IMG/VR virus record: IMGVR_UViG_3300020416_000010
Coordinates: 1 to 51,929 of that record
DNA length: 51,929 nucleotides
Origin: a virus
Strand: one strand, 5' to 3'
This document shows positions 1 through 51,929 of this stretch, in pieces; within the stretch, counting starts at the first letter, position 1, and each line of letters begins with the position of its first letter. The notes beneath the pieces were generated by a model, which ran no database searches, was not told the origin of the DNA, and saw only the letters and a program-made list of their open reading frames with translations. Both the position numbers and the translations under genes were made by a program.

Positions 1-3000
1 ACACTACAAAATGTATTCGGGTCATTCATACCTAATGAGATAGTCATATCACAACAGACACAGGCAAATACAACTGCTAGGGGTCAAGTAATATCATGGA
101 ACCCAGTTAACTCTGTATTGAGAATCAAACCACTTAAAAATGAGAGAGTAGGTGCTGGTAACAAAGGATACATCATGTTTAGCACAGGAACTGCTGAGAC
201 TAATACTGTTTACAGTTCTGACTCACAAGGTTCTGTACAAGCAATCAGTGGTACACAAGCAACTGTCTCTTCAGCGGTCAGTGGTGGTGGAAAACTTGCA
301 AGTGTTACAATTACTCAAGCTGGTTCTAATTACAGGAGTGCTCCTGACATTATATTTGATGATCCTTACTATGGGTCAGTCGCAACTGCGTCTCTTAAGA
401 CTCAACCCGCTGGTAATGGTACATTTACTGCAGATACCACAACTACAGGCGTTACTCAAACATCAGTAAACCCAAATGGTGCATCTGGTGCTGAATTTAC
501 TATTGTCACTGACGGTAATGGTAGAATCAGTACAGTAACCGTAACTGCTGGTGGATCTGCATACGATACATCATCAATCTTGACATTTGATGGTACTAAG
601 TTGCCTGGCGGTGATAGTACAGAAGATTTTACTATACAAGTCGATACATTGTCCTTTGATGACCCTGCAAGCATCGCTACAGTCATTGATGCAGCAATTG
701 ATACAGTCACAGTGACAAATGGTGGTTCTGGTTTCTTATCTGCACCTACTGTATCGGTTAGTGGTGGTAATGGTATCAATGCAGTCTTAAATGCGACTAT
801 TCAGAACCAAAGTGTTACCGCAGTTACCATAGAGACAGGTGGTCAGCAATATCAGTCACCTCCAGTTGTTAACATCGAGCAAAAGACAGGATCTGGTGCA
901 TCTATACTTCTTAAGTCATCTGACTTAGGTAAGATACTTAAAATCAGTGGTGATAACATCACTTACAACTATTCTCACGATAGAACACTAAAACCATCAC
1001 TAAACACAACCTATAATCTACAATTAATCAGAACTCAGGTCATTGACTACCTAGATGTTGTAAATGGTGGTCAAAACTTCGTTGCTAACCCAACAATCGT
1101 TCTTACAGGTGGTCAAGGGTCATTATTCTCATTAAAACCAATTATTGAGAACGAAGTCATCCAATCAGTGCTTGTAGAGAACGCTGGTAGAGGATTTACG
1201 TCTGCACCAACTGTATCTGCTAAAGTTACACATACTTGGGTTGGATTACAGTCAAGTAGCACTATCAACTTCCCTTATAATGCAAAAATACCTTCTGGCA
1301 CAAAAGTAACTCTAGTTCAGCAATCAGGACAGTTCCCAGAACCATTATTACCAAATACAACCTATTATGCGGTTGCAGCAACCACTGCAAACGGATTAGC
1401 AGATAATCAGATTAGATTAGCGACATCTCTTGCAAATGCAAACACAGAAACCACTATTACGTTTACAAGTGCACCAACAGGCGATATATCAACAGGTCAA
1501 ACTTATTTCTTACTAGAAACAACAGATTTAGGTGATACCATCAATGCATTTATGAAACCAGCAACTTTCTCGGTTGGAGAGAGGATTTATCAAGGTGCAT
1601 CAACAAGTTCATTCACTGCATACGGTTTTGTGAAGAATTGGGACGCATCTGGTCGTGTTGTTAGTGTAGAGATAGTAGAAGGCGAGTTTAAGGTTGGCGA
1701 ACCTGTATTTGGAGAAGAGACTGCAGCATTTGGTCAGATACATGCATTTAGTCGTGCAGATGCAGTATTTGACGTATCACCTATTAGTATCAGTGCATCT
1801 GGTTGGGAAAGGACAACTGGATTCTTGGATCTTAATGAACAGCGTGTATATGATAGCGATAGGTTCCAAGAGTTCTCATATGACATATCATCATCAGTTA
1901 ATATCAACAACTGGAAGAATCCACTTAAGTTTGCAGCACATCCTGCTGGATTCAAGGTTGTTGGAACACAGGTCATTACACAGACAGTTAAAAAGGATTA
2001 CAGGTCTAAAGCAAATCTAGACTTGAACTCTGGTAATTCTACTGACTGGTGGGTACCGACAACAAATAGTATTGGAAGCACCTTCAATGGAACAACCTAC
2101 GTTACACCTAAACCGTCTGCTAAGAATACTGGTAAGCTTGCTACTATTAACAATTTTGCACTTGCCAAACCCGACTACAGTGCACTTGTACCAACTGAGG
2201 TCTCGATTTTTGGTAGACAACTACTAGACATACAGAAAATCTTATCTTGTATCGTTTATAAGATTGATGACATCAGTGACAGAACAATTAACTTCGATGC
2301 ATCTTCTAGCAGCATCGTCAACACAAGTAGTGACCAAATTACACTTACTGGTCATGGATTCCTTAATAACCAACGTGTAATCTACAACGCTGGTGGTGAT
2401 AGATTCCAAGATGCTAGAGATTTGATTATCAACAACATCGACCATATTGTAGAAGAGACTATTGGTGCTTTGAATGCACAGTATCCATCACTCAACTATA
2501 ACAATGCAACATGTGCTAGAGACACAAGATTAGTAATTGCTGCATGGACTAATGACCTCAAGTATGGTGGTAACTACTTTACTGTTGCAGCAACTAACTC
2601 ATACATTGGTGGAGTAATAAGTCAAGGCAATGCATATATTGATGCTGGTAACTTACTTAAGAATAATAAGAACTTGATTGCTGCTGAGGCAGTGCATCTA
2701 ATGTTAGAAGATGCAACAGTCGGTATTCCAAGTGGATTTGCTGGTGTGCCTGGCGGACCTCAGAACTGTATAGATGATATTGTAGATTGTATAGAGGCAA
2801 TTGCATATAACTTGACATACGGTGCAAACAGTGAGGTATGGGATGCTGCAAATCTCTATGTCAATACTGTACACTTAGATGGCGAAGAGACACAGGCAAT
2901 CTGGGCATTTGATAAGGCAAAAGAGTTAGCAGCTGATGTCATAGTTAATACTGCTATCAATATCCAAGGTAGTCATGGATTTACTCAAGTAACAAATACT

Positions 3001-6000
3001 GGTGTAACATTTGATGCAGCGATATGTGCCACAGTTGACGCTGCAATGGATACTTTGTTCAATATCATTACTACTGCAATTAGTACAGACAGTTTGTCAA
3101 CTGTCACAAGGACAAACCCAGTTGGATACATTACACATATTGCTGGTGAAGAGACAGAGACTATATTTGCATTTAACAAAGCAAGAGACTTATGTAACCT
3201 AGCAGTTACCAATAGTCTACCAGAAGGAACTTACACAAACATTGCTCCTGTTACTGACTTGAGTATTACAGTAGACTCAGGTGGATGTTCAGACGTTAAG
3301 AGTGCAATTACTACATTGTCTGGAATCATCACAGAAGGTATAGACAATCCATCTACTCTACCTACAGTCAATACTGGTAACTATCCTAACAATAGAACTG
3401 GTACACCTGTTGGTGGTCTAACAAATGGTTCTGCATACTATGTTAAATTTGTAGATGCAAATACAATACAACTTGCTACTACTGAAGGTGGTAGTGCAAT
3501 TAATCTATCATCATTAGGAACTGGTGTAGGACACTCACTAAGATTATTCATTGATGGTATCAACGATACATTTAAGTTGAGAACAAACAATATTGATATT
3601 GGAACTAAGATTGGTCATGCTGCTGATAAGAAGCAACTACTCGTAATGACAAATGGTCTAGTAACAAACCCTGCAACATATACATTTGCAAACGACGCCA
3701 TAACATTCCTTACACCTCCTCTTGCTGAGACTAAGATTCTTTGCATGTATTATGACCGTGCAAGTTACACATCTAGTTTCCAGTTAGATCAAATTGGAGA
3801 TGAGATAAAAACATTCGGTGCAATTACATCTGGCAACACATATAGCGATGGTGTATACACAAACGTGCCACTGAAAAATAATCTAGGTGGAGGCGTTGGT
3901 GCTACTGCTGACATTACAGTCACTGGTGGTAAGGTAACAGGAGTTGCACTTAATACTGCTGGTAATGGATATACAGATAACGATGTATTAGGAATATCGG
4001 ATCCTCGTGTTGGAGAACAGTTAGTTAAGAACTTCCTTCCATCAACAGGAACTTATGCTCCTGCATCTGGTGAGATGGTATTGACTATAGGATCTGGTCA
4101 TGGTTTATCTGCACCAACAACACATACGCCAGGCGGTGCAACCTACAGTGGTACAACTGGTTTGATGGTGGTAACTATCAATAGTCATGGACTTGTCAAT
4201 GGTGACCAAGTTAAGTTTGCAGATGGTGCGATTACATTTAACTGTGGTTACAATGGTGGTGGTGACGAAGCATATCCTCGTTCTACAGACTACGCATCTG
4301 ATAGATGGTTACAAGTATTTGATTGCACAGAAAATACATTTACTGTACAAGTATTAGACAGTATTCCTTCTACAAATACTGATACACATACATTTGTATC
4401 TGCAGTGTCAAATAGTGTCAAGTTTGCAGTATCCACAGTTAGAATTGCAAACGAATCATTACAGTTTAGTTGTGGTTACAATGGTGGTGGTACTGCATCA
4501 TATCCACGTGCTACTGACCCAATAGGTACACAGGGTAAGATGAAAGATATACCTGTGGAAGCGGTTGGTACGACTACGATTACAGTCAATGCATTGAACG
4601 GTACAACTGCTACAAACACTGACTCACATACATGGGTAGGATTATCAACATACCAGTTCCAACCTACAGATATTGCTTACACACCAACTACAGGTGAGAT
4701 GGTCGTGACTGTTTCTGGTCATGGCATGATTAAGGGTGACAGAATATACTTTGCTACAAACAGTCTTACATTTACATGTGGTCTAGACAACAATCAAACA
4801 CAGCACACATATCCTAGAGTAGGTGACCCATCAGAGGGTGCATGGCATACAATTGACGCAGTAACAAATGATACATTCACTGTTAACGTCGGTGTATCAT
4901 CTGATACATCAACTCATACATTTGTTAGTGCCACTTCTACTGCTGTCACAAGAGCAGTTGTATCATACGGTGTATATGGTTACAGCAAGAACGCAGATGG
5001 TGCATCACTACTAAGAACAAACCAAGAATTTATTGCTACAACTGCATATGGTAGAATGATGGCAAACAATGCTGGATTCTCTAGTTCTTATCAGGTCAAG
5101 TGTATTCGTGATACTAAATTACTCGTAGATGCAGTTGCTGACAATATAGAGTTTGGCGGTAACGATGCAACTTATGATGCTGCTAACTTCTATGTTGCTA
5201 CAGCACACCTAACAGGAGAAGAAGATCAATCTGTAGAAGTATTCAATGCTGCTAGAGATATTTGTCGTCAGGTTATGCGTAACCTTACAGTTACTACAAA
5301 CTCATACACTGTAGGTACACAGGTCAAAGACAATACAATCAGTAATGACTCTGGAAGCACATCATACTCTGAAGCATGTTGTATTGACACAGCATCGACA
5401 ATAACAACTCTCTGGGCGATAGTAACACAGGCAGTTGGAACTACAGCAGGGGGTTCTGGTAATCTTAATGGTATTACAAGGACATCTGCAACACAACCAT
5501 TCTTCCAAGTAGAAGTAGACACAGTAACCTTTGATGGCACTGATAAAATATTTACTGCACAGGTAGGCGGTAGTACACAAGTACTACCCGCTAGTGATAA
5601 CTTCTTGATATTCTTGAATAGCACATTCCAAGTCAAGGGTACTACAGAAGCATACACATATACAGGAAGCACAATAACATTTACAGAAGCACCTCTGCCA
5701 GGCATGGACTTCTACGGATTCTATCTTGGTAAGTTGACATTACTAGATGAGATTGCACCATTCTTTGATAGTCAGAAGAAGACATTTACTATGAAAGAGG
5801 ATACTGAACCATTCTCACTAGAAAGTGACAACGTAGAAGTAGAAGCACAAAACAACCTACTCATATTCTTAAACGGAATCTATCAAGAGCCAGGTGTAGC
5901 ATTTACTCTAACAGGTTCTATTATAGAGTTTAGTGAACCACCACGTGCAGGATCAACTTGTGAAATATTCATATTTACAGGTTCTGCTGAGGACGTTCTA

Positions 6001-6909
6001 GTCAGCAACACATTTAACTCATTAGATATAGGAGATAGATTCCAGATTGACTCTGAGGGTTCTGACCGTTCAATCGCTAAGGTTTCTAGTTCTACCACTA
6101 TTGACAGTTATGAGTATACAGGTCTAAGACCATCAACTGCAGAGTTTGTTGCTACTATAGTCAACGGTGCAGTAACACAGGTAGACATCATCAATGCTGG
6201 TTCTAACTATGAGGTACCACCTATCCTACTATTCCAAGGTGGTGGTGGAGAAGGAGCATTTGCAGAAACAACAATAGAAATAGGTAGTGGTAGAGTTACA
6301 GGTGTAGTAAACTTACAAGGTGGTGCAAATTATACAAGTGCTCCAACTGTGCTTCCAACACACCCAATTGCAGTGGAAAGAAAACAAAGAAATAGACTTA
6401 TATCTAATTCTAAAAACTTATCTGCTACATACCTAACGTCTACACTATCACAATCTGGCACAACAATAAATCTAAAGAATGTTTGGTTTGATTCATCACA
6501 GAAAAATGGATTCCCTGATGAAGGTGAAATTTTGATACCATTTTATGACAGTGTAAATAGTGTGTGGAGTGCCGAAAGAATCTTGTATGGTTCTAAGGAT
6601 ACAGTAGCAGAAACACTAACTGTTGCTACTGGTGGTAGAGGTTACTTAGGTACCACTGCTGCTGCACACCCAGTCATTACTGGTACATATAGTTCATCAG
6701 GAACTTTATGCACCGTGACTACAAGTTCTAATCATAATTTAAGTACTGGTCAGGAATTCTATTTGGATTGCACATCAGGAACTGGATTTGATGGTTCTTA
6801 CAAAGTTACTGTTACAACAGCAACATCGTTCACAGTCGAATTTCCATTCTCGCGGACAGCAAGCGGAAACTGCTCTCTGCTACCAGAAGTTCGTCTAAGA
6901 TCATTATAA
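1..6909 (+). CDS. Giant baseplate-associated structural protein in the gp7 position (5' end outside window)
   Basis: The frame is open from base 1 to the TAA at 6907-6909, so at least 2302 residues are visible and the true start lies upstream; the TTG at 118 is only an internal codon. The gene directly precedes gp8, where T4 carries gp7 (baseplate wedge initiator, 1032 residues), so the gp7 role is inferred from position alone; I see no diagnostic gp7 motif. The protein is Gly/Thr/Ser-rich and built of repeats. About nine Gly-Gly-x-x-Tyr/Phe repeats of the NGGSGFLSAPTV type lie in 290-1230 and 3900-6360. Helical Cys-rich modules lie at 2509-3360 and 5101-5490, a triplicated YPR module at 4140-4965, and a C-terminal HGL-like module at 6680-6890. 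Each module type recurs in other genes of the window. Structural role is likely; exact identity is moderate. Confidence 0.7.
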   Translation, partial: TLQNVFGSFIPNEIVISQQTQANTTARGQVISWNPVNSVLRIKPLKNERVGAGNKGYIMFSTGTAETNTVYSSDSQGSVQAISGTQATVSSAVSGGGKLASVTITQAGSNYRSAPDIIFDDPYYGSVATASLKTQPAGNGTFTADTTTTGVTQTSVNPNGASGAEFTIVTDGNGRISTVTVTAGGSAYDTSSILTFDGTKLPGGDSTEDFTIQVDTLSFDDPASIATVIDAAIDTVTVTNGGSGFLSAPTVSVSGGNGINAVLNATIQNQSVTAVTIETGGQQYQSPPVVNIEQKTGSGASILLKSSDLGKILKISGDNITYNYSHDRTLKPSLNTTYNLQLIRTQVIDYLDVVNGGQNFVANPTIVLTGGQGSLFSLKPIIENEVIQSVLVENAGRGFTSAPTVSAKVTHTWVGLQSSSTINFPYNAKIPSGTKVTLVQQSGQFPEPLLPNTTYYAVAATTANGLADNQIRLATSLANANTETTITFTSAPTGDISTGQTYFLLETTDLGDTINAFMKPATFSVGERIYQGASTSSFTAYGFVKNWDASGRVVSVEIVEGEFKVGEPVFGEETAAFGQIHAFSRADAVFDVSPISISASGWERTTGFLDLNEQRVYDSDRFQEFSYDISSSVNINNWKNPLKFAAHPAGFKVVGTQVITQTVKKDYRSKANLDLNSGNSTDWWVPTTNSIGSTFNGTTYVTPKPSAKNTGKLATINNFALAKPDYSALVPTEVSIFGRQLLDIQKILSCIVYKIDDISDRTINFDASSSSIVNTSSDQITLTGHGFLNNQRVIYNAGGDRFQDARDLIINNIDHIVEETIGALNAQYPSLNYNNATCARDTRLVIAAWTNDLKYGGNYFTVAATNSYIGGVISQGNAYIDAGNLLKNNKNLIAAEAVHLMLEDATVGIPSGFAGVPGGPQNCIDDIVDCIEAIAYNLTYGANSEVWDAANLYVNTVHLDGEETQAIWAFDKAKELAADVIVNTAINIQGSHGFTQVTNTGVTFDAAICATVDAAMDTLFNIITTAISTDSLSTVTRTNPVGYITHIAGEETETIFAFNKARDLCNLAVTNSLPEGTYTNIAPVTDLSITVDSGGCSDVKSAITTLSGIITEGIDNPSTLPTVNTGNYPNNRTGTPVGGLTNGSAYYVKFVDANTIQLATTEGGSAINLSSLGTGVGHSLRLFIDGINDTFKLRTNNIDIGTKIGHAADKKQLLVMTNGLVTNPATYTFANDAITFLTPPLAETKILCMYYDRASYTSSFQLDQIGDEIKTFGAITSGNTYSDGVYTNVPLKNNLGGGVGATADITVTGGKVTGVALNTAGNGYTDNDVLGISDPRVGEQLVKNFLPSTGTYAPASGEMVLTIGSGHGLSAPTTHTPGGATYSGTTGLMVVTINSHGLVNGDQVKFADGAITFNCGYNGGGDEAYPRSTDYASDRWLQVFDCTENTFTVQVLDSIPSTNTDTHTFVSAVSNSVKFAVSTVRIANESLQFSCGYNGGGTASYPRATDPIGTQGKMKDIPVEAVGTTTITVNALNGTTATNTDSHTWVGLSTYQFQPTDIAYTPTTGEMVVTVSGHGMIKGDRIYFATNSLTFTCGLDNNQTQHTYPRVGDPSEGAWHTIDAVTNDTFTVNVGVSSDTSTHTFVSATSTAVTRAVVSYGVYGYSKNADGASLLRTNQEFIATTAYGRMMANNAGFSSSYQVKCIRDTKLLVDAVADNIEFGGNDATYDAANFYVATAHLTGEEDQSVEVFNAARDICRQVMRNLTVTTNSYTVGTQVKDNTISNDSGSTSYSEACCIDTASTITTLWAIVTQAVGTTAGGSGNLNGITRTSATQPFFQVEVDTVTFDGTDKIFTAQVGGSTQVLPASDNFLIFLNSTFQVKGTTEAYTYTGSTITFTEAPLPGMDFYGFYLGKLTLLDEIAPFFDSQKKTFTMKEDTEPFSLESDNVEVEAQNNLLIFLNGIYQEPGVAFTLTGSIIEFSEPPRAGSTCEIFIFTGSAEDVLVSNTFNSLDIGDRFQIDSEGSDRSIAKVSSSTTIDSYEYTGLRPSTAEFVATIVNGAVTQVDIINAGSNYEVPPILLFQGGGGEGAFAETTIEIGSGRVTGVVNLQGGANYTSAPTVLPTHPIAVERKQRNRLISNSKNLSATYLTSTLSQSGTTINLKNVWFDSSQKNGFPDEGEILIPFYDSVNSVWSAERILYGSKDTVAETLTVATGGRGYLGTTAAAHPVITGTYSSSGTLCTVTTSSNHNLSTGQEFYLDCTSGTGFDGSYKVTVTTATSFTVEFPFSRTASGNCSLLPEVRLRSL
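4140..4965 (+). repeat. Triplicated YPR module in the gp7-position protein
   Basis: Three tandem units share a Cys-Gly start (CGYNGGGDEAYPR, CGYNGGGTASYPR, CGLDNNQTQHTYPR), a following Asp, and a closing T-x-T/S-H-T-F/W-V segment. A fourth copy lies in the 3459-residue fibre gene at 28675-28985. Confidence 0.8.
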
Positions 6910-6912
6910 ATA
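6905..6912 (+). promoter_or_regulatory. T4-type late promoter, TATAAATA
   Basis: This is an exact match to the T4 late promoter -10 element TATAAATA. It lies across the TAA stop of the preceding giant gene (the stop is motif bases 3-5) and 19 bases before the gp8 ATG. It would drive gp8 and the downstream baseplate genes. In T4, such promoters are read by host RNA polymerase carrying the gp55 sigma factor and the sliding-clamp co-activator. Confidence 0.75.
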
Positions 6913-6931
6913 ACAAAAAAAGCTTAGTCGC

Positions 6932-8446
6932 ATGGCATTAGTTACTGACAAATTTAGAATATACGCTGCGGAAAGTTTTAGGGACACTCTTACTGCAACC
7001 AATAAGGTCTATATGTTTGTAGGTAGAGCAAAAACTTGGGGTAGTACAGATGTGCCACCCACAGGCGAACCAATTGATAGTTTTGAATATGCTAGAACCA
7101 CTTATGGTGATTCTGTTGCGTTTAAGCGTGTTGATATATCTGATACCGCTCTCGTAGTTCCTAGAGTTGACTGGATTGATCCTACAAAAACCACAGGTGG
7201 TGTAGGGCGTACATATTCTATGTACAAACCTGATTATGCACCCACAAAGACAACTGCAAATGGAGCATCAAGATTGTATGACTCAAACTTCTATGTAATG
7301 AATAGTAGTTTCAATGTTTACAAGTGTCTTTACAACGGTCAGAGTCCTGACTTCCCAAGAGGACGCCCCTCTTTGGTAGAACCAACAGGAACATCAACAA
7401 CAATTATTGAGACCTCAGATAGTCCTGGCGTATACTCATACAGATGGAAGTATCTCTATACTATTGACGCAGACAACATTCTAAAGTTTGTTACCTCAGA
7501 GTTCATCCCTGTGTTATCAAACTCACTTGTAAAATCTGCTGCCAACTCTGGTTCTGTTGACACTGTGGTTGTTGAGAACGCTGGAGCGGGTTATAATAAT
7601 GGTACATATACGAACGTCCCTGTTCGTGGTGACTATGAAATCAATGGTGGTACACAAGCGTTGTGTACATTAACTGTTGTATCTGGTTCTGTGTCTACAG
7701 TGACTATCACTCAGGCAGGTTCTGGATATACATTCGGAAGTATTGATGTTAGTTTGATATCTAATATCGGTAATGGTACTGGTGCTGTTCTTGACGTTGT
7801 TCTCCCTCCTAATAACGGACATGGAGATGATGCAGTAAGAGAACTTGGTGCATACAGACTTATGTTTGCTAGTAAGTTAGAAACTACTAGTGCATTTGTT
7901 GACTTCCCTAATGATTTAACATATAGACGTGTTGGATTAGTATTGAACCCAACCGACTACAACACAACAACAGTGTGTAGTCAGAATACAAGGTCTGCTG
8001 TAAAAGCAATGATCTTCCCTCAGTCTGGTACTGGTACACCTAGCGGTAACTTTGCACCTGGCGAAACAATCACACAATCATCTACAAATGCAAAGGGATT
8101 TGTAGTATCATACGATTCAACAACAAAAGTATTGAAGTATTATCAAGACTCAGTTGATGGTACAGTAAATGGAAACGTTATAGCATTCTCTGGAAGTAAT
8201 CAGATTACATCAGGAACCAATGCTTATACCGCAACTCCAGATTCAACATTTGGAACATCATCCGTTCCTTTATCACAGATAACTATAGGTGTATCTGTGT
8301 ATGAGTTAGGTTTATCATTTGTCACTGGTTATGCCAATGAAGAAGTAGAGTTAAACTCAGGTGAAATCCTATACATAGATAATCGTATTCCGATCACTCG
8401 TTCGGCAGACCAAAACGAAGAGCTCAAAGTAGTAATTGAATTCTAA
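6932..8446 (+). CDS. gp8: Baseplate wedge protein gp8, enlarged by inserted repeats
   Basis: This is the homologue of T4 gp8, which forms part of each baseplate wedge. The N-terminal part (a Thr-Asp-Lys-Phe-Arg start, a VYMFVGR segment and a PRVDW motif matching T4 PRRDW) and the last 25 residues (IDNRIPITRSADQNEEL, against T4 MENRPPIIMAMDQTEEI) align well from memory. It has 504 residues against 334 in T4. Much of the excess is two repeat blocks. Residues about 205-295 hold two Gly-x-Gly-Tyr repeats, and about 365-440 hold an F-x-P-GE-T-I/AKGFVV block ending before the conserved C terminus. Both block types recur in other genes here. The start ATG follows a late promoter but has no clear Shine-Dalgarno sequence. 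The gene ends directly against the next ATG. Confidence 0.92.
   Translation: MALVTDKFRIYAAESFRDTLTATNKVYMFVGRAKTWGSTDVPPTGEPIDSFEYARTTYGDSVAFKRVDISDTALVVPRVDWIDPTKTTGGVGRTYSMYKPDYAPTKTTANGASRLYDSNFYVMNSSFNVYKCLYNGQSPDFPRGRPSLVEPTGTSTTIIETSDSPGVYSYRWKYLYTIDADNILKFVTSEFIPVLSNSLVKSAANSGSVDTVVVENAGAGYNNGTYTNVPVRGDYEINGGTQALCTLTVVSGSVSTVTITQAGSGYTFGSIDVSLISNIGNGTGAVLDVVLPPNNGHGDDAVRELGAYRLMFASKLETTSAFVDFPNDLTYRRVGLVLNPTDYNTTTVCSQNTRSAVKAMIFPQSGTGTPSGNFAPGETITQSSTNAKGFVVSYDSTTKVLKYYQDSVDGTVNGNVIAFSGSNQITSGTNAYTATPDSTFGTSSVPLSQITIGVSVYELGLSFVTGYANEEVELNSGEILYIDNRIPITRSADQNEELKVVIEF
7550..8240 (+). repeat. Inserted repeat blocks in gp8
   Basis: Two Gly-x-Gly-Tyr units (ENAGAGYNNGTYTNVP, TQAGSGYTFGSID) are followed, after a conserved gp8 stretch, by a F-A-P-GETIT/AKGFVVSYD block. 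Both are absent from T4 gp8 and recur elsewhere in this window. Confidence 0.7.
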
Positions 8447-11400
8447 ATGGCACAGAATACCAACCTAAACATAGCTCCTTATTACGACGACTTTGATTCT
8501 GATAAGGGGTTTTTAAAAGTATTGTTCAAACCTGGCTATCCAGTACAGGCAAGAGAACTTACGACGCTGCAAAGTTTATTGCAGAACCAAATAGACACGT
8601 TTGGTCAAGGTGTCTATAAAGAAGGTTCTATGGTGGTGCCTGGCGGTATTACATTGAACAACGATGTGCCATGTGTTCTAATACAAAACAGTTACCTTAA
8701 CCTAGACGTAGAAAATTATAGAAATGCACTTAGTGGTAAAATTATAAAAGGTTCTACCTCTGGTGTTCGTGGACGTATTTTATTTTCTATTAGTGCTACT
8801 ACCTCTACTAGAAATAACATTACATTCTATGTCAACTACCTAGAGAAAGCATCTGATAATGTCACAAGCACATTTACAGATGGAGAGACATTTACTTGTG
8901 AAGAAGATATAACCTATGCATCAACAACTATTGCTGCTGGAACTCCTCTTGCTCAGTTGTTGAACTCAAACTCTAACTCTAGAGGTTCTACTGCTAACAT
9001 CGGTGCTGGTGTATACTTTGTTAGAGGATACTTTGTAACCGTTGCAGAACAGACAATTATTTTAGACCAGTATGGTACAAACCCATCCTACAAAGTAGGT
9101 CTAAAAGTAGAAGAGAGAATTATAACTGCTGACGAAGATGCGACTCTATATGATAACGCAATCGGTAGTACAAACTTCTCTGCACCAGGTGCAGACAGGT
9201 TTAAGATTAATCTTACATTAGTCAAGAAGATATTAACAGCACCTAACTCTGCTGACTTTATAGAACTTCTTAGAACTAACATTGGTAATATTGAGAAGAG
9301 GGTTGAACGTAGTGACCTTAGTTTTATTAATGATATACTTGCAACCAGAACAAAAGAAGAATCTGGTAACTACTACGTCAAGAAATTTAAAGTTGATGCT
9401 AGAGAAAACTTAGACGACGGATTCAATAACGGTGTCTATGCATCTACAGAATTAACATCAAGTGGTGTTGCTCCATCAGAGGAGAACATGTCTGTACAAC
9501 TATCATCTGGTTGTGCTTACGTTCAAGGATATAGAACTGAAAGATTATCTACAACTTATACAGACGTAGACAAACCACGTACATTTGATACACAATCAAA
9601 TCAGTCTCTAACATCAGACTTTGGTAACTTTATATTTACAACTAATCAGCATCAAGCACCTACGATGTATGAGACAGTTGAACTTAGAGATACATTGACA
9701 TCTACACCTGGCGTTGCTGCTGGTAATGTTATTGGTGTGACAAGAGCAATCAACTTTACTTACGAATCTGGTGCACTTAATAATCAGACTACATTATATC
9801 GTACCAATATCATAGATACACAATTCTATGTAAAAATTGTTACAACAGGAAGTGTCACATGGACAGCGGGTAACTTACTATTCGGTGCAACATCTGGTGC
9901 TGTAGGTTTTGTTGTAAGCGGTAGTGGTACTACTGGATATCTCTACGAAACCAATGGAGAGTTTGTTGCAGGAGAGGTTCTAAAAACAAACAATGCAAGC
10001 GGTAGTACATTTGCTACGGTGGCTTCGGGTGGTGTAAGAAAATATGGTTTCGGTGATGTAAAATCATATGCATTTGGAACTGGTGGTACAGCAGATGCTG
10101 TATTAGATGTTAAGGTAGCATTGCCTGGCTCAGGTCCTATTCTTAGTGGTGTATCAGGAACTGGTACAAGTGCTACAGGAACAATCACATCTACGTTGTC
10201 TAACTTTGCGTCTCAATTGAGAATAGGAGACATCATAGAATTCTCAAACAATGACTTAGTACACAAAGCAACGATTACTGCAGTAACTAATAACTTTAGT
10301 TTTACAATTGCATCTCTAACATCAAACAACATTGCTAACGGTGCACTTACAAGTCCTGTTATTAGAACACGTCCAGAACTCAAAGAAGCAAACAAGAAGA
10401 GATTAATAACTCCTCTTGGTTTCAATGCTGTTAAGAATACAAATAATAACAACACACAGAATCCTGCAGGATTCTTTAGAATCAGTGTAAACACAACTGT
10501 TAATGGTAGTGGTGAAGCATCTGCAAATGCTGGTGCTGGATTACTATGGAAGAACGGTGCAGATAACGATGACTTCCAAGTTATCATTACATCTGGTTCT
10601 GGAGATGGAGATGTACTATCATCTGGTAATGGTTTTAGTATAAGTGGTACAAGTGCAAATACACAGACCATTGCACTAACAGGACTTTCTAATACAGGTG
10701 GTTCTGACACCATAACAATTATTGGTACAGTCTACTCATCTGATAGGTCAGCAAAAGCAAAGACCACAGAACGCATGAAGGTTCTTAAAATAGATGACAC
10801 TACAGGTAGTGCTGTAAATGGTTTAACTACTGTTGCTGGTGGTTTTGGTACTAGAGTAGATGACACTTCTATCTCACTAGGAACTGGTGATGTATTTAAA
10901 ATTAAGGCAATCTATGAGTCTAAGGATAGCAATGACCCAATCATTCCTAATTTCCAATACACAAACTTACTTGGAACTCTAGCAATAGATGACGTCATCA
11001 CAGGTGACAGTTCTGGTTCTAGAGCAAGGATAGTTTCTACTACAAGTAACTATGTGTATTTCGTACCCATAGAAGATGACCAGTTTACAGAAGGTGAGAC
11101 AATCACTGCACCTAATGCAACATTAAAGATTTCTACTGGTGGTATTACAAAAGGTTCTACAGATATAACAAGTTCATTTGATTTAGATGATGGTCAGAGA
11201 GACCAGTTCTATGATTATTCTAGAATTGTAAGAAAAGCAGGATTCGCTCCTCCTACACATAAGATAATTGTTATCTTCGATAGATTCCTTACAACTAATG
11301 GTACAAGTCCTTATACAGTAGACTCATACCCTACATCAGAGTATAAAATTATACCATCTTACACTAACGTAGAACTTAGAGATGTAATTGACTATAGACC

Positions 11401-14400
11401 AATAGTTCCTGAGTCATTGACAGGTTCTGGTTCTCAAGCATCACCATTTACACTTAGTGGAACTAAGTATTTTGATTTTAACAACAGAGCATTTACAGGA
11501 AACGAAACTGGATTGCCTGGTCTTGGTGATAGCACTATTCTTAGTCTACAATACTACCTACCTCGTATTGATAAAATCTTTATGAGTAGAGATAGCGTTA
11601 TACAAATAGTAAAGGGTGCTCCATCTACTAGACCTCAAGCTCCAGAAGATATTGAGGATGCAATGCTACTTGCTACCTTGACATATAATGCATACGTTTT
11701 TGATGTAGAACAAGATGTCAGTATTGAGGAGACAAATTACAAGAGATATACCTTCCGTGATATCCAATATCTAGAAGATAGAATTAAGACATTAGAATAC
11801 TATACACAACTATCATTGCTTGAAGGCGAGACAGCAAGCATGGAGATTAGAGACACTAGTGGTCTTAGCAGATTCAAAAATGGTTTTATAGTTGATAACT
11901 TTGCAAGTCTTGCTACTGCAGATACATTACATCCTGATTACAGAGTATCTACAGATTTTGAAGAAGGTTATTTAAGACCAGCACACTACACAACACAAGT
12001 CCCTCTATCATATAGTACAGCGTCACAGAATGTACAACAGACAGATGACATCATAACACTGCCTTACACATCAGAGGTTCTTATTGACCAACCATATGCA
12101 TCAGCAGTAGAGAACGTTAACCCATTTAACGTCTTCACTTATGTTGGTGACATTGAGTTGTATCCTGAGTCAGATAACTGGATTGATACAACATCACTCA
12201 ATCCTCTTCAAGGTCCTGTTGTAGAAGGTAACTTCTTAACTACAGTTAGAGAATACAATGCAGACCAAAATGGATTCTCACCTATACAGTGGAACTCATG
12301 GAAGACAACATGGACTGGTTCAAACACCACAAGACAAGTTGGTGCATGGAGAAGACATGGTAAGAGAAGAAACAGACGTGACAGAACTATTACCACTACT
12401 ACAACAACTACTACAAAGCAAACAAGGACAGGTATAAGGTACAGAGTTACTCCTGTTATTGAACAGCAGTCACTAGGAAGTAGAGTTGTATCTGTAGAGC
12501 ATATCCAATTTATGCGTTCTAGAAATATTGAGTTTACTTGTCAGAAACTAAAACCAAGAACAAAATTCTTTGCTTTCTTTGATGGTATCGCATTACCTAA
12601 GAAACTTATCACTCCTAAGATAATGGGATTGATTAAAGACCCATCTAGTGATGCACAAACAAACAGTATACCTTTCCAGATTGGTGAGACTGTACATGTC
12701 AAGAAGAGCAACGGTAAGTTTAGATTCAAAGCAAGAGTTGCAGCACCTAATGAGAACATGCAAATCAACCCTCTTGATGGTACAGATATTAGTGCTACAA
12801 ATGACTATACATCTAACCTAGGGTTTATCAACATTGATACTAAGTCACTTGCAGACCAAGTTAAAGGTAGTTACTATGGTTCTCCCAAATTAAACGACTA
12901 CTTAGTAGGAGAAACTAGTGGTGCAGTAGCAAAAGTATCTAACAAAGATATGATTACTGACAAGCAAGGTAATCTTAGAGGTTCATTCTTTATAGATGCA
13001 CCTAACACTGCTGGTAATCTTAAATTTAAGACAGGTACAAAACTATTCAGACTAACTGATTCAGAAACCAATAACAGAACTGTTGGTGTATCAGATAGTA
13101 ATGGTGAAGCAGAATTTGTATCATCAGGTCTTTTACAGACAACTCAAGAGACAATCATCTCTGTAAGAAATGCAAGAGTTACATCGGAAGACCAGTTTGA
13201 TGCAAGAACATTAGTCAATGTATCATCTACATCAGTAAATGAAACAAGATACTGTGACCCATTAGCACAAACCTTCCTTATCGAAGATTCTTCTCTAGAA
13301 GGTGGTGTATTCTTAACTAAGATTGACCTATTCTTCTTTACTAAGGATGAAGAGATTCCTGTAGCACTAGACATCAGAACTGTAGAAAACGGTACACCTA
13401 CACAAACAATTCTACCTTTCTCTAAGGTAGTTAAACAGGCAGCAGACGTATTCACATCATCAGATGCGTCCAAACCTACAACGTTCACATTTAAAGCACC
13501 TGTATTCATACCATACAGAACAGAGCATGCGATGATATTAACATCAGACTCTAATCAGTATAAGGTATTCATATCATTACTAGGTAAGGATGCTATTGAT
13601 GCAGCACATCAGGGAGAGAAAATTTCTGAGCAACCATACATCGGTGTACTATTCAAGTCACAGAACGCATCTACTTGGACACCATCACAGTATGAAGACT
13701 TGATGTTCAAGATTTACAGAGCAGACTTTACACTACCAACGACAGCAGCACCTAGTAGACTTATGCTAGAGAACGCACAACTTGGTGAGCAAAATGGTGG
13801 ATTCCTGAACCTTGCACCTAATACACTAAGGACAACTTCAGGTAGTGATGAAATTAGAGTATTCCATAGTAATCATGGTATGCAGTCTGGACTAAACTAT
13901 GTCAAGATGTCAGGGGTTATCTCTGAGGTAGCAGACACCACAATAAACATGGGTGGTGGATTTGATACTACATCTACATCATTGACTGTCACAGATGCTT
14001 CTCAGTTCCATACAACAATCGGTGGTTCTGCTGTTAGTTCATCTAACTTAGGATTCATCAGAATACGTGGTACACAAGAAGACGGTAGTGGCGATGAGAT
14101 AATTGCATACGAAGGTATTAGTGGTAACGTTATCACAATCAACTCATCTGGTAGAAACCACAATGGTACATCAGGTTCTGGTACTGGATTTGCACATGCA
14201 AACAACGCAGTAGTAGAATGCTATAACTTTGATGGCATACCTCTTACATTAATCAATACGACTCATAATTCTACAACTGGTGGACTTATATCACTCAACA
14301 GTCCTCATAGTTATAATCTTAAGATTACAAATAAGACTGCCACATCTGGTATTACTGGTGGTGGTACAAACGTGGTTGTATCACAGAACGTTCCATGGGA

Positions 14401-15127
14401 TGCTCTTACACCACAGATACAGAGTCAACTAGAACCTAGAACTAGCATGGTTGCTAGAGCACTAGGAACATCTGGAACCTCTTGCGGACCTTTCCCTGCT
14501 GGAACGACTGCAGAGACATCATTCATTAAAGATACAATATATGAGGACATCACTATTGGAGAAGAGAACTACTTCACTAATACTAAGGTGATTGCCAATG
14601 AATTGAATGAAATCAACAGAATGAACAGCACCAAGTCATTTACTATGGAGTTGAACCTCTCATCTGAGGTATCACACTTATCACCTGTAATTGATTTGAC
14701 TAGATGTTCAATCATTACACATGCTAACCAATACAACAACATCGAACCTACTGCTGGTATCGGTGGAGAGTGTGCGGGTAACTACATCACTAAGGTTGCA
14801 CAACTAGAGAAGAGTGCTACTGGACTTAAGGTTATGCTTGCTGCAAATACCTTTGAACAGTCTAAGATTGTCGTGATGTTTAAGTTGGTTCCTGTTGGTT
14901 TTGCTGGAAACCTAGATGAACTAGAATTTAGATACTTTAATAGTACAGGTGTACCAGACATCGGAAGATTAATTCCACAGAATGATTTGGAAACATTTAC
15001 AGATTATGAGTATACCGTAGAGGATACAGATGAGTTTGATGGATTCCAAATTAAAATCAGTCTACTCGGTTATGACCAACCATACATACCTAGAGTTAGA
15101 GACTTTAGAGGAATTGCTCTAGCATGA
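8447..15127 (+). CDS. DUF4815-type giant baseplate/tail structural protein (gp9/gp10 position)
   Basis: The protein has 2226 residues and its ATG abuts the gp8 stop. The N-terminal segment (YDDFDSDKGFLKVLFKPGYP, then VQARELTTLQSLLQNQI and FGQGVYKEGSMVVPGG) is the hallmark opening of the DUF4815 family of phage structural proteins. A second family-like block from about residue 1600 (CDPLAQTF, GGVFLTKIDLFFFTKDEEIPV, then a P-V-F-I-P segment) is also recognisable. Between them lie repeats with GE-T/TSGA signatures (8730-8920, 9840-10020, 10975-11130, 12890-13100) and an unusual Arg-rich plus poly-Thr tract at 12346-12435. T4 carries gp9 and gp10, which link fibres to the wedge, at this position, so a baseplate-to-fibre role is reasonable but inferred. 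The family call is strong; the molecular role is uncertain. The stop overlaps the next start in an ATGA. Confidence 0.85.
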   Translation: MAQNTNLNIAPYYDDFDSDKGFLKVLFKPGYPVQARELTTLQSLLQNQIDTFGQGVYKEGSMVVPGGITLNNDVPCVLIQNSYLNLDVENYRNALSGKIIKGSTSGVRGRILFSISATTSTRNNITFYVNYLEKASDNVTSTFTDGETFTCEEDITYASTTIAAGTPLAQLLNSNSNSRGSTANIGAGVYFVRGYFVTVAEQTIILDQYGTNPSYKVGLKVEERIITADEDATLYDNAIGSTNFSAPGADRFKINLTLVKKILTAPNSADFIELLRTNIGNIEKRVERSDLSFINDILATRTKEESGNYYVKKFKVDARENLDDGFNNGVYASTELTSSGVAPSEENMSVQLSSGCAYVQGYRTERLSTTYTDVDKPRTFDTQSNQSLTSDFGNFIFTTNQHQAPTMYETVELRDTLTSTPGVAAGNVIGVTRAINFTYESGALNNQTTLYRTNIIDTQFYVKIVTTGSVTWTAGNLLFGATSGAVGFVVSGSGTTGYLYETNGEFVAGEVLKTNNASGSTFATVASGGVRKYGFGDVKSYAFGTGGTADAVLDVKVALPGSGPILSGVSGTGTSATGTITSTLSNFASQLRIGDIIEFSNNDLVHKATITAVTNNFSFTIASLTSNNIANGALTSPVIRTRPELKEANKKRLITPLGFNAVKNTNNNNTQNPAGFFRISVNTTVNGSGEASANAGAGLLWKNGADNDDFQVIITSGSGDGDVLSSGNGFSISGTSANTQTIALTGLSNTGGSDTITIIGTVYSSDRSAKAKTTERMKVLKIDDTTGSAVNGLTTVAGGFGTRVDDTSISLGTGDVFKIKAIYESKDSNDPIIPNFQYTNLLGTLAIDDVITGDSSGSRARIVSTTSNYVYFVPIEDDQFTEGETITAPNATLKISTGGITKGSTDITSSFDLDDGQRDQFYDYSRIVRKAGFAPPTHKIIVIFDRFLTTNGTSPYTVDSYPTSEYKIIPSYTNVELRDVIDYRPIVPESLTGSGSQASPFTLSGTKYFDFNNRAFTGNETGLPGLGDSTILSLQYYLPRIDKIFMSRDSVIQIVKGAPSTRPQAPEDIEDAMLLATLTYNAYVFDVEQDVSIEETNYKRYTFRDIQYLEDRIKTLEYYTQLSLLEGETASMEIRDTSGLSRFKNGFIVDNFASLATADTLHPDYRVSTDFEEGYLRPAHYTTQVPLSYSTASQNVQQTDDIITLPYTSEVLIDQPYASAVENVNPFNVFTYVGDIELYPESDNWIDTTSLNPLQGPVVEGNFLTTVREYNADQNGFSPIQWNSWKTTWTGSNTTRQVGAWRRHGKRRNRRDRTITTTTTTTTKQTRTGIRYRVTPVIEQQSLGSRVVSVEHIQFMRSRNIEFTCQKLKPRTKFFAFFDGIALPKKLITPKIMGLIKDPSSDAQTNSIPFQIGETVHVKKSNGKFRFKARVAAPNENMQINPLDGTDISATNDYTSNLGFINIDTKSLADQVKGSYYGSPKLNDYLVGETSGAVAKVSNKDMITDKQGNLRGSFFIDAPNTAGNLKFKTGTKLFRLTDSETNNRTVGVSDSNGEAEFVSSGLLQTTQETIISVRNARVTSEDQFDARTLVNVSSTSVNETRYCDPLAQTFLIEDSSLEGGVFLTKIDLFFFTKDEEIPVALDIRTVENGTPTQTILPFSKVVKQAADVFTSSDASKPTTFTFKAPVFIPYRTEHAMILTSDSNQYKVFISLLGKDAIDAAHQGEKISEQPYIGVLFKSQNASTWTPSQYEDLMFKIYRADFTLPTTAAPSRLMLENAQLGEQNGGFLNLAPNTLRTTSGSDEIRVFHSNHGMQSGLNYVKMSGVISEVADTTINMGGGFDTTSTSLTVTDASQFHTTIGGSAVSSSNLGFIRIRGTQEDGSGDEIIAYEGISGNVITINSSGRNHNGTSGSGTGFAHANNAVVECYNFDGIPLTLINTTHNSTTGGLISLNSPHSYNLKITNKTATSGITGGGTNVVVSQNVPWDALTPQIQSQLEPRTSMVARALGTSGTSCGPFPAGTTAETSFIKDTIYEDITIGEENYFTNTKVIANELNEINRMNSTKSFTMELNLSSEVSHLSPVIDLTRCSIITHANQYNNIEPTAGIGGECAGNYITKVAQLEKSATGLKVMLAANTFEQSKIVVMFKLVPVGFAGNLDELEFRYFNSTGVPDIGRLIPQNDLETFTDYEYTVEDTDEFDGFQIKISLLGYDQPYIPRVRDFRGIALA

Positions 15128-15336
15128 CGGAGTTAATTCCTGTAGAGGGTCATACTACTCTAGGTAGAGACCCAAAGTCTAATGCGATAGTGAATACGGA
15201 CTCTACTGGGTATGAGGCGTATAAGAAAGCACGTGCTGCTGCAAAGAAGAAGGATAGAGAGTTAGAAGAAGTGAAAGCAGAACTTGATGAACTTAAAGAA
15301 ATAGTAAGGGGGTTAGTGTCCAAAGACCATAAATAA
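15124..15336 (+). CDS. Small conserved T4-like phage protein, 70 aa
   Basis: The start overlaps the preceding stop by four bases (ATGA), which implies translational coupling. The N-terminal half (LIPVEGHTTLGRD, then S-N-A-I-V-N-T-D and a Tyr-x-x-Tyr) matches, from memory, a widespread short protein in T4-like marine phages (IPVEGH-x-x-L-x-R-D, AIIN-T-D). The C-terminal half (residues 33-66) is a charged Lys/Glu-rich helix with heptad-like spacing, probably a coiled coil. Its function is not known to me; the baseplate cluster suggests a tail or baseplate accessory or assembly role. Confidence 0.75.
   Translation: MTELIPVEGHTTLGRDPKSNAIVNTDSTGYEAYKKARAAAKKKDRELEEVKAELDELKEIVRGLVSKDHK
15328..15335 (+). 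promoter_or_regulatory. T4-type late promoter, CATAAATA
   Basis: CATAAATA fits the NATAAATA form of late promoters in T4-like cyanophages. It overlaps the end of the 70-residue gene (the TAA occupies motif bases 7-8 plus the next base) and lies 36 bases before the next ATG at 15372. It would start transcription of the fibre module that follows. Confidence 0.6.
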
Positions 15337-15371
15337 TCCTAAGCTAAATAATATAGGAATACTATTGTCTT

Positions 15372-15710
15372 ATGGCATCTGCTATATCAAATTTAATAAT
15401 TTATCAGGGTGCTGATTTTGTTACCGATTTCACAATCGAGAATGATAACGGTACGTTGTTTGACCTGTCTGGTTACACAGTTGCATGTAAGATAAAAAAA
15501 CACTACACAAGTAGTACGTCCACAACAGTAACAGGTGCAATATTGTCACCAGCTACTTCTGGACAAATCCAATTATCTCTTGGTAACTCTGTTACGACTG
15601 CAATGAAGGCAGGGAGATATGTATATGATGTCGTTATTACTTCTACTACTGGTCAAAAAACCAGAGTATTAGAAGGTTCTGTAAGCGTACTTGAAGGAGT
15701 AACACTCTAA
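15372..15710 (+). CDS. Small beta-rich virion structural protein, 112 aa
   Basis: The protein opens with IYQGADFVTDFTI, continues with LFDLSGYTVACKIKK, and ends with AGRYVYDVVI and a G-Q-K-T-R-V-L-E-G-S-V-S-V-L-E-G-V-T tail. This pattern (QGA-x-F, DLSGYT, G-x-Y-x-YD, R-x-x-x-G-x-V-x-V) is common in small phage baseplate or fibre-attachment proteins with a beta-sandwich or Ig-like fold, including the BppU N-terminal type. No signal peptide or membrane segment is visible. It is the first gene after a late promoter, and its stop overlaps the next start by one base (TAATG). Structural role is likely; the partner is unknown. Confidence 0.7.
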   Translation: MASAISNLIIYQGADFVTDFTIENDNGTLFDLSGYTVACKIKKHYTSSTSTTVTGAILSPATSGQIQLSLGNSVTTAMKAGRYVYDVVITSTTGQKTRVLEGSVSVLEGVTL

Positions 15711-15931
15711 TGGCAAGGTTAAGATTCGGGGATCAATCGGTTCCAAAAGTTACACGTGTCGCTGCTGGTGGCGGTGGTGGTTCACTAGGAGGTCTGTCAG
15801 ACGTAGATTTGACGGATACATCGCAAGGTGGATTAGCGAATGGATCTATTCTTGTATATGACGGGACTAATACAAAATTTGTAGCAACAAACGTTTTGAG
15901 CAACGTAACAATTAATGGAGGTAGCTTCTAA
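15710..15931 (+). CDS. Small fibre-associated protein, 73 aa
   Basis: The gene starts in a TAATG overlap, with GAAGGAG at 15693-15699 serving as a clear Shine-Dalgarno that fixes the start. The protein has a poly-Gly stretch (A-A-G-G-G-G-G-S, residues 19-26) followed by LGGLSDVDLTDTSQGGLANG and SILVYDGTNTKFVATN. That 'L-S-D-V-D-L-T ... L-x-Y-D-x-x-x-x-K-F' signature is typical of phage tail-fibre proteins. Its last residues (INGGSF) resemble the last residues of the next protein (LDGGTF), suggesting a shared terminal element. It may be a fibre connector or short fibre component. Confidence 0.7.
   Translation: MARLRFGDQSVPKVTRVAAGGGGGSLGGLSDVDLTDTSQGGLANGSILVYDGTNTKFVATNVLSNVTINGGSF
15917..15921 (+). 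promoter_or_regulatory. Shine-Dalgarno GGAGG for the 558-residue fibre gene
   Basis: GGAGG lies nine bases before the ATG at 15931, inside the end of the preceding gene. It is one of few strong ribosome sites in the window, since most other starts here lack one, and it fixes the 15931 start. Confidence 0.65.
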
Positions 15932-17607
15932 TGGCATCAAATATCCTAATTAAAAGGAGTACGGGTTCTGTTGCACCAGGCACAATTACCTTTGGTGAAT
16001 TAGCCATTACGACTGGTGCGAACGGAACGCAAGCAAATAGTGGTGACCGTTTGTTCATAGGGGACAATAACGGTGCTGCACAGGTTGTAGGTGGTAGATA
16101 TTTTATGGACATGCTAGACCATGTTCATGGGACACTTACAGCTGACTCATCTGTCATAGTTGACAGTAATTCAAAAATAGATCAGTGGAACGTTGACGAC
16201 ATTACTCTTAATGCAAATGTCATAACAACCTCGACCACTGACGCAGACTTGATCTTCCGTGCCAATGGCACTGGAAAACTCGTCATAGAAGACGGGCAAG
16301 AACTTGAGTTTGGTACAACTGGTGATGTAGAACTAGTCTTTACAGACGGTGATGCAGCATTGGACATCAAGAGAGCAGCTGGTTCTCCTGATTTACGTAT
16401 CCAAGATGACATGCGTTTGTACTTCGGTACTAATAAAGACGGTGGCATTCGTTATGATGAAACTACTCTAGACAAAGTAAGAGTAGATGGAGCAGATTGG
16501 GAGTACGATAATGGAGTTTCCATTAAAATTTCCGATACTACTGCTTCAACAAATAGCACATCTGGGGCATTACAAGTCGTTGGTGGAGCGGGTATCGCTG
16601 GCAAAGCTTCTGTTGGGTCTCTTCTCGTTGAAGGAGATGCTACAGTTGGTGATGCGGGTGGCGACAGTCTGACTGTTAACTCTACCACTGTATTTTCTAA
16701 TGGCGTCACATTCAACGGAACGACCAATATCAATGCTGATATTGCTCAAACAGGACAATTCACAATCGACAGTTTGAAACTGGACGGTAATGTAATCTCT
16801 ACTACCTCTGGTACAGAGATGATTATTGACCCATTTCCAGCTGGGGGAGACGCAGAAGGTCTAGTTATTATTAAAGGTGATCTACAAATTGATGGTACAA
16901 CCACAACTGTTAACAGTGCATCAATGTCTGTTAACGACCCAACAATCGAATTAGGAGACCCAACAACAGTATTATCATCTGATGGTTCTACTTCTAGTGG
17001 TTCAACTACAATCGTTGTTGACAAGGTTACAGGAATTGCTGCAGGAGACGCAATCACTGCTGCATCTGGAATCGCTGGTGGCACAACAATTTCAAGTATC
17101 AACACTGGTACTAAGACACTTACATTATCACAAGCAACTAATGCAATCATTGCATCTGGTACTCAATTAACCGTAACAAGATCAAGCAACGACGCACTTG
17201 ACCGTGGTGTTAAAGTTCACTACTACACTGGTGCTGCTGCTAAATTTGGATTCTTCGGTTATGATAGAACTGGAGGTGCAGATGGTAACGGTGCATGGAC
17301 ATTCATTGAAGATGCAACCGATACAGGAACAGTTTTCGGAGTAAATGGTAACCGTGGTACAGTTGTACTAGGTGACCTTGAGTTAGATACTGACTTAGAA
17401 GTACAATTCGGTGGTACAGGTGCAAGTCAATTTGTACAAAACGGTATTGTATACGGAAACAACGCTGGTGCATTACAAGTAACCTCTGCTGCTAACATGG
17501 CATCACCTGGCACAGGCGATGATGCTACAACTTCATTCCAAGTATTAACAGTCACAGCGGCTGGCGTACCTGTATGGAGTAATACCCTCGATGGTGGAAC
17601 ATTTTGA
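15931..17607 (+). CDS. Tail-fibre-like structural protein, 558 aa
   Basis: The N terminus (MASNILIKRSTGSVAPGTIT, then F-G-E-L-A-I and GDRLFIGDN) is the classic opening of phage fibre proteins. It resembles the N-terminal domain of the Bordetella phage major tropism determinant: a basic IKRS strand, then GELA, then a 'RLFIGD' strand. Downstream is Gly/Thr/Asp-rich beta-structure with fibre repeats (GALQVVGGAGIAGKASVG, FNGTTNINADI, DLQIDGTTTTVNSASMSVND) typical of marine T4-like phages. It ends with VPVWSNTLDGGTF, recalled as a common fibre C terminus. The start has a strong Shine-Dalgarno and overlaps the previous stop by one base. Likely a fibre or fibre-base component; host receptor unknown. 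Confidence 0.78.
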   Translation: MASNILIKRSTGSVAPGTITFGELAITTGANGTQANSGDRLFIGDNNGAAQVVGGRYFMDMLDHVHGTLTADSSVIVDSNSKIDQWNVDDITLNANVITTSTTDADLIFRANGTGKLVIEDGQELEFGTTGDVELVFTDGDAALDIKRAAGSPDLRIQDDMRLYFGTNKDGGIRYDETTLDKVRVDGADWEYDNGVSIKISDTTASTNSTSGALQVVGGAGIAGKASVGSLLVEGDATVGDAGGDSLTVNSTTVFSNGVTFNGTTNINADIAQTGQFTIDSLKLDGNVISTTSGTEMIIDPFPAGGDAEGLVIIKGDLQIDGTTTTVNSASMSVNDPTIELGDPTTVLSSDGSTSSGSTTIVVDKVTGIAAGDAITAASGIAGGTTISSINTGTKTLTLSQATNAIIASGTQLTVTRSSNDALDRGVKVHYYTGAAAKFGFFGYDRTGGADGNGAWTFIEDATDTGTVFGVNGNRGTVVLGDLELDTDLEVQFGGTGASQFVQNGIVYGNNAGALQVTSAANMASPGTGDDATTSFQVLTVTAAGVPVWSNTLDGGTF

Positions 17608-17620
17608 TCCTTAATTAAAC

Positions 17621-17836
17621 ATGAACGTACAAATTGTTATTAACACATTACAGAAAAAAATCTCTGACCTGACTTTAACAAATGTGATGCTGGAAGCTCA
17701 AATCGCTGATTTGCAAGCACAGTTAAATACTATAACCGAACAAAATCCTAATGAGACTGCTTTAGATGGCAACGAGAATCAAACTGAAGAGGTCGAGCAC
17801 AGCGTCAGCAGCTCCGACGACTTCGACACTCCTTGA
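17621..17836 (+). CDS. Small coiled-coil protein overlapping the next gene, 71 aa
   Basis: Residues 5-38 (I-N-T-L-Q-K-K-I-S-D-L, then M-L-E-A-Q-I-A-D-L-Q-A-Q-L) form a clear amphipathic heptad pattern; the rest is acidic and Ser/Asn-rich. Similar short coiled-coil proteins beside fibre genes are familiar from T4-like marine phages. Its last 71 bases overlap the start of the 2426-residue fibre gene in another frame. The acidic tail is therefore encoded by the same bases as that protein's basic start. Function unknown; a fibre assembly or trimerisation factor is possible. The start has no strong Shine-Dalgarno. Confidence 0.65.
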   Translation: MNVQIVINTLQKKISDLTLTNVMLEAQIADLQAQLNTITEQNPNETALDGNENQTEEVEHSVSSSDDFDTP

Positions 17837-20800
17837 TGGAGAAGTTGCGGTAAATACCGCAGACAAAAAAATATATGTTAGAGACGGTTCAAATATTGTT
17901 GAAGTCGCTAACGCTGAACCCGCAGTTGGTGAAATCACCACTGCGATGCTTAATGCTGACATTACAAATGGTCAGGGTAAGACATTTTATGTTGCAACGG
18001 TAGGTTCAGATAATGACTTGCTAGGTAATGGTGGTAATAATGGTAAACATCCAGATACACCATTTCTAACGATTACAAAGGCACTTACTAAGTGTAGTTC
18101 TGGTGATACTGTAGTCATTGCACCTGGCGAATATCAAGAAGTATTTCCAATTACAATACCTGACGGTGTAACCGTTCGTGGTACTAATTTACGTTCGACA
18201 ATTATAAAACCAACCAATGCTACGCAGAGTAATAATGCGATAGTATTAAATGGAGATTGCCATGTCTCCGATTTTACATTAAAGGATTTCTTGTATGCTA
18301 GTGGTGCTGACACTGGATACGGTTTTGTTATTGGTTCATCAATGGACTCTACTACAAGTCCATATGTAGAAAGAGTTACAGTCTCGACAAAAGGTAGTGT
18401 AGTTTCTAGTAGTGACCCTTATGGATTCTCGCAGGGTGATGCTGGTAGAGGTGCAAAACTAGATGGTGCCAATGTAGACTCTAATTCATTAAACGCATCC
18501 GTACTATTCAACGAGTGTACATTTATTACACCTGGTAGTGTCGGATTATACATGACCAATGGTATAAGAGTTGAGTGGTTAAACTGCTTCAACTACTTTG
18601 CTTCTATTGGTGTACAGGCAGTTCAAGGTGCTACAGGTAAATATGGCACAGGACAAACAAGATTAAAACTAGGTGGAACTAGTGGAACATTCTCCACTAA
18701 TGAAGTTACATATCAGTTAGAAGATGGTTTCCAGTCAGGAACGTATGCAAGAGCAGGAACAACAGTTACACTGACTCGTACTGCACATGGTTTAGTATCT
18801 AACGATTACATCTATGCAGACCATATCAGTGGTGGTGCTACAGATAACTTCTATCAGATTACAAAGGTAGACAATAATACATTTACATATACTGATAGTT
18901 CATCAGGAACTATTGCAGCGGGCAACGTAACTTACAAGAAAGCAGTTGGTCGTGGTGTTGTAGCATCTAACGATGGTACATACGTTTATATTACAGGTAA
19001 GGGCACTGGAGAGTTTGTATCCACAACTAAACCAGCAAAGACATTAAGTAGATTTGGTGACACACAGATTGATACTGGACAGAGCAAGTTTAGTGGTTCA
19101 TCTATCATCTTTGACGGTACTCAGGATAACTTACAAGTTCCTACTAATGCAGACTTTGGATTTGGTACTGCAAACTGGACTTTAGAGGCATTTATACGTC
19201 CTGCTAGTGTGACAGGTACACAGCGTATCTTCGACCTTAGAAACGCTTCTGCTACCGATACAGCACCAACTGTATACATGGATGGTACAGCACTAAGATA
19301 TGCTGTAGGAAATACATCTCAAATCAATGGTGGAACATTATCTGTTAATACATGGTATCACGTTGCTGTTTCTAGAAGTAATGGTGTTACAAGATTATTC
19401 TTAGATGGTACAGAGTTAGGTTCTAGTTACACTGACACAAATAATTACGGTGACACAAAACCTGTTGTCATTGGTTCTAACTATGACACAACATCTCCTG
19501 CTGAAGCATTCAACGGTCATATTGATGAAGTAAGAATCAAGAAAGCACAAGGTTCATACTCTGGTAACTTTACTCCTACAACTAGTGAGTTCACATCAGA
19601 CCTCTTTACTGTATTACTATTACATGGTGGTGGTAATGATGCTACTACAATTTTTACAGATAGTTCTGGTGGAACCAGTGACATCCGTTCTAGTGGTGGT
19701 GACTCTGCTACTGTTGTAACCACTGCAGATTATTCTGCATTTGGTGCAGAGATGCGTTCAGTTGCATCTGCATGTGTATACGGTAATAAAGGTGTACAGG
19801 CAGACGGTGCTGGTACAAAACTAATTTTAACTGCACATAACTTTGGTTATGTTGGAGCAGGTCCTGACTTTACCAATGACCCATCTCTAGCAGTACAAGC
19901 AAATGAGGTAGAAGAACTTAATAGTGGTAAAGTTCTATATTCATCTACAGACCAAGACGGTGACTTCCGTGTAGGTGATGCATTTACAGTAGACCAAGAA
20001 ACTGGTAATGTTCAATTCCAAGCAACATCATCAGCTCAGTCAGCTGCAAACATTACATTAAGTGATGAGACAGGTACTACAAACATATATCCTGCATACG
20101 TTGAGACAGGTAACTTACGTCTTGCTGGTAACAGTTTAACATCTACTTCTGGTAAGATAATCCTTGACCCAGCTGGTGATGAGGATATTACTCTTAATGG
20201 TCAGGTAGTTGCACCTGAGAACATATACTTTGCATCTAATAGACTAGCATCTATTCTAGGTACAGGTAACTCATCTTGTGCATTTACAGTTGGTTCGTAT
20301 ACACAAGCGGGTTTCTCCTCTTATGGTATTTTCTCCAACAAAAACTTTGCGATAAACAAAAAGGCATTAAACCTTACAACTGGACTTACTATTGTTAATG
20401 AGGGTACAGCATACGATGCAGGGCAATACAACGCTCCTTTACTATCAAACCCAGACCAAGTTGCAACAGCGACTGCTACATTAGCAGCTAATGGTTCTAT
20501 TGGTGTAGTTAATGTTACTAATGAAGGTAATGGTTTATACATCCAAACACCTGACGTCACAACTAACATAACTCCTGTCACAGGTAACGTAAGTTTCATT
20601 GTTAGTTTAGGTACAGGTGCAAGAGTTGCATCTCTTATTATAGTAAGTGGTGGTTCTGGATACAGTTCACCAAACTTAACTCTAAGTGCACCTCCAGCAA
20701 AAGCATTTGATGCTAACTCTGCTATATCTACAGCAGCAAACACAATCACATTTACTCAATCTGATTTTGTAAATGGCGATGCATGTACTTACGATAATAA

Positions 20801-23800
20801 TGGTAACTCAGACTTAAATGGTCTTGTTAATGGTAACACTTATTATATTGTAAACAGAGATACAACAAATAATACTTTACAGTTATCAGCAACATCTGGT
20901 GGTTCTCCAATATCATTAACTGCTGCTGCAACTCCAAATGAAATACACAACCTTGTTGGTATAACTGCCACCGCAACAGCAACAGTGACAAGTGGTTACA
21001 TTAGTGCAATCACTATTACAAACAGAGGTTCTGGATATGTAACTGGTGCTGCACCAACTCTTACAATCAGTGAGACAGGTGCTGGAATTACAGACGCATC
21101 AATTACTGTAAACCTTGGTAGTGAAGTAAGGTCAATACAAACAACTGGTACTGCGGTATTTTCTACCACACCATCACTAGTAATCACTGCAAACACTAAC
21201 GACCCTAATGGTTCTGGAGCAGCTGCGACAGTTGCAAACATGACTTATGCTGTTGCAAGTGTTACATTAACTGGTGCAGGATATGGATATTCACAGACAC
21301 CTCAAGTAAGTTTTGTTGGAGCAAATACTAACGCTGCAGTTGCTAGTGCAACTCTAGACACAGAATTAGGTCAGGTATCAGAGATTACATTGACATCTGG
21401 TGGTGAAGGATATTCAACCGCACCAACAGTCCAAATCAATGGTGGTTCTGGTTCTGGAGCACAGGCAAGTATTACTGTCCTACCTTTTGGTGGTAATATT
21501 TTATCTGGTGGTTCTGGATATGCAGTTGGAACTTATCAGAACGTAACTTTAAATGGCGGAACAGGAACGGGTGCTACTGCAACTCTAACAGTTGCTGGAT
21601 TATCTGGAACAATCACTACTGCTGGTACAGGTGGTACAGAAGGAACATATCAACAAATAGACATATACCCAAATTCTCCTGCAGCAACATATCCAGTAAC
21701 GGTACAAAACCGTGGACTATTAGAATTTGATTCTACTGGAGGAATAACTGGAACTGCTGCAGTTGGCGACACAGCAACTGGTGCAACATCAGGTGCTACT
21801 GCAACTGTATCTTATGTCGATAGTGCAGGACAGTTTGCATACTATGTTATCTCATCATTAGCAAACGGACCTTTCCAACAGGGTGAGACAGTCAACTTTA
21901 CATCTGGTGGTAGTGGAAGTTTAGTACAAGCACCCGTTGAGACATACAGATATTTCATAGACACAGGATCAGGTCCACAAGAAGCACCAGCTTTGACCTT
22001 TGTAAGGGGTAACACATATCGTATGGATATGTCTGATAGTAGTAATACAAATCACCCAATATCATTTGATGCTATTACATTAGCAGATACTGCAAACTAT
22101 GCTATCAGAGAATATGGAACGCCAGGTACTGCAGGAGCATTTGTAGACTTTGTTGTTCTACAAAACGCACCTACAAGCACAGGCACTGTTTACTATACAT
22201 GTACAAGTCACGGACAGTCTATGTCTGAGAGTTCCTACATCACAATTACAACTGGTGCTGCTGGTGTATATGGTGTTGGTGGACAAATAGATGTTACTGT
22301 TGGTGGCGGTGGTGCAGTTACTGCTGTTGCATTCTCAACTGGTGGACAAGGAACTGGTTGGAAGGCAGGAGACGTAGTTAAAGTTGGAAACTCATCATTA
22401 ATAGGAAACACAACTGGATTTACATTTACTGTAAGTGCTAACGATACAAGTATTAGTTCAGTAACTGACATTGTATCATCAGGTAGTGGATATACTGTAG
22501 GTGACGTTCTTACTGTTGATGATGCTGACGTAGGTTCTGGTGGAGGTTCTGGATTCCAGTTTACTGTTACTAAGGTAGGTTATATATTCTCTGCAGTATT
22601 ATCATCTGGTGGTTCTGCATTCTTCCAAGGACAAGACATAGTATTTGATACCACAAACTTCAATGGTTTAGGTGATAATGGTAGTAACTTTGCATTAAAA
22701 GCAAATACCATTGATACTTCTGAGGTTACAACGATTGCTGCAGATGGTTCTTTAAAATCTGCAGAATATGGATTCTCAGAAACTGGTATTCTAACTTGTG
22801 GTTCTGGAGCATCAACAACAAGTACATTATCCAATGATACATTAACAACTGGTACTGCAACATTACGAGGAGACTTGACTGGACAGGCAGGAGCAAGTTT
22901 CAGTACAACATTAACTGTAGGAGGATTGACAACTCTTAACGGTGACTTGACTGCAAATGGTGCAACTAACTTTGTTGACAATGCTAAGGTAAAATTACAG
23001 AGTGGTACAGCTGCTGCACCAACTCTTGTTCTAGCATCAGAAGATACAACTGGTTTCTACAGGTCTGCTGCTAACGAATTTAGTTTCTCTGTAGCGGGTG
23101 TACAAAAAATTAGATTAGGTGCAGTTATTGATACTGCTACACCTTTAACTGTAGATTCATTACTAGGTGCAACAAATCCTTACTTTAAGGTTGACCCTGC
23201 TACAGAAACAACAGTTATAGGTACTGTACAATCTGCCTTATCAATAAACAATGCTACTGAAATTAGTGCTGTAGGTGCTGACCAAAACATTGATATTACT
23301 TTTACACCAAAAGGAACTGGTAATCTTGTTCTAAAAGGTGGTACAGATATATTATTCTCAGTAACTGATGGAACCACAGAGCAGTTTAGTATAAACAGTT
23401 TAACTGGTGATACTGATATTAAGGGTAACTTAGAAGTTGATGGTGCATTAAAGATTCAAAGAAGCACAATCAATAACTCTGATACAGGTGGAACATCATC
23501 ATTTGGTGAGGTTGTTACATGTACAGTTACAGGAACTGGGTCTGGATATACAAACGGTAGTTACAGTAGCGTAACATCTACATCAAACGGAAAGGGTACT
23601 GGAGCAACATTTACAGTTGTAGTTTCTGGAGGTGCAATTACATCTGTAGTTCCAACAGCATCTGCTAGAGGTTCTAACTACTACATTGGTGATACAATAA
23701 CACTTGACTCAGGAGCAATCGGTGGTGGTTCTGGAAACACTGTTACTGTTACTGACACCCAAGGTCAAGGTCTTGTATTGAAACCAGCAGGAGGAAAGAG

Positions 23801-25046
23801 TGTTTGGGTTAACAGTACAGGTGCATTTATAATTCCATCTGGTACAACTAACCAAAGACCAAGCACCGTAGATAGACTTGCGGGTGCAATTAGATTCAAC
23901 AGCACACAACAACAGTTTGAAGGATACAATGGAAATGACTTTGTATCTCTAGGTGGTGTTCGTGACGTTGACCAAGATACTTACATATTAACTGAGTCTT
24001 CACCAAACGCTGACGAAGATACATTTGAGTTCTTTGCTCAAGGTGTTAATTGCTTATCACTTGATAAAGATAAGTTTACTCTTAAGAATGCAAAACAATT
24101 TGACGTACCTGGCACAGCAATCTTTAACGGAACCGCTGCTGGTAACCCATTCTCAGTTACATTCCAAGGTGCTAACATAGCATCCTTTAGGTCTAAGAAA
24201 GACTTTGAAGTTGCTAACGGACTAAGACTAAGAGGAGTTCCTACACAAGGTACAATAGCAACGATTGGAACTGAGACATCAAGCACTGGTGCTTATGGTG
24301 TATCACAAACATATAACGGTGTGGTATCAACTGGTCAGTTTGAAGGTACAGGAGCAACATTCAATGTCACCACTAATGGAAGTGGAAACATAGACCAAAT
24401 AAACATCGCAACTGGCGGTAGTAACTATGAAACTGGAGAAATCATTACAATTGGTGGTGACTTACTTGGTGGTGCTACTCCTGCAAATGATGTCACTTTC
24501 CCAGTTACAGCACTCTCAAGCACTAAGAGTCCATTTGCAAGACTTGATGTTATTCAGCAAGATTATGTAACTCAATTAGATTCCAAACCTTTCGTTAGTT
24601 TGGATGCTAACGGTGCACAGGCAGCATGGAAAATCAACAGAGGATGGAACGGTGGTACAGAAAGTTACCTAACAGTCTTTGATTCTACTGCTGATTTTGT
24701 TGAACTTGATGACTGTAGAGTAGAGGGTGGACAGTTAACATCATTTACTGCTAACACTGCTATCACACAATTTAATAAGACAACATTCAAAGGTGCGAAG
24801 ACATTAGTAACTATAGAAAGTAACGATGGTAAAGTTCATATGTTGGAGATTACATCTATATGTGCTGCAGCAGGAACTACTGCACATGCCACCGTAACAA
24901 ACTCAGTAACATCTGATAACGACCTAGTTGATGCATCAATTGCTGTTGCTGGTACTAACGTTAATATCACGCTTACAAAATCTAGTGCAGCAACCTCGTC
25001 CACATCCTTTACTGGTAGATTCACAACTACAAAGGTCAAGGTATAA
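17766..25046 (+). CDS. Giant tail-fibre-like protein with beta-helix, LamG-like and cupredoxin-like domains, 2426 aa
   Basis: The N terminus (MATRIKLKRSSTASAAPTTS, LDGEVAVNTADKKIYVRDG) is a standard phage fibre opening. Residues about 75-300 look like a right-handed beta-helix (VGSDNDLLGNGGNNG, TITKALTKCSSGDTVVIAPG, GVTVRGTNLRSTII). Residues about 440-620 match a LamG/concanavalin-like lectin (SIIFDGTQDNLQVP, WTLEAFIRPASV, WYHVAVSRSNGVTRLFLDG, GHIDEVRI). Many GGSGY repeats follow in 20380-22620. Residues about 1393-1495 are cupredoxin-like, with H1430, C1479, H1482 and M1486 in the type-1 copper order. The C-terminal part has fibre blocks (G-T-G-N-L-V-L-K-G, KSVWVNSTGAFIIPSG) and ends in a beta-sandwich-like segment. 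It probably binds host surface glycans; binding and copper content are inferred. Confidence 0.8.
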   Translation: MATRIKLKRSSTASAAPTTSTLLDGEVAVNTADKKIYVRDGSNIVEVANAEPAVGEITTAMLNADITNGQGKTFYVATVGSDNDLLGNGGNNGKHPDTPFLTITKALTKCSSGDTVVIAPGEYQEVFPITIPDGVTVRGTNLRSTIIKPTNATQSNNAIVLNGDCHVSDFTLKDFLYASGADTGYGFVIGSSMDSTTSPYVERVTVSTKGSVVSSSDPYGFSQGDAGRGAKLDGANVDSNSLNASVLFNECTFITPGSVGLYMTNGIRVEWLNCFNYFASIGVQAVQGATGKYGTGQTRLKLGGTSGTFSTNEVTYQLEDGFQSGTYARAGTTVTLTRTAHGLVSNDYIYADHISGGATDNFYQITKVDNNTFTYTDSSSGTIAAGNVTYKKAVGRGVVASNDGTYVYITGKGTGEFVSTTKPAKTLSRFGDTQIDTGQSKFSGSSIIFDGTQDNLQVPTNADFGFGTANWTLEAFIRPASVTGTQRIFDLRNASATDTAPTVYMDGTALRYAVGNTSQINGGTLSVNTWYHVAVSRSNGVTRLFLDGTELGSSYTDTNNYGDTKPVVIGSNYDTTSPAEAFNGHIDEVRIKKAQGSYSGNFTPTTSEFTSDLFTVLLLHGGGNDATTIFTDSSGGTSDIRSSGGDSATVVTTADYSAFGAEMRSVASACVYGNKGVQADGAGTKLILTAHNFGYVGAGPDFTNDPSLAVQANEVEELNSGKVLYSSTDQDGDFRVGDAFTVDQETGNVQFQATSSAQSAANITLSDETGTTNIYPAYVETGNLRLAGNSLTSTSGKIILDPAGDEDITLNGQVVAPENIYFASNRLASILGTGNSSCAFTVGSYTQAGFSSYGIFSNKNFAINKKALNLTTGLTIVNEGTAYDAGQYNAPLLSNPDQVATATATLAANGSIGVVNVTNEGNGLYIQTPDVTTNITPVTGNVSFIVSLGTGARVASLIIVSGGSGYSSPNLTLSAPPAKAFDANSAISTAANTITFTQSDFVNGDACTYDNNGNSDLNGLVNGNTYYIVNRDTTNNTLQLSATSGGSPISLTAAATPNEIHNLVGITATATATVTSGYISAITITNRGSGYVTGAAPTLTISETGAGITDASITVNLGSEVRSIQTTGTAVFSTTPSLVITANTNDPNGSGAAATVANMTYAVASVTLTGAGYGYSQTPQVSFVGANTNAAVASATLDTELGQVSEITLTSGGEGYSTAPTVQINGGSGSGAQASITVLPFGGNILSGGSGYAVGTYQNVTLNGGTGTGATATLTVAGLSGTITTAGTGGTEGTYQQIDIYPNSPAATYPVTVQNRGLLEFDSTGGITGTAAVGDTATGATSGATATVSYVDSAGQFAYYVISSLANGPFQQGETVNFTSGGSGSLVQAPVETYRYFIDTGSGPQEAPALTFVRGNTYRMDMSDSSNTNHPISFDAITLADTANYAIREYGTPGTAGAFVDFVVLQNAPTSTGTVYYTCTSHGQSMSESSYITITTGAAGVYGVGGQIDVTVGGGGAVTAVAFSTGGQGTGWKAGDVVKVGNSSLIGNTTGFTFTVSANDTSISSVTDIVSSGSGYTVGDVLTVDDADVGSGGGSGFQFTVTKVGYIFSAVLSSGGSAFFQGQDIVFDTTNFNGLGDNGSNFALKANTIDTSEVTTIAADGSLKSAEYGFSETGILTCGSGASTTSTLSNDTLTTGTATLRGDLTGQAGASFSTTLTVGGLTTLNGDLTANGATNFVDNAKVKLQSGTAAAPTLVLASEDTTGFYRSAANEFSFSVAGVQKIRLGAVIDTATPLTVDSLLGATNPYFKVDPATETTVIGTVQSALSINNATEISAVGADQNIDITFTPKGTGNLVLKGGTDILFSVTDGTTEQFSINSLTGDTDIKGNLEVDGALKIQRSTINNSDTGGTSSFGEVVTCTVTGTGSGYTNGSYSSVTSTSNGKGTGATFTVVVSGGAITSVVPTASARGSNYYIGDTITLDSGAIGGGSGNTVTVTDTQGQGLVLKPAGGKSVWVNSTGAFIIPSGTTNQRPSTVDRLAGAIRFNSTQQQFEGYNGNDFVSLGGVRDVDQDTYILTESSPNADEDTFEFFAQGVNCLSLDKDKFTLKNAKQFDVPGTAIFNGTAAGNPFSVTFQGANIASFRSKKDFEVANGLRLRGVPTQGTIATIGTETSSTGAYGVSQTYNGVVSTGQFEGTGATFNVTTNGSGNIDQINIATGGSNYETGEIITIGGDLLGGATPANDVTFPVTALSSTKSPFARLDVIQQDYVTQLDSKPFVSLDANGAQAAWKINRGWNGGTESYLTVFDSTADFVELDDCRVEGGQLTSFTANTAITQFNKTTFKGAKTLVTIESNDGKVHMLEITSICAAAGTTAHATVTNSVTSDNDLVDASIAVAGTNVNITLTKSSAATSSTSFTGRFTTTKVKV
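20380..22620 (+). repeat. GGSGY repeat array in the 2426-aa fibre
   Basis: About ten units of a hydrophobic strand, Gly-Gly-x-Gly-Tyr, x-x-x-P and Gly-rich strand type (SGGSGYSSPNLTLS, NRGSGYVTGAAPTLTI, TGAGYGYSQTPQVSF, SGGEGYSTAPTVQING, SGGSGYAVGTYQNVTL). The array is interrupted by Y-Y-I and cupredoxin-like segments. Confidence 0.75.
21943..22250 (+). other. Cupredoxin-like domain in the 2426-aa fibre protein
   Basis: The order is a strand with a FVRGNTYRM motif, an NHPISFD motif carrying H1430, and a final YYTCTSHGQSM motif carrying C1479, H1482 and M1486. This reproduces the His ... Cys-x2-His-x3-Met ligand order of type-1 copper proteins. Fold and ligand set are read from motifs only; copper binding is inferred. 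Confidence 0.65.
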
Positions 25047-25049
25047 ATA
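25042..25049 (+). promoter_or_regulatory. T4-type late promoter, TATAAATA
   Basis: An exact TATAAATA overlaps the stop codon of the 2426-residue fibre gene (the stop is motif bases 3-5) and lies 21 bases before the ATG at 25071. It would drive the 177-residue gene and the giant distal-fibre-like gene. Confidence 0.75.
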
Positions 25050-25070
25050 ACCCATAGGTATTATAAAATC

Positions 25071-25604
25071 ATGCCAATAAAGAACTTTTCATCTATAGGA
25101 GGATACGCAGTTGCTGCAACTGAAGTATTGAACACTTCTAAAGCTCTGAAAAATATCTCTGCAATGCACATGGTGAGTGACCACTTCACCGACGCTAACA
25201 AAGATATCTTTATTCTTAAAAGACAAACTGATGCTGCTAACAACACACAGCAATTGTCTTTAGATGGCAACACTCCTATCGCTACAAACACACCACCATT
25301 AGTAAATGACTCTGTTTCATTTGCTACTGCAACTGTATTTGGTCAGGAGACTACAAATAACACCTATGTGTACGCAGCAAAATTTGATATTATTATAACC
25401 ACGACATCAGGCGGTGTCCCTACTGCAGTAGTTTCTAACGAAGTAGTAGTCAGAAACAATCCGCCAGGTCAAGAAACATGGAATGTAGTTCCTGCAGCAA
25501 TTCAGATTGGTGGAGTGCCTTTCTTTACGTTCCAAGTCTCCAGTGTGACTTCCAGCTCAACTGTTAAGTGGGTTGGTATTCTAGATATAACAGTCGTATC
25601 ATAA
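25071..25604 (+). CDS. Beta-rich virion structural protein, 177 aa
   Basis: The N-terminal 45 residues look helical and amphipathic (A-A-T-E-V-L-N-T-S-K-A-L-K-N-I). The rest resembles a common phage beta-sandwich: YVYAAKFDIIITTTSGG, then VVVRNNPPG, and a final VKWVGILDITVV in the 'W-V-x-x-V-x-I' style of fibre and baseplate accessory proteins. There is no signal peptide or membrane segment. It is the first gene after a late promoter and precedes the 3459-residue fibre gene. It may cap or connect that fibre. I do not recognise a named family. Confidence 0.65.
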   Translation: MPIKNFSSIGGYAVAATEVLNTSKALKNISAMHMVSDHFTDANKDIFILKRQTDAANNTQQLSLDGNTPIATNTPPLVNDSVSFATATVFGQETTNNTYVYAAKFDIIITTTSGGVPTAVVSNEVVVRNNPPGQETWNVVPAAIQIGGVPFFTFQVSSVTSSSTVKWVGILDITVVS

Positions 25605-25619
25605 CCTTATAGGAACGAG

Positions 25620-28600
25620 ATGAGTTTAAAGTTTAATGTAGACCAGCAGAGGATAGAAGCATCTGGGTCTAAAGCGACAGGAAACTGGGTAAACGCCACG
25701 TACAGCAGAACGTCTGGTGGGGTGGGTAATATTGTTTCGGTTGCACATGGCATAATAGGATCAGATAAATTATACATTGACTTTACTAGTGGTGGTGAAG
25801 TAGATGGAGAGTTTACAGTAACTAAGGTAGATGACGATAATTTAAGTTTTGTAGGTTCAGCAAATAGTATAATTACAGCGGGTGCGACTCTAGCATATAA
25901 GAGAGTTCGTTCATTAAGTATTCAAGGTGATGAGGTTATTGAGGTATCTGTTGGTACAGGTGCATTAGAGAAAGACGCATTATTCATAAACAAAAACGCA
26001 CAGGAAAACGTTCGTGTTGGTATCAATACTAATAATCCTGAGTTTGAACTCGATGTTGAGGGACAAATTAGAACGACTCGTTCTATCATTTCTGATACTG
26101 CACAGGTTACAAACCTTGATATCAGTACAATTGTTAACCCTTCATTGAATCTAAGAGCACCAAACTTAGTTAACTTTGAAGATACAGACGTCACAAGTCC
26201 TACATTTGGAACTACATTCTTCCCAAGTGCTGATACTCCTCCTCTGACTGACCAGTCAAGAAGGATTGCTACCACTGACTTTGTATATAAAGTTGCTACT
26301 AATGACACTGGTGGTCGTGTATACGTATCATCAACCATTGGTTTAGATACAAACGATGGTCGTTCTGCAGCAAGACCTGTAAAAACTATCAAGAAAGCAG
26401 CACAGATTGCTTATGGTTTACAGAAAGCAGTTCCAGACCCATCTGATGAATACGTTTCTATTATTGTATCTGGTGGTGAATACTTTGAAGATAACCCAAT
26501 CTCACTTCCTAGAAACTGTTCACTGATTGGTGACAACCTTCGTCGTGTTATTCTAAGACCACAGAATGCCGATAGGCATATGATCAAGGCGTCTAATGAA
26601 ACATACATCAATGGTGTTGTATTCAGAGATGCACTACAAAATTCCTCTGACCCACAGAGTACAGTTATTCATACATGGAAGTTTGCGTTTGTGTTTGATG
26701 ACAAACAAAGACTTTACTATGAACCAGAAGTACGCCAGATCCCTGCAGTTGCTGGCGAAAAGTTTCGTGGCCAAAACATATTTAAGGTTACCTTTAACAA
26801 TCACACAGGTAATAACACATCTTTACAGACAGGCTACTTTGTACAAGGTGGATCATCAGGTACACTTGGTACAATTCAGACAGTTAACTTTACAGGTCCT
26901 GTCGCATCTCCATACTCAACTGGTAATGTAACGATACTAATTACGTCAGGTGTTAACGACGTATTCCAAGACGCTGAGAAAATATTCTATGATTCAGTTG
27001 CTGCAAATATCATAACTGATCTCAATAACGCTGGTGTATCAGATAGATTTGACGTTGTAGATGCTGAGTCATTAAGACCAGAATTAGAAGTTATATCTAA
27101 CCAAATCTATCAGCACACTGTTGATGCTGAGAGAGAATTCGTCACATTTAAAGGTAGTACAAACTTTATTGATGTTGCTCTAGACAGAATTACACTTACT
27201 GCACACAGATATAAAACAGGTGCAGCAGTATACTATAGTAAAGACGAAAACCTCAATCCTCTGCCAGGTTTAATTGACACCACTGTCTACTATGTCAGAG
27301 TTATTGATGCAGATACTATTGAATTATATGACACTCATGCTAACGCTATAAACCTTAGCGTAACTCAGGGTAGAAAAGACATCACAAATGTATCTCCTGA
27401 CGATAGTTTCCATGTATTTGAGTCTGGTAATATAATGCCAGAAGCAAATAATATCTTTATTGATAATCATTTACTATCAACTGGAGAAGGCATCATATAT
27501 CGTGCTGGAAAAATGGGTGCGATAGGTGGTCTTGTTGATGGCACTGCATATTTTGTATATAAAGAAAACGATGATTATATCAGATTAGCAGCATCTGCTG
27601 CTAACGCAACACAGAAGAATGCATCTGGTGCTGATGATCCTATTACAATTGATATAACAAGTGCTGGTAAGGGTTTCCAAAGATTTGACATACAGGAAAG
27701 AGTCTTATCAATCACAACGATTGACACATCACTGAACACTGTAGCAACTTATAACGGTCCTATCTTTACACTTGCAAGTTCTAGTACAAGTTCTGATTTC
27801 CATGACTATGAGGTTGGACAAGAAGTTCAAGTATATGGTTTCCAAAACTCTGCAATAGATTTCGGTACATCAACAAATACTAACTTTACAATCTCTGGTG
27901 GAGAGATTACAGTTACTGTATCAAGTGTTGACAATACAAAAACAGGAACATTATTTGCTAACTGGGCATCTCTAACTGAAGCGGGTATTACATTCAACTT
28001 CCCTGCTGGTTTTGAGAGATTTAGTAAGACATATAATATTGATGGATTCACTCAAGGTTCTGGAACTCCTACATTACCATCAAACACTGATTTAGGTTTA
28101 GGTGTTGCTAGGTACAACAGTTCTAACTTGACTGTAACCTTTGTTCTAAAGCAAGCAAATATTGATACTGCTAGCGATGTAACAACTGGTTCTGGTTCTG
28201 GCGTTAGTATCTTAGACAACCTTGAAGACCTCAATGGTAGAAAATACATCACACATCGTATTGAACGTGCTGATGGTTTCTCACTACAATTTGTTATTCG
28301 TGGAAACATATCACAGGTTGGTGCTTCTATCAACCCAACTGGTGACCAAACAGTTGTATCATCTTCTAACTATGTACTAGCATCCTTGAGGAACTCTCCT
28401 TATGGATTTACTGCTATTAATCAGAGTGATAGATTCTTAGATGGTGCTGAGGCAATCAAGATAAACCAAGAATTTATTGCACAGGAGGCAGTAGCATATG
28501 TCAAATATTATTATGAATCATCCGCTACTCGTACTAATGCACTTACTATTGGTGGAACAAATTTCGGAGTAGCAGCAGATACTATTGCGAAGAAGATGAC

Positions 28601-31600
28601 ATCATGGTCTGTATCAGGCGATGATTGTACAATTATTGTACAGAGAGGACATAACTTATATCCAAACTTTAGTCAGCATACACCTACTGGTGCAACATAC
28701 ACACCTGGCACTGGTGTATTTGAAGTAACCATAGCAAACCATGGTTTCCAAAACGGAGACTTAGTTAAGTTTGATGCTGGTGCGTTTGTATTTGAATGTG
28801 ACACCGACTCTCGTGCAACTAAACATCCATATCCTAGAGGTAGTGACCCTGCATTTGACAAGTGGTTAAAGATATCAAACAAACAAACTAATACATTTGA
28901 AGTTAACGTTGGTGTATCATCTGACACTTCAACACATTATTTTGTAAGTGCTGGTGCTAACTCAGTTAAGAAAGCAATCACAGAAATTACTATTGCTAAC
29001 TCTGGTAACGCAGTAGTCAATGGTACTCATGGTCTTAAGGACATTATTGACGACAGAAAATTTGTTGTAGACCTAGCAAACAATACTGCTAATGGTCAGA
29101 CAGGAACTGTTGGTACATTTACAGATTTACAGAAACCATTTAGAACTCCAAACAGCATACCAGTAGATAACAAGTATGCTGATGCTGCAGAGTTACTATT
29201 TGGTAACGCAGATATGATTGCAGATTATGCAGTCAATAAAATGCTTGCTGCTAATAGTGGTTACACTATTCCTACAGGTAGTACAGCATGCTACGATGAT
29301 GTTAGAGACTTCATACAGAAAGCACTTGCACACAACTTAAAGTGGGGTGGAAACGATAGAGTCTATGACCAAGCAAAATTCTATATTGATCCTGGTTTCT
29401 CACTAACAAGAGACCGTTATGTAGAAGTATTCAACAATGCAAAAGATGCATGTATCTTAGCATCAAGAAATCTACCAATACATCGTTATGGTAACTCAAC
29501 AAAATTACAATACTATCATACTCTTACATTAGATACTCCTGCACAAACTGTATCTGGTTATGCTGCAACTCTAATTCTTAAGAACTTAGACTTGATTGCA
29601 TTTGAGTCAGTTCAACGTTACAACATAGATAACCCATCACACAATGTGCCTGGTGGAAATCAAAACTGTATAGATGACGTTAGTGATTTTGTACGTACTG
29701 TAGTTTACAACTTAGCACATGGTGGAAATGAGCAAGTATATGATGCAGCACAGTTGTATACAAACTCTACACACCTTGATGGAGAAGAAACAGAATCACG
29801 TGCAGTATTTGCAATAGCAAAAGCAATTGCTAAACAAGCAGCTGCTAGTGAGACAATTACCATAGAGGGTAATCACGGATTTACACAGGTAACTGACAAC
29901 AACAATAAAGGAACAACTGTAGAGCAAAATTTAGTAGATGGATTCTTCACAATCCTTGATACTGCTATTGCTAACGACAATATGTCACATGCTACTAGAA
30001 CGGTTGCAACAGCACCTTCTTGTGCAAATGTCGTATCATCAATTACAACCTTCTTCAACACCGTTACAACAGCGTTAGGAAGCGGTTCTACTGCTGGTAG
30101 TGTATCATCTGTTACACGAACTGCTGCACCTGGCGACCAACAGTGTATTGATGACGTAATGAAGATTTGTCGTGCGTTCCAGTTCGACTTACGTTACGGT
30201 GGAAACTCAGCAATTGTTGAGGCAGCAAACCTCTATATCTCTAGTGGTGCAATACAATACCTAGACAACGAGGTACAGTATAGTCGTGCAATGTTCGCTG
30301 CAGCAAAAGAACTATCAATAGACGCAATAAGAAATAATTTAGAGACTGGTCAGTTCTCACAAATACCAATTACATCCAATGGTTCTATTACTGTAGATTC
30401 ATCTGCACCTGAGTGTGCTAATGTTGTATCTGCATTGACTACAAACTGGGGTATATTAGATAACGTATTATCAAGTGCTACAGCATACAGTGGTGCAATT
30501 ACAAATCCTGACCCAGTAATTACTGAACAGGATCAATCATCATATTCGTTCCCATTAGGAAATGTACACTTAGACCTTCCAATCATTGAAGCATCTCCAT
30601 ACATTCAGAACTCTTCACTTATATCATTCCTTGGTGGTTCTGGTTGTGAGATTGATGGTGCTAAGGTTGCTACACCAAACGTACCTAGAGCTGGTTTAAA
30701 ACAAAACTCACAGGGTGCTACTGTTGCACAGTTTGACCCACAAGGTAAGTCAATGGTTGCAAACGCATTCACCATTATATGTTTTGGTGGTACTGCGTAC
30801 AACATCAGTAATGATGGTTACACACAGTTGGTTTCTGTGTTTGCTATCTTCTGTCAAGATGGTATCTTAGTACAGTCTGGTGGTTATGCATCTGTTACAA
30901 ACTCTGCATCTAACTTTGGTACTTTCTCACTACGTGCTACAGGATTTAGAGCAGAAGCATACACATTTGACGTCGGTGTTATTGATTCTATTACAGAAGA
31001 CGTCGATGGAAATGGTACACCAACAGGTAGACAAGTTATCCAAGTATCTGGTACATCATTAACAAACATACCTATTGAAGATTACATCATCAAGATTGAT
31101 GGTCATAGGTCATCTGACCTTGCTGTAGAGCATATAATTCTAGAAACAGAATTGGTTTCTGGTTCACCTGGCACACAGATTGTTGCTAAGATTAAGACCA
31201 ACAGGTCAATGGACTTTACCAATATCAGTAATGGTAATAGGTATCAGTCATCTAACGATTCTGGATTTGTTGCTGGAAGTTTAGCACTATCAAATCTAGT
31301 AAGTTTAGGTATTAAATTCCATAGACCATCTGTATGTAACTCATCATCACACACTTGGGAATACGCTGGTTCTGGTAACACATATGCTGCATTACCTCAG
31401 AACGGTGGTGTTGGATTAGGAAGTGCATTTGAAGCAGCAGAAGAACAATTCGGTCAGGTTTATACATCTGGTACGAACGAATTTGGTGACTTCAAGGTTG
31501 GTAATTTTGTTACTATCTTCAACAGAACTGGTGCTATTAGTTTCGTTGGTACAGTTGCAATCTCAGAACTTACATCTATCAAGATTGTTGGTGGTGACAT

Positions 31601-34600
31601 TACAATTACAGGATTCTCTGCTGCTGATACACTTGGTGGTACATTCGCATCTGACTCCTTACTACCTACACAGGCATCTGTTAAAGATTATATCTCTAAC
31701 AACTTAGGACCTTACCTCAACCAACCATTCTCAACAAACGCAGTTCCATCTGCACTGGTTCAGTTGACATCAAACGGTAAGATTAACATTGACCAGATTC
31801 CTGCCTTACGTCCATTTAATATTACATCTGTTGCATCACAGGCAGAAAGACTTGCGATTGAAGACGCAAACGCTGGTGATATTGCAATACAAACATCTGC
31901 TACTACATTCTCTGTAGCATCTTCATCAGTCAATACTGGTGCGGACACAATTACAATTACTGGACACGGTACATCAACTGGAGACCAGTTGACATACACA
32001 GAGGGTTCATCCTCAATCGGTGGTCTTGCAACAAATAACGTTTACTACGTTATCAAGATTGATGATAACACAATCAAACTTGCTGCAACAACATCAAATG
32101 CTAACTCTGGTGCTGCGATAACATTATCAAGTCAAGGTTCTGGTACTCATCAATTTGTAACCGCTGGTGTTGCTATCTCTTACATCTTAGAGAATGACTT
32201 AGAGAGTCAGTTCTTAGCATTTGCACCTAACAGTGCATTCCAATTTAGTAATGGTGATATCGTTGTTGGTAGTTCTACAACTGCACGTGGTACTGTACAA
32301 TCATACAATGATGGTGCTGTATTTAACTACGTTATCAGTAGTGGTGGTTCTGGATATTCTGGAGACTTTAACCTTACAATATCTGCACCTGACGACACAA
32401 GTAATGGAGTTCAAGCTGCTGCTACAGCAAAAGTAACCAGTGGTGTTGTAACTAGAGTTGAGATTACAAACCTTGGTAAAGGTTACTACTCACAACCAAC
32501 AGTACAGGTATTAACATCACCTAGTGGTTCATCTAATAATGCAGTTATTGCTGCACAGATAGAAGGTAGAGTTGCAATCAACATTGCTAACAATATCAAG
32601 TTTGAAGCATCTGACTTTATTGTTGACCAAGCACTAGCGAACTTAGCAACTGGAACTTACTCACAGAGTGGAAGCACAACGATTACATTCACTGAGAGTT
32701 CACATGGTTTATCTAACGGTTCTCTACAGTTCTTTGATTTCACAACAGGAACTGCACCTGATGGTTTCTACGCTATAACATTATTAAACTCAAATCAATA
32801 TTCTATTACTTCTCCTACTGCTGCTACCACGTCTGGTAACTTTGCAAGGAAGAGAATTGTTGACCTTACTAGAACAATCAATACATCAGCATCTAACGCT
32901 GCAAACTGGACACAGTTAACATCAACTAACATTGATGCATCAAATATTGTTGCTGGTACTATTGACCCAGAAAGATTAGCAAGTAAAGGAACTGCAAACT
33001 CATTTAGTTTCTTACGTGGTGATTCTTCATGGGAGTATGCATTACAATCAATTAGACCTACAACATCTGACGCCATACTAATTGGTGGTTCTATTACTGA
33101 TAGTTCTTACGTTGACACAATCACTATTGCAAATGGTGGTTCTGGATATACAGATGGAACTTATCAGAACTTACCAATGGAAGGCGGTAACGTCTCTGTT
33201 ACAAGTGATGATGTTGCACGAGCAACATACGTTGTATCAAGTGGTGCTATTATTAGTGCACAGGTTACTGACTCTGGTACAGGATACACTGGAGACTTCT
33301 CAGTTGTAATACCAAGTGAACTTGGTGGTGGTAACAGTGCAGTATTGAATGCTACTAAGGGAACTATTAACAGAGCATTTGGTAACATTGAAGTTGACAT
33401 AAGAAAAGGTGACTCTCTAACTGCGAGTTCCTCAGTATATGGTAACTACGGTGTATTCAGATTTAGAAAGGACGTTGCTAACCAAGCGGTTGCAAACCAA
33501 GATCAAGGTGGATTCCTTGTTGATAACAATGGTCAGGTTTCTATTGACCAAGGTGCAGGATCTGAACTTAACGCTGACAAATTAGATGGTAACGATGGTT
33601 CATTCTATCAGACTGCAAACAACATTATCTTCGGTACATTAGATCCTGCAAGACTTGCAAACATAACATACAACATCTCTATATCTGGTACTGCTGATAC
33701 TGCAAACAGAATATTTAACGAGACTGCATCACTCACATCAAACCCATCTCCTGCTCAGGCAGCAAATGGTGTTGCTGCAGCACTTAGAAATAACGCTGCA
33801 ACTGGTCTTAATGATGGTGGTACAACACATGGTATTCTCACATACAGAAGACAGTCTACTGGAACTGCATCAACTCAATTAGGATTTACAGATAATAACA
33901 ACCTATACATCAGAGGTAATAATGGAATCAATGCAGTCTACTCTAACTGGTTCAAGATTTGGTCAGAAGGAAATGACGGTGTTGGCAGTGGATTAGACGC
34001 TGACAAGTTAGACGGTAAGCAAGGACTATGGTATGGTTCTGGTTATAACATTGGTGACACACGTGCAGGACTTGATCACAAGATTGGTGATATGTTCTTA
34101 CCAGAAGTTCTTGGTCAAGACAAGATGGTCTTTGAGAACTTCTTTGTTAATGACACAGGTAATAAATTTACACTATACATTCCAGACTTCCATTGTAATA
34201 GTGGTGTTGGTGGTAACATCAATAATGGTGGAACCTACACTATCTACTCTGACGTAGGTGCAACAAATAACATTGGTTCTATCGTGGTTGATAGTTCTGG
34301 TGGTGTTCAAGAAAAAACACATACAACTGGTGAAATATATTCACTTGTTACTGGAACAATATCATTTGTTGGTAATAACACTAACGCAAACATTAGAGTC
34401 TTCGGACCTAATCCTGGCACAAAATGGACAGTAACATCATCTAACCCAATATCAAGTGGTTCCTCTACTATCATTGGATTACGTGACAATGCATCTGGTG
34501 CTAAATTACAGATTGGTAAGGCAGCAGTATCTACTACACCAACATTAGACTTTAGATCATCTGGTCAAGCACCAGACTATGACGTTCAAATGATCGTCTC

Positions 34601-35999
34601 TGGTGGTAATGGTTCTAACGGTAATGGTACATTAAGATTTAACGCTGGAGATTTAACAGCAAATGGTAACACAATCTGGCATGCAGGAAACGATGGAGCA
34701 TCATCACAGTTAGACGCTCACTATGTTGATGGTTATACACAGTCAACATCTGCATCATCAAACACTCTTGCTCGTAGAGATTCATCAGGTCATTTAACAG
34801 TCAACGATTTATATGCCGACCAAGGTATATTCTCTAACACTGGTACATCTATCTTACAGTTAGCTGATGGTAATGGTATTAACATAGGTAAGGCAACCAC
34901 TAACCAGTTATCAATTAAGGGTAGACAAGACAGCAATCAAGGTTACATCCGTTTTGGTAACGATAGCAACGCCTTTGGTTGGAATGGCACATACTTATCA
35001 TATAATAATATTACTTTCCGTGGTGGTCGCTTAGGAATTGGCGAGACTAATCCTCTAGCACGTTTCCACGTAGATGAGGGTGGTAACACTGGTGACGGTG
35101 ATGGTTCAGCATCACAGACAGTAACTGGTGGAGAATCAATGTTGATTCAAGTTGACACAGCATTTACTGTGGGTCATACTCTAGGTTCTATCGTATGGAG
35201 AACTGGAGGTCGCAGACGTGCGATGATATCAGGTATTGCAGAGAACACTGATAGTGATTACCTAGGTTTGACATTCTTCACACAAGGAACCGATGGTTCT
35301 GGAGACTTCTTCGAGTCAATGAGAATCTCAAGAAGTGGTAACGTGGGTGTTGGTAACTTTGGTAGCGGTACACCATCTTACAAACTTGATGTTAAAGGCG
35401 ACATTCGTTCAACAAATACTATAAGGTCAACAGTTGCACAAGGTACTGCACCAATCGCTGTTAGTTCTACAACTGTATGTCCTAACCTTAACGCAGACTT
35501 ACTTGATGGTTACAGTGCACTTAATCTTCCATACTTAGGTGGTAGTGTTAACCAATGGATTAGTGATGCTGGTGGTCAGGAAAGATTCTACTTCTCTAAC
35601 AACTCTCATACTTACTTAAGAACAGGTGACGACTTCTACTTCCGTTCTAACAATGATACTGGACAGGGTTCTATCAATGGTGATGGTGGTTACTGGACAT
35701 TGTATTCTGGTAGTGACCAAACACAGTCATCTTACAGATTAGAGGTTAGAGGATCTAACGGAATAAATATTAATACATCTTCTGAAGGTTTATCTAGCGG
35801 ACAGCGTAATGTTGTTCTTCGTGCTGATGGTGACAAGCAGTGGATTGACCGTTATGGAGTATTCAAACGAAATAGAAACTCCGTCGCAGAAAACATTTCT
35901 GTAAATAGTGGGGACAACTGTTTAAGTTCAGGTCCTGTTACTATAAATAACGGTGTAACTGTAACCATAAACAGTGGTGGATACTGGAGCATAGTCTAA
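25620..35999 (+). CDS. Giant distal-tail-fibre-like protein, 3459 aa
   Basis: This is the largest gene in the window. An AGGA sequence shortly before the ATG supports the start. The N terminus carries an HGI/D-F-T-S-G module (25690-25900) and a fibre block (ENVRVGINTNNPEFELDVEG). Residues about 235-360 look like the start of a pectate-lyase-like beta-helix (GLDTNDGRSAARPVKTIKKA, GGEYFEDNPISLPRNCSLIG). The middle holds one YPR module (28675-28985), three Cys-rich helical modules (29280-30510) and several Y-Y-V repeats. GGSGY repeats lie at 32340 and 33135. The C-terminal kilobase shows typical fibre-shaft blocks (N-A-D-K-L-D-G, NADLLDGYSALN, IWHAGNDG, GVGNFGSGTPSYKLDVKGDI). Its length is about three times T4 gp37 (1026 residues). 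It is followed by a tip-adhesin candidate and an assembly-like gene, the usual order for a distal fibre. Confidence 0.8.
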   Translation: MSLKFNVDQQRIEASGSKATGNWVNATYSRTSGGVGNIVSVAHGIIGSDKLYIDFTSGGEVDGEFTVTKVDDDNLSFVGSANSIITAGATLAYKRVRSLSIQGDEVIEVSVGTGALEKDALFINKNAQENVRVGINTNNPEFELDVEGQIRTTRSIISDTAQVTNLDISTIVNPSLNLRAPNLVNFEDTDVTSPTFGTTFFPSADTPPLTDQSRRIATTDFVYKVATNDTGGRVYVSSTIGLDTNDGRSAARPVKTIKKAAQIAYGLQKAVPDPSDEYVSIIVSGGEYFEDNPISLPRNCSLIGDNLRRVILRPQNADRHMIKASNETYINGVVFRDALQNSSDPQSTVIHTWKFAFVFDDKQRLYYEPEVRQIPAVAGEKFRGQNIFKVTFNNHTGNNTSLQTGYFVQGGSSGTLGTIQTVNFTGPVASPYSTGNVTILITSGVNDVFQDAEKIFYDSVAANIITDLNNAGVSDRFDVVDAESLRPELEVISNQIYQHTVDAEREFVTFKGSTNFIDVALDRITLTAHRYKTGAAVYYSKDENLNPLPGLIDTTVYYVRVIDADTIELYDTHANAINLSVTQGRKDITNVSPDDSFHVFESGNIMPEANNIFIDNHLLSTGEGIIYRAGKMGAIGGLVDGTAYFVYKENDDYIRLAASAANATQKNASGADDPITIDITSAGKGFQRFDIQERVLSITTIDTSLNTVATYNGPIFTLASSSTSSDFHDYEVGQEVQVYGFQNSAIDFGTSTNTNFTISGGEITVTVSSVDNTKTGTLFANWASLTEAGITFNFPAGFERFSKTYNIDGFTQGSGTPTLPSNTDLGLGVARYNSSNLTVTFVLKQANIDTASDVTTGSGSGVSILDNLEDLNGRKYITHRIERADGFSLQFVIRGNISQVGASINPTGDQTVVSSSNYVLASLRNSPYGFTAINQSDRFLDGAEAIKINQEFIAQEAVAYVKYYYESSATRTNALTIGGTNFGVAADTIAKKMTSWSVSGDDCTIIVQRGHNLYPNFSQHTPTGATYTPGTGVFEVTIANHGFQNGDLVKFDAGAFVFECDTDSRATKHPYPRGSDPAFDKWLKISNKQTNTFEVNVGVSSDTSTHYFVSAGANSVKKAITEITIANSGNAVVNGTHGLKDIIDDRKFVVDLANNTANGQTGTVGTFTDLQKPFRTPNSIPVDNKYADAAELLFGNADMIADYAVNKMLAANSGYTIPTGSTACYDDVRDFIQKALAHNLKWGGNDRVYDQAKFYIDPGFSLTRDRYVEVFNNAKDACILASRNLPIHRYGNSTKLQYYHTLTLDTPAQTVSGYAATLILKNLDLIAFESVQRYNIDNPSHNVPGGNQNCIDDVSDFVRTVVYNLAHGGNEQVYDAAQLYTNSTHLDGEETESRAVFAIAKAIAKQAAASETITIEGNHGFTQVTDNNNKGTTVEQNLVDGFFTILDTAIANDNMSHATRTVATAPSCANVVSSITTFFNTVTTALGSGSTAGSVSSVTRTAAPGDQQCIDDVMKICRAFQFDLRYGGNSAIVEAANLYISSGAIQYLDNEVQYSRAMFAAAKELSIDAIRNNLETGQFSQIPITSNGSITVDSSAPECANVVSALTTNWGILDNVLSSATAYSGAITNPDPVITEQDQSSYSFPLGNVHLDLPIIEASPYIQNSSLISFLGGSGCEIDGAKVATPNVPRAGLKQNSQGATVAQFDPQGKSMVANAFTIICFGGTAYNISNDGYTQLVSVFAIFCQDGILVQSGGYASVTNSASNFGTFSLRATGFRAEAYTFDVGVIDSITEDVDGNGTPTGRQVIQVSGTSLTNIPIEDYIIKIDGHRSSDLAVEHIILETELVSGSPGTQIVAKIKTNRSMDFTNISNGNRYQSSNDSGFVAGSLALSNLVSLGIKFHRPSVCNSSSHTWEYAGSGNTYAALPQNGGVGLGSAFEAAEEQFGQVYTSGTNEFGDFKVGNFVTIFNRTGAISFVGTVAISELTSIKIVGGDITITGFSAADTLGGTFASDSLLPTQASVKDYISNNLGPYLNQPFSTNAVPSALVQLTSNGKINIDQIPALRPFNITSVASQAERLAIEDANAGDIAIQTSATTFSVASSSVNTGADTITITGHGTSTGDQLTYTEGSSSIGGLATNNVYYVIKIDDNTIKLAATTSNANSGAAITLSSQGSGTHQFVTAGVAISYILENDLESQFLAFAPNSAFQFSNGDIVVGSSTTARGTVQSYNDGAVFNYVISSGGSGYSGDFNLTISAPDDTSNGVQAAATAKVTSGVVTRVEITNLGKGYYSQPTVQVLTSPSGSSNNAVIAAQIEGRVAINIANNIKFEASDFIVDQALANLATGTYSQSGSTTITFTESSHGLSNGSLQFFDFTTGTAPDGFYAITLLNSNQYSITSPTAATTSGNFARKRIVDLTRTINTSASNAANWTQLTSTNIDASNIVAGTIDPERLASKGTANSFSFLRGDSSWEYALQSIRPTTSDAILIGGSITDSSYVDTITIANGGSGYTDGTYQNLPMEGGNVSVTSDDVARATYVVSSGAIISAQVTDSGTGYTGDFSVVIPSELGGGNSAVLNATKGTINRAFGNIEVDIRKGDSLTASSSVYGNYGVFRFRKDVANQAVANQDQGGFLVDNNGQVSIDQGAGSELNADKLDGNDGSFYQTANNIIFGTLDPARLANITYNISISGTADTANRIFNETASLTSNPSPAQAANGVAAALRNNAATGLNDGGTTHGILTYRRQSTGTASTQLGFTDNNNLYIRGNNGINAVYSNWFKIWSEGNDGVGSGLDADKLDGKQGLWYGSGYNIGDTRAGLDHKIGDMFLPEVLGQDKMVFENFFVNDTGNKFTLYIPDFHCNSGVGGNINNGGTYTIYSDVGATNNIGSIVVDSSGGVQEKTHTTGEIYSLVTGTISFVGNNTNANIRVFGPNPGTKWTVTSSNPISSGSSTIIGLRDNASGAKLQIGKAAVSTTPTLDFRSSGQAPDYDVQMIVSGGNGSNGNGTLRFNAGDLTANGNTIWHAGNDGASSQLDAHYVDGYTQSTSASSNTLARRDSSGHLTVNDLYADQGIFSNTGTSILQLADGNGINIGKATTNQLSIKGRQDSNQGYIRFGNDSNAFGWNGTYLSYNNITFRGGRLGIGETNPLARFHVDEGGNTGDGDGSASQTVTGGESMLIQVDTAFTVGHTLGSIVWRTGGRRRAMISGIAENTDSDYLGLTFFTQGTDGSGDFFESMRISRSGNVGVGNFGSGTPSYKLDVKGDIRSTNTIRSTVAQGTAPIAVSSTTVCPNLNADLLDGYSALNLPYLGGSVNQWISDAGGQERFYFSNNSHTYLRTGDDFYFRSNNDTGQGSINGDGGYWTLYSGSDQTQSSYRLEVRGSNGININTSSEGLSSGQRNVVLRADGDKQWIDRYGVFKRNRNSVAENISVNSGDNCLSSGPVTINNGVTVTINSGGYWSIV

Positions 36000-36009
36000 T
36001 TAACTAATC

Positions 36010-36765
36010 ATGGCAGGAATTTTAAGAGTAGACCAAATCCAAAGTACGGCTGGTGCAAATGTTATTGACGTATCTAGCGGTTCATTTAAGATTTGGAACG
36101 GTAGTTCATATCAGAACTTTACTGTAAGCGGTGCTTTATTGAGCATCAATACTTACACATCCCAAAACGGTACTTGGAATAGTAAGTCAACTTCTGGTGG
36201 ATCTGGAGTATGGAGTAAACCAGCTGGTTGCAACCACGTCCTAGTATATTGTACAGGTGGTGGTGGAGGAGCAAGAGTTAACGACAACACCTATCGTGGT
36301 GCTGGTGGTGGTGGCGGTGCTACTGCAATCAGATACATTGATGTATCAAACGTTAGTTCTGTAAACTACACCTATGGTGGTGGAGGAGGATATGCTCGTA
36401 ACGGTGGTAGAGGTTCTGGAGGAGGTACATCATCCTTTGGTTCTTATGTGACTGCTACTGGTGGTGACGGTGGTTACACCGACAACCCATACGAGGGTGG
36501 ACATGGTGGAAACGCCTCTGGTGGTGATATAAACATACCTGGCGGTGGTGGAGAAATGTCACACGGTTCATCAAGAGAAGGTGCTGGTGGAATGTCATTC
36601 TGGCATAAAGCAGGATCAAACCACCATAACAGCAGTACTAACGCTGAGAACACTCATGGACAATGGGGTTCTGGTGGTGCTTATGGACATTACTCACAGA
36701 ACAGTTATGCACACAACAATGGTAATGGTGGTGCTGGTGCTGTTATCGTATTCAACTACACTTAA
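36010..36765 (+). CDS. Glycine-rich tip adhesin candidate, 251 aa
   Basis: Residues 1-75 are a short fibre-type N-terminal domain (MAGILRVDQIQSTAGANVID) followed by a 'W-S-K-P-A-G-C-N-H-V-L-V-Y-C-T-G-G-G-G-G' strand typical of phage glycine-rich domains. From about residue 83 on there are many runs of Gly (GAGGGGGA, TYGGGGGYARNGG, INIPGGGGE), with His, Asn, Tyr and Ser between them, and a final GAGAVIVFNYT. The architecture recalls T4-like gp38 adhesins with packed polyglycine-II helices, but I see no direct sequence match to gp38. Its position right after the 3459-residue fibre gene supports a role at the fibre tip in host recognition. Function is inferred. Confidence 0.7.
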   Translation: MAGILRVDQIQSTAGANVIDVSSGSFKIWNGSSYQNFTVSGALLSINTYTSQNGTWNSKSTSGGSGVWSKPAGCNHVLVYCTGGGGGARVNDNTYRGAGGGGGATAIRYIDVSNVSSVNYTYGGGGGYARNGGRGSGGGTSSFGSYVTATGGDGGYTDNPYEGGHGGNASGGDINIPGGGGEMSHGSSREGAGGMSFWHKAGSNHHNSSTNAENTHGQWGSGGAYGHYSQNSYAHNNGNGGAGAVIVFNYT

Positions 36766-36771
36766 AAAATC

Positions 36772-37116
36772 ATGAGTTACGCATTAATCAACAAAAATAA
36801 TAGTAACGTTTGCCAGTTTGTAGCAACTGAAGACGATTGCTTTGATGTGCATGAGGATTTCTTTTGGAAGGATATACCTGATGAAGACATCTCAGAAAAA
36901 CAACCCTCTGAATTTGAGTATGAACCTACAACAGGAAAAATAATAGCAAAGGTTTATGCTGAACCTACACCAGAGGAAAATAGATTTCACACGTATCCTA
37001 CTATGGAGCAACAACTTAGTATGATTTGGAAAGACATCGATGCTGGACTAATGCCTGGCAAAGATGGTTCTTGGTATAAGGCAATAAAAGAAATTAAAGA
37101 CAAGTATCCCGATTAA
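36772..37116 (+). CDS. Tail-fibre-assembly-like protein, 114 aa
   Basis: The protein begins MSYALINKNNSNVCQFVATE, continues with D-V-H-E-D-F-F-W-K-D-I-P-D, and ends with QQLSMIWKDIDAG, GSWYKAIKEIKDKYP. The opening 'YALI-x-x-x-x-x-V ... F-x-V-x-x-x-x-x-W' and the C-terminal 'QLxxI-x-K-D-I ... W-x-x-A-I-x-x-I-K' pattern are typical of phage tail-fibre assembly or XkdW-like proteins. It lies six bases after the glycine-rich adhesin, the usual place for a fibre chaperone. It is acidic, probably soluble, and may not be in the virion. The chaperone role is inferred. Confidence 0.65.
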   Translation: MSYALINKNNSNVCQFVATEDDCFDVHEDFFWKDIPDEDISEKQPSEFEYEPTTGKIIAKVYAEPTPEENRFHTYPTMEQQLSMIWKDIDAGLMPGKDGSWYKAIKEIKDKYPD

Positions 37117-37119
37117 ACT

Positions 37120-38499
37120 ATGTCACAGATAAATGCAGCTACCTCACAGGTAAACACACTAACTTCTTCGGGTAGTACAGTTGATATTCCAAAGAATATT
37201 GACGTTACTGGAAATATAAATTTTACTGGTAACTTACTACAGAACGGTGTTTTATTTGAGACACTACCATCACAAAGTCCTGTGACTGCGGGTGGTATAT
37301 TGATGTCTGATGGTAAGAATGCATTTTGGGGAACTGCAGTTGCAGCAGAATCTGGTCAGGCAGCATTTCAAGGAAGTTACGGTAATAACAACTTCGGTCC
37401 TTACAACACAGACACAGGTGGTGTTAACGCACAGAACCCGTCAGTCTCTTCTGCAAACTATCTACCTTACAGTGGCACAGGACAATGGTATGACTATCAA
37501 GGAAACTTGTATAACATAACAGTTGGTTCATCATTTTTATATCGCAGTATTTTTACACATGGATTTCTGATTGGTGGATACAGAGGATCTAATCCATGGA
37601 GAACAGTTAATCAAATATATCACGCAACAGACGTTACTATTTGTCGTGGAGACCAGTTAGATAGAGCAGCATCATATGTTGATGGAAACTTCGGTGACTT
37701 CAATGGTTATGTCTATGGTACACAGAACTCCTACGGTGGTTCTGGTCAGGCAGTCAGTAGTGTAAACCTACACACTGGAACCAATAGATCCTTCGGTCCT
37801 AACGGAACCTATGGTCATGGTGATGCATATAACTCTACACCTGATAGTATTGGTGCATCTATAGACAGTTGGGATAGTACAGATGATCCTGGTTGTGCTT
37901 CTGGTCAGGTGACACAAAGAGGTTACACAGCGGGTGGAGGTCCTGGCAGCATACAGAGATTGAACTTTGTTACTGAAATGTCTACTAGACTAGGTAATGG
38001 TTTTGGTAATGGTAATGCTACTGGATCCGAGGGTGAGACTAGATGTCACTTATATGGTGATACTGGTAACGCAAGATACGTACAGTTCAGTAATGAGTCT
38101 GTATCATCCTACAGTTTATCTGGTTGGGGTGGAGATGGTTGGAAGAAAGACTTGTCAACCAAATGGGGATTCTGCTACCATGGTAATGGAAACAACGTAA
38201 CACTTCCTTGGTTGAAGTTTAATGATCTTACATCTACTTCTATCGGTGGTGCATTTAACCAGTTAGATATATCTTCTGGTGAAGAGAACATGTGTATGGG
38301 TCAAGACTGGGGTTACTGTATGGGTAACTACGCAGGAGGTGGTGGTGGATACCAAAACAATAGAACATGGAAGAGATTCCATGCTACTGACGGAGATATT
38401 GTACTAGGTTTTAAAGCAGAACCTAAAGGTCATCAAGGTCAGTCTTCTGGTGCATGTGTCACTGGAGCATTCTCAGTAACAGGAACGAGGTATCAGTAA
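37120..38499 (+). CDS. Kelch-like / beta-propeller-like structural protein, 459 aa
   Basis: The N terminus (MSQINAATSQVNTLTSSGST, then I-P-K-N-I-D-V-T-G-N-I-N-F-T-G) is a fibre-type attachment segment, and SPVTAGGILMSDGKNAFWG follows. From about residue 145, segments of 40-50 residues repeat loosely, with G-Y/G-G and a hydrophobic 'I-x-R-L-N-F-x-T' strand (GFLIGGYRGSNPW, GYVYGTQNSYGG, GYTAGGGPGSIQRLNFVTE, CHLYGDTGNARYVQFSN, CYHGNGN). These resemble degenerate Kelch-like blades seen in marine phage proteins. It contains several Cys (ICRG, ETRC, GFCYH, MCMGQDWGYCMG). It is likely a minor fibre or alternative receptor-binding protein. Blade number and fold are uncertain. Confidence 0.6.
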   Translation: MSQINAATSQVNTLTSSGSTVDIPKNIDVTGNINFTGNLLQNGVLFETLPSQSPVTAGGILMSDGKNAFWGTAVAAESGQAAFQGSYGNNNFGPYNTDTGGVNAQNPSVSSANYLPYSGTGQWYDYQGNLYNITVGSSFLYRSIFTHGFLIGGYRGSNPWRTVNQIYHATDVTICRGDQLDRAASYVDGNFGDFNGYVYGTQNSYGGSGQAVSSVNLHTGTNRSFGPNGTYGHGDAYNSTPDSIGASIDSWDSTDDPGCASGQVTQRGYTAGGGPGSIQRLNFVTEMSTRLGNGFGNGNATGSEGETRCHLYGDTGNARYVQFSNESVSSYSLSGWGGDGWKKDLSTKWGFCYHGNGNNVTLPWLKFNDLTSTSIGGAFNQLDISSGEENMCMGQDWGYCMGNYAGGGGGYQNNRTWKRFHATDGDIVLGFKAEPKGHQGQSSGACVTGAFSVTGTRYQ

Positions 38500-38651
38500 T
38501 GGCAGGATCAGTTAAAACAGGTAGTGATGCGTTGATGTACTTCAATCAACCAGACTATGCAAGTCACAAAGCATTCTTAATTCTCAAAAAACAACATGAG
38601 GATTTGAGAAAAGAATTTGATGAATTAAAGAAGAAAGTAGATGGAGAATAA
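38499..38651 (+). CDS. Small helical protein, 50 aa
   Basis: The preferred start is the ATG at 38499 in a TAATG overlap with the preceding stop; the frame extends further upstream only inside the previous gene. The protein begins MAGSVKTGSDALMYFNQPDY. Residues 21-47 form a highly charged helix (ILKKQHEDLRKEFDELKKKV) with heptad spacing, probably a coiled coil. The stop overlaps the next gene's start region by 11 bases. Function unknown; it may be a small accessory to the fibre module. Confidence 0.6.
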   Translation: MAGSVKTGSDALMYFNQPDYASHKAFLILKKQHEDLRKEFDELKKKVDGE

Positions 38652-39585
38652 ATTTATATCTAAAGGAACTCTGAAACCTGTAAAGGAAGATACAGCGTGG
38701 AAGAAACACATACCATCCCACATGATTGAGGATGAGGAATTTTTACGTCCGAAATATTCACCACAACATCCACTAGAATTAGAAACTAGAAAGTTTATAA
38801 AAGATAAGGAGTTAGTCAAAGAAGGTTTTATCCACATGCTAATACATGAGGATGTATTGAGAACCGCTGACCTCAGACCACACTCTACAACATACAAGGT
38901 CTTATATAATTTCCATAACGTATCTACTGTCAAGATGAACAAACTTGTCTTTGAGACAGTCAAATCTTGTTTCAAGAGATACATTGAATTAGATGAGAAA
39001 GTTTATTCTGTAGGTGTAAAATTTCAAGGTGAGATTAGAACACACTACAAAGACTATGTGAAAGAAATGAATGACAAGGGTGAGTTTACCCATGTCAAGA
39101 AAAAGAAAAAGACTCCACAAAAGTATATCAATTATGCTTTGGAGTATATGAAACTTCAAGCAATCTTGGTTATAGAACATGAGTTTGAACTACGTTTCAA
39201 GAACTTTAAAAATTGTTGTGACATAGAGTCTGAGAGTTGGGTGTATCAACTTGAGGAAGCAAGGAAATTTAAAAATGATGAGAACGCTAAAACACCGTTT
39301 ATAGATATATTGGCAGTCACAAGAGGAATGCCAAAGGGAGAACTCGTAAAAAGAGTCCTCAAAAATCATGATAAATACCTTATAGATTATGCCTCTTTAT
39401 TAGGCAAATATCATGCGATACGTTCCCAGTTTAGGAACTGTGACAATATGTGGGATATGAACATTCTGTATGAAGATTACTTGAATGTGGGTATGCCAAT
39501 TAAGCAGGGACAGAAGTTGGGTCGCATCGATGAAAATGAACAGCGACTTGATGGAGAACTAGCTTATGGAACTTTCGGATTCTGA
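38641..39585 (+). CDS. Hypothetical phage protein with a tail-assembly-like C-terminal domain, 314 aa
   Basis: The start overlaps the previous gene by 11 bases. The N-terminal 190 residues are charged, Lys/Glu/His-rich and probably helical, with a KKKKKTPQKY patch at about 155. Residues about 199-270 (ESWVYQLEEARKFKNDENAK, TPFIDILAVTRGMPKGEL, VLKNHDKYLIDYASLLGKYH) match a pattern I know from phage tail-fibre assembly proteins and marine T4-like phages: W-x-x-Q-x-x-E-A, A-x-T-P-x-I-D-x-L-A-x-x-R-G, E-L-x-x-x-V-L, L-L-G. The last residues overlap the next gene. An assembly or scaffolding role is plausible but unproven. Confidence 0.6.
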   Translation: MENKFISKGTLKPVKEDTAWKKHIPSHMIEDEEFLRPKYSPQHPLELETRKFIKDKELVKEGFIHMLIHEDVLRTADLRPHSTTYKVLYNFHNVSTVKMNKLVFETVKSCFKRYIELDEKVYSVGVKFQGEIRTHYKDYVKEMNDKGEFTHVKKKKKTPQKYINYALEYMKLQAILVIEHEFELRFKNFKNCCDIESESWVYQLEEARKFKNDENAKTPFIDILAVTRGMPKGELVKRVLKNHDKYLIDYASLLGKYHAIRSQFRNCDNMWDMNILYEDYLNVGMPIKQGQKLGRIDENEQRLDGELAYGTFGF

Positions 39586-40393
39586 AAAGACTTGGATAGA
39601 ACATTCATATAAACTAGAAGGTGGACAGACTAAGTACCAGAACCAAAACTTTGTGGTTGGTACACAGATTACACCATTTAAAAAAATTCAACAGGCACTA
39701 CTAGAACTACAGTCTAGAGATAACACTAGAGTGGAGTTGCAGTATCGTCTTGACAAGAATGCTATAGATTTAAAAAAATTAAATCGACAATTAAAACTTG
39801 CTCAAGATCCTTTAGACAAGGAAGCAATAGAGATTGAGATTAACAAAGCTCTCTATGATAGAAGTATATGGGAGCAAAAGGTAGTCATCTGCAAACGTGA
39901 GATTGAGAACTTCACATCGCAGTTAGATGAGATGGTAGACAAATCAAAAGGAATAGAGTATTATCTTAATACCAATGAGGAAGAAGATAAGAAATATTGG
40001 ATTAGTCGTATGGCAAAACAGGCAGCATGCGACATGATTTCTTTTGGACATGTTGGTACGGGTAACATGGATTCTATTATGAATCTACCTACTGAAGACC
40101 AGATACAAGTATTGTCTGGTGCTGTATCTCACTCCTCTATAATTGCAGCAGGAGTTGCGTCCATGCAAAAACAAATGGGTGGAACCATAGGTCATATCAT
40201 AAACGGTGGTGAGTTTAAACCACCGCAGATAAATGGTTCTGAAATTACATCATTACCAGAGGATACACCTCCTCCACAAATAGGTTCTGCAGAACCACCA
40301 GAGGTTCCAAAGACACCTCTAATTACTGAACTAAAACATGACATCCCCAAAAAGAAAGTCCGTCTTCAGTCTCCCAATAAATCCAAAGATTGA
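39566..40393 (+). CDS. Coiled-coil hypothetical protein, 275 aa
   Basis: The start overlaps the previous gene by 20 bases. Residues 30-130 are long charged helices (L-L-E-L-Q-S-R-D, LDKNAIDLKKLNRQLKLAQD, IEIEINKALYDRSIWEQKVV), strongly predicted as coiled coil by eye. Then come KYWISRMAKQAACDMISFGH, V-G-T-G-N-M-D-S-I and an 'E-D-Q-I-Q-V-L-S-G-A' segment. I associate this combination with a conserved protein of unknown function in cyanophage structural clusters. The C-terminal 60 residues are Pro-rich (TPPPQIGSAEPPEVPKTP) and probably disordered. Function unknown; its C-terminal coding end overlaps the start of the methyltransferase fusion gene by 56 bases. Confidence 0.65.
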   Translation: MELSDSEKTWIEHSYKLEGGQTKYQNQNFVVGTQITPFKKIQQALLELQSRDNTRVELQYRLDKNAIDLKKLNRQLKLAQDPLDKEAIEIEINKALYDRSIWEQKVVICKREIENFTSQLDEMVDKSKGIEYYLNTNEEEDKKYWISRMAKQAACDMISFGHVGTGNMDSIMNLPTEDQIQVLSGAVSHSSIIAAGVASMQKQMGGTIGHIINGGEFKPPQINGSEITSLPEDTPPPQIGSAEPPEVPKTPLITELKHDIPKKKVRLQSPNKSKD

Positions 40394-42119
40394 TTCACGG
40401 TACGCTGAGGATGTCTTCATTCCTTGGTTGAAGCAACATAAAGAATACATAGTTGATCTGTATTTCACATGCAGGATGCCACCATTTGCACAAGATGCAA
40501 TGGGTGATGTTTTTAAAGGTGACCCAGTTCAACTTTTTTATAATGCTTACCATATTTTTCAAGAAACAGGAATACCATTATCAGCAACTTTTAACAACAT
40601 ATACGTTAGACCAGACTTAGAAAATTTAGATTTATTTGTAAGAAACTTTCGTCAGTTATATGAAGCAGGAGTCAAGACAGTAACGATACCACATACTAGT
40701 TGGGTATCTACTGGTATTTTGCATAGAGAATTTCCAGAACTAAAAATAAAGAATACAATACTTAGAAATGTCAGTAGAGCAAATGAGATAGTTGCTCTTG
40801 CTGAGGTAGGTTTTCATTACATCAATCTAGATAGAGATTTGATGAGAGACCGTGACGCACTAATAAGAGTAAAGAAAGCAAAAGATTTTTGTGCATCCAT
40901 TGGTAAACCAGTAGAGATATCAATTCTAACAAACGAAGGTTGTTGGGGTGGATGTCCTATGATGGATGAACACTATCATTTTAACAGCACTAGGAACGAG
41001 GACTCACCTCAATATTTTATGGATCCCATTAGTACAAACTCTTGTGCAAAATGGGATATCGAAGACAATGCACATGCATTAAAAGCAGCAAATCTACCAC
41101 CATGGAAGTCTGATTGGAATGAGTTTTTAGACCTTGGTATTGATGTATTTAAAATGCATGGTAGAGAAAATGCGATGAAACTCAAAGAGTCCATGGATAT
41201 AATATCTGCATGGGGTAATGAGAAGATAGAGGTGATGTATCCTGAGTTTAACAAATACCTAGATGACCTAGCGATAAAAGATAGACCAATAGATGTTTGG
41301 AGAAACAAAATAAAGAACTGTAAGTTTGACTGTTGGGACTGTAATTACTGTGAGATTGTAGTAGACACACATCTTAAGAAACAGGAAAGAAATACAGAGA
41401 TGGATGAGTTTGTTAGAAGAACAATCAAGGCAATAGATGATGGTATGACAAAACAGTCTAACTTTAATCCTGACGGTTTTACACCTCAAGGTTTATCGTC
41501 AGACCGCATTAGACATTTCTTAAATAGTCTATGCTCTTATGAGGATGCTGTATACCTAGAGGTAGGCACCCATGTTGGTAGTACATTCTTTGCTGCTACC
41601 ATGAATAACAATGTCAAATGTTTTGGTGTTGATGACTTCTCAGAAGCAAATGTCAAACCTTTGACTGACCACATACAATGGACACCATGCAATCCATACG
41701 ACACACTAGTAAGCAACTGGGAGAAGTATGAAAATGGAAATGCTGTATTCCTCAAGTCATCTATTGAAGAGTTGACAGATGAGGACTTTGAAGGTAGCAA
41801 ACCGAACATATTGTTTTATGATGCAAGTCATGATATGATGGAACAGTTAAGCTCCCTCAATCATCTATTACCCTTTTTAGATGATCAGTTTATTTTAGTA
41901 GTAGACGACGCTAACTTTGATGGTGTTGTAGAAGCAACTATGGACTTTGTTAGTGAGAACCAATTAGAAGTATTTTTTGAAAGAAAGATACTCAGCGGTA
42001 TCATAGAAAATCCTAACCACTGGTGGAATGGAATTCATGTTCTAGTCCTCAGAAAAGATACACTTGTCAATAACTACTTCGGTACAAACCGAGACGCATC
42101 ACAGTATGAAACTTATTAA
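40338..42119 (+). CDS. Cys-rich barrel-like domain (tentatively U32-like) fused to a SAM methyltransferase, 593 aa
   Basis: Residues 20-310 look like an alpha/beta barrel (L-Y-E-A-G-V-K-T-V-T-I-P-H, IVALAEVGFHYINLDRD, KPVEISILTNEGCWGGCPM). They carry C45, C202, C206 and C236, recalling the four-Cys Fe-S site of U32-family proteins (UbiU/UbiV, TrhP, RlhA); this match is tentative. A second cluster follows, C328, C332, C335 and C338 (C-x3-C-x2-C-x2-C). Residues about 400-580 look like a class I SAM methyltransferase of the Methyltransf_24 type: motif I is YLEVGTHVGST, and later come F-G-V-D-D-F, ILFYDASHD and a WWNGIHVLVLRK strand. The target is unknown. The gene overlaps its neighbours by 56 bases (upstream) and 14 bases (oxygenase gene), so it is probably cotranscribed with both. 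Confidence 0.6.
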   Translation: MTSPKRKSVFSLPINPKIDSRYAEDVFIPWLKQHKEYIVDLYFTCRMPPFAQDAMGDVFKGDPVQLFYNAYHIFQETGIPLSATFNNIYVRPDLENLDLFVRNFRQLYEAGVKTVTIPHTSWVSTGILHREFPELKIKNTILRNVSRANEIVALAEVGFHYINLDRDLMRDRDALIRVKKAKDFCASIGKPVEISILTNEGCWGGCPMMDEHYHFNSTRNEDSPQYFMDPISTNSCAKWDIEDNAHALKAANLPPWKSDWNEFLDLGIDVFKMHGRENAMKLKESMDIISAWGNEKIEVMYPEFNKYLDDLAIKDRPIDVWRNKIKNCKFDCWDCNYCEIVVDTHLKKQERNTEMDEFVRRTIKAIDDGMTKQSNFNPDGFTPQGLSSDRIRHFLNSLCSYEDAVYLEVGTHVGSTFFAATMNNNVKCFGVDDFSEANVKPLTDHIQWTPCNPYDTLVSNWEKYENGNAVFLKSSIEELTDEDFEGSKPNILFYDASHDMMEQLSSLNHLLPFLDDQFILVVDDANFDGVVEATMDFVSENQLEVFFERKILSGIIENPNHWWNGIHVLVLRKDTLVNNYFGTNRDASQYETY

Positions 42120-42816
42120 TCCTCAAATATTAGAATCTCTCCATCCGAAAGATTGGGAGGTCGAACAACTGCATATAGGCAAAGCGAAAAACAGAGTTAT
42201 CAAAGTAAAAAATTTCTTTGTTAACCCAGAGGAGGTTAGAGCATATGCTCAATCGGCAGACTATGTGTCTACTGTAAACGGTGAGTTTTCTAATTTGCCT
42301 GGCTACGTGTCCAAACTAGGTCATGTGGCAAACCAATTACTACCTCAGTTTAGATTTTTATTATCTAACTACTTTGAGTGTAGTAAACAATGTATGAAGA
42401 ATCCACAGGACTCTCACTTTACATTCCAAATGTATCAGGTGCATGAGAACTGTAGAATGTGTAGTCTTACACCACATACAGATGACACTCACTACGCTGC
42501 AGTGTTATCATTAAATTATGACGAAGAGATGGAGGATGCTGAAAATGGCACTGCATTCTGGAGACATGCTGAGTATGATGAGGAGTTTATATCCTCTGAT
42601 AAAAACTATAGAGTCGATAGAATTGTCAGTAAAACAAATGCCATGGTCAACTTCGACCCCTCTAAGTATAAAACAAAGCATTGGGAAAGGTATCATACCG
42701 AACCACATGAGTTCAATAGTCTATTGATTTATGAAGGTAGGTTATGGCATTCGCCTTTCTTTAAACAAGAAGGTTGGGAGACAAACCGCCTGACATTCAA
42801 TGCATTCTTATCCTAA
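42106..42816 (+). CDS. Probable 2OG-Fe(II) oxygenase (DUF6445-like), 236 aa
   Basis: The start chosen is the ATG at 42106, in preference to a TTG 14 codons upstream, because the protein then begins MKLINPQILESLHP and the overlap with the upstream gene is only 14 bases. The metal site is visible as H124-x-D126 (TPHTDDTHYAAVLSLN) and H215 (RLWHSPF), with R228 (NRLTFNAF) as the likely 2-oxoglutarate anchor. NGTAFWRH between them fits the double-stranded beta-helix. The pattern resembles the DUF6445 family of predicted dioxygenases. Such oxygenases are common auxiliary genes in T4-like cyanophages. Its substrate is not apparent; the overlap with the methyltransferase fusion suggests a shared pathway. 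Confidence 0.75.
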   Translation: MKLINPQILESLHPKDWEVEQLHIGKAKNRVIKVKNFFVNPEEVRAYAQSADYVSTVNGEFSNLPGYVSKLGHVANQLLPQFRFLLSNYFECSKQCMKNPQDSHFTFQMYQVHENCRMCSLTPHTDDTHYAAVLSLNYDEEMEDAENGTAFWRHAEYDEEFISSDKNYRVDRIVSKTNAMVNFDPSKYKTKHWERYHTEPHEFNSLLIYEGRLWHSPFFKQEGWETNRLTFNAFLS

Positions 42817-42840
42817 ATAGTACACTTATCATTTTAAAGC

Positions 42841-43029
42841 ATGGACGCTGAAACAATGGTGAAAGATTTCACCAATCAACTGAAAGAGCAAAAAGCAACA
42901 ATCGTTGAACTTGAAAAGCAACTTGCAACTCGTAAAGAGCAAGTTCTAAGACTAGAAGGTGCAGTCGAAGCACTACAAATGACATTAAAAGAAGATGAGT
43001 CCACTAAGGAAGTCGTTCCCGTCGAGTGA
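42841..43029 (+). CDS. Small coiled-coil protein, 62 aa
   Basis: The protein is almost entirely one heptad helix (FTNQLKEQKATIVELEKQLA, QVLRLEGAVEALQMTL) with a short acidic tail. Similar short coiled-coil proteins (a 'MDAE' start, an 'L-x-G-A-x-E-A-L-Q' end) are familiar from T4-like marine phages. Its last 35 bases overlap the next gene in another frame. Function unknown; a structural or assembly accessory is possible. Confidence 0.65.
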   Translation: MDAETMVKDFTNQLKEQKATIVELEKQLATRKEQVLRLEGAVEALQMTLKEDESTKEVVPVE

Positions 43030-43342
43030 TGCGAGAAAACTAGAGCACGTAAACTCTAGGAAATTTCACGTACTATTCGATGGCACAATGGAAACTTGTC
43101 CATACAAAGTAGGAGAATCCTATAATGGTAGAGAGATTATCTCTATAGGATTCTCTGAGAATGTCTATGGAAAGTATTATCATTTAATAGTAGAGAGAGA
43201 TAAAACACATCTCAGAACCAAGTTTGAGTTTGATGAGAAGCATGATATAAAATTCTGCAAACCAGTTGAAAGGATGTTTACACCTCCTAATGAAGAAGAG
43301 GTTAAGAAACTATTAGCAAAGGCGAACGACAGTAGTGCATAA
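42995..43342 (+). CDS. Hypothetical protein, 115 aa
   Basis: The gene starts within the preceding one (35-base overlap). The only later Met, at about residue 32, would remove a strand-like part, so the 42995 start is preferred but not certain. The protein is basic at its N terminus and beta-rich in the middle (FHVLFDGTMETCPYKVGESY, REIISIGFSENVYGKYYHLI). It has no signal peptide, membrane segment or known motif that I recognise. Its stop lies in the late promoter that precedes the protease gene. Confidence 0.55.
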   Translation: MSPLRKSFPSSDARKLEHVNSRKFHVLFDGTMETCPYKVGESYNGREIISIGFSENVYGKYYHLIVERDKTHLRTKFEFDEKHDIKFCKPVERMFTPPNEEEVKKLLAKANDSSA

Positions 43343-43345
43343 ATA
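43338..43345 (+). promoter_or_regulatory. T4-type late promoter, CATAAATA
   Basis: CATAAATA lies over the stop codon of the 115-residue gene (the stop is motif bases 3-5) and 28 bases before the protease ATG. It would drive the protease, gp13, gp14 and gp15 as one late unit. Confidence 0.65.
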
Positions 43346-43373
43346 TATCTGAAGGACTTATTGTACCAGCAGA

Positions 43374-46300
43374 ATGAAGAGGGTAGTAGTAAGGGTCAGC
43401 GATAACTATAGTTTGGATTCTGCTGCTGCAGCAATCTTGAAATTGTATGGTTACCTTACCTTTGTAGAATCATTTAGAACTTTCTCAATCATAACATTTG
43501 ATTGTCCTGAGAGATATACCAGTGTAATAATAGACCAACTACGTGCATTGAACGTAGTTAAGAAGGCGACATGGGATGCTAATGCATTTCAACTTAACCC
43601 TGTCTACGAGTCACAGTTGACAGCTGAGACTAGTGGTACAGCAGTGTTGAATGAAACTGGAGAGACTAACACAGTTGGCAACACTAGACAACTTACAGGT
43701 GCTGGATCAGGTACAATATATGTAAAAGTTCAGAACATTAACGGAAACAATCTATATCTTTTTTCACAGACACAGAACGGAGTATATTCACAATTTGCAA
43801 ACCAGACAGGTTTCTTACAGGGTGCAACATACACCTTTGACCAGAGTGACTCTTCTAATGCTACTCATGGTATGAGGTTCTCTGAGACTCCTGACGGACC
43901 TTGGACTACTGGTGGAACTACGTATAGCAATGGTGTTGTAGTTACAGGAACTGCAGGACAAGCAGGAGCTTCCGTAGCAATAACAATCAGCTCTAGCACA
44001 CCATCTATCCTCTACTACTATTGCATCAATCACAGTGGTATGGGACGCTATGACAATCTACATGCAAATAGATTTGGTACCATAAACGTACATGACTACT
44101 GGCATCTAGACAGAATTACAAAACAAGACAGACAATACCTTAACAGACAATTTAGTTACAACCAAGATGGTAACGCAGCAGACTTATATGTGATTGATAC
44201 TGGTGTTCGTGGTGCTTCTAGGCCGACTGGTAACAACGCTGCTCTTCACTCTGAGTTATATGATCCTTCATATGTCTCTGACCTAAACGGTACTACAGAA
44301 CAACAGAACTATAGGGTTTATCAACTCGGTCACTATGCTGGTGCACATGGTTCTAACAACGAAGATGACAATGGACATGGAACACACTGTGCAATTCTCG
44401 CGGCTGGTAGAGGGGCGGGTATTGCTAGAAGAGCAAAGATATATGCATTAAAGGCATTTGATAGTAACTTAAGTGCATCTTATACTAATATACTGGCAGC
44501 ATATCAGGCAGTTATAGACCATAACGACAGTGGAAACGGAAATTACAAAGGAAACACTCGGCCTGCTGTCATCAATGCATCATTCGGACCTACGATTCCT
44601 AATGCAAACTATCCATACATTGAACTAAATGATGCTGGTAGTGACTCAGGAACTGACGAAGAGATACTAGACGACATCGAAGGAACGATTGCAAGCACAT
44701 ATAATATCATTATTGTTCGCTCTGCTGGTAATGGATTTAAGAACAGTAGTGATGCTTTCGCAGGTCCTATACAAGGTAAATGTATTTCTGGTACAAGAAC
44801 TGCTGGTTATGCAGATAATACTAATGGTGGTATCAACACAGTTGACGCAAACCAGAACAAGGTATCAGTCGGTGCTACAGAATATAACGATAGATGGGCG
44901 GACTTCTCAAACTATGGTGCTGGTACAACAACTACTGCACCAGGTGCAAGGATCCTAGTTCCTGCATACGATTGGACTGCTAACACTCCTACAACTAGTG
45001 CATCAAACTATACAACTATAGGTGGTACATCCTTCGCTGCACCTTTAGTTGCTGGTGTTGCTCTTGCATGGTGTGGTGCAAATGGTTACACGTTAACAAC
45101 AAATAATCTTACAGGCACATTTAAAACTTTCTGTAGAACTCCAAACGATGTAGGAGATATCAGAAAAGGTGGTAGCACATTCTACCCAACAAATAGTATT
45201 GAAGATAGAAAACTAATAGACAATCCATATGAGACTGCTGCTGGTTCTAATTTCTTAATTGTAAAATTTAACCCTGCTGATGCTTCTCATTTCCTAGGAA
45301 ATGTAGGTAAGAAATGTCAGTTAAGAACAACAGGATCTACTGCTGGTGCAGGAGGTTCTACACCAACAACATTTAATATAACAACAACTGCACCATCATC
45401 AGGATACTACACTCTTAACGGAACTGATAGAAATGGTGCTGTTAGTGGTAATGATGTAGGCGTGACTGTTTATGTCGGTGATACAATAAACTTTAATTTA
45501 TCAAACGTATCTGGTATACACCCGTTTTATATCAGAGTGTCTAGCAATGGTGCTAACGTAAGCACTCCTTCTGCATCAGGACAAGGATCCACAGGTAACT
45601 CAACAGTATCATGGACACCTAATACTGCAGGAACATATTACTATCAGTGTGGTGTTCACTCTGGAATGATAGGATCTATAACTGTACAAACTGCACCTGG
45701 CGGTAGTGGTGGTGTAGTGGTTGGCGGTATAGATGTATCTGGTTTATCACAGTCTGGTTGGTTGACAATACAGGCAGAGAGTGCAATCAATAATACAATT
45801 ACTGTACAGAACACAAGTAATGCTACTGCTGGAACTACAGGTGGTGGGTCTAATAACTATCTTGCACTCATAGATCCTGAGTCAAAAACACATGAAAGTA
45901 TAGATGGTGTTGTATCTACATCAACAACTTTAAGATCCCAGACCGATACACAAGAAGCACAGGGCACAGGTCAATATACAAATGTCGTATACTATCCAGT
46001 AGACTCAGGTGTAGACTTTGATTACAATGGCACTGGTGGTACACTGACTAAAAAACGTGGTGCATTTTTCCCTTATGTCGATACAAACGTAACATGGACA
46101 ACTAGCACAGGTGCACTTAACGGTAGTCCATATGCAGATGGAGCAAACATAACTGTAGAACTCGGTCTTGCTGGTACAACATTTGCTAACGAACCTACGT
46201 TTGAACAATACACATTAAGTGGAGATGCTATTGGTGCATCAGGATTGACATTCAATACTGCAACTGGTCAACTATCAGGCACAGTAACATCTGATTATCT

Positions 46301-49286
46301 TGACACAACATTTAATTTTACAGTAACTGAGAACGTAACTCAAAATGCTAGAGCATATAGTTTTACTACAACAGGAACTGGTGTTCTAATTACAATTACT
46401 GGAAACCCAAATTCTACATCTGTTGAGGCAGGAGCAAACATCAACGCTGTCTTCGGTCCTGTATCTGCAACTAGTTCAGATGGTTCTACCCTACTATACC
46501 AATGGGAGTTCTCAAGCAACGGTGGTGTAGGTTGGTCTAACGTAACTAATGGTGGATTCTATAGTGGTGCTACCACAAACACATTAAGTGTAGATGATGA
46601 ATACTCACTAAACAATTATCAATATCGTTGTCAGGTAACCTCTGCAACTGCTATTGCACCTGGCACAACTACTGCTGCTACATTAACAGTAACACGTGTT
46701 ATTACAGTTGACACACAACCAACAAATCAACAACCCGTGGCACCAGCAGCTGCTGCATTTACTTGTGCTGGTTCTACAAAAGACGCAGCAACCCTGTCAT
46801 ACCAATGGCAGATATCACAAAATGGTGATGGCGTAACCTTTGCAGATATTGGAGGAGCAACAAGCACAACATACACTACAGGAAGCACATCATACGATAA
46901 TGACTATGGTGACTTCTACAGATGTAAATTAAATGTTGCTGGTGCACCAGAGGTGATAACTTCCTCTGCACGTAACTTAGTACAACGTACAATTAGTATA
47001 ACCTCACAACCATCAAACGTTACAGGTGCTGTGGGTGGTACAGTTTCATTTGGTGTTGCTGCAAATACATCTGATAATGATGCAGGAGATATTACATTCC
47101 AATGGCAAGTATCTCTTACTGCTGGTGCGTCATGGTCTAATGTATCAGAAGGAACTGGTGGTACAAGTGCAACTTATACAACGCCTACACTAACTCAAGC
47201 ATACGATGAATACCAATATCGTTGTTTGCTCGCTGCTAATGGTGCAACAACTATACCTAGTAATGCTGCTACATTACAAGTAGAAACAGTAACGGTAATT
47301 GTATCTACTCAACCAACAGGTTCTACAGTTACTGAAGGTAATACTGCTACGTTTACTACACTCGGTGGTGTGACAATGGCACCTGTAGGTGGTAACGCTG
47401 CATCGTCATCATTTGATGTTGAGCAATTTGACACACCGACTGGTGGAGGTGGTGGTGCTGAAGGACAATCACAGCACGAACCTAGTGTAACTTATCAATG
47501 GGAAAAGTCAGATAACGCCCATGATGTTACTACACCAACAACTTATACTGTAACTGTCGCTGCTAAGACAGCAAGTCATCCTTACTACAATCAAGGATCT
47601 GGAAAAGGATATTATATTATTGGTGGTGTTTACGACACAGTAACACAAGCACCTAACTTGCAGTTTGTAAAAGGTGCAACTTACGTATTCAATCAAGACG
47701 ATGCATCAGTTACAACACACGCAATATATTTCAGTGCTGTAGAAACAGCATACGCTGGTAGTGACCGATATGAAACAGGCGTAACCTACACACTAGACGG
47801 AGTTGATGTAAGTTACACTGCATATGATACTGGTTTTGCTACCGCTACACAACGTCGTGTAAGTATTACAGTAGATGCAAGTGCACCTTCCACGCTTTAC
47901 TATGCTTGCCAAGCACATCAATATATGGGTAACGCAATCACAGTTGGTGATGTTGTATGGAGCACACTTGGTGGTGCAACTTCTGCATCATATACCACTG
48001 CTGCTACAACTTACGCAGACGATCATCTTGACCAATATCGTTGTATTATTGCAGCGACTGGTGCTGCATCAAACGCAACAACAAATGCTGCAACTCTCAA
48101 TGTACAAAGGACATTATCAATAACATCTCAACCCGCAAACGCAACTGCTAACGAAGGTGGTACTGCAGCATTCTCTGTTAGTGCTACTGGTAGTAGCGGA
48201 ACTCCAACATACCAGTGGAAGAGATCAGACGATGGTGGTAACAATTACGTCGATGTTACGGGTGCAAATAGTAGTTCTTATACAACACCAACACTTACAT
48301 TTGCTGCAGATAATGCTGACAGATATGTTTGTGAGGTATCTCTAGTAGGTGCATCCTCAAGTGTGACATCAACGTTTGCTTTATTGTCAATCTTACGTGT
48401 GATTACAATAGGTACACAACCACAGAACCAAGGAGTTATTGAAGGTAACCAAGCAACCTTTACTATTGTTGCATCTATAACAAGTGATGTAATTACATAC
48501 CAATGGCAGAAGTCTGTTGACAGTGGTGCTAACTGGAGTAATATCAATGGTGCAAACTCAGCATCATATACAACTCCTGCTACAGTTTATCCAACAACTC
48601 CATCTGAGCAATTCAGATGTGTTCTAACAAATCCAAATGCTACAACAGTTACATCTAATGCAGCAACACTGACAGTTAATGAGTCAGAGTTTGTATCTGC
48701 ACCAGCATCTATAACACCAGTTATAGACAGTGATACAAGCAAAACATTCTCCAGACAACCAGTTATAAACACAGCAGCATATGTTGTTGAGTATTCTGGT
48801 TCTGTACACTTCTCTAGTTTCTGGAGAATAAGAAGAGTTAGTGATAACGTCACAGTATTCAATACTGCAGACACATTTACTAATGGTGATACTGGTAACT
48901 TAACATCACTAACAGTCCCTAGTGGCACACTAGATTTTGATACTGCATATTCTGTACAGGTCAAGTTTAGAGATAACGCTGGATTGGAAAGTGCATTCTC
49001 ATCTGCAGTCAACTTTACTACACCTCTAGTTGACCAACCAGACATACAAACAATTACACCAGCATTTAATCCAACCATCAATGTAAATGCTATTGCAATG
49101 AAGACTGGATACACTCACTCATCTAGTGATTGGCAGTTCTCACCTACCAATACCTTTGCAACTATTGTTCACCAATCTCTTGGTAACTCAACAAACCTAT
49201 TATCTTATACTTTGCCTGGTGCTGTTAACCTAAGTGCTAACACTACATATTATGTAAGAATAAGATTTAACATCAACCCTACCTAA
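43374..49286 (+). CDS. Giant virion-associated subtilisin-like protease with cupredoxin, Ig and Fn3 domains, 1970 aa
   Basis: Residues 1-80 may be a subtilase propeptide-like domain (MKRVVVRVSDNYSLDSAAAA, VIIDQLRALNVVKKATWD). The S8 domain (about 265-590) has the full triad: D275 (YVIDTGV), H335 (NGHGTHCA) and S553 (GGTSFAAPLVAG), with the oxyanion Asn N453 (RSAGNG). Cupredoxin-like domains lie at about 128-225 (H165, C217, H220, M223), 666-772 (H716, C759, H762, M765) and 1406-1522 (H1449, C1512, H1515, M1518). A He_PIG-like segment lies at 922-990 (GLTFNTATGQLSG). Six Ig-like domains follow (about 1006-1770), each with a Y/F-Q-W and a Y/F-x-C motif, then two Fn3-like domains to the end. The gene lies two bases before gp13, where T4 has wac, so a neck-associated appendage is plausible. 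Protease activity is likely; target unknown. Confidence 0.85.
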   Translation: MKRVVVRVSDNYSLDSAAAAILKLYGYLTFVESFRTFSIITFDCPERYTSVIIDQLRALNVVKKATWDANAFQLNPVYESQLTAETSGTAVLNETGETNTVGNTRQLTGAGSGTIYVKVQNINGNNLYLFSQTQNGVYSQFANQTGFLQGATYTFDQSDSSNATHGMRFSETPDGPWTTGGTTYSNGVVVTGTAGQAGASVAITISSSTPSILYYYCINHSGMGRYDNLHANRFGTINVHDYWHLDRITKQDRQYLNRQFSYNQDGNAADLYVIDTGVRGASRPTGNNAALHSELYDPSYVSDLNGTTEQQNYRVYQLGHYAGAHGSNNEDDNGHGTHCAILAAGRGAGIARRAKIYALKAFDSNLSASYTNILAAYQAVIDHNDSGNGNYKGNTRPAVINASFGPTIPNANYPYIELNDAGSDSGTDEEILDDIEGTIASTYNIIIVRSAGNGFKNSSDAFAGPIQGKCISGTRTAGYADNTNGGINTVDANQNKVSVGATEYNDRWADFSNYGAGTTTTAPGARILVPAYDWTANTPTTSASNYTTIGGTSFAAPLVAGVALAWCGANGYTLTTNNLTGTFKTFCRTPNDVGDIRKGGSTFYPTNSIEDRKLIDNPYETAAGSNFLIVKFNPADASHFLGNVGKKCQLRTTGSTAGAGGSTPTTFNITTTAPSSGYYTLNGTDRNGAVSGNDVGVTVYVGDTINFNLSNVSGIHPFYIRVSSNGANVSTPSASGQGSTGNSTVSWTPNTAGTYYYQCGVHSGMIGSITVQTAPGGSGGVVVGGIDVSGLSQSGWLTIQAESAINNTITVQNTSNATAGTTGGGSNNYLALIDPESKTHESIDGVVSTSTTLRSQTDTQEAQGTGQYTNVVYYPVDSGVDFDYNGTGGTLTKKRGAFFPYVDTNVTWTTSTGALNGSPYADGANITVELGLAGTTFANEPTFEQYTLSGDAIGASGLTFNTATGQLSGTVTSDYLDTTFNFTVTENVTQNARAYSFTTTGTGVLITITGNPNSTSVEAGANINAVFGPVSATSSDGSTLLYQWEFSSNGGVGWSNVTNGGFYSGATTNTLSVDDEYSLNNYQYRCQVTSATAIAPGTTTAATLTVTRVITVDTQPTNQQPVAPAAAAFTCAGSTKDAATLSYQWQISQNGDGVTFADIGGATSTTYTTGSTSYDNDYGDFYRCKLNVAGAPEVITSSARNLVQRTISITSQPSNVTGAVGGTVSFGVAANTSDNDAGDITFQWQVSLTAGASWSNVSEGTGGTSATYTTPTLTQAYDEYQYRCLLAANGATTIPSNAATLQVETVTVIVSTQPTGSTVTEGNTATFTTLGGVTMAPVGGNAASSSFDVEQFDTPTGGGGGAEGQSQHEPSVTYQWEKSDNAHDVTTPTTYTVTVAAKTASHPYYNQGSGKGYYIIGGVYDTVTQAPNLQFVKGATYVFNQDDASVTTHAIYFSAVETAYAGSDRYETGVTYTLDGVDVSYTAYDTGFATATQRRVSITVDASAPSTLYYACQAHQYMGNAITVGDVVWSTLGGATSASYTTAATTYADDHLDQYRCIIAATGAASNATTNAATLNVQRTLSITSQPANATANEGGTAAFSVSATGSSGTPTYQWKRSDDGGNNYVDVTGANSSSYTTPTLTFAADNADRYVCEVSLVGASSSVTSTFALLSILRVITIGTQPQNQGVIEGNQATFTIVASITSDVITYQWQKSVDSGANWSNINGANSASYTTPATVYPTTPSEQFRCVLTNPNATTVTSNAATLTVNESEFVSAPASITPVIDSDTSKTFSRQPVINTAAYVVEYSGSVHFSSFWRIRRVSDNVTVFNTADTFTNGDTGNLTSLTVPSGTLDFDTAYSVQVKFRDNAGLESAFSSAVNFTTPLVDQPDIQTITPAFNPTINVNAIAMKTGYTHSSSDWQFSPTNTFATIVHQSLGNSTNLLSYTLPGAVNLSANTTYYVRIRFNINPT
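43755..44050 (+). other. Cupredoxin-like domain 1 of the protease
   Basis: G-A-T-Y-T-F-D, then ATHGMRFS with H165, and LYYYCINHSGMG with C217, H220 and M223 (Cys-x2-His-x2-Met, the spacing of amicyanin). It lies before the catalytic domain. Copper binding is inferred from motif order only. Confidence 0.7.
45370..45690 (+). other. Cupredoxin-like domain 2 of the protease
   Basis: VYVGDTINFNLSN, GIHPFYIRV with H716, and TYYYQCGVHSGMIG with C759, H762 and M765. It follows the catalytic domain. The ligand order is intact and the Cys-His-Met spacing equals that of domain 1. Confidence 0.72.
47590..47940 (+). other. Cupredoxin-like domain 3 of the protease, nested in an Ig-like domain
   Basis: FVKGATYVFNQDD, TTHAIYFS with H1449, and TLYYACQAHQYMGN with C1512, H1515 and M1518. 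It interrupts the fourth Ig-like domain between its YQWEKSDNA strand and its VVWSTLGGATSASYT continuation. Confidence 0.7.
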
Positions 49287-49287
49287 C

Positions 49288-50103
49288 ATGGCAATTCCAT
49301 CAAGCAGACAGGGACTTATAGATTACGCATTACGTCAAAACGGTGCACCTGTCCTAGAAATAAACATTGAAGATGATCAGATAAGTGATCTGGTAGATGA
49401 TGCTGTTCAATTTTATAATGAAAGACATATGGATGGATACATTAGAACCCATCTAAAAGTTAAGTATACTCAGTTGATGCTAGATGATATGACAACAGAT
49501 ACTGATACTACTGTTGCAAACGGAACATCATCTAACCAAACTATCACATTTAAAGAACAAAATAATTTTATCAAAATGCCACCATACGTCACAACTGTGA
49601 TTAAGGTATTTGATTTCGTATCTAAGAATGTCACAAACTTATTTGACGTACGTTATCAGTGGCGTCTTAACGACCTTTGGGATTTAACTCAAACAGAAAT
49701 TCTTACTTATGAAATGGTCAACAGGAGATTAGAAGACATCTACTATCTCTTGGAAGGACAAAAACAAATTAGGTATCAGATGCGTGGTGACAGATTATAT
49801 CTTGACTTAGATTTTAAAACTGATGTAAACGAAGATGACTTCCTAGTTCTAGAATGTTATCGTGCAATAGACCCTAACTCATTTACCGATGTATACAATG
49901 ACATTTGGTTAAAGAGATATGTAACCGCATTGATAAAAAGACAATGGGGTGCAAACTTAATTAAGTTCCAAGGAGCACAGTTGCCAGGTGGAATTACTAT
50001 GAACGGAGAGTTCATTTATAATGAAGGCAAAGAAGCAGTCGAGAAATTAGAAACCGAAATGCTTACACAGTATGAGACACCACCACTAGACATGATCGGA
50101 TAA
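49288..50103 (+). CDS. gp13: Neck protein gp13
   Basis: The protein opens with SSRQGLIDYALRQNGAPVLE, then I-S-D-L-V-D-D-A-V-Q-F-Y-N-E-R-H, and later YQWRLNDLWDL and KRQWGANLIKFQG. This matches the gp13 neck protein of T4-like cyanophages as I know it. In T4, gp13 and gp14 form the connector between the portal of the filled head and the tail. At 271 residues it is slightly shorter than T4 gp13 (309). It lies one base after the protease gene and overlaps gp14 by one base, the T4 order 13-14-15. No inserted repeats are visible. Confidence 0.92.
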   Translation: MAIPSSRQGLIDYALRQNGAPVLEINIEDDQISDLVDDAVQFYNERHMDGYIRTHLKVKYTQLMLDDMTTDTDTTVANGTSSNQTITFKEQNNFIKMPPYVTTVIKVFDFVSKNVTNLFDVRYQWRLNDLWDLTQTEILTYEMVNRRLEDIYYLLEGQKQIRYQMRGDRLYLDLDFKTDVNEDDFLVLECYRAIDPNSFTDVYNDIWLKRYVTALIKRQWGANLIKFQGAQLPGGITMNGEFIYNEGKEAVEKLETEMLTQYETPPLDMIG

Positions 50104-51434
50104 TGCCAAGAACCACTTATTTCACACACGGTACTAGGAACGAACAGTTTCTACAACAGAACCTAGTAGAAGAATATATCAAAATGTTTGGTATGGATAT
50201 ACTCTATTGTCCTAGAGAGATAATGGAAAAAGATGGTGTGTTTAATGAGGAAGTTATAGGTGAGTTTAATGACTCATATCTAATCGAAGCATACATGGAA
50301 AACTTTGATGGTTTCCAAGGTGGTGGAGATTTACTTACAAAGTTTGGTGTAGCACAAACTGATGAGATAACTATGATAGTTTCTCAACAGAGATTTACTG
50401 ACCTTATATCACAGTTCCTTTTAGTTGATAAAGATTATCAGGCACCAGAAAGACCACAAGAAGGAGACCTAATATTCTTACCATTAACAAGTAATTACTT
50501 TGAGATAAAATTTGTAGAGCATGAAGAACCATTCTATCAGTTAGGTAAAGGTTACGTATATAAACTCAAGGCAGAACTATTTGAATACAGTGACGAGCAA
50601 GGTGATGTATTTGATAATGACGAGGAGATAGTAGATTACGGTTATACTGTCAAACATTTCTATCTTACAACTGCTGGTACAACAGCAACTGGAACCTCAG
50701 TGTTGACTGGTGGTGAGTTAACTAACATCTTTATTACTGATAATGGTAGTAGTTACAACGAGACTCCTCTTATTACTATCACAGGTGATGGACAAGATGC
50801 AGCAGCAGAAGCATTCATGGCAAACATAACTGTCAGTGGTGGTTCTCCTACTAAGTCTGCAGTCATAAGAAGCGTTGTTAAAGATGGACAGATACGTTCC
50901 GTCAACATAGTAGACGGTGGTGAGAACTATGATGAGGACAGGGCAGTGCTCAATGTAACTGCACCTGATGCGGGTGGTATAGCAGCAACATTAGTGCCTA
51001 CATTTACTAATGGAGTATTGACTGCAATTAACATTTTATCAGGTGGTAGTGGGTATAAGAGTGTAAAACTTATAGATATTACTAACGCTGGTAGTGGATA
51101 TACAAGTGCAACAATTGCATTTACTCCTGCACCAGCAGGATTAACTGGTGCATTCCAAGTTCCAGAACAGGTTACTGGTGGAACTACTGGACACACTGCA
51201 CAGTTAGTTGAGTGGAACGCTCAAGAGGGATTTGTCAAACTCAAATCTCCTACAGGTTCATTCGTTGTCGGTGAATTGATTATGGGAGCAACGTCAGGAG
51301 CAACCATAGTATTGGATAACAAAAATGAAATGGCAACTGCTGACCCTAAATATTCAGAGAGCGTAACCTTTGAATCATTAGGTGACGATATTATTGACTT
51401 CAGCGAAAGCAACCCATTTGGATTGGTGACTTAA
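50103..51434 (+). CDS. gp14: Neck protein gp14 with inserted repeats, 443 aa
   Basis: The N-terminal 195 residues (YFTHGTRNEQFLQQNLVEEY, IKMFGMDILYCPRE, GDLIFLPLTSNYFEIKFVEH, EPFYQLGKGYVYKLKAELFE) match gp14 of T4-like phages, and so does the last segment (DDIIDFSESNPFG). Between them, residues about 200-425 hold at least four Gly-x-x-Tyr repeats (ITDNGSSYNETPLITITG, DGGENYDE, SGGSGYKSVK, NAGSGYTSATIA) and one GE/TSGA block (FVVGELIMGATSGA). The length is 443 residues against 256 in T4, and the insert explains the excess. The start overlaps gp13 by one base. The neck role follows from homology; the insert probably projects outward. Confidence 0.9.
   Translation: MPRTTYFTHGTRNEQFLQQNLVEEYIKMFGMDILYCPREIMEKDGVFNEEVIGEFNDSYLIEAYMENFDGFQGGGDLLTKFGVAQTDEITMIVSQQRFTDLISQFLLVDKDYQAPERPQEGDLIFLPLTSNYFEIKFVEHEEPFYQLGKGYVYKLKAELFEYSDEQGDVFDNDEEIVDYGYTVKHFYLTTAGTTATGTSVLTGGELTNIFITDNGSSYNETPLITITGDGQDAAAEAFMANITVSGGSPTKSAVIRSVVKDGQIRSVNIVDGGENYDEDRAVLNVTAPDAGGIAATLVPTFTNGVLTAINILSGGSGYKSVKLIDITNAGSGYTSATIAFTPAPAGLTGAFQVPEQVTGGTTGHTAQLVEWNAQEGFVKLKSPTGSFVVGELIMGATSGATIVLDNKNEMATADPKYSESVTFESLGDDIIDFSESNPFGLVT
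50690..51350 (+). repeat. GGSGY-type and GE/TSGA repeats inserted in gp14
   Basis: At least four copies of a strand-turn unit (hydrophobic strand, Gly-Gly-x-x-Tyr, strand) are followed by one block of the F-V-V-G-E/T-S-G-A type. Both unit types recur in the gp7-position, gp8, DUF4815 or fibre genes of this window. Confidence 0.7.
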
Positions 51435-51435
51435 C

Positions 51436-51929
51436 ATGTTAGGAACTTACACTTATAACAAGATTATTAGAAAGTGCGTCATAGGATTTGGAACACTCTT
51501 CAATAATATAGAATGCCGAAAAGAGAAATCAGACGGTACAGTATACAGCACAATGAAGGTACCGTTGGCATACGGTCCTAGACAGAAATTTTTAGCAAGA
51601 TTAGAACAACAAGCGGATCTCAACCAGAAGGTTGCTATCACAGTTCCCCGATTATCTTTCGAGATGTCGGGTATTTCTTATGATGCTACTAGAAAACTTG
51701 CACCAACTACACTAACATTAAAAGCAGATACTAACAACGCAGTCAAGAAACAGTTTACACCTGTACCATATAATATTGATTTTGAATTAAACATAATATC
51801 TAAAACAAACGACGAAGCATTAGAGATAACAGAACAGATACTACCATTATTTCAACCTTCATATCAGATGAGTATAAAACTTGTCGATAGTATGGAGGAG
51901 TTTAGAGACATACCAATAATATTAAACAG
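51436..51929 (+). CDS. gp15: Tail sheath stabiliser / tail completion protein gp15 (3' end outside window)
   Basis: The ATG follows the gp14 stop by one base; 164 codons are visible. IIRKCVIGFGTLFNNIE, then M-K-V-P-L-A-Y-G-P, VPRLSFEMSGISYDATRKLA, PVPYNIDFELNIIS and EITEQILPLFQPSYQ align with T4 gp15 (TLMGDLFSNIQIKRQ, LPRINLHLVDFSYNAPF, VEQILPYFQPHF). In T4, gp15 closes the upper end of the tail tube and sheath and joins it to the neck. The order 13-14-15 is as in T4. The gene runs off the right edge; T4 gp15 has 272 residues, so about 100 more are expected. Confidence 0.9.
   Translation, partial: MLGTYTYNKIIRKCVIGFGTLFNNIECRKEKSDGTVYSTMKVPLAYGPRQKFLARLEQQADLNQKVAITVPRLSFEMSGISYDATRKLAPTTLTLKADTNNAVKKQFTPVPYNIDFELNIISKTNDEALEITEQILPLFQPSYQMSIKLVDSMEEFRDIPIILN

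Follow-up and report, generated by a model that had tools for sequence, protein, structure and literature searches.

A fibre-like gene and its neighbourhood

The window, i.e. the whole analysed stretch of 51,929 nucleotides (positions 1 to 51,929 of the IMG/VR virus record IMGVR_UViG_3300020416_000010), carries on its plus strand an open reading frame at 17766..25046 that encodes a fibre-like virion protein of 2426 aa. The tail family phrog_32294 ('baseplate wedge subunit') covers the whole protein with 2771 bits. A lectin domain of the Laminin_G_3 type was found at residues 450-591, and the N-terminus resembles Mtd_N with a score under the Pfam cut-off. The orthologue of the gene is PHM2_094 of P-HM2, a Prochlorococcus phage of the genus Eurybiavirus. 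Window and P-HM2 share the gene order around the fibre, which comprises gp8, VrlC, five small or medium genes, the fibre, a 177-aa virion protein and YapH. The source of the window is a T4-like Prochlorococcus phage, kin to Eurybiavirus.

In relatives the fibre gene is annotated as gp7, a baseplate wedge protein. A gp7 of the T4 type is expected beside gp8, the place of PHM2_086 in P-HM2, whereas the fibre gene is separated from gp8 by six annotated genes. Since a separate gp7 adjoins gp8, the gp7 label of the fibre gene is doubtful. The Mtd-like N-terminus, the laminin-G lectin domain and the repeat modules fit a fibre better than gp7. From the labels given to the relatives and from the gene order we infer that the fibre is part of the particle.

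Two other reading frames may be mentioned here. At the window start the frame 118-6909 is the positional counterpart of the C-terminal portion of gp7, a very large protein. The gp7 proteins of P-HM1 and P-HM2 are ~4450 aa long and carry two copies of the domain described below in their N-terminal part, the counterpart of which would fall outside the window. A frame of 593 aa at 40338-42119 matched strongly to phrog_1458, a family of unknown function, and weakly to the methyltransferase model PF13578, just under the cut-off.

Within the fibre a cupredoxin-family domain extends over residues ~1391-1496 (21936..22253, plus strand). An earlier note on this DNA had placed such a domain at 21943-22250; its location was right, while the extent is slightly larger. 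The codon of the first proposed ligand, H1430, lies at 22053..22055 on the plus strand, within the motif SNTNHPISF. The other three proposed ligands, C1479, H1482 and M1486, are found in the loop CTSHGQSM, encoded at 22200..22223 on the same strand. C1479-T-S-H1482-G-Q-S-M1486 is the sole C..H.{1,6}M motif in the 2426-aa protein. H1430 and the C1479-x2-H1482-x3-M1486 loop had been read from the sequence before, and all of these residues are in place.

Further copies of the domain and kinship to cupredoxins

Three further copies are present in a second virion gene of the window at 43374..49286 (plus strand). It encodes a protein of 1970 aa with a Peptidase_S8 domain (PF00082, residues 273-570, E 3.7e-24), such that the term 'protease domains' used previously for these copies is appropriate. 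The motifs lie at residues 217, 759 and 1512. Copy 1 (43791..44051) has the motif CINHSGM and was found with a profile E of 8.3e-23, copy 2 (45462..45692) has CGVHSGM with 5.8e-8 and is nearest to plastocyanin, and copy 3 (47613..47948) has CQAHQYM with 6.8e-14, all on the plus strand. These values, together with 8.9e-35 for the fibre domain, were obtained with one common profile (A3, 39 relatives), which matched exactly four sites in the window. Since a single profile finds all four, their likeness is not due to chance, and the description of the fibre domain as a fourth cupredoxin-like domain in another gene is borne out.

When used alone the fibre domain did not match any Pfam model, PF00127 (Copper-bind) included. 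This would be expected for an unrelated beta-rich domain that resembles cupredoxins by chance. Profile similarity to cupredoxins had been set beforehand as the point at which the idea could fail. We therefore aligned the domain profile with a reference set of 54 PF00127 proteins from cellular genomes using hhalign. The alignment had a P value of 3e-7, a probability of 93% and a score of 40.5, and it paired the His, Cys, His and Met of the fibre domain with the ligands of the plastocyanin family. As controls, none of 60 column shuffles scored above 16.9, and the profile when reversed scored 11.7.

The domain can also be connected to a solved plastocyanin in two steps via protease copy 2. By itself this copy reached a score of 18 against PF00127 (curated cut-off 21.2; E 0.004). 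The profile of its relatives (A4) found the solved plastocyanin 1b3i by sequence with E 1.7e-5 as well as amicyanins with E ~2e-3 to 5e-3, and 14 of 20 A4 members matched the Pfam model Copper-bind (best 2.1e-5). The fibre-type profile A3 in turn matched A4 with a probability of 97% and P 8e-11. Some A4 members also matched the Ig-like model PF23616 (best 1.3e-5). Such matches are expected among beta-sandwiches, and an Ig-like family leaves the four ligands unexplained. In a direct profile search of the PDB with the fibre domain, plastocyanins appeared weakly (E 0.3-0.9), below spurious matches to SUMO and antibodies. The SUMO match (4bkg, 6e-5) was rejected, since it covered the second half of the domain alone by two weak repeated half-matches and left the first His outside.

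Given the distance from the shuffled and reversed controls and the two-step bridge, a chance likeness is strongly disfavoured. We consider it almost certain from the profile comparisons that the fibre domain is homologous to cupredoxins, and we infer that it adopts the three-dimensional cupredoxin fold, i.e. a beta-sandwich.

Conservation, spacing and loss of the proposed ligands

Of 120 aligned domains, 117 have the first His, 117 the Cys, 117 the second His and 118 the Met; the mean column identity of A3 was 43%. A larger set of 249 distinct domains contained 243 with the full His-Cys-His-Met set, 3 with part of it and 3 without His, Cys and His jointly, where the pattern behind most of the loci (TYRFD..D) excludes the ligands but overall similarity to ligand-bearing sequences was still required. 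The dN/dS ratio of the domain against near relatives was 0.18-0.32, and the domain is under purifying selection. Among the fibre orthologues the site is retained even though the identity of the flanks is down to 36-46% for the more distant members.

The earlier note had described the fibre loop as one residue longer between the second His and the Met than the loops of the protease domains. It is indeed longer, since all three protease copies follow C-x2-H-x2-M. Over the 120 domains this spacing was x2 in 96, x3 in 20 and x4 in 1. All 16 x3 loci that were tested by flank comparison are orthologues of the fibre gene, and judged from these flanks only orthologues of this gene have the loop C-x2-H-x3-M. 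One fibre orthologue, on a Prochlorococcus AG-418-C09 single-cell contig (L113), has the x2 loop. At 189 kb, this contig includes the complete fibre neighbourhood and probably represents a phage genome inside the single-cell assembly; a contig of equal length in the AG-418-C09 genome also has a match to PF00127 (L213), perhaps a phage plastocyanin. In a tree of the domains a single clade for the x3 group was not rejected (p-AU 0.86), with too few columns for most forks and poor automatic labels for the protease copies.

Loops of cellular PF00127 proteins (n=52) were distributed over C-x2-H-x2-M (18), C-x2-H-x4-M (15), C-x4-H-x3-M (12), C-x4-H-x2-M (4) and C-x4-H-x4-M (3), while C-x2-H-x3-M occurred in 0 of these 52 sequences. 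The view that both spacings lie within the range known for type-1 copper proteins thus holds only loosely, because the x3 spacing is absent from the cellular sample. A second difference concerns the residue after the first His, which is usually Pro in the virion domain and Asn in 40 of the 54 cellular relatives.

This replacement bears on a possible redox function. Electron transfer in plastocyanin, amicyanin and azurin classically relies on a Cys, two His and a Met as ligands, and the ligand positions of the virion domain align to these. Cycling between Cu(I) and Cu(II) could then sense or exchange electrons at the host surface and, for example, trigger a change of the fibre upon contact. In classical cupredoxins, however, the Asn after the first His braces the Cys ligand, and it is this residue that is replaced by Pro. 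Furthermore, repeat modules surround the domain within the long fibre, and no partner redox domain was seen there. We regard a redox role as unlikely.

Ligands are occasionally lost. Among the 249 domains the joint loss of His, Cys and His was seen in three marine bacterial copies. Two fibre homologues (L272, L273) carry at the place of the window domain a ligandless copy with Tyr or Lys for His and no C..H..M, and just upstream of it (upstream of 4001) a separate intact plastocyanin-like copy. The gp7 proteins of P-HM1 and P-HM2 likewise pair an intact copy with one that lacks the motif. The loss is not strictly all-or-none, as the set is partly retained in 3 of 249 domains and the His alone remains in some truncated second copies. 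In the ~1700-aa structural proteins of Sf-CH1b, S-H9-2, ACG-2014h and S-H9-1, second copies (L290, L292, L293, L295) retain the N-terminal half of the domain, and the C-terminal half with Cys, His and Met is swapped for other sequence. Contigs of marine Flavobacteriaceae MAGs (L118, L119, L112) encode the domain as well, and intact copies are there accompanied by ligandless ones within a contig.

Since ligandless copies exist, the fold is useful without a metal. Their persistence would suit a plain beta-sandwich for adhesion or spacing, in which the ligand residues hold a metal other than copper, for example zinc, or only pack, and so would the fact that copper in seawater is scarce and complexed. 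Against this stands the retention of the ligands in 243 of 249 domains at the alignment positions of copper ligands; for zinc in particular, methionine is rare in its sites. A plain sandwich appears rather improbable to us, albeit a reading to be taken seriously.

A candidate copper site in marine virions

A tblastn search found the domain in at least 54 phage records, with Synechococcus, Prochlorococcus, Pelagibacter and Methylophilales as hosts, and a scan of IMG/VR gave at least 551 confirmed stretches that contain it. Twelve complete phage genomes had one to five domain matches each. P-HM1 and P-HM2 had five each, distributed over three different virion genes, namely gp7, fibre and protease. 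The survey of marine phages that the earlier note had called for thus shows a domain that is not peculiar to the source phage. The conclusion that it recurs and was not acquired by chance is upheld, and to speak of a 'second gene' even understates its use, because P-HM1 and P-HM2 carry it in three. One tblastn match (L014) was rejected as spurious, since the ligand motif is missing and stop codons interrupt it. In MED4-213 (L017, 2789-3259) the annotated gene is split across the domain (CPMG_00027, CPMG_00026), by a choice of annotation or by a frameshift, although the domain reads through in one frame.

From the alignment and conservation of the four residues, H1430, C1479, H1482 and M1486 probably form a metal site. 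That the metal is copper we also consider likely, though with somewhat less confidence. The fibre protein would thus have a beta-sandwich module of the cupredoxin superfamily built into its length, and at one end of this sandwich the four ligands most likely make a type-1-like site for a single copper. A bound copper would tie the His loop to the Cys-His-Met loop. Such a tied module would be stiffened, as suits a part that has to remain folded in seawater; the fibre itself probably makes contact with the host. Of the roles considered, this stabilising structural one is the most likely, but it is a guess, to which we give slightly less than an even chance. The full reading, a virion cupredoxin module with a probable type-1 copper site that braces the fibre domain, is put forward with the same reserve.

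Alternatively, the virion could display copper as a bait, in the way that other virions were proposed to display iron, such that metal-uptake surfaces of the host favour adsorption. Iron is held by HxH motifs in the tip of T4 gp37, and iron sites were also proposed in the fibre of the Alteromonas phage R22Y, which provides a precedent (PMC11705849). The occurrence of the domain in several virion genes would agree with a bait as well, as several copies per particle are expected from it. However, relatives of the domain are found in phages of Prochlorococcus, Synechococcus, Pelagibacter and Methylophilales, and we know of no copper receptor common to these hosts. In addition, the cupredoxin site is buried and holds its copper tightly. 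We consider a bait very unlikely.

Returning to the copper-braced module, virus particles may carry copper, because copies of the domain are found across several structural genes and in many ocean viruses. Tentatively, and with more doubt than for the fibre domain itself, we propose a widespread and so far undescribed family of virion copper proteins, with several type-1-like sites per set of virion proteins, some of them with a loop length unseen in the sampled cellular relatives. Free virions could then constitute a pool of copper-bearing particles, with the copper contributing to the stability of the fibre or to contact with the host. Should copper be bound, abundant marine viruses would have a metal centre where the particle touches its host, in several copies per genome. 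Copper would join a discussion of virion metals that so far has mainly concerned iron, and a concrete protein with mutable ligands would be at hand. Cupredoxins would in this case serve as building modules and not as electron carriers. Even without copper, a common domain can now be named in giant cyanophage structural proteins that are annotated only as structural or hypothetical. No published description of a virion cupredoxin domain was found in the searched literature (cupredoxin or copper with phage tail, cyanophage or virion), which, with most subscription journals uncovered, is weak evidence of novelty.

Regarding known systems, the virion domain is closest to plastocyanin and amicyanin (PF00127). 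As in these proteins, its His, Cys, His and Met follow one another in this order and at aligned positions, and it shares with them the Cys-x2-His spacing and the strand pattern around 'G-x-T-Y-x-F-D' and 'Y-Y-x-C'; the C-x2-H-x2-M loop of most virion relatives occurs in 18 of 54 cellular members too. Plastocyanin and amicyanin are, however, small soluble electron carriers, whereas the virion domain lies inside a protein of 2426 aa. It differs further by His-Pro in place of His-Asn, by the x3 loop that the cellular sample lacks, and by a very low identity, such that the kinship was found only by profile. Two other families, phrog_30742 (tail fiber) and phrog_677 (baseplate wedge tail fiber connector), contain the same domain by profile in other host genes. 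Cyanophages also carry the plastocyanin gene petE, which is discussed as a photosynthesis-related gene; there the cupredoxin is a separate gene, in contrast to a domain within a structural protein (PMC3037559). The nearest precedent for metal-binding residues in a tail fibre is provided by T4 gp37 and by the proposal for R22Y, where octahedral iron sites with HxH repeats differ from the fibre domain in fold and ligand set (PMC11705849). The homology of the fibre domain to the plastocyanin/azurin family is well supported by the profile and alignment data.

Follow-up and report, generated by a model that had tools for sequence, protein, structure and literature searches.

The locus and its genes

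The window, the whole stretch of DNA analyzed here, is a virus record of 51,929 bases and is kin to the Prochlorococcus myoviruses P-HM1, P-HM2, and MED4-213 (Eurybiavirus). The genes at the locus are as follows.

43374..49286, plus strand, subtilase/cupredoxin/Ig-like gene (1970 aa, ATG start; phrog_27200; T4-like gene cluster T4-GC_519 of P-HM1 and P-HM2)
49288..50103, plus strand, gp13-like neck protein/head-tail adaptor (phrog_211), beginning 1 base past the subtilase gene
50103..51434, plus strand, gp14-like neck protein (T4_neck-protein, head closure Hc2) by Pfam and PHROG

The initial annotation had put the subtilase in the neck region, and the gp13- and gp14-type genes directly 3' of it bear this out. 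P-HM1 and P-HM2 show the same gene order (the T4-GC_519 gene, then gp13 and gp14). Long-range orthology and synteny before gp13/gp14 place the window gene in T4-GC_519/phrog_27200. The orthologs PHM1_104 (P-HM1), PHM2_106 (P-HM2), and CPMG_00018 (MED4-213) share about 64% identity with it and occupy the same place before gp13. They are annotated as hypothetical or with PF07686 only, their cupredoxin domains are not noted, and they lack the domain called D3 below. An S8 peptidase was found only in P-HM1 and P-HM2 among the genomes compared by Sullivan et al. (2010; PMC3037559). Just upstream of the subtilase cluster sits a pair of overlapping genes, 40338-42119 with a weak Methyltransf_24 match and 42064-42816 (DUF6445/minor coat protein-like). 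From its gene position, its PHROG categories, and the annotations of the records, the 43374-49286 product may be a virion-structure protein. It might sit in the virion neck itself, as its gene position suggests.

Domain layout of the 1970-aa protein

The protein is arranged from N- to C-terminus in the following way.

43374..43628, plus strand, N-terminal domain (residues 1-85), conserved, possibly a subtilase propeptide by sequence pattern
43704..44078, plus strand, cupredoxin-like D1 (residues 111-235; H165, C217, H220, M223), between the N-terminal domain and the protease
43866..43868, plus strand, D1 ligand codon H165
44022..44042, plus strand, D1 ligand loop C217-x2-H220-x2-M223
44100..45173, plus strand, S8 subtilase domain by Pfam (residues 243-600; D275, H335, N453, S553)
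45393..45698, plus strand, cupredoxin D2 (residues 674-775; H716, C759, H762, M765), plastocyanin-family by profile and fold
45519..45521, plus strand, D2 ligand codon H716
45648..45668, plus strand, D2 ligand loop C759-x2-H762-x2-M765
46431..48683, plus strand, Ig-like (decoration-type) repeat array (about residues 1020-1770; phrog_613, phrog_25852, phrog_3995; 9ncf, E 9.6e-27)
47565..47963, plus strand, cupredoxin-like D3 (residues 1398-1530; H1449, C1512, H1515, M1518), within one Ig-like repeat
47718..47720, plus strand, D3 ligand codon H1449
47907..47927, plus strand, D3 ligand loop C1512-x2-H1515-x2-M1518

A sequence search with residues 1-85 against solved propeptides gave no match. The Ig-like repeats have their kin among decoration and tail proteins of phages. 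Across the relatives of the protein, D1 and the protease are constant, unlike D2 and D3. D2 is cleanly missing in 20 of 80 relatives. Most relatives have an empty site in place of D3 and run uninterrupted across it (e.g., EKSDDGGG/AWASVGG, with the slash at the insertion point). D2 and D3 are thus modules that come and go.

The subtilase domain

Pfam Peptidase_S8 (PF00082) matches residues 273-570 (3.7e-24, 86 bits against a cut-off of 21.8), and the nearest solved structures are aqualysin and proteinase K. The protein had been described as an intact S8 subtilase with the triad D275/H335/S553 and the oxyanion residue N453. These four residues are present at those positions, in order, and are invariant in 80 of 80 distinct homologs.

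Metal-ligand sets and the cupredoxin family

Each of D1, D2, and D3 carries the His...Cys-x2-His-x2-Met set that the initial annotation had read from the sequence; all 16 residues that it named, the triad and the oxyanion Asn included, were confirmed. The CxxHxxM motif occurs exactly three times in the 1970-aa protein, which has seven Met in total. By composition 6.9e-4 occurrences are expected and the probability of three or more is about 5e-11. Among 20,000 shuffled sequences 19,990 had no CxxHxxM and 10 had one. A chance motif was rejected on the composition probability and the shuffles.

The relationship to cupredoxins, also proposed earlier, holds for D2 by profile and fold and for D1 and D3 by profile homology. 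The window protein scores 18 bits with Pfam Copper-bind (PF00127), below the gathering cut-off of 21.2; members of the D2 group match this family in 35 of 35 cases with E up to 0.1. Searched against solved chains, the D2 profile matches plastocyanin and amicyanin. A pooled profile built from 22 diverse phage domains reaches, among solved structures, copper nitrite reductase (2.6e-7), rusticyanin (2e-5), and plastocyanin (1e-4). The alignment with rusticyanin runs over nearly the whole length and keeps the ligands in register. D1 alone gave no match to Pfam and reached no solved cupredoxin in the profile search. The D1-D3 comparison by hhalign gives a probability of 99.4%, and D1 and D3 both link to D2 by profile; by this sequence comparison, D1 and D3 are homologous to D2.

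AlphaFold models had been proposed as a check against plastocyanin and amicyanin, and the outcome was split. The D2 model (pLDDT 97.4) has plastocyanin, amicyanin, and pseudoazurin as its top Foldseek matches (probability 1.00, TM about 0.5). The D1 model (pLDDT 93.9), in contrast, has weak matches to solved structures (TM 0.4-0.5); the best is the non-copper aspartic peptidase SO1698, followed by laccases, CueO, and nitrite reductases. The case for a plastocyanin-family cupredoxin domain is strong for D2, as predicted from sequence profile and fold together.

With the plastocyanin/azurin cupredoxins (PF00127) the phage domains share the H...Cys-x2-His-x2-Met set and, as modeled for D2, the beta-sandwich with a ligand loop before the last strand; the loop spacing of D1-D3 is that of amicyanin. 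They differ in being modules of virion-type proteins, whereas the cupredoxins of that family are soluble electron carriers. D1 and D3 are also missed by Pfam, most D3 relatives carry Gln in place of Met, and the residue after the first His is Pro (91% of domains) rather than the classic type-1 second-sphere Asn. Multicopper oxidases likewise carry His-Pro at the type-1 His.

Conservation of the ligands

The D1 ligands were followed in 80 homologs: the first His is kept in 80, Cys in 71, the distal His in 71, and Met in 80. The nine exceptions are close relatives in which Cys to Asn and His to Thr occur together (NVTTAGM). This site-less D1 clade (L010-L015, L020, L056, L064; residues about 210-230) keeps the first His and the Met and offers a natural control. 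In the 60 homologs that have D2 all four ligands are present in 60 of 60, a count possibly favored by one of the six search patterns, which covered the D2 Cys-His loop. D3 (16 homologs) keeps His, Cys, and His in 16 of 16; its axial residue is Gln in 12 of them and Met in 4. Stellacyanins use Gln as their axial ligand, so the Met to Gln change is the conservative swap expected for a type-1 site. The ligand codons differ synonymously (TGT/TGC, CAT/CAC), which indicates selection to keep the residues, beyond what recent ancestry would explain.

The wider family was sampled as 92 phage domains, non-redundant at 80%; the counts are not phylogenetically independent. The ligand states are HCHM (78), HCHQ (8), and one each of HCHL, HNTM, HSSV, DATM, ESNY, and ESSA. 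The His/Cys/His/Met-or-Gln set of D1, D2, and D3 is thus found in 86 of the 92. Of the 92, 87 have Cys together with the distal His and 5 have neither; no domain has one of them alone. The ligands rank among the most conserved positions (first His 0.97, distal His 0.95, Cys 0.95). In the 22 very diverse domains H45, C88, and H91 are invariant and M94 nearly so. Selection on the metal site, as the initial annotation had argued, is supported by the rank of the ligands and by the way Cys and the distal His disappear together. Homologs that routinely lose Cys, His, or Met, which would have spoken against it, were not seen; losses are rare, and those of Cys and distal His are joint. Site-less family copies also occur in other phage proteins (L170, 2980-3318, of cyanophage PSS2; L127; L149). 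These copies lack Cys and the distal His, and most of them lack the first His as well.

The four residues might instead be kept for packing in a purely structural beta-sandwich that binds no metal. Such domains would be at home among the surrounding Ig-like domains, the fold is kept in the site-less copies (the HNTM clade, L149, L127, and L170), and non-copper and copper structures are about equally good matches to D1. However, it is precisely the four canonical ligands that are among the best conserved residues, Cys and the distal His go only together, and Met is replaced by Gln, a known axial ligand. We consider a metal-free role unlikely. A second alternative keeps the metal site and changes the metal: another ion such as zinc could serve as a structural clamp, as in the zinc-bound cupredoxin-like protein 4hcg, which is among the D2 structure matches. 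Cys/His sites are able to take zinc, but a Met/Gln fourth ligand and a loop spaced as in amicyanin speak for copper, and a different metal seems improbable.

The same domain in other marine phage proteins

The initial annotation implied that a copper-site protease in a phage was unique. This did not hold: the same domain recurs in gp9, in tail fibers, and in at least two other subtilase architectures. The C-terminal domain of gp9 (baseplate wedge-tail fiber connector of marine T4-like cyanophages; P-RSM4, P-SSM4, and S-ShM2) belongs to the same cupredoxin-like family, and 349 phage records match when the P-RSM4 gp9 domain is used as query. To keep the motif out of the selection, and with it the bias noted for the D2 count, a further query was gp9 minus its cupredoxin domain. 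This gave 78 complete genes with 62 distinct tails, and HP plus CxxHxxM is present in 62 of the 62. Examples of gp9 genes are L089 (3050-4282), L164 (514-1743), L165 (805-1749), and L174-L253. The gp9 proteins (T4-GC_398) thus share the family and the ligand set with the window protein; they have no protease, and their baseplate location is by annotation.

The proximal tail fiber of P-SSM2 has two copies of the domain with the same ligands. Further carriers with the same ligands are the S-SZBM1 baseplate wedge protein, the S-TIM66 virion structural protein, S-B68, the podovirus P-GSP1, and fibers of the pelagiphages Baldr and Mosig and the Methylophilales phage Melnitz. S-TIM5 has the domain by tblastn and fold match. 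The D1 model finds 62 viral matches in BFVD at E<1e-3, among virion, fiber, baseplate connector, and peptidase S8 proteins. The window itself holds one more copy.

21936..22337, plus strand, fourth cupredoxin-like domain (residues 1391-1524 of ORF 17766-25046), loop CTSHGQSM, one residue longer

The T4-GC_292 subtilases of S-H9-1, S-CAM4, and S-MbCM7 and the 'peptidase S8' of S-BM3 combine a subtilase with a fully liganded cupredoxin, like the window protein. Unlike in the window protein, the cupredoxin is C-terminal in the first group, where the catalytic D, H, and S align, and lies inside the S8 domain, between its His and Ser parts, in S-BM3 and three metagenomic relatives. A second, downstream copy is seen in S-BM3 (L005, 1-7680) and in L254-L256; its loop is full in S-BM3, L254, and L256. 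The P-SSM2 version of T4-GC_292 has no cupredoxin, and the gene directly downstream of it has two.

A scan of the genomes of 84,980 cellular species with the gp9-type domain, a query that detects close relatives only, returned two MAG contigs. One of them, from a Rhodopirellula MAG (L173, 3086-8296), carries ORFs of about 408 aa and then 1327 aa. This is the gene-length order of cyanophage gp9 and its downstream gene, and the contig therefore looks like phage DNA, probably binned into a bacterial MAG. A cellular origin of the domain was rejected, since the scan for close relatives gave these two contigs only and one is phage-like. The best reading of the distribution is that the cupredoxin-like domain is a mobile, widely reused module of marine phage tail, fiber, and baseplate proteins.

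Phages also carry plastocyanin (petE) as a separate metabolic gene, which is absent from P-HM1 and P-HM2 (Sullivan et al., 2010; PMC3037559). It too is a cupredoxin in a phage, but it is a metabolic gene for host photosynthesis and not a virion module. A host-captured metabolic plastocyanin was rejected as the source of the domains described here: they are modules in virion-type proteins, and P-HM1 and P-HM2 have no petE.

In open-access full text, the scope of the literature search, we found no description of a cupredoxin or of copper in phage virions. Some of the domains may already carry a label in automatic databases. Fold and site are known; their place in phage virion-type proteins is unexpected, their reach is wide, and the combination seems not to have been described.

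Possible function of the domains

Our preferred explanation, which we hold with moderate confidence and only a little above even, is that the domains are predicted metal-binding modules of the virion surface, stabilized by copper, and that in this T4-like phage of the Prochlorococcus type they flank a subtilase. Each module would be a small beta-sandwich in which His, Cys, His, and Met/Gln form one type-1-like site, most likely for copper. Cupredoxins bind one copper per domain, and very tightly. Free copper is negligible in the cytoplasm where phage proteins are made, so loading would come after lysis: the copper-poor host cytoplasm would yield the apo-module, which would take up copper at lysis or in seawater. 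Once bound, the metal may lock and stabilize an exposed domain, a role that could be common to gp9, the fibers, and the protease. In the window protein D1 and D2 flank the catalytic domain and may help to hold it at the host surface or to position it there, with the Ig-like adhesion array probably as its anchor or display; the protease would then cut host surface proteins. A stabilizing role best accounts for three observations: the spread over tail proteins that are otherwise unrelated, the fact that D2 and D3 are optional, and one clade's tolerance of a lost D1 site. The site-less D1 clade and the absence of D2 and D3 from many relatives also indicate that the protease can do without copper.

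The site could alternatively be a redox or copper-gated device at the host envelope, where it would sense or exchange electrons or copper and set off adsorption, contraction, or activation of the protease. The type-1-like set with its conserved axial Met/Gln is the one that tunes electron transfer in cupredoxins, it is constant in the gp9 sample, where the protein connects baseplate and fiber, and D1 lies directly N-terminal to the protease domain. Against this, neither a redox partner nor a reducing system is apparent, the protease stays intact in the clade that has lost the D1 site, and stabilization is a simpler account of the spread over unrelated proteins. We judge such a device to be quite unlikely.

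Metal in phage fibers has a precedent in the T4 gp37 tail fiber, with its iron sites of HxH motifs (PMC11705849). Both are metal motifs of extracellular fibers; gp37 binds iron by HxH and has no cupredoxin fold, and copper is a prediction for the phage domains. By analogy with the Ferrojan horse, metal-loaded fibers might use the copper uptake or binding sites of the host for adsorption. Such a copper 'Trojan horse' would draw on the gp37 precedent, on the presence of the domain in tail fibers and fiber connectors, and on the very tight copper binding known in general for cupredoxins. A type-1 copper is fully coordinated and hard to share, however, and the gp9 domain need not contact the host. 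We also know of no copper receptor that serves as a phage receptor in Prochlorococcus. This analogy carries little probability in our estimate.

Returning to copper-stabilized surface modules, a broader form of that reading is tentative, and we would sooner expect it to fail than to hold. It states, as one joint claim over most cyanophage gp9 proteins, many fibers, and several subtilases, that copper-loaded modules are a general functional tail component of the dominant T4-like phages of the ocean, that infection or stability depends on copper, and that the particles are a seawater copper ligand. Whatever the metal, a domain so far unlabeled in hundreds of phage genomes gains an annotation. 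Should the sites hold copper, the tails of marine phages would have a defined metal cofactor, overlooked until now in very abundant viruses. One could then test whether copper, which is both scarce and toxic in the open ocean, controls the stability, adsorption, or protease action of cyanophages.
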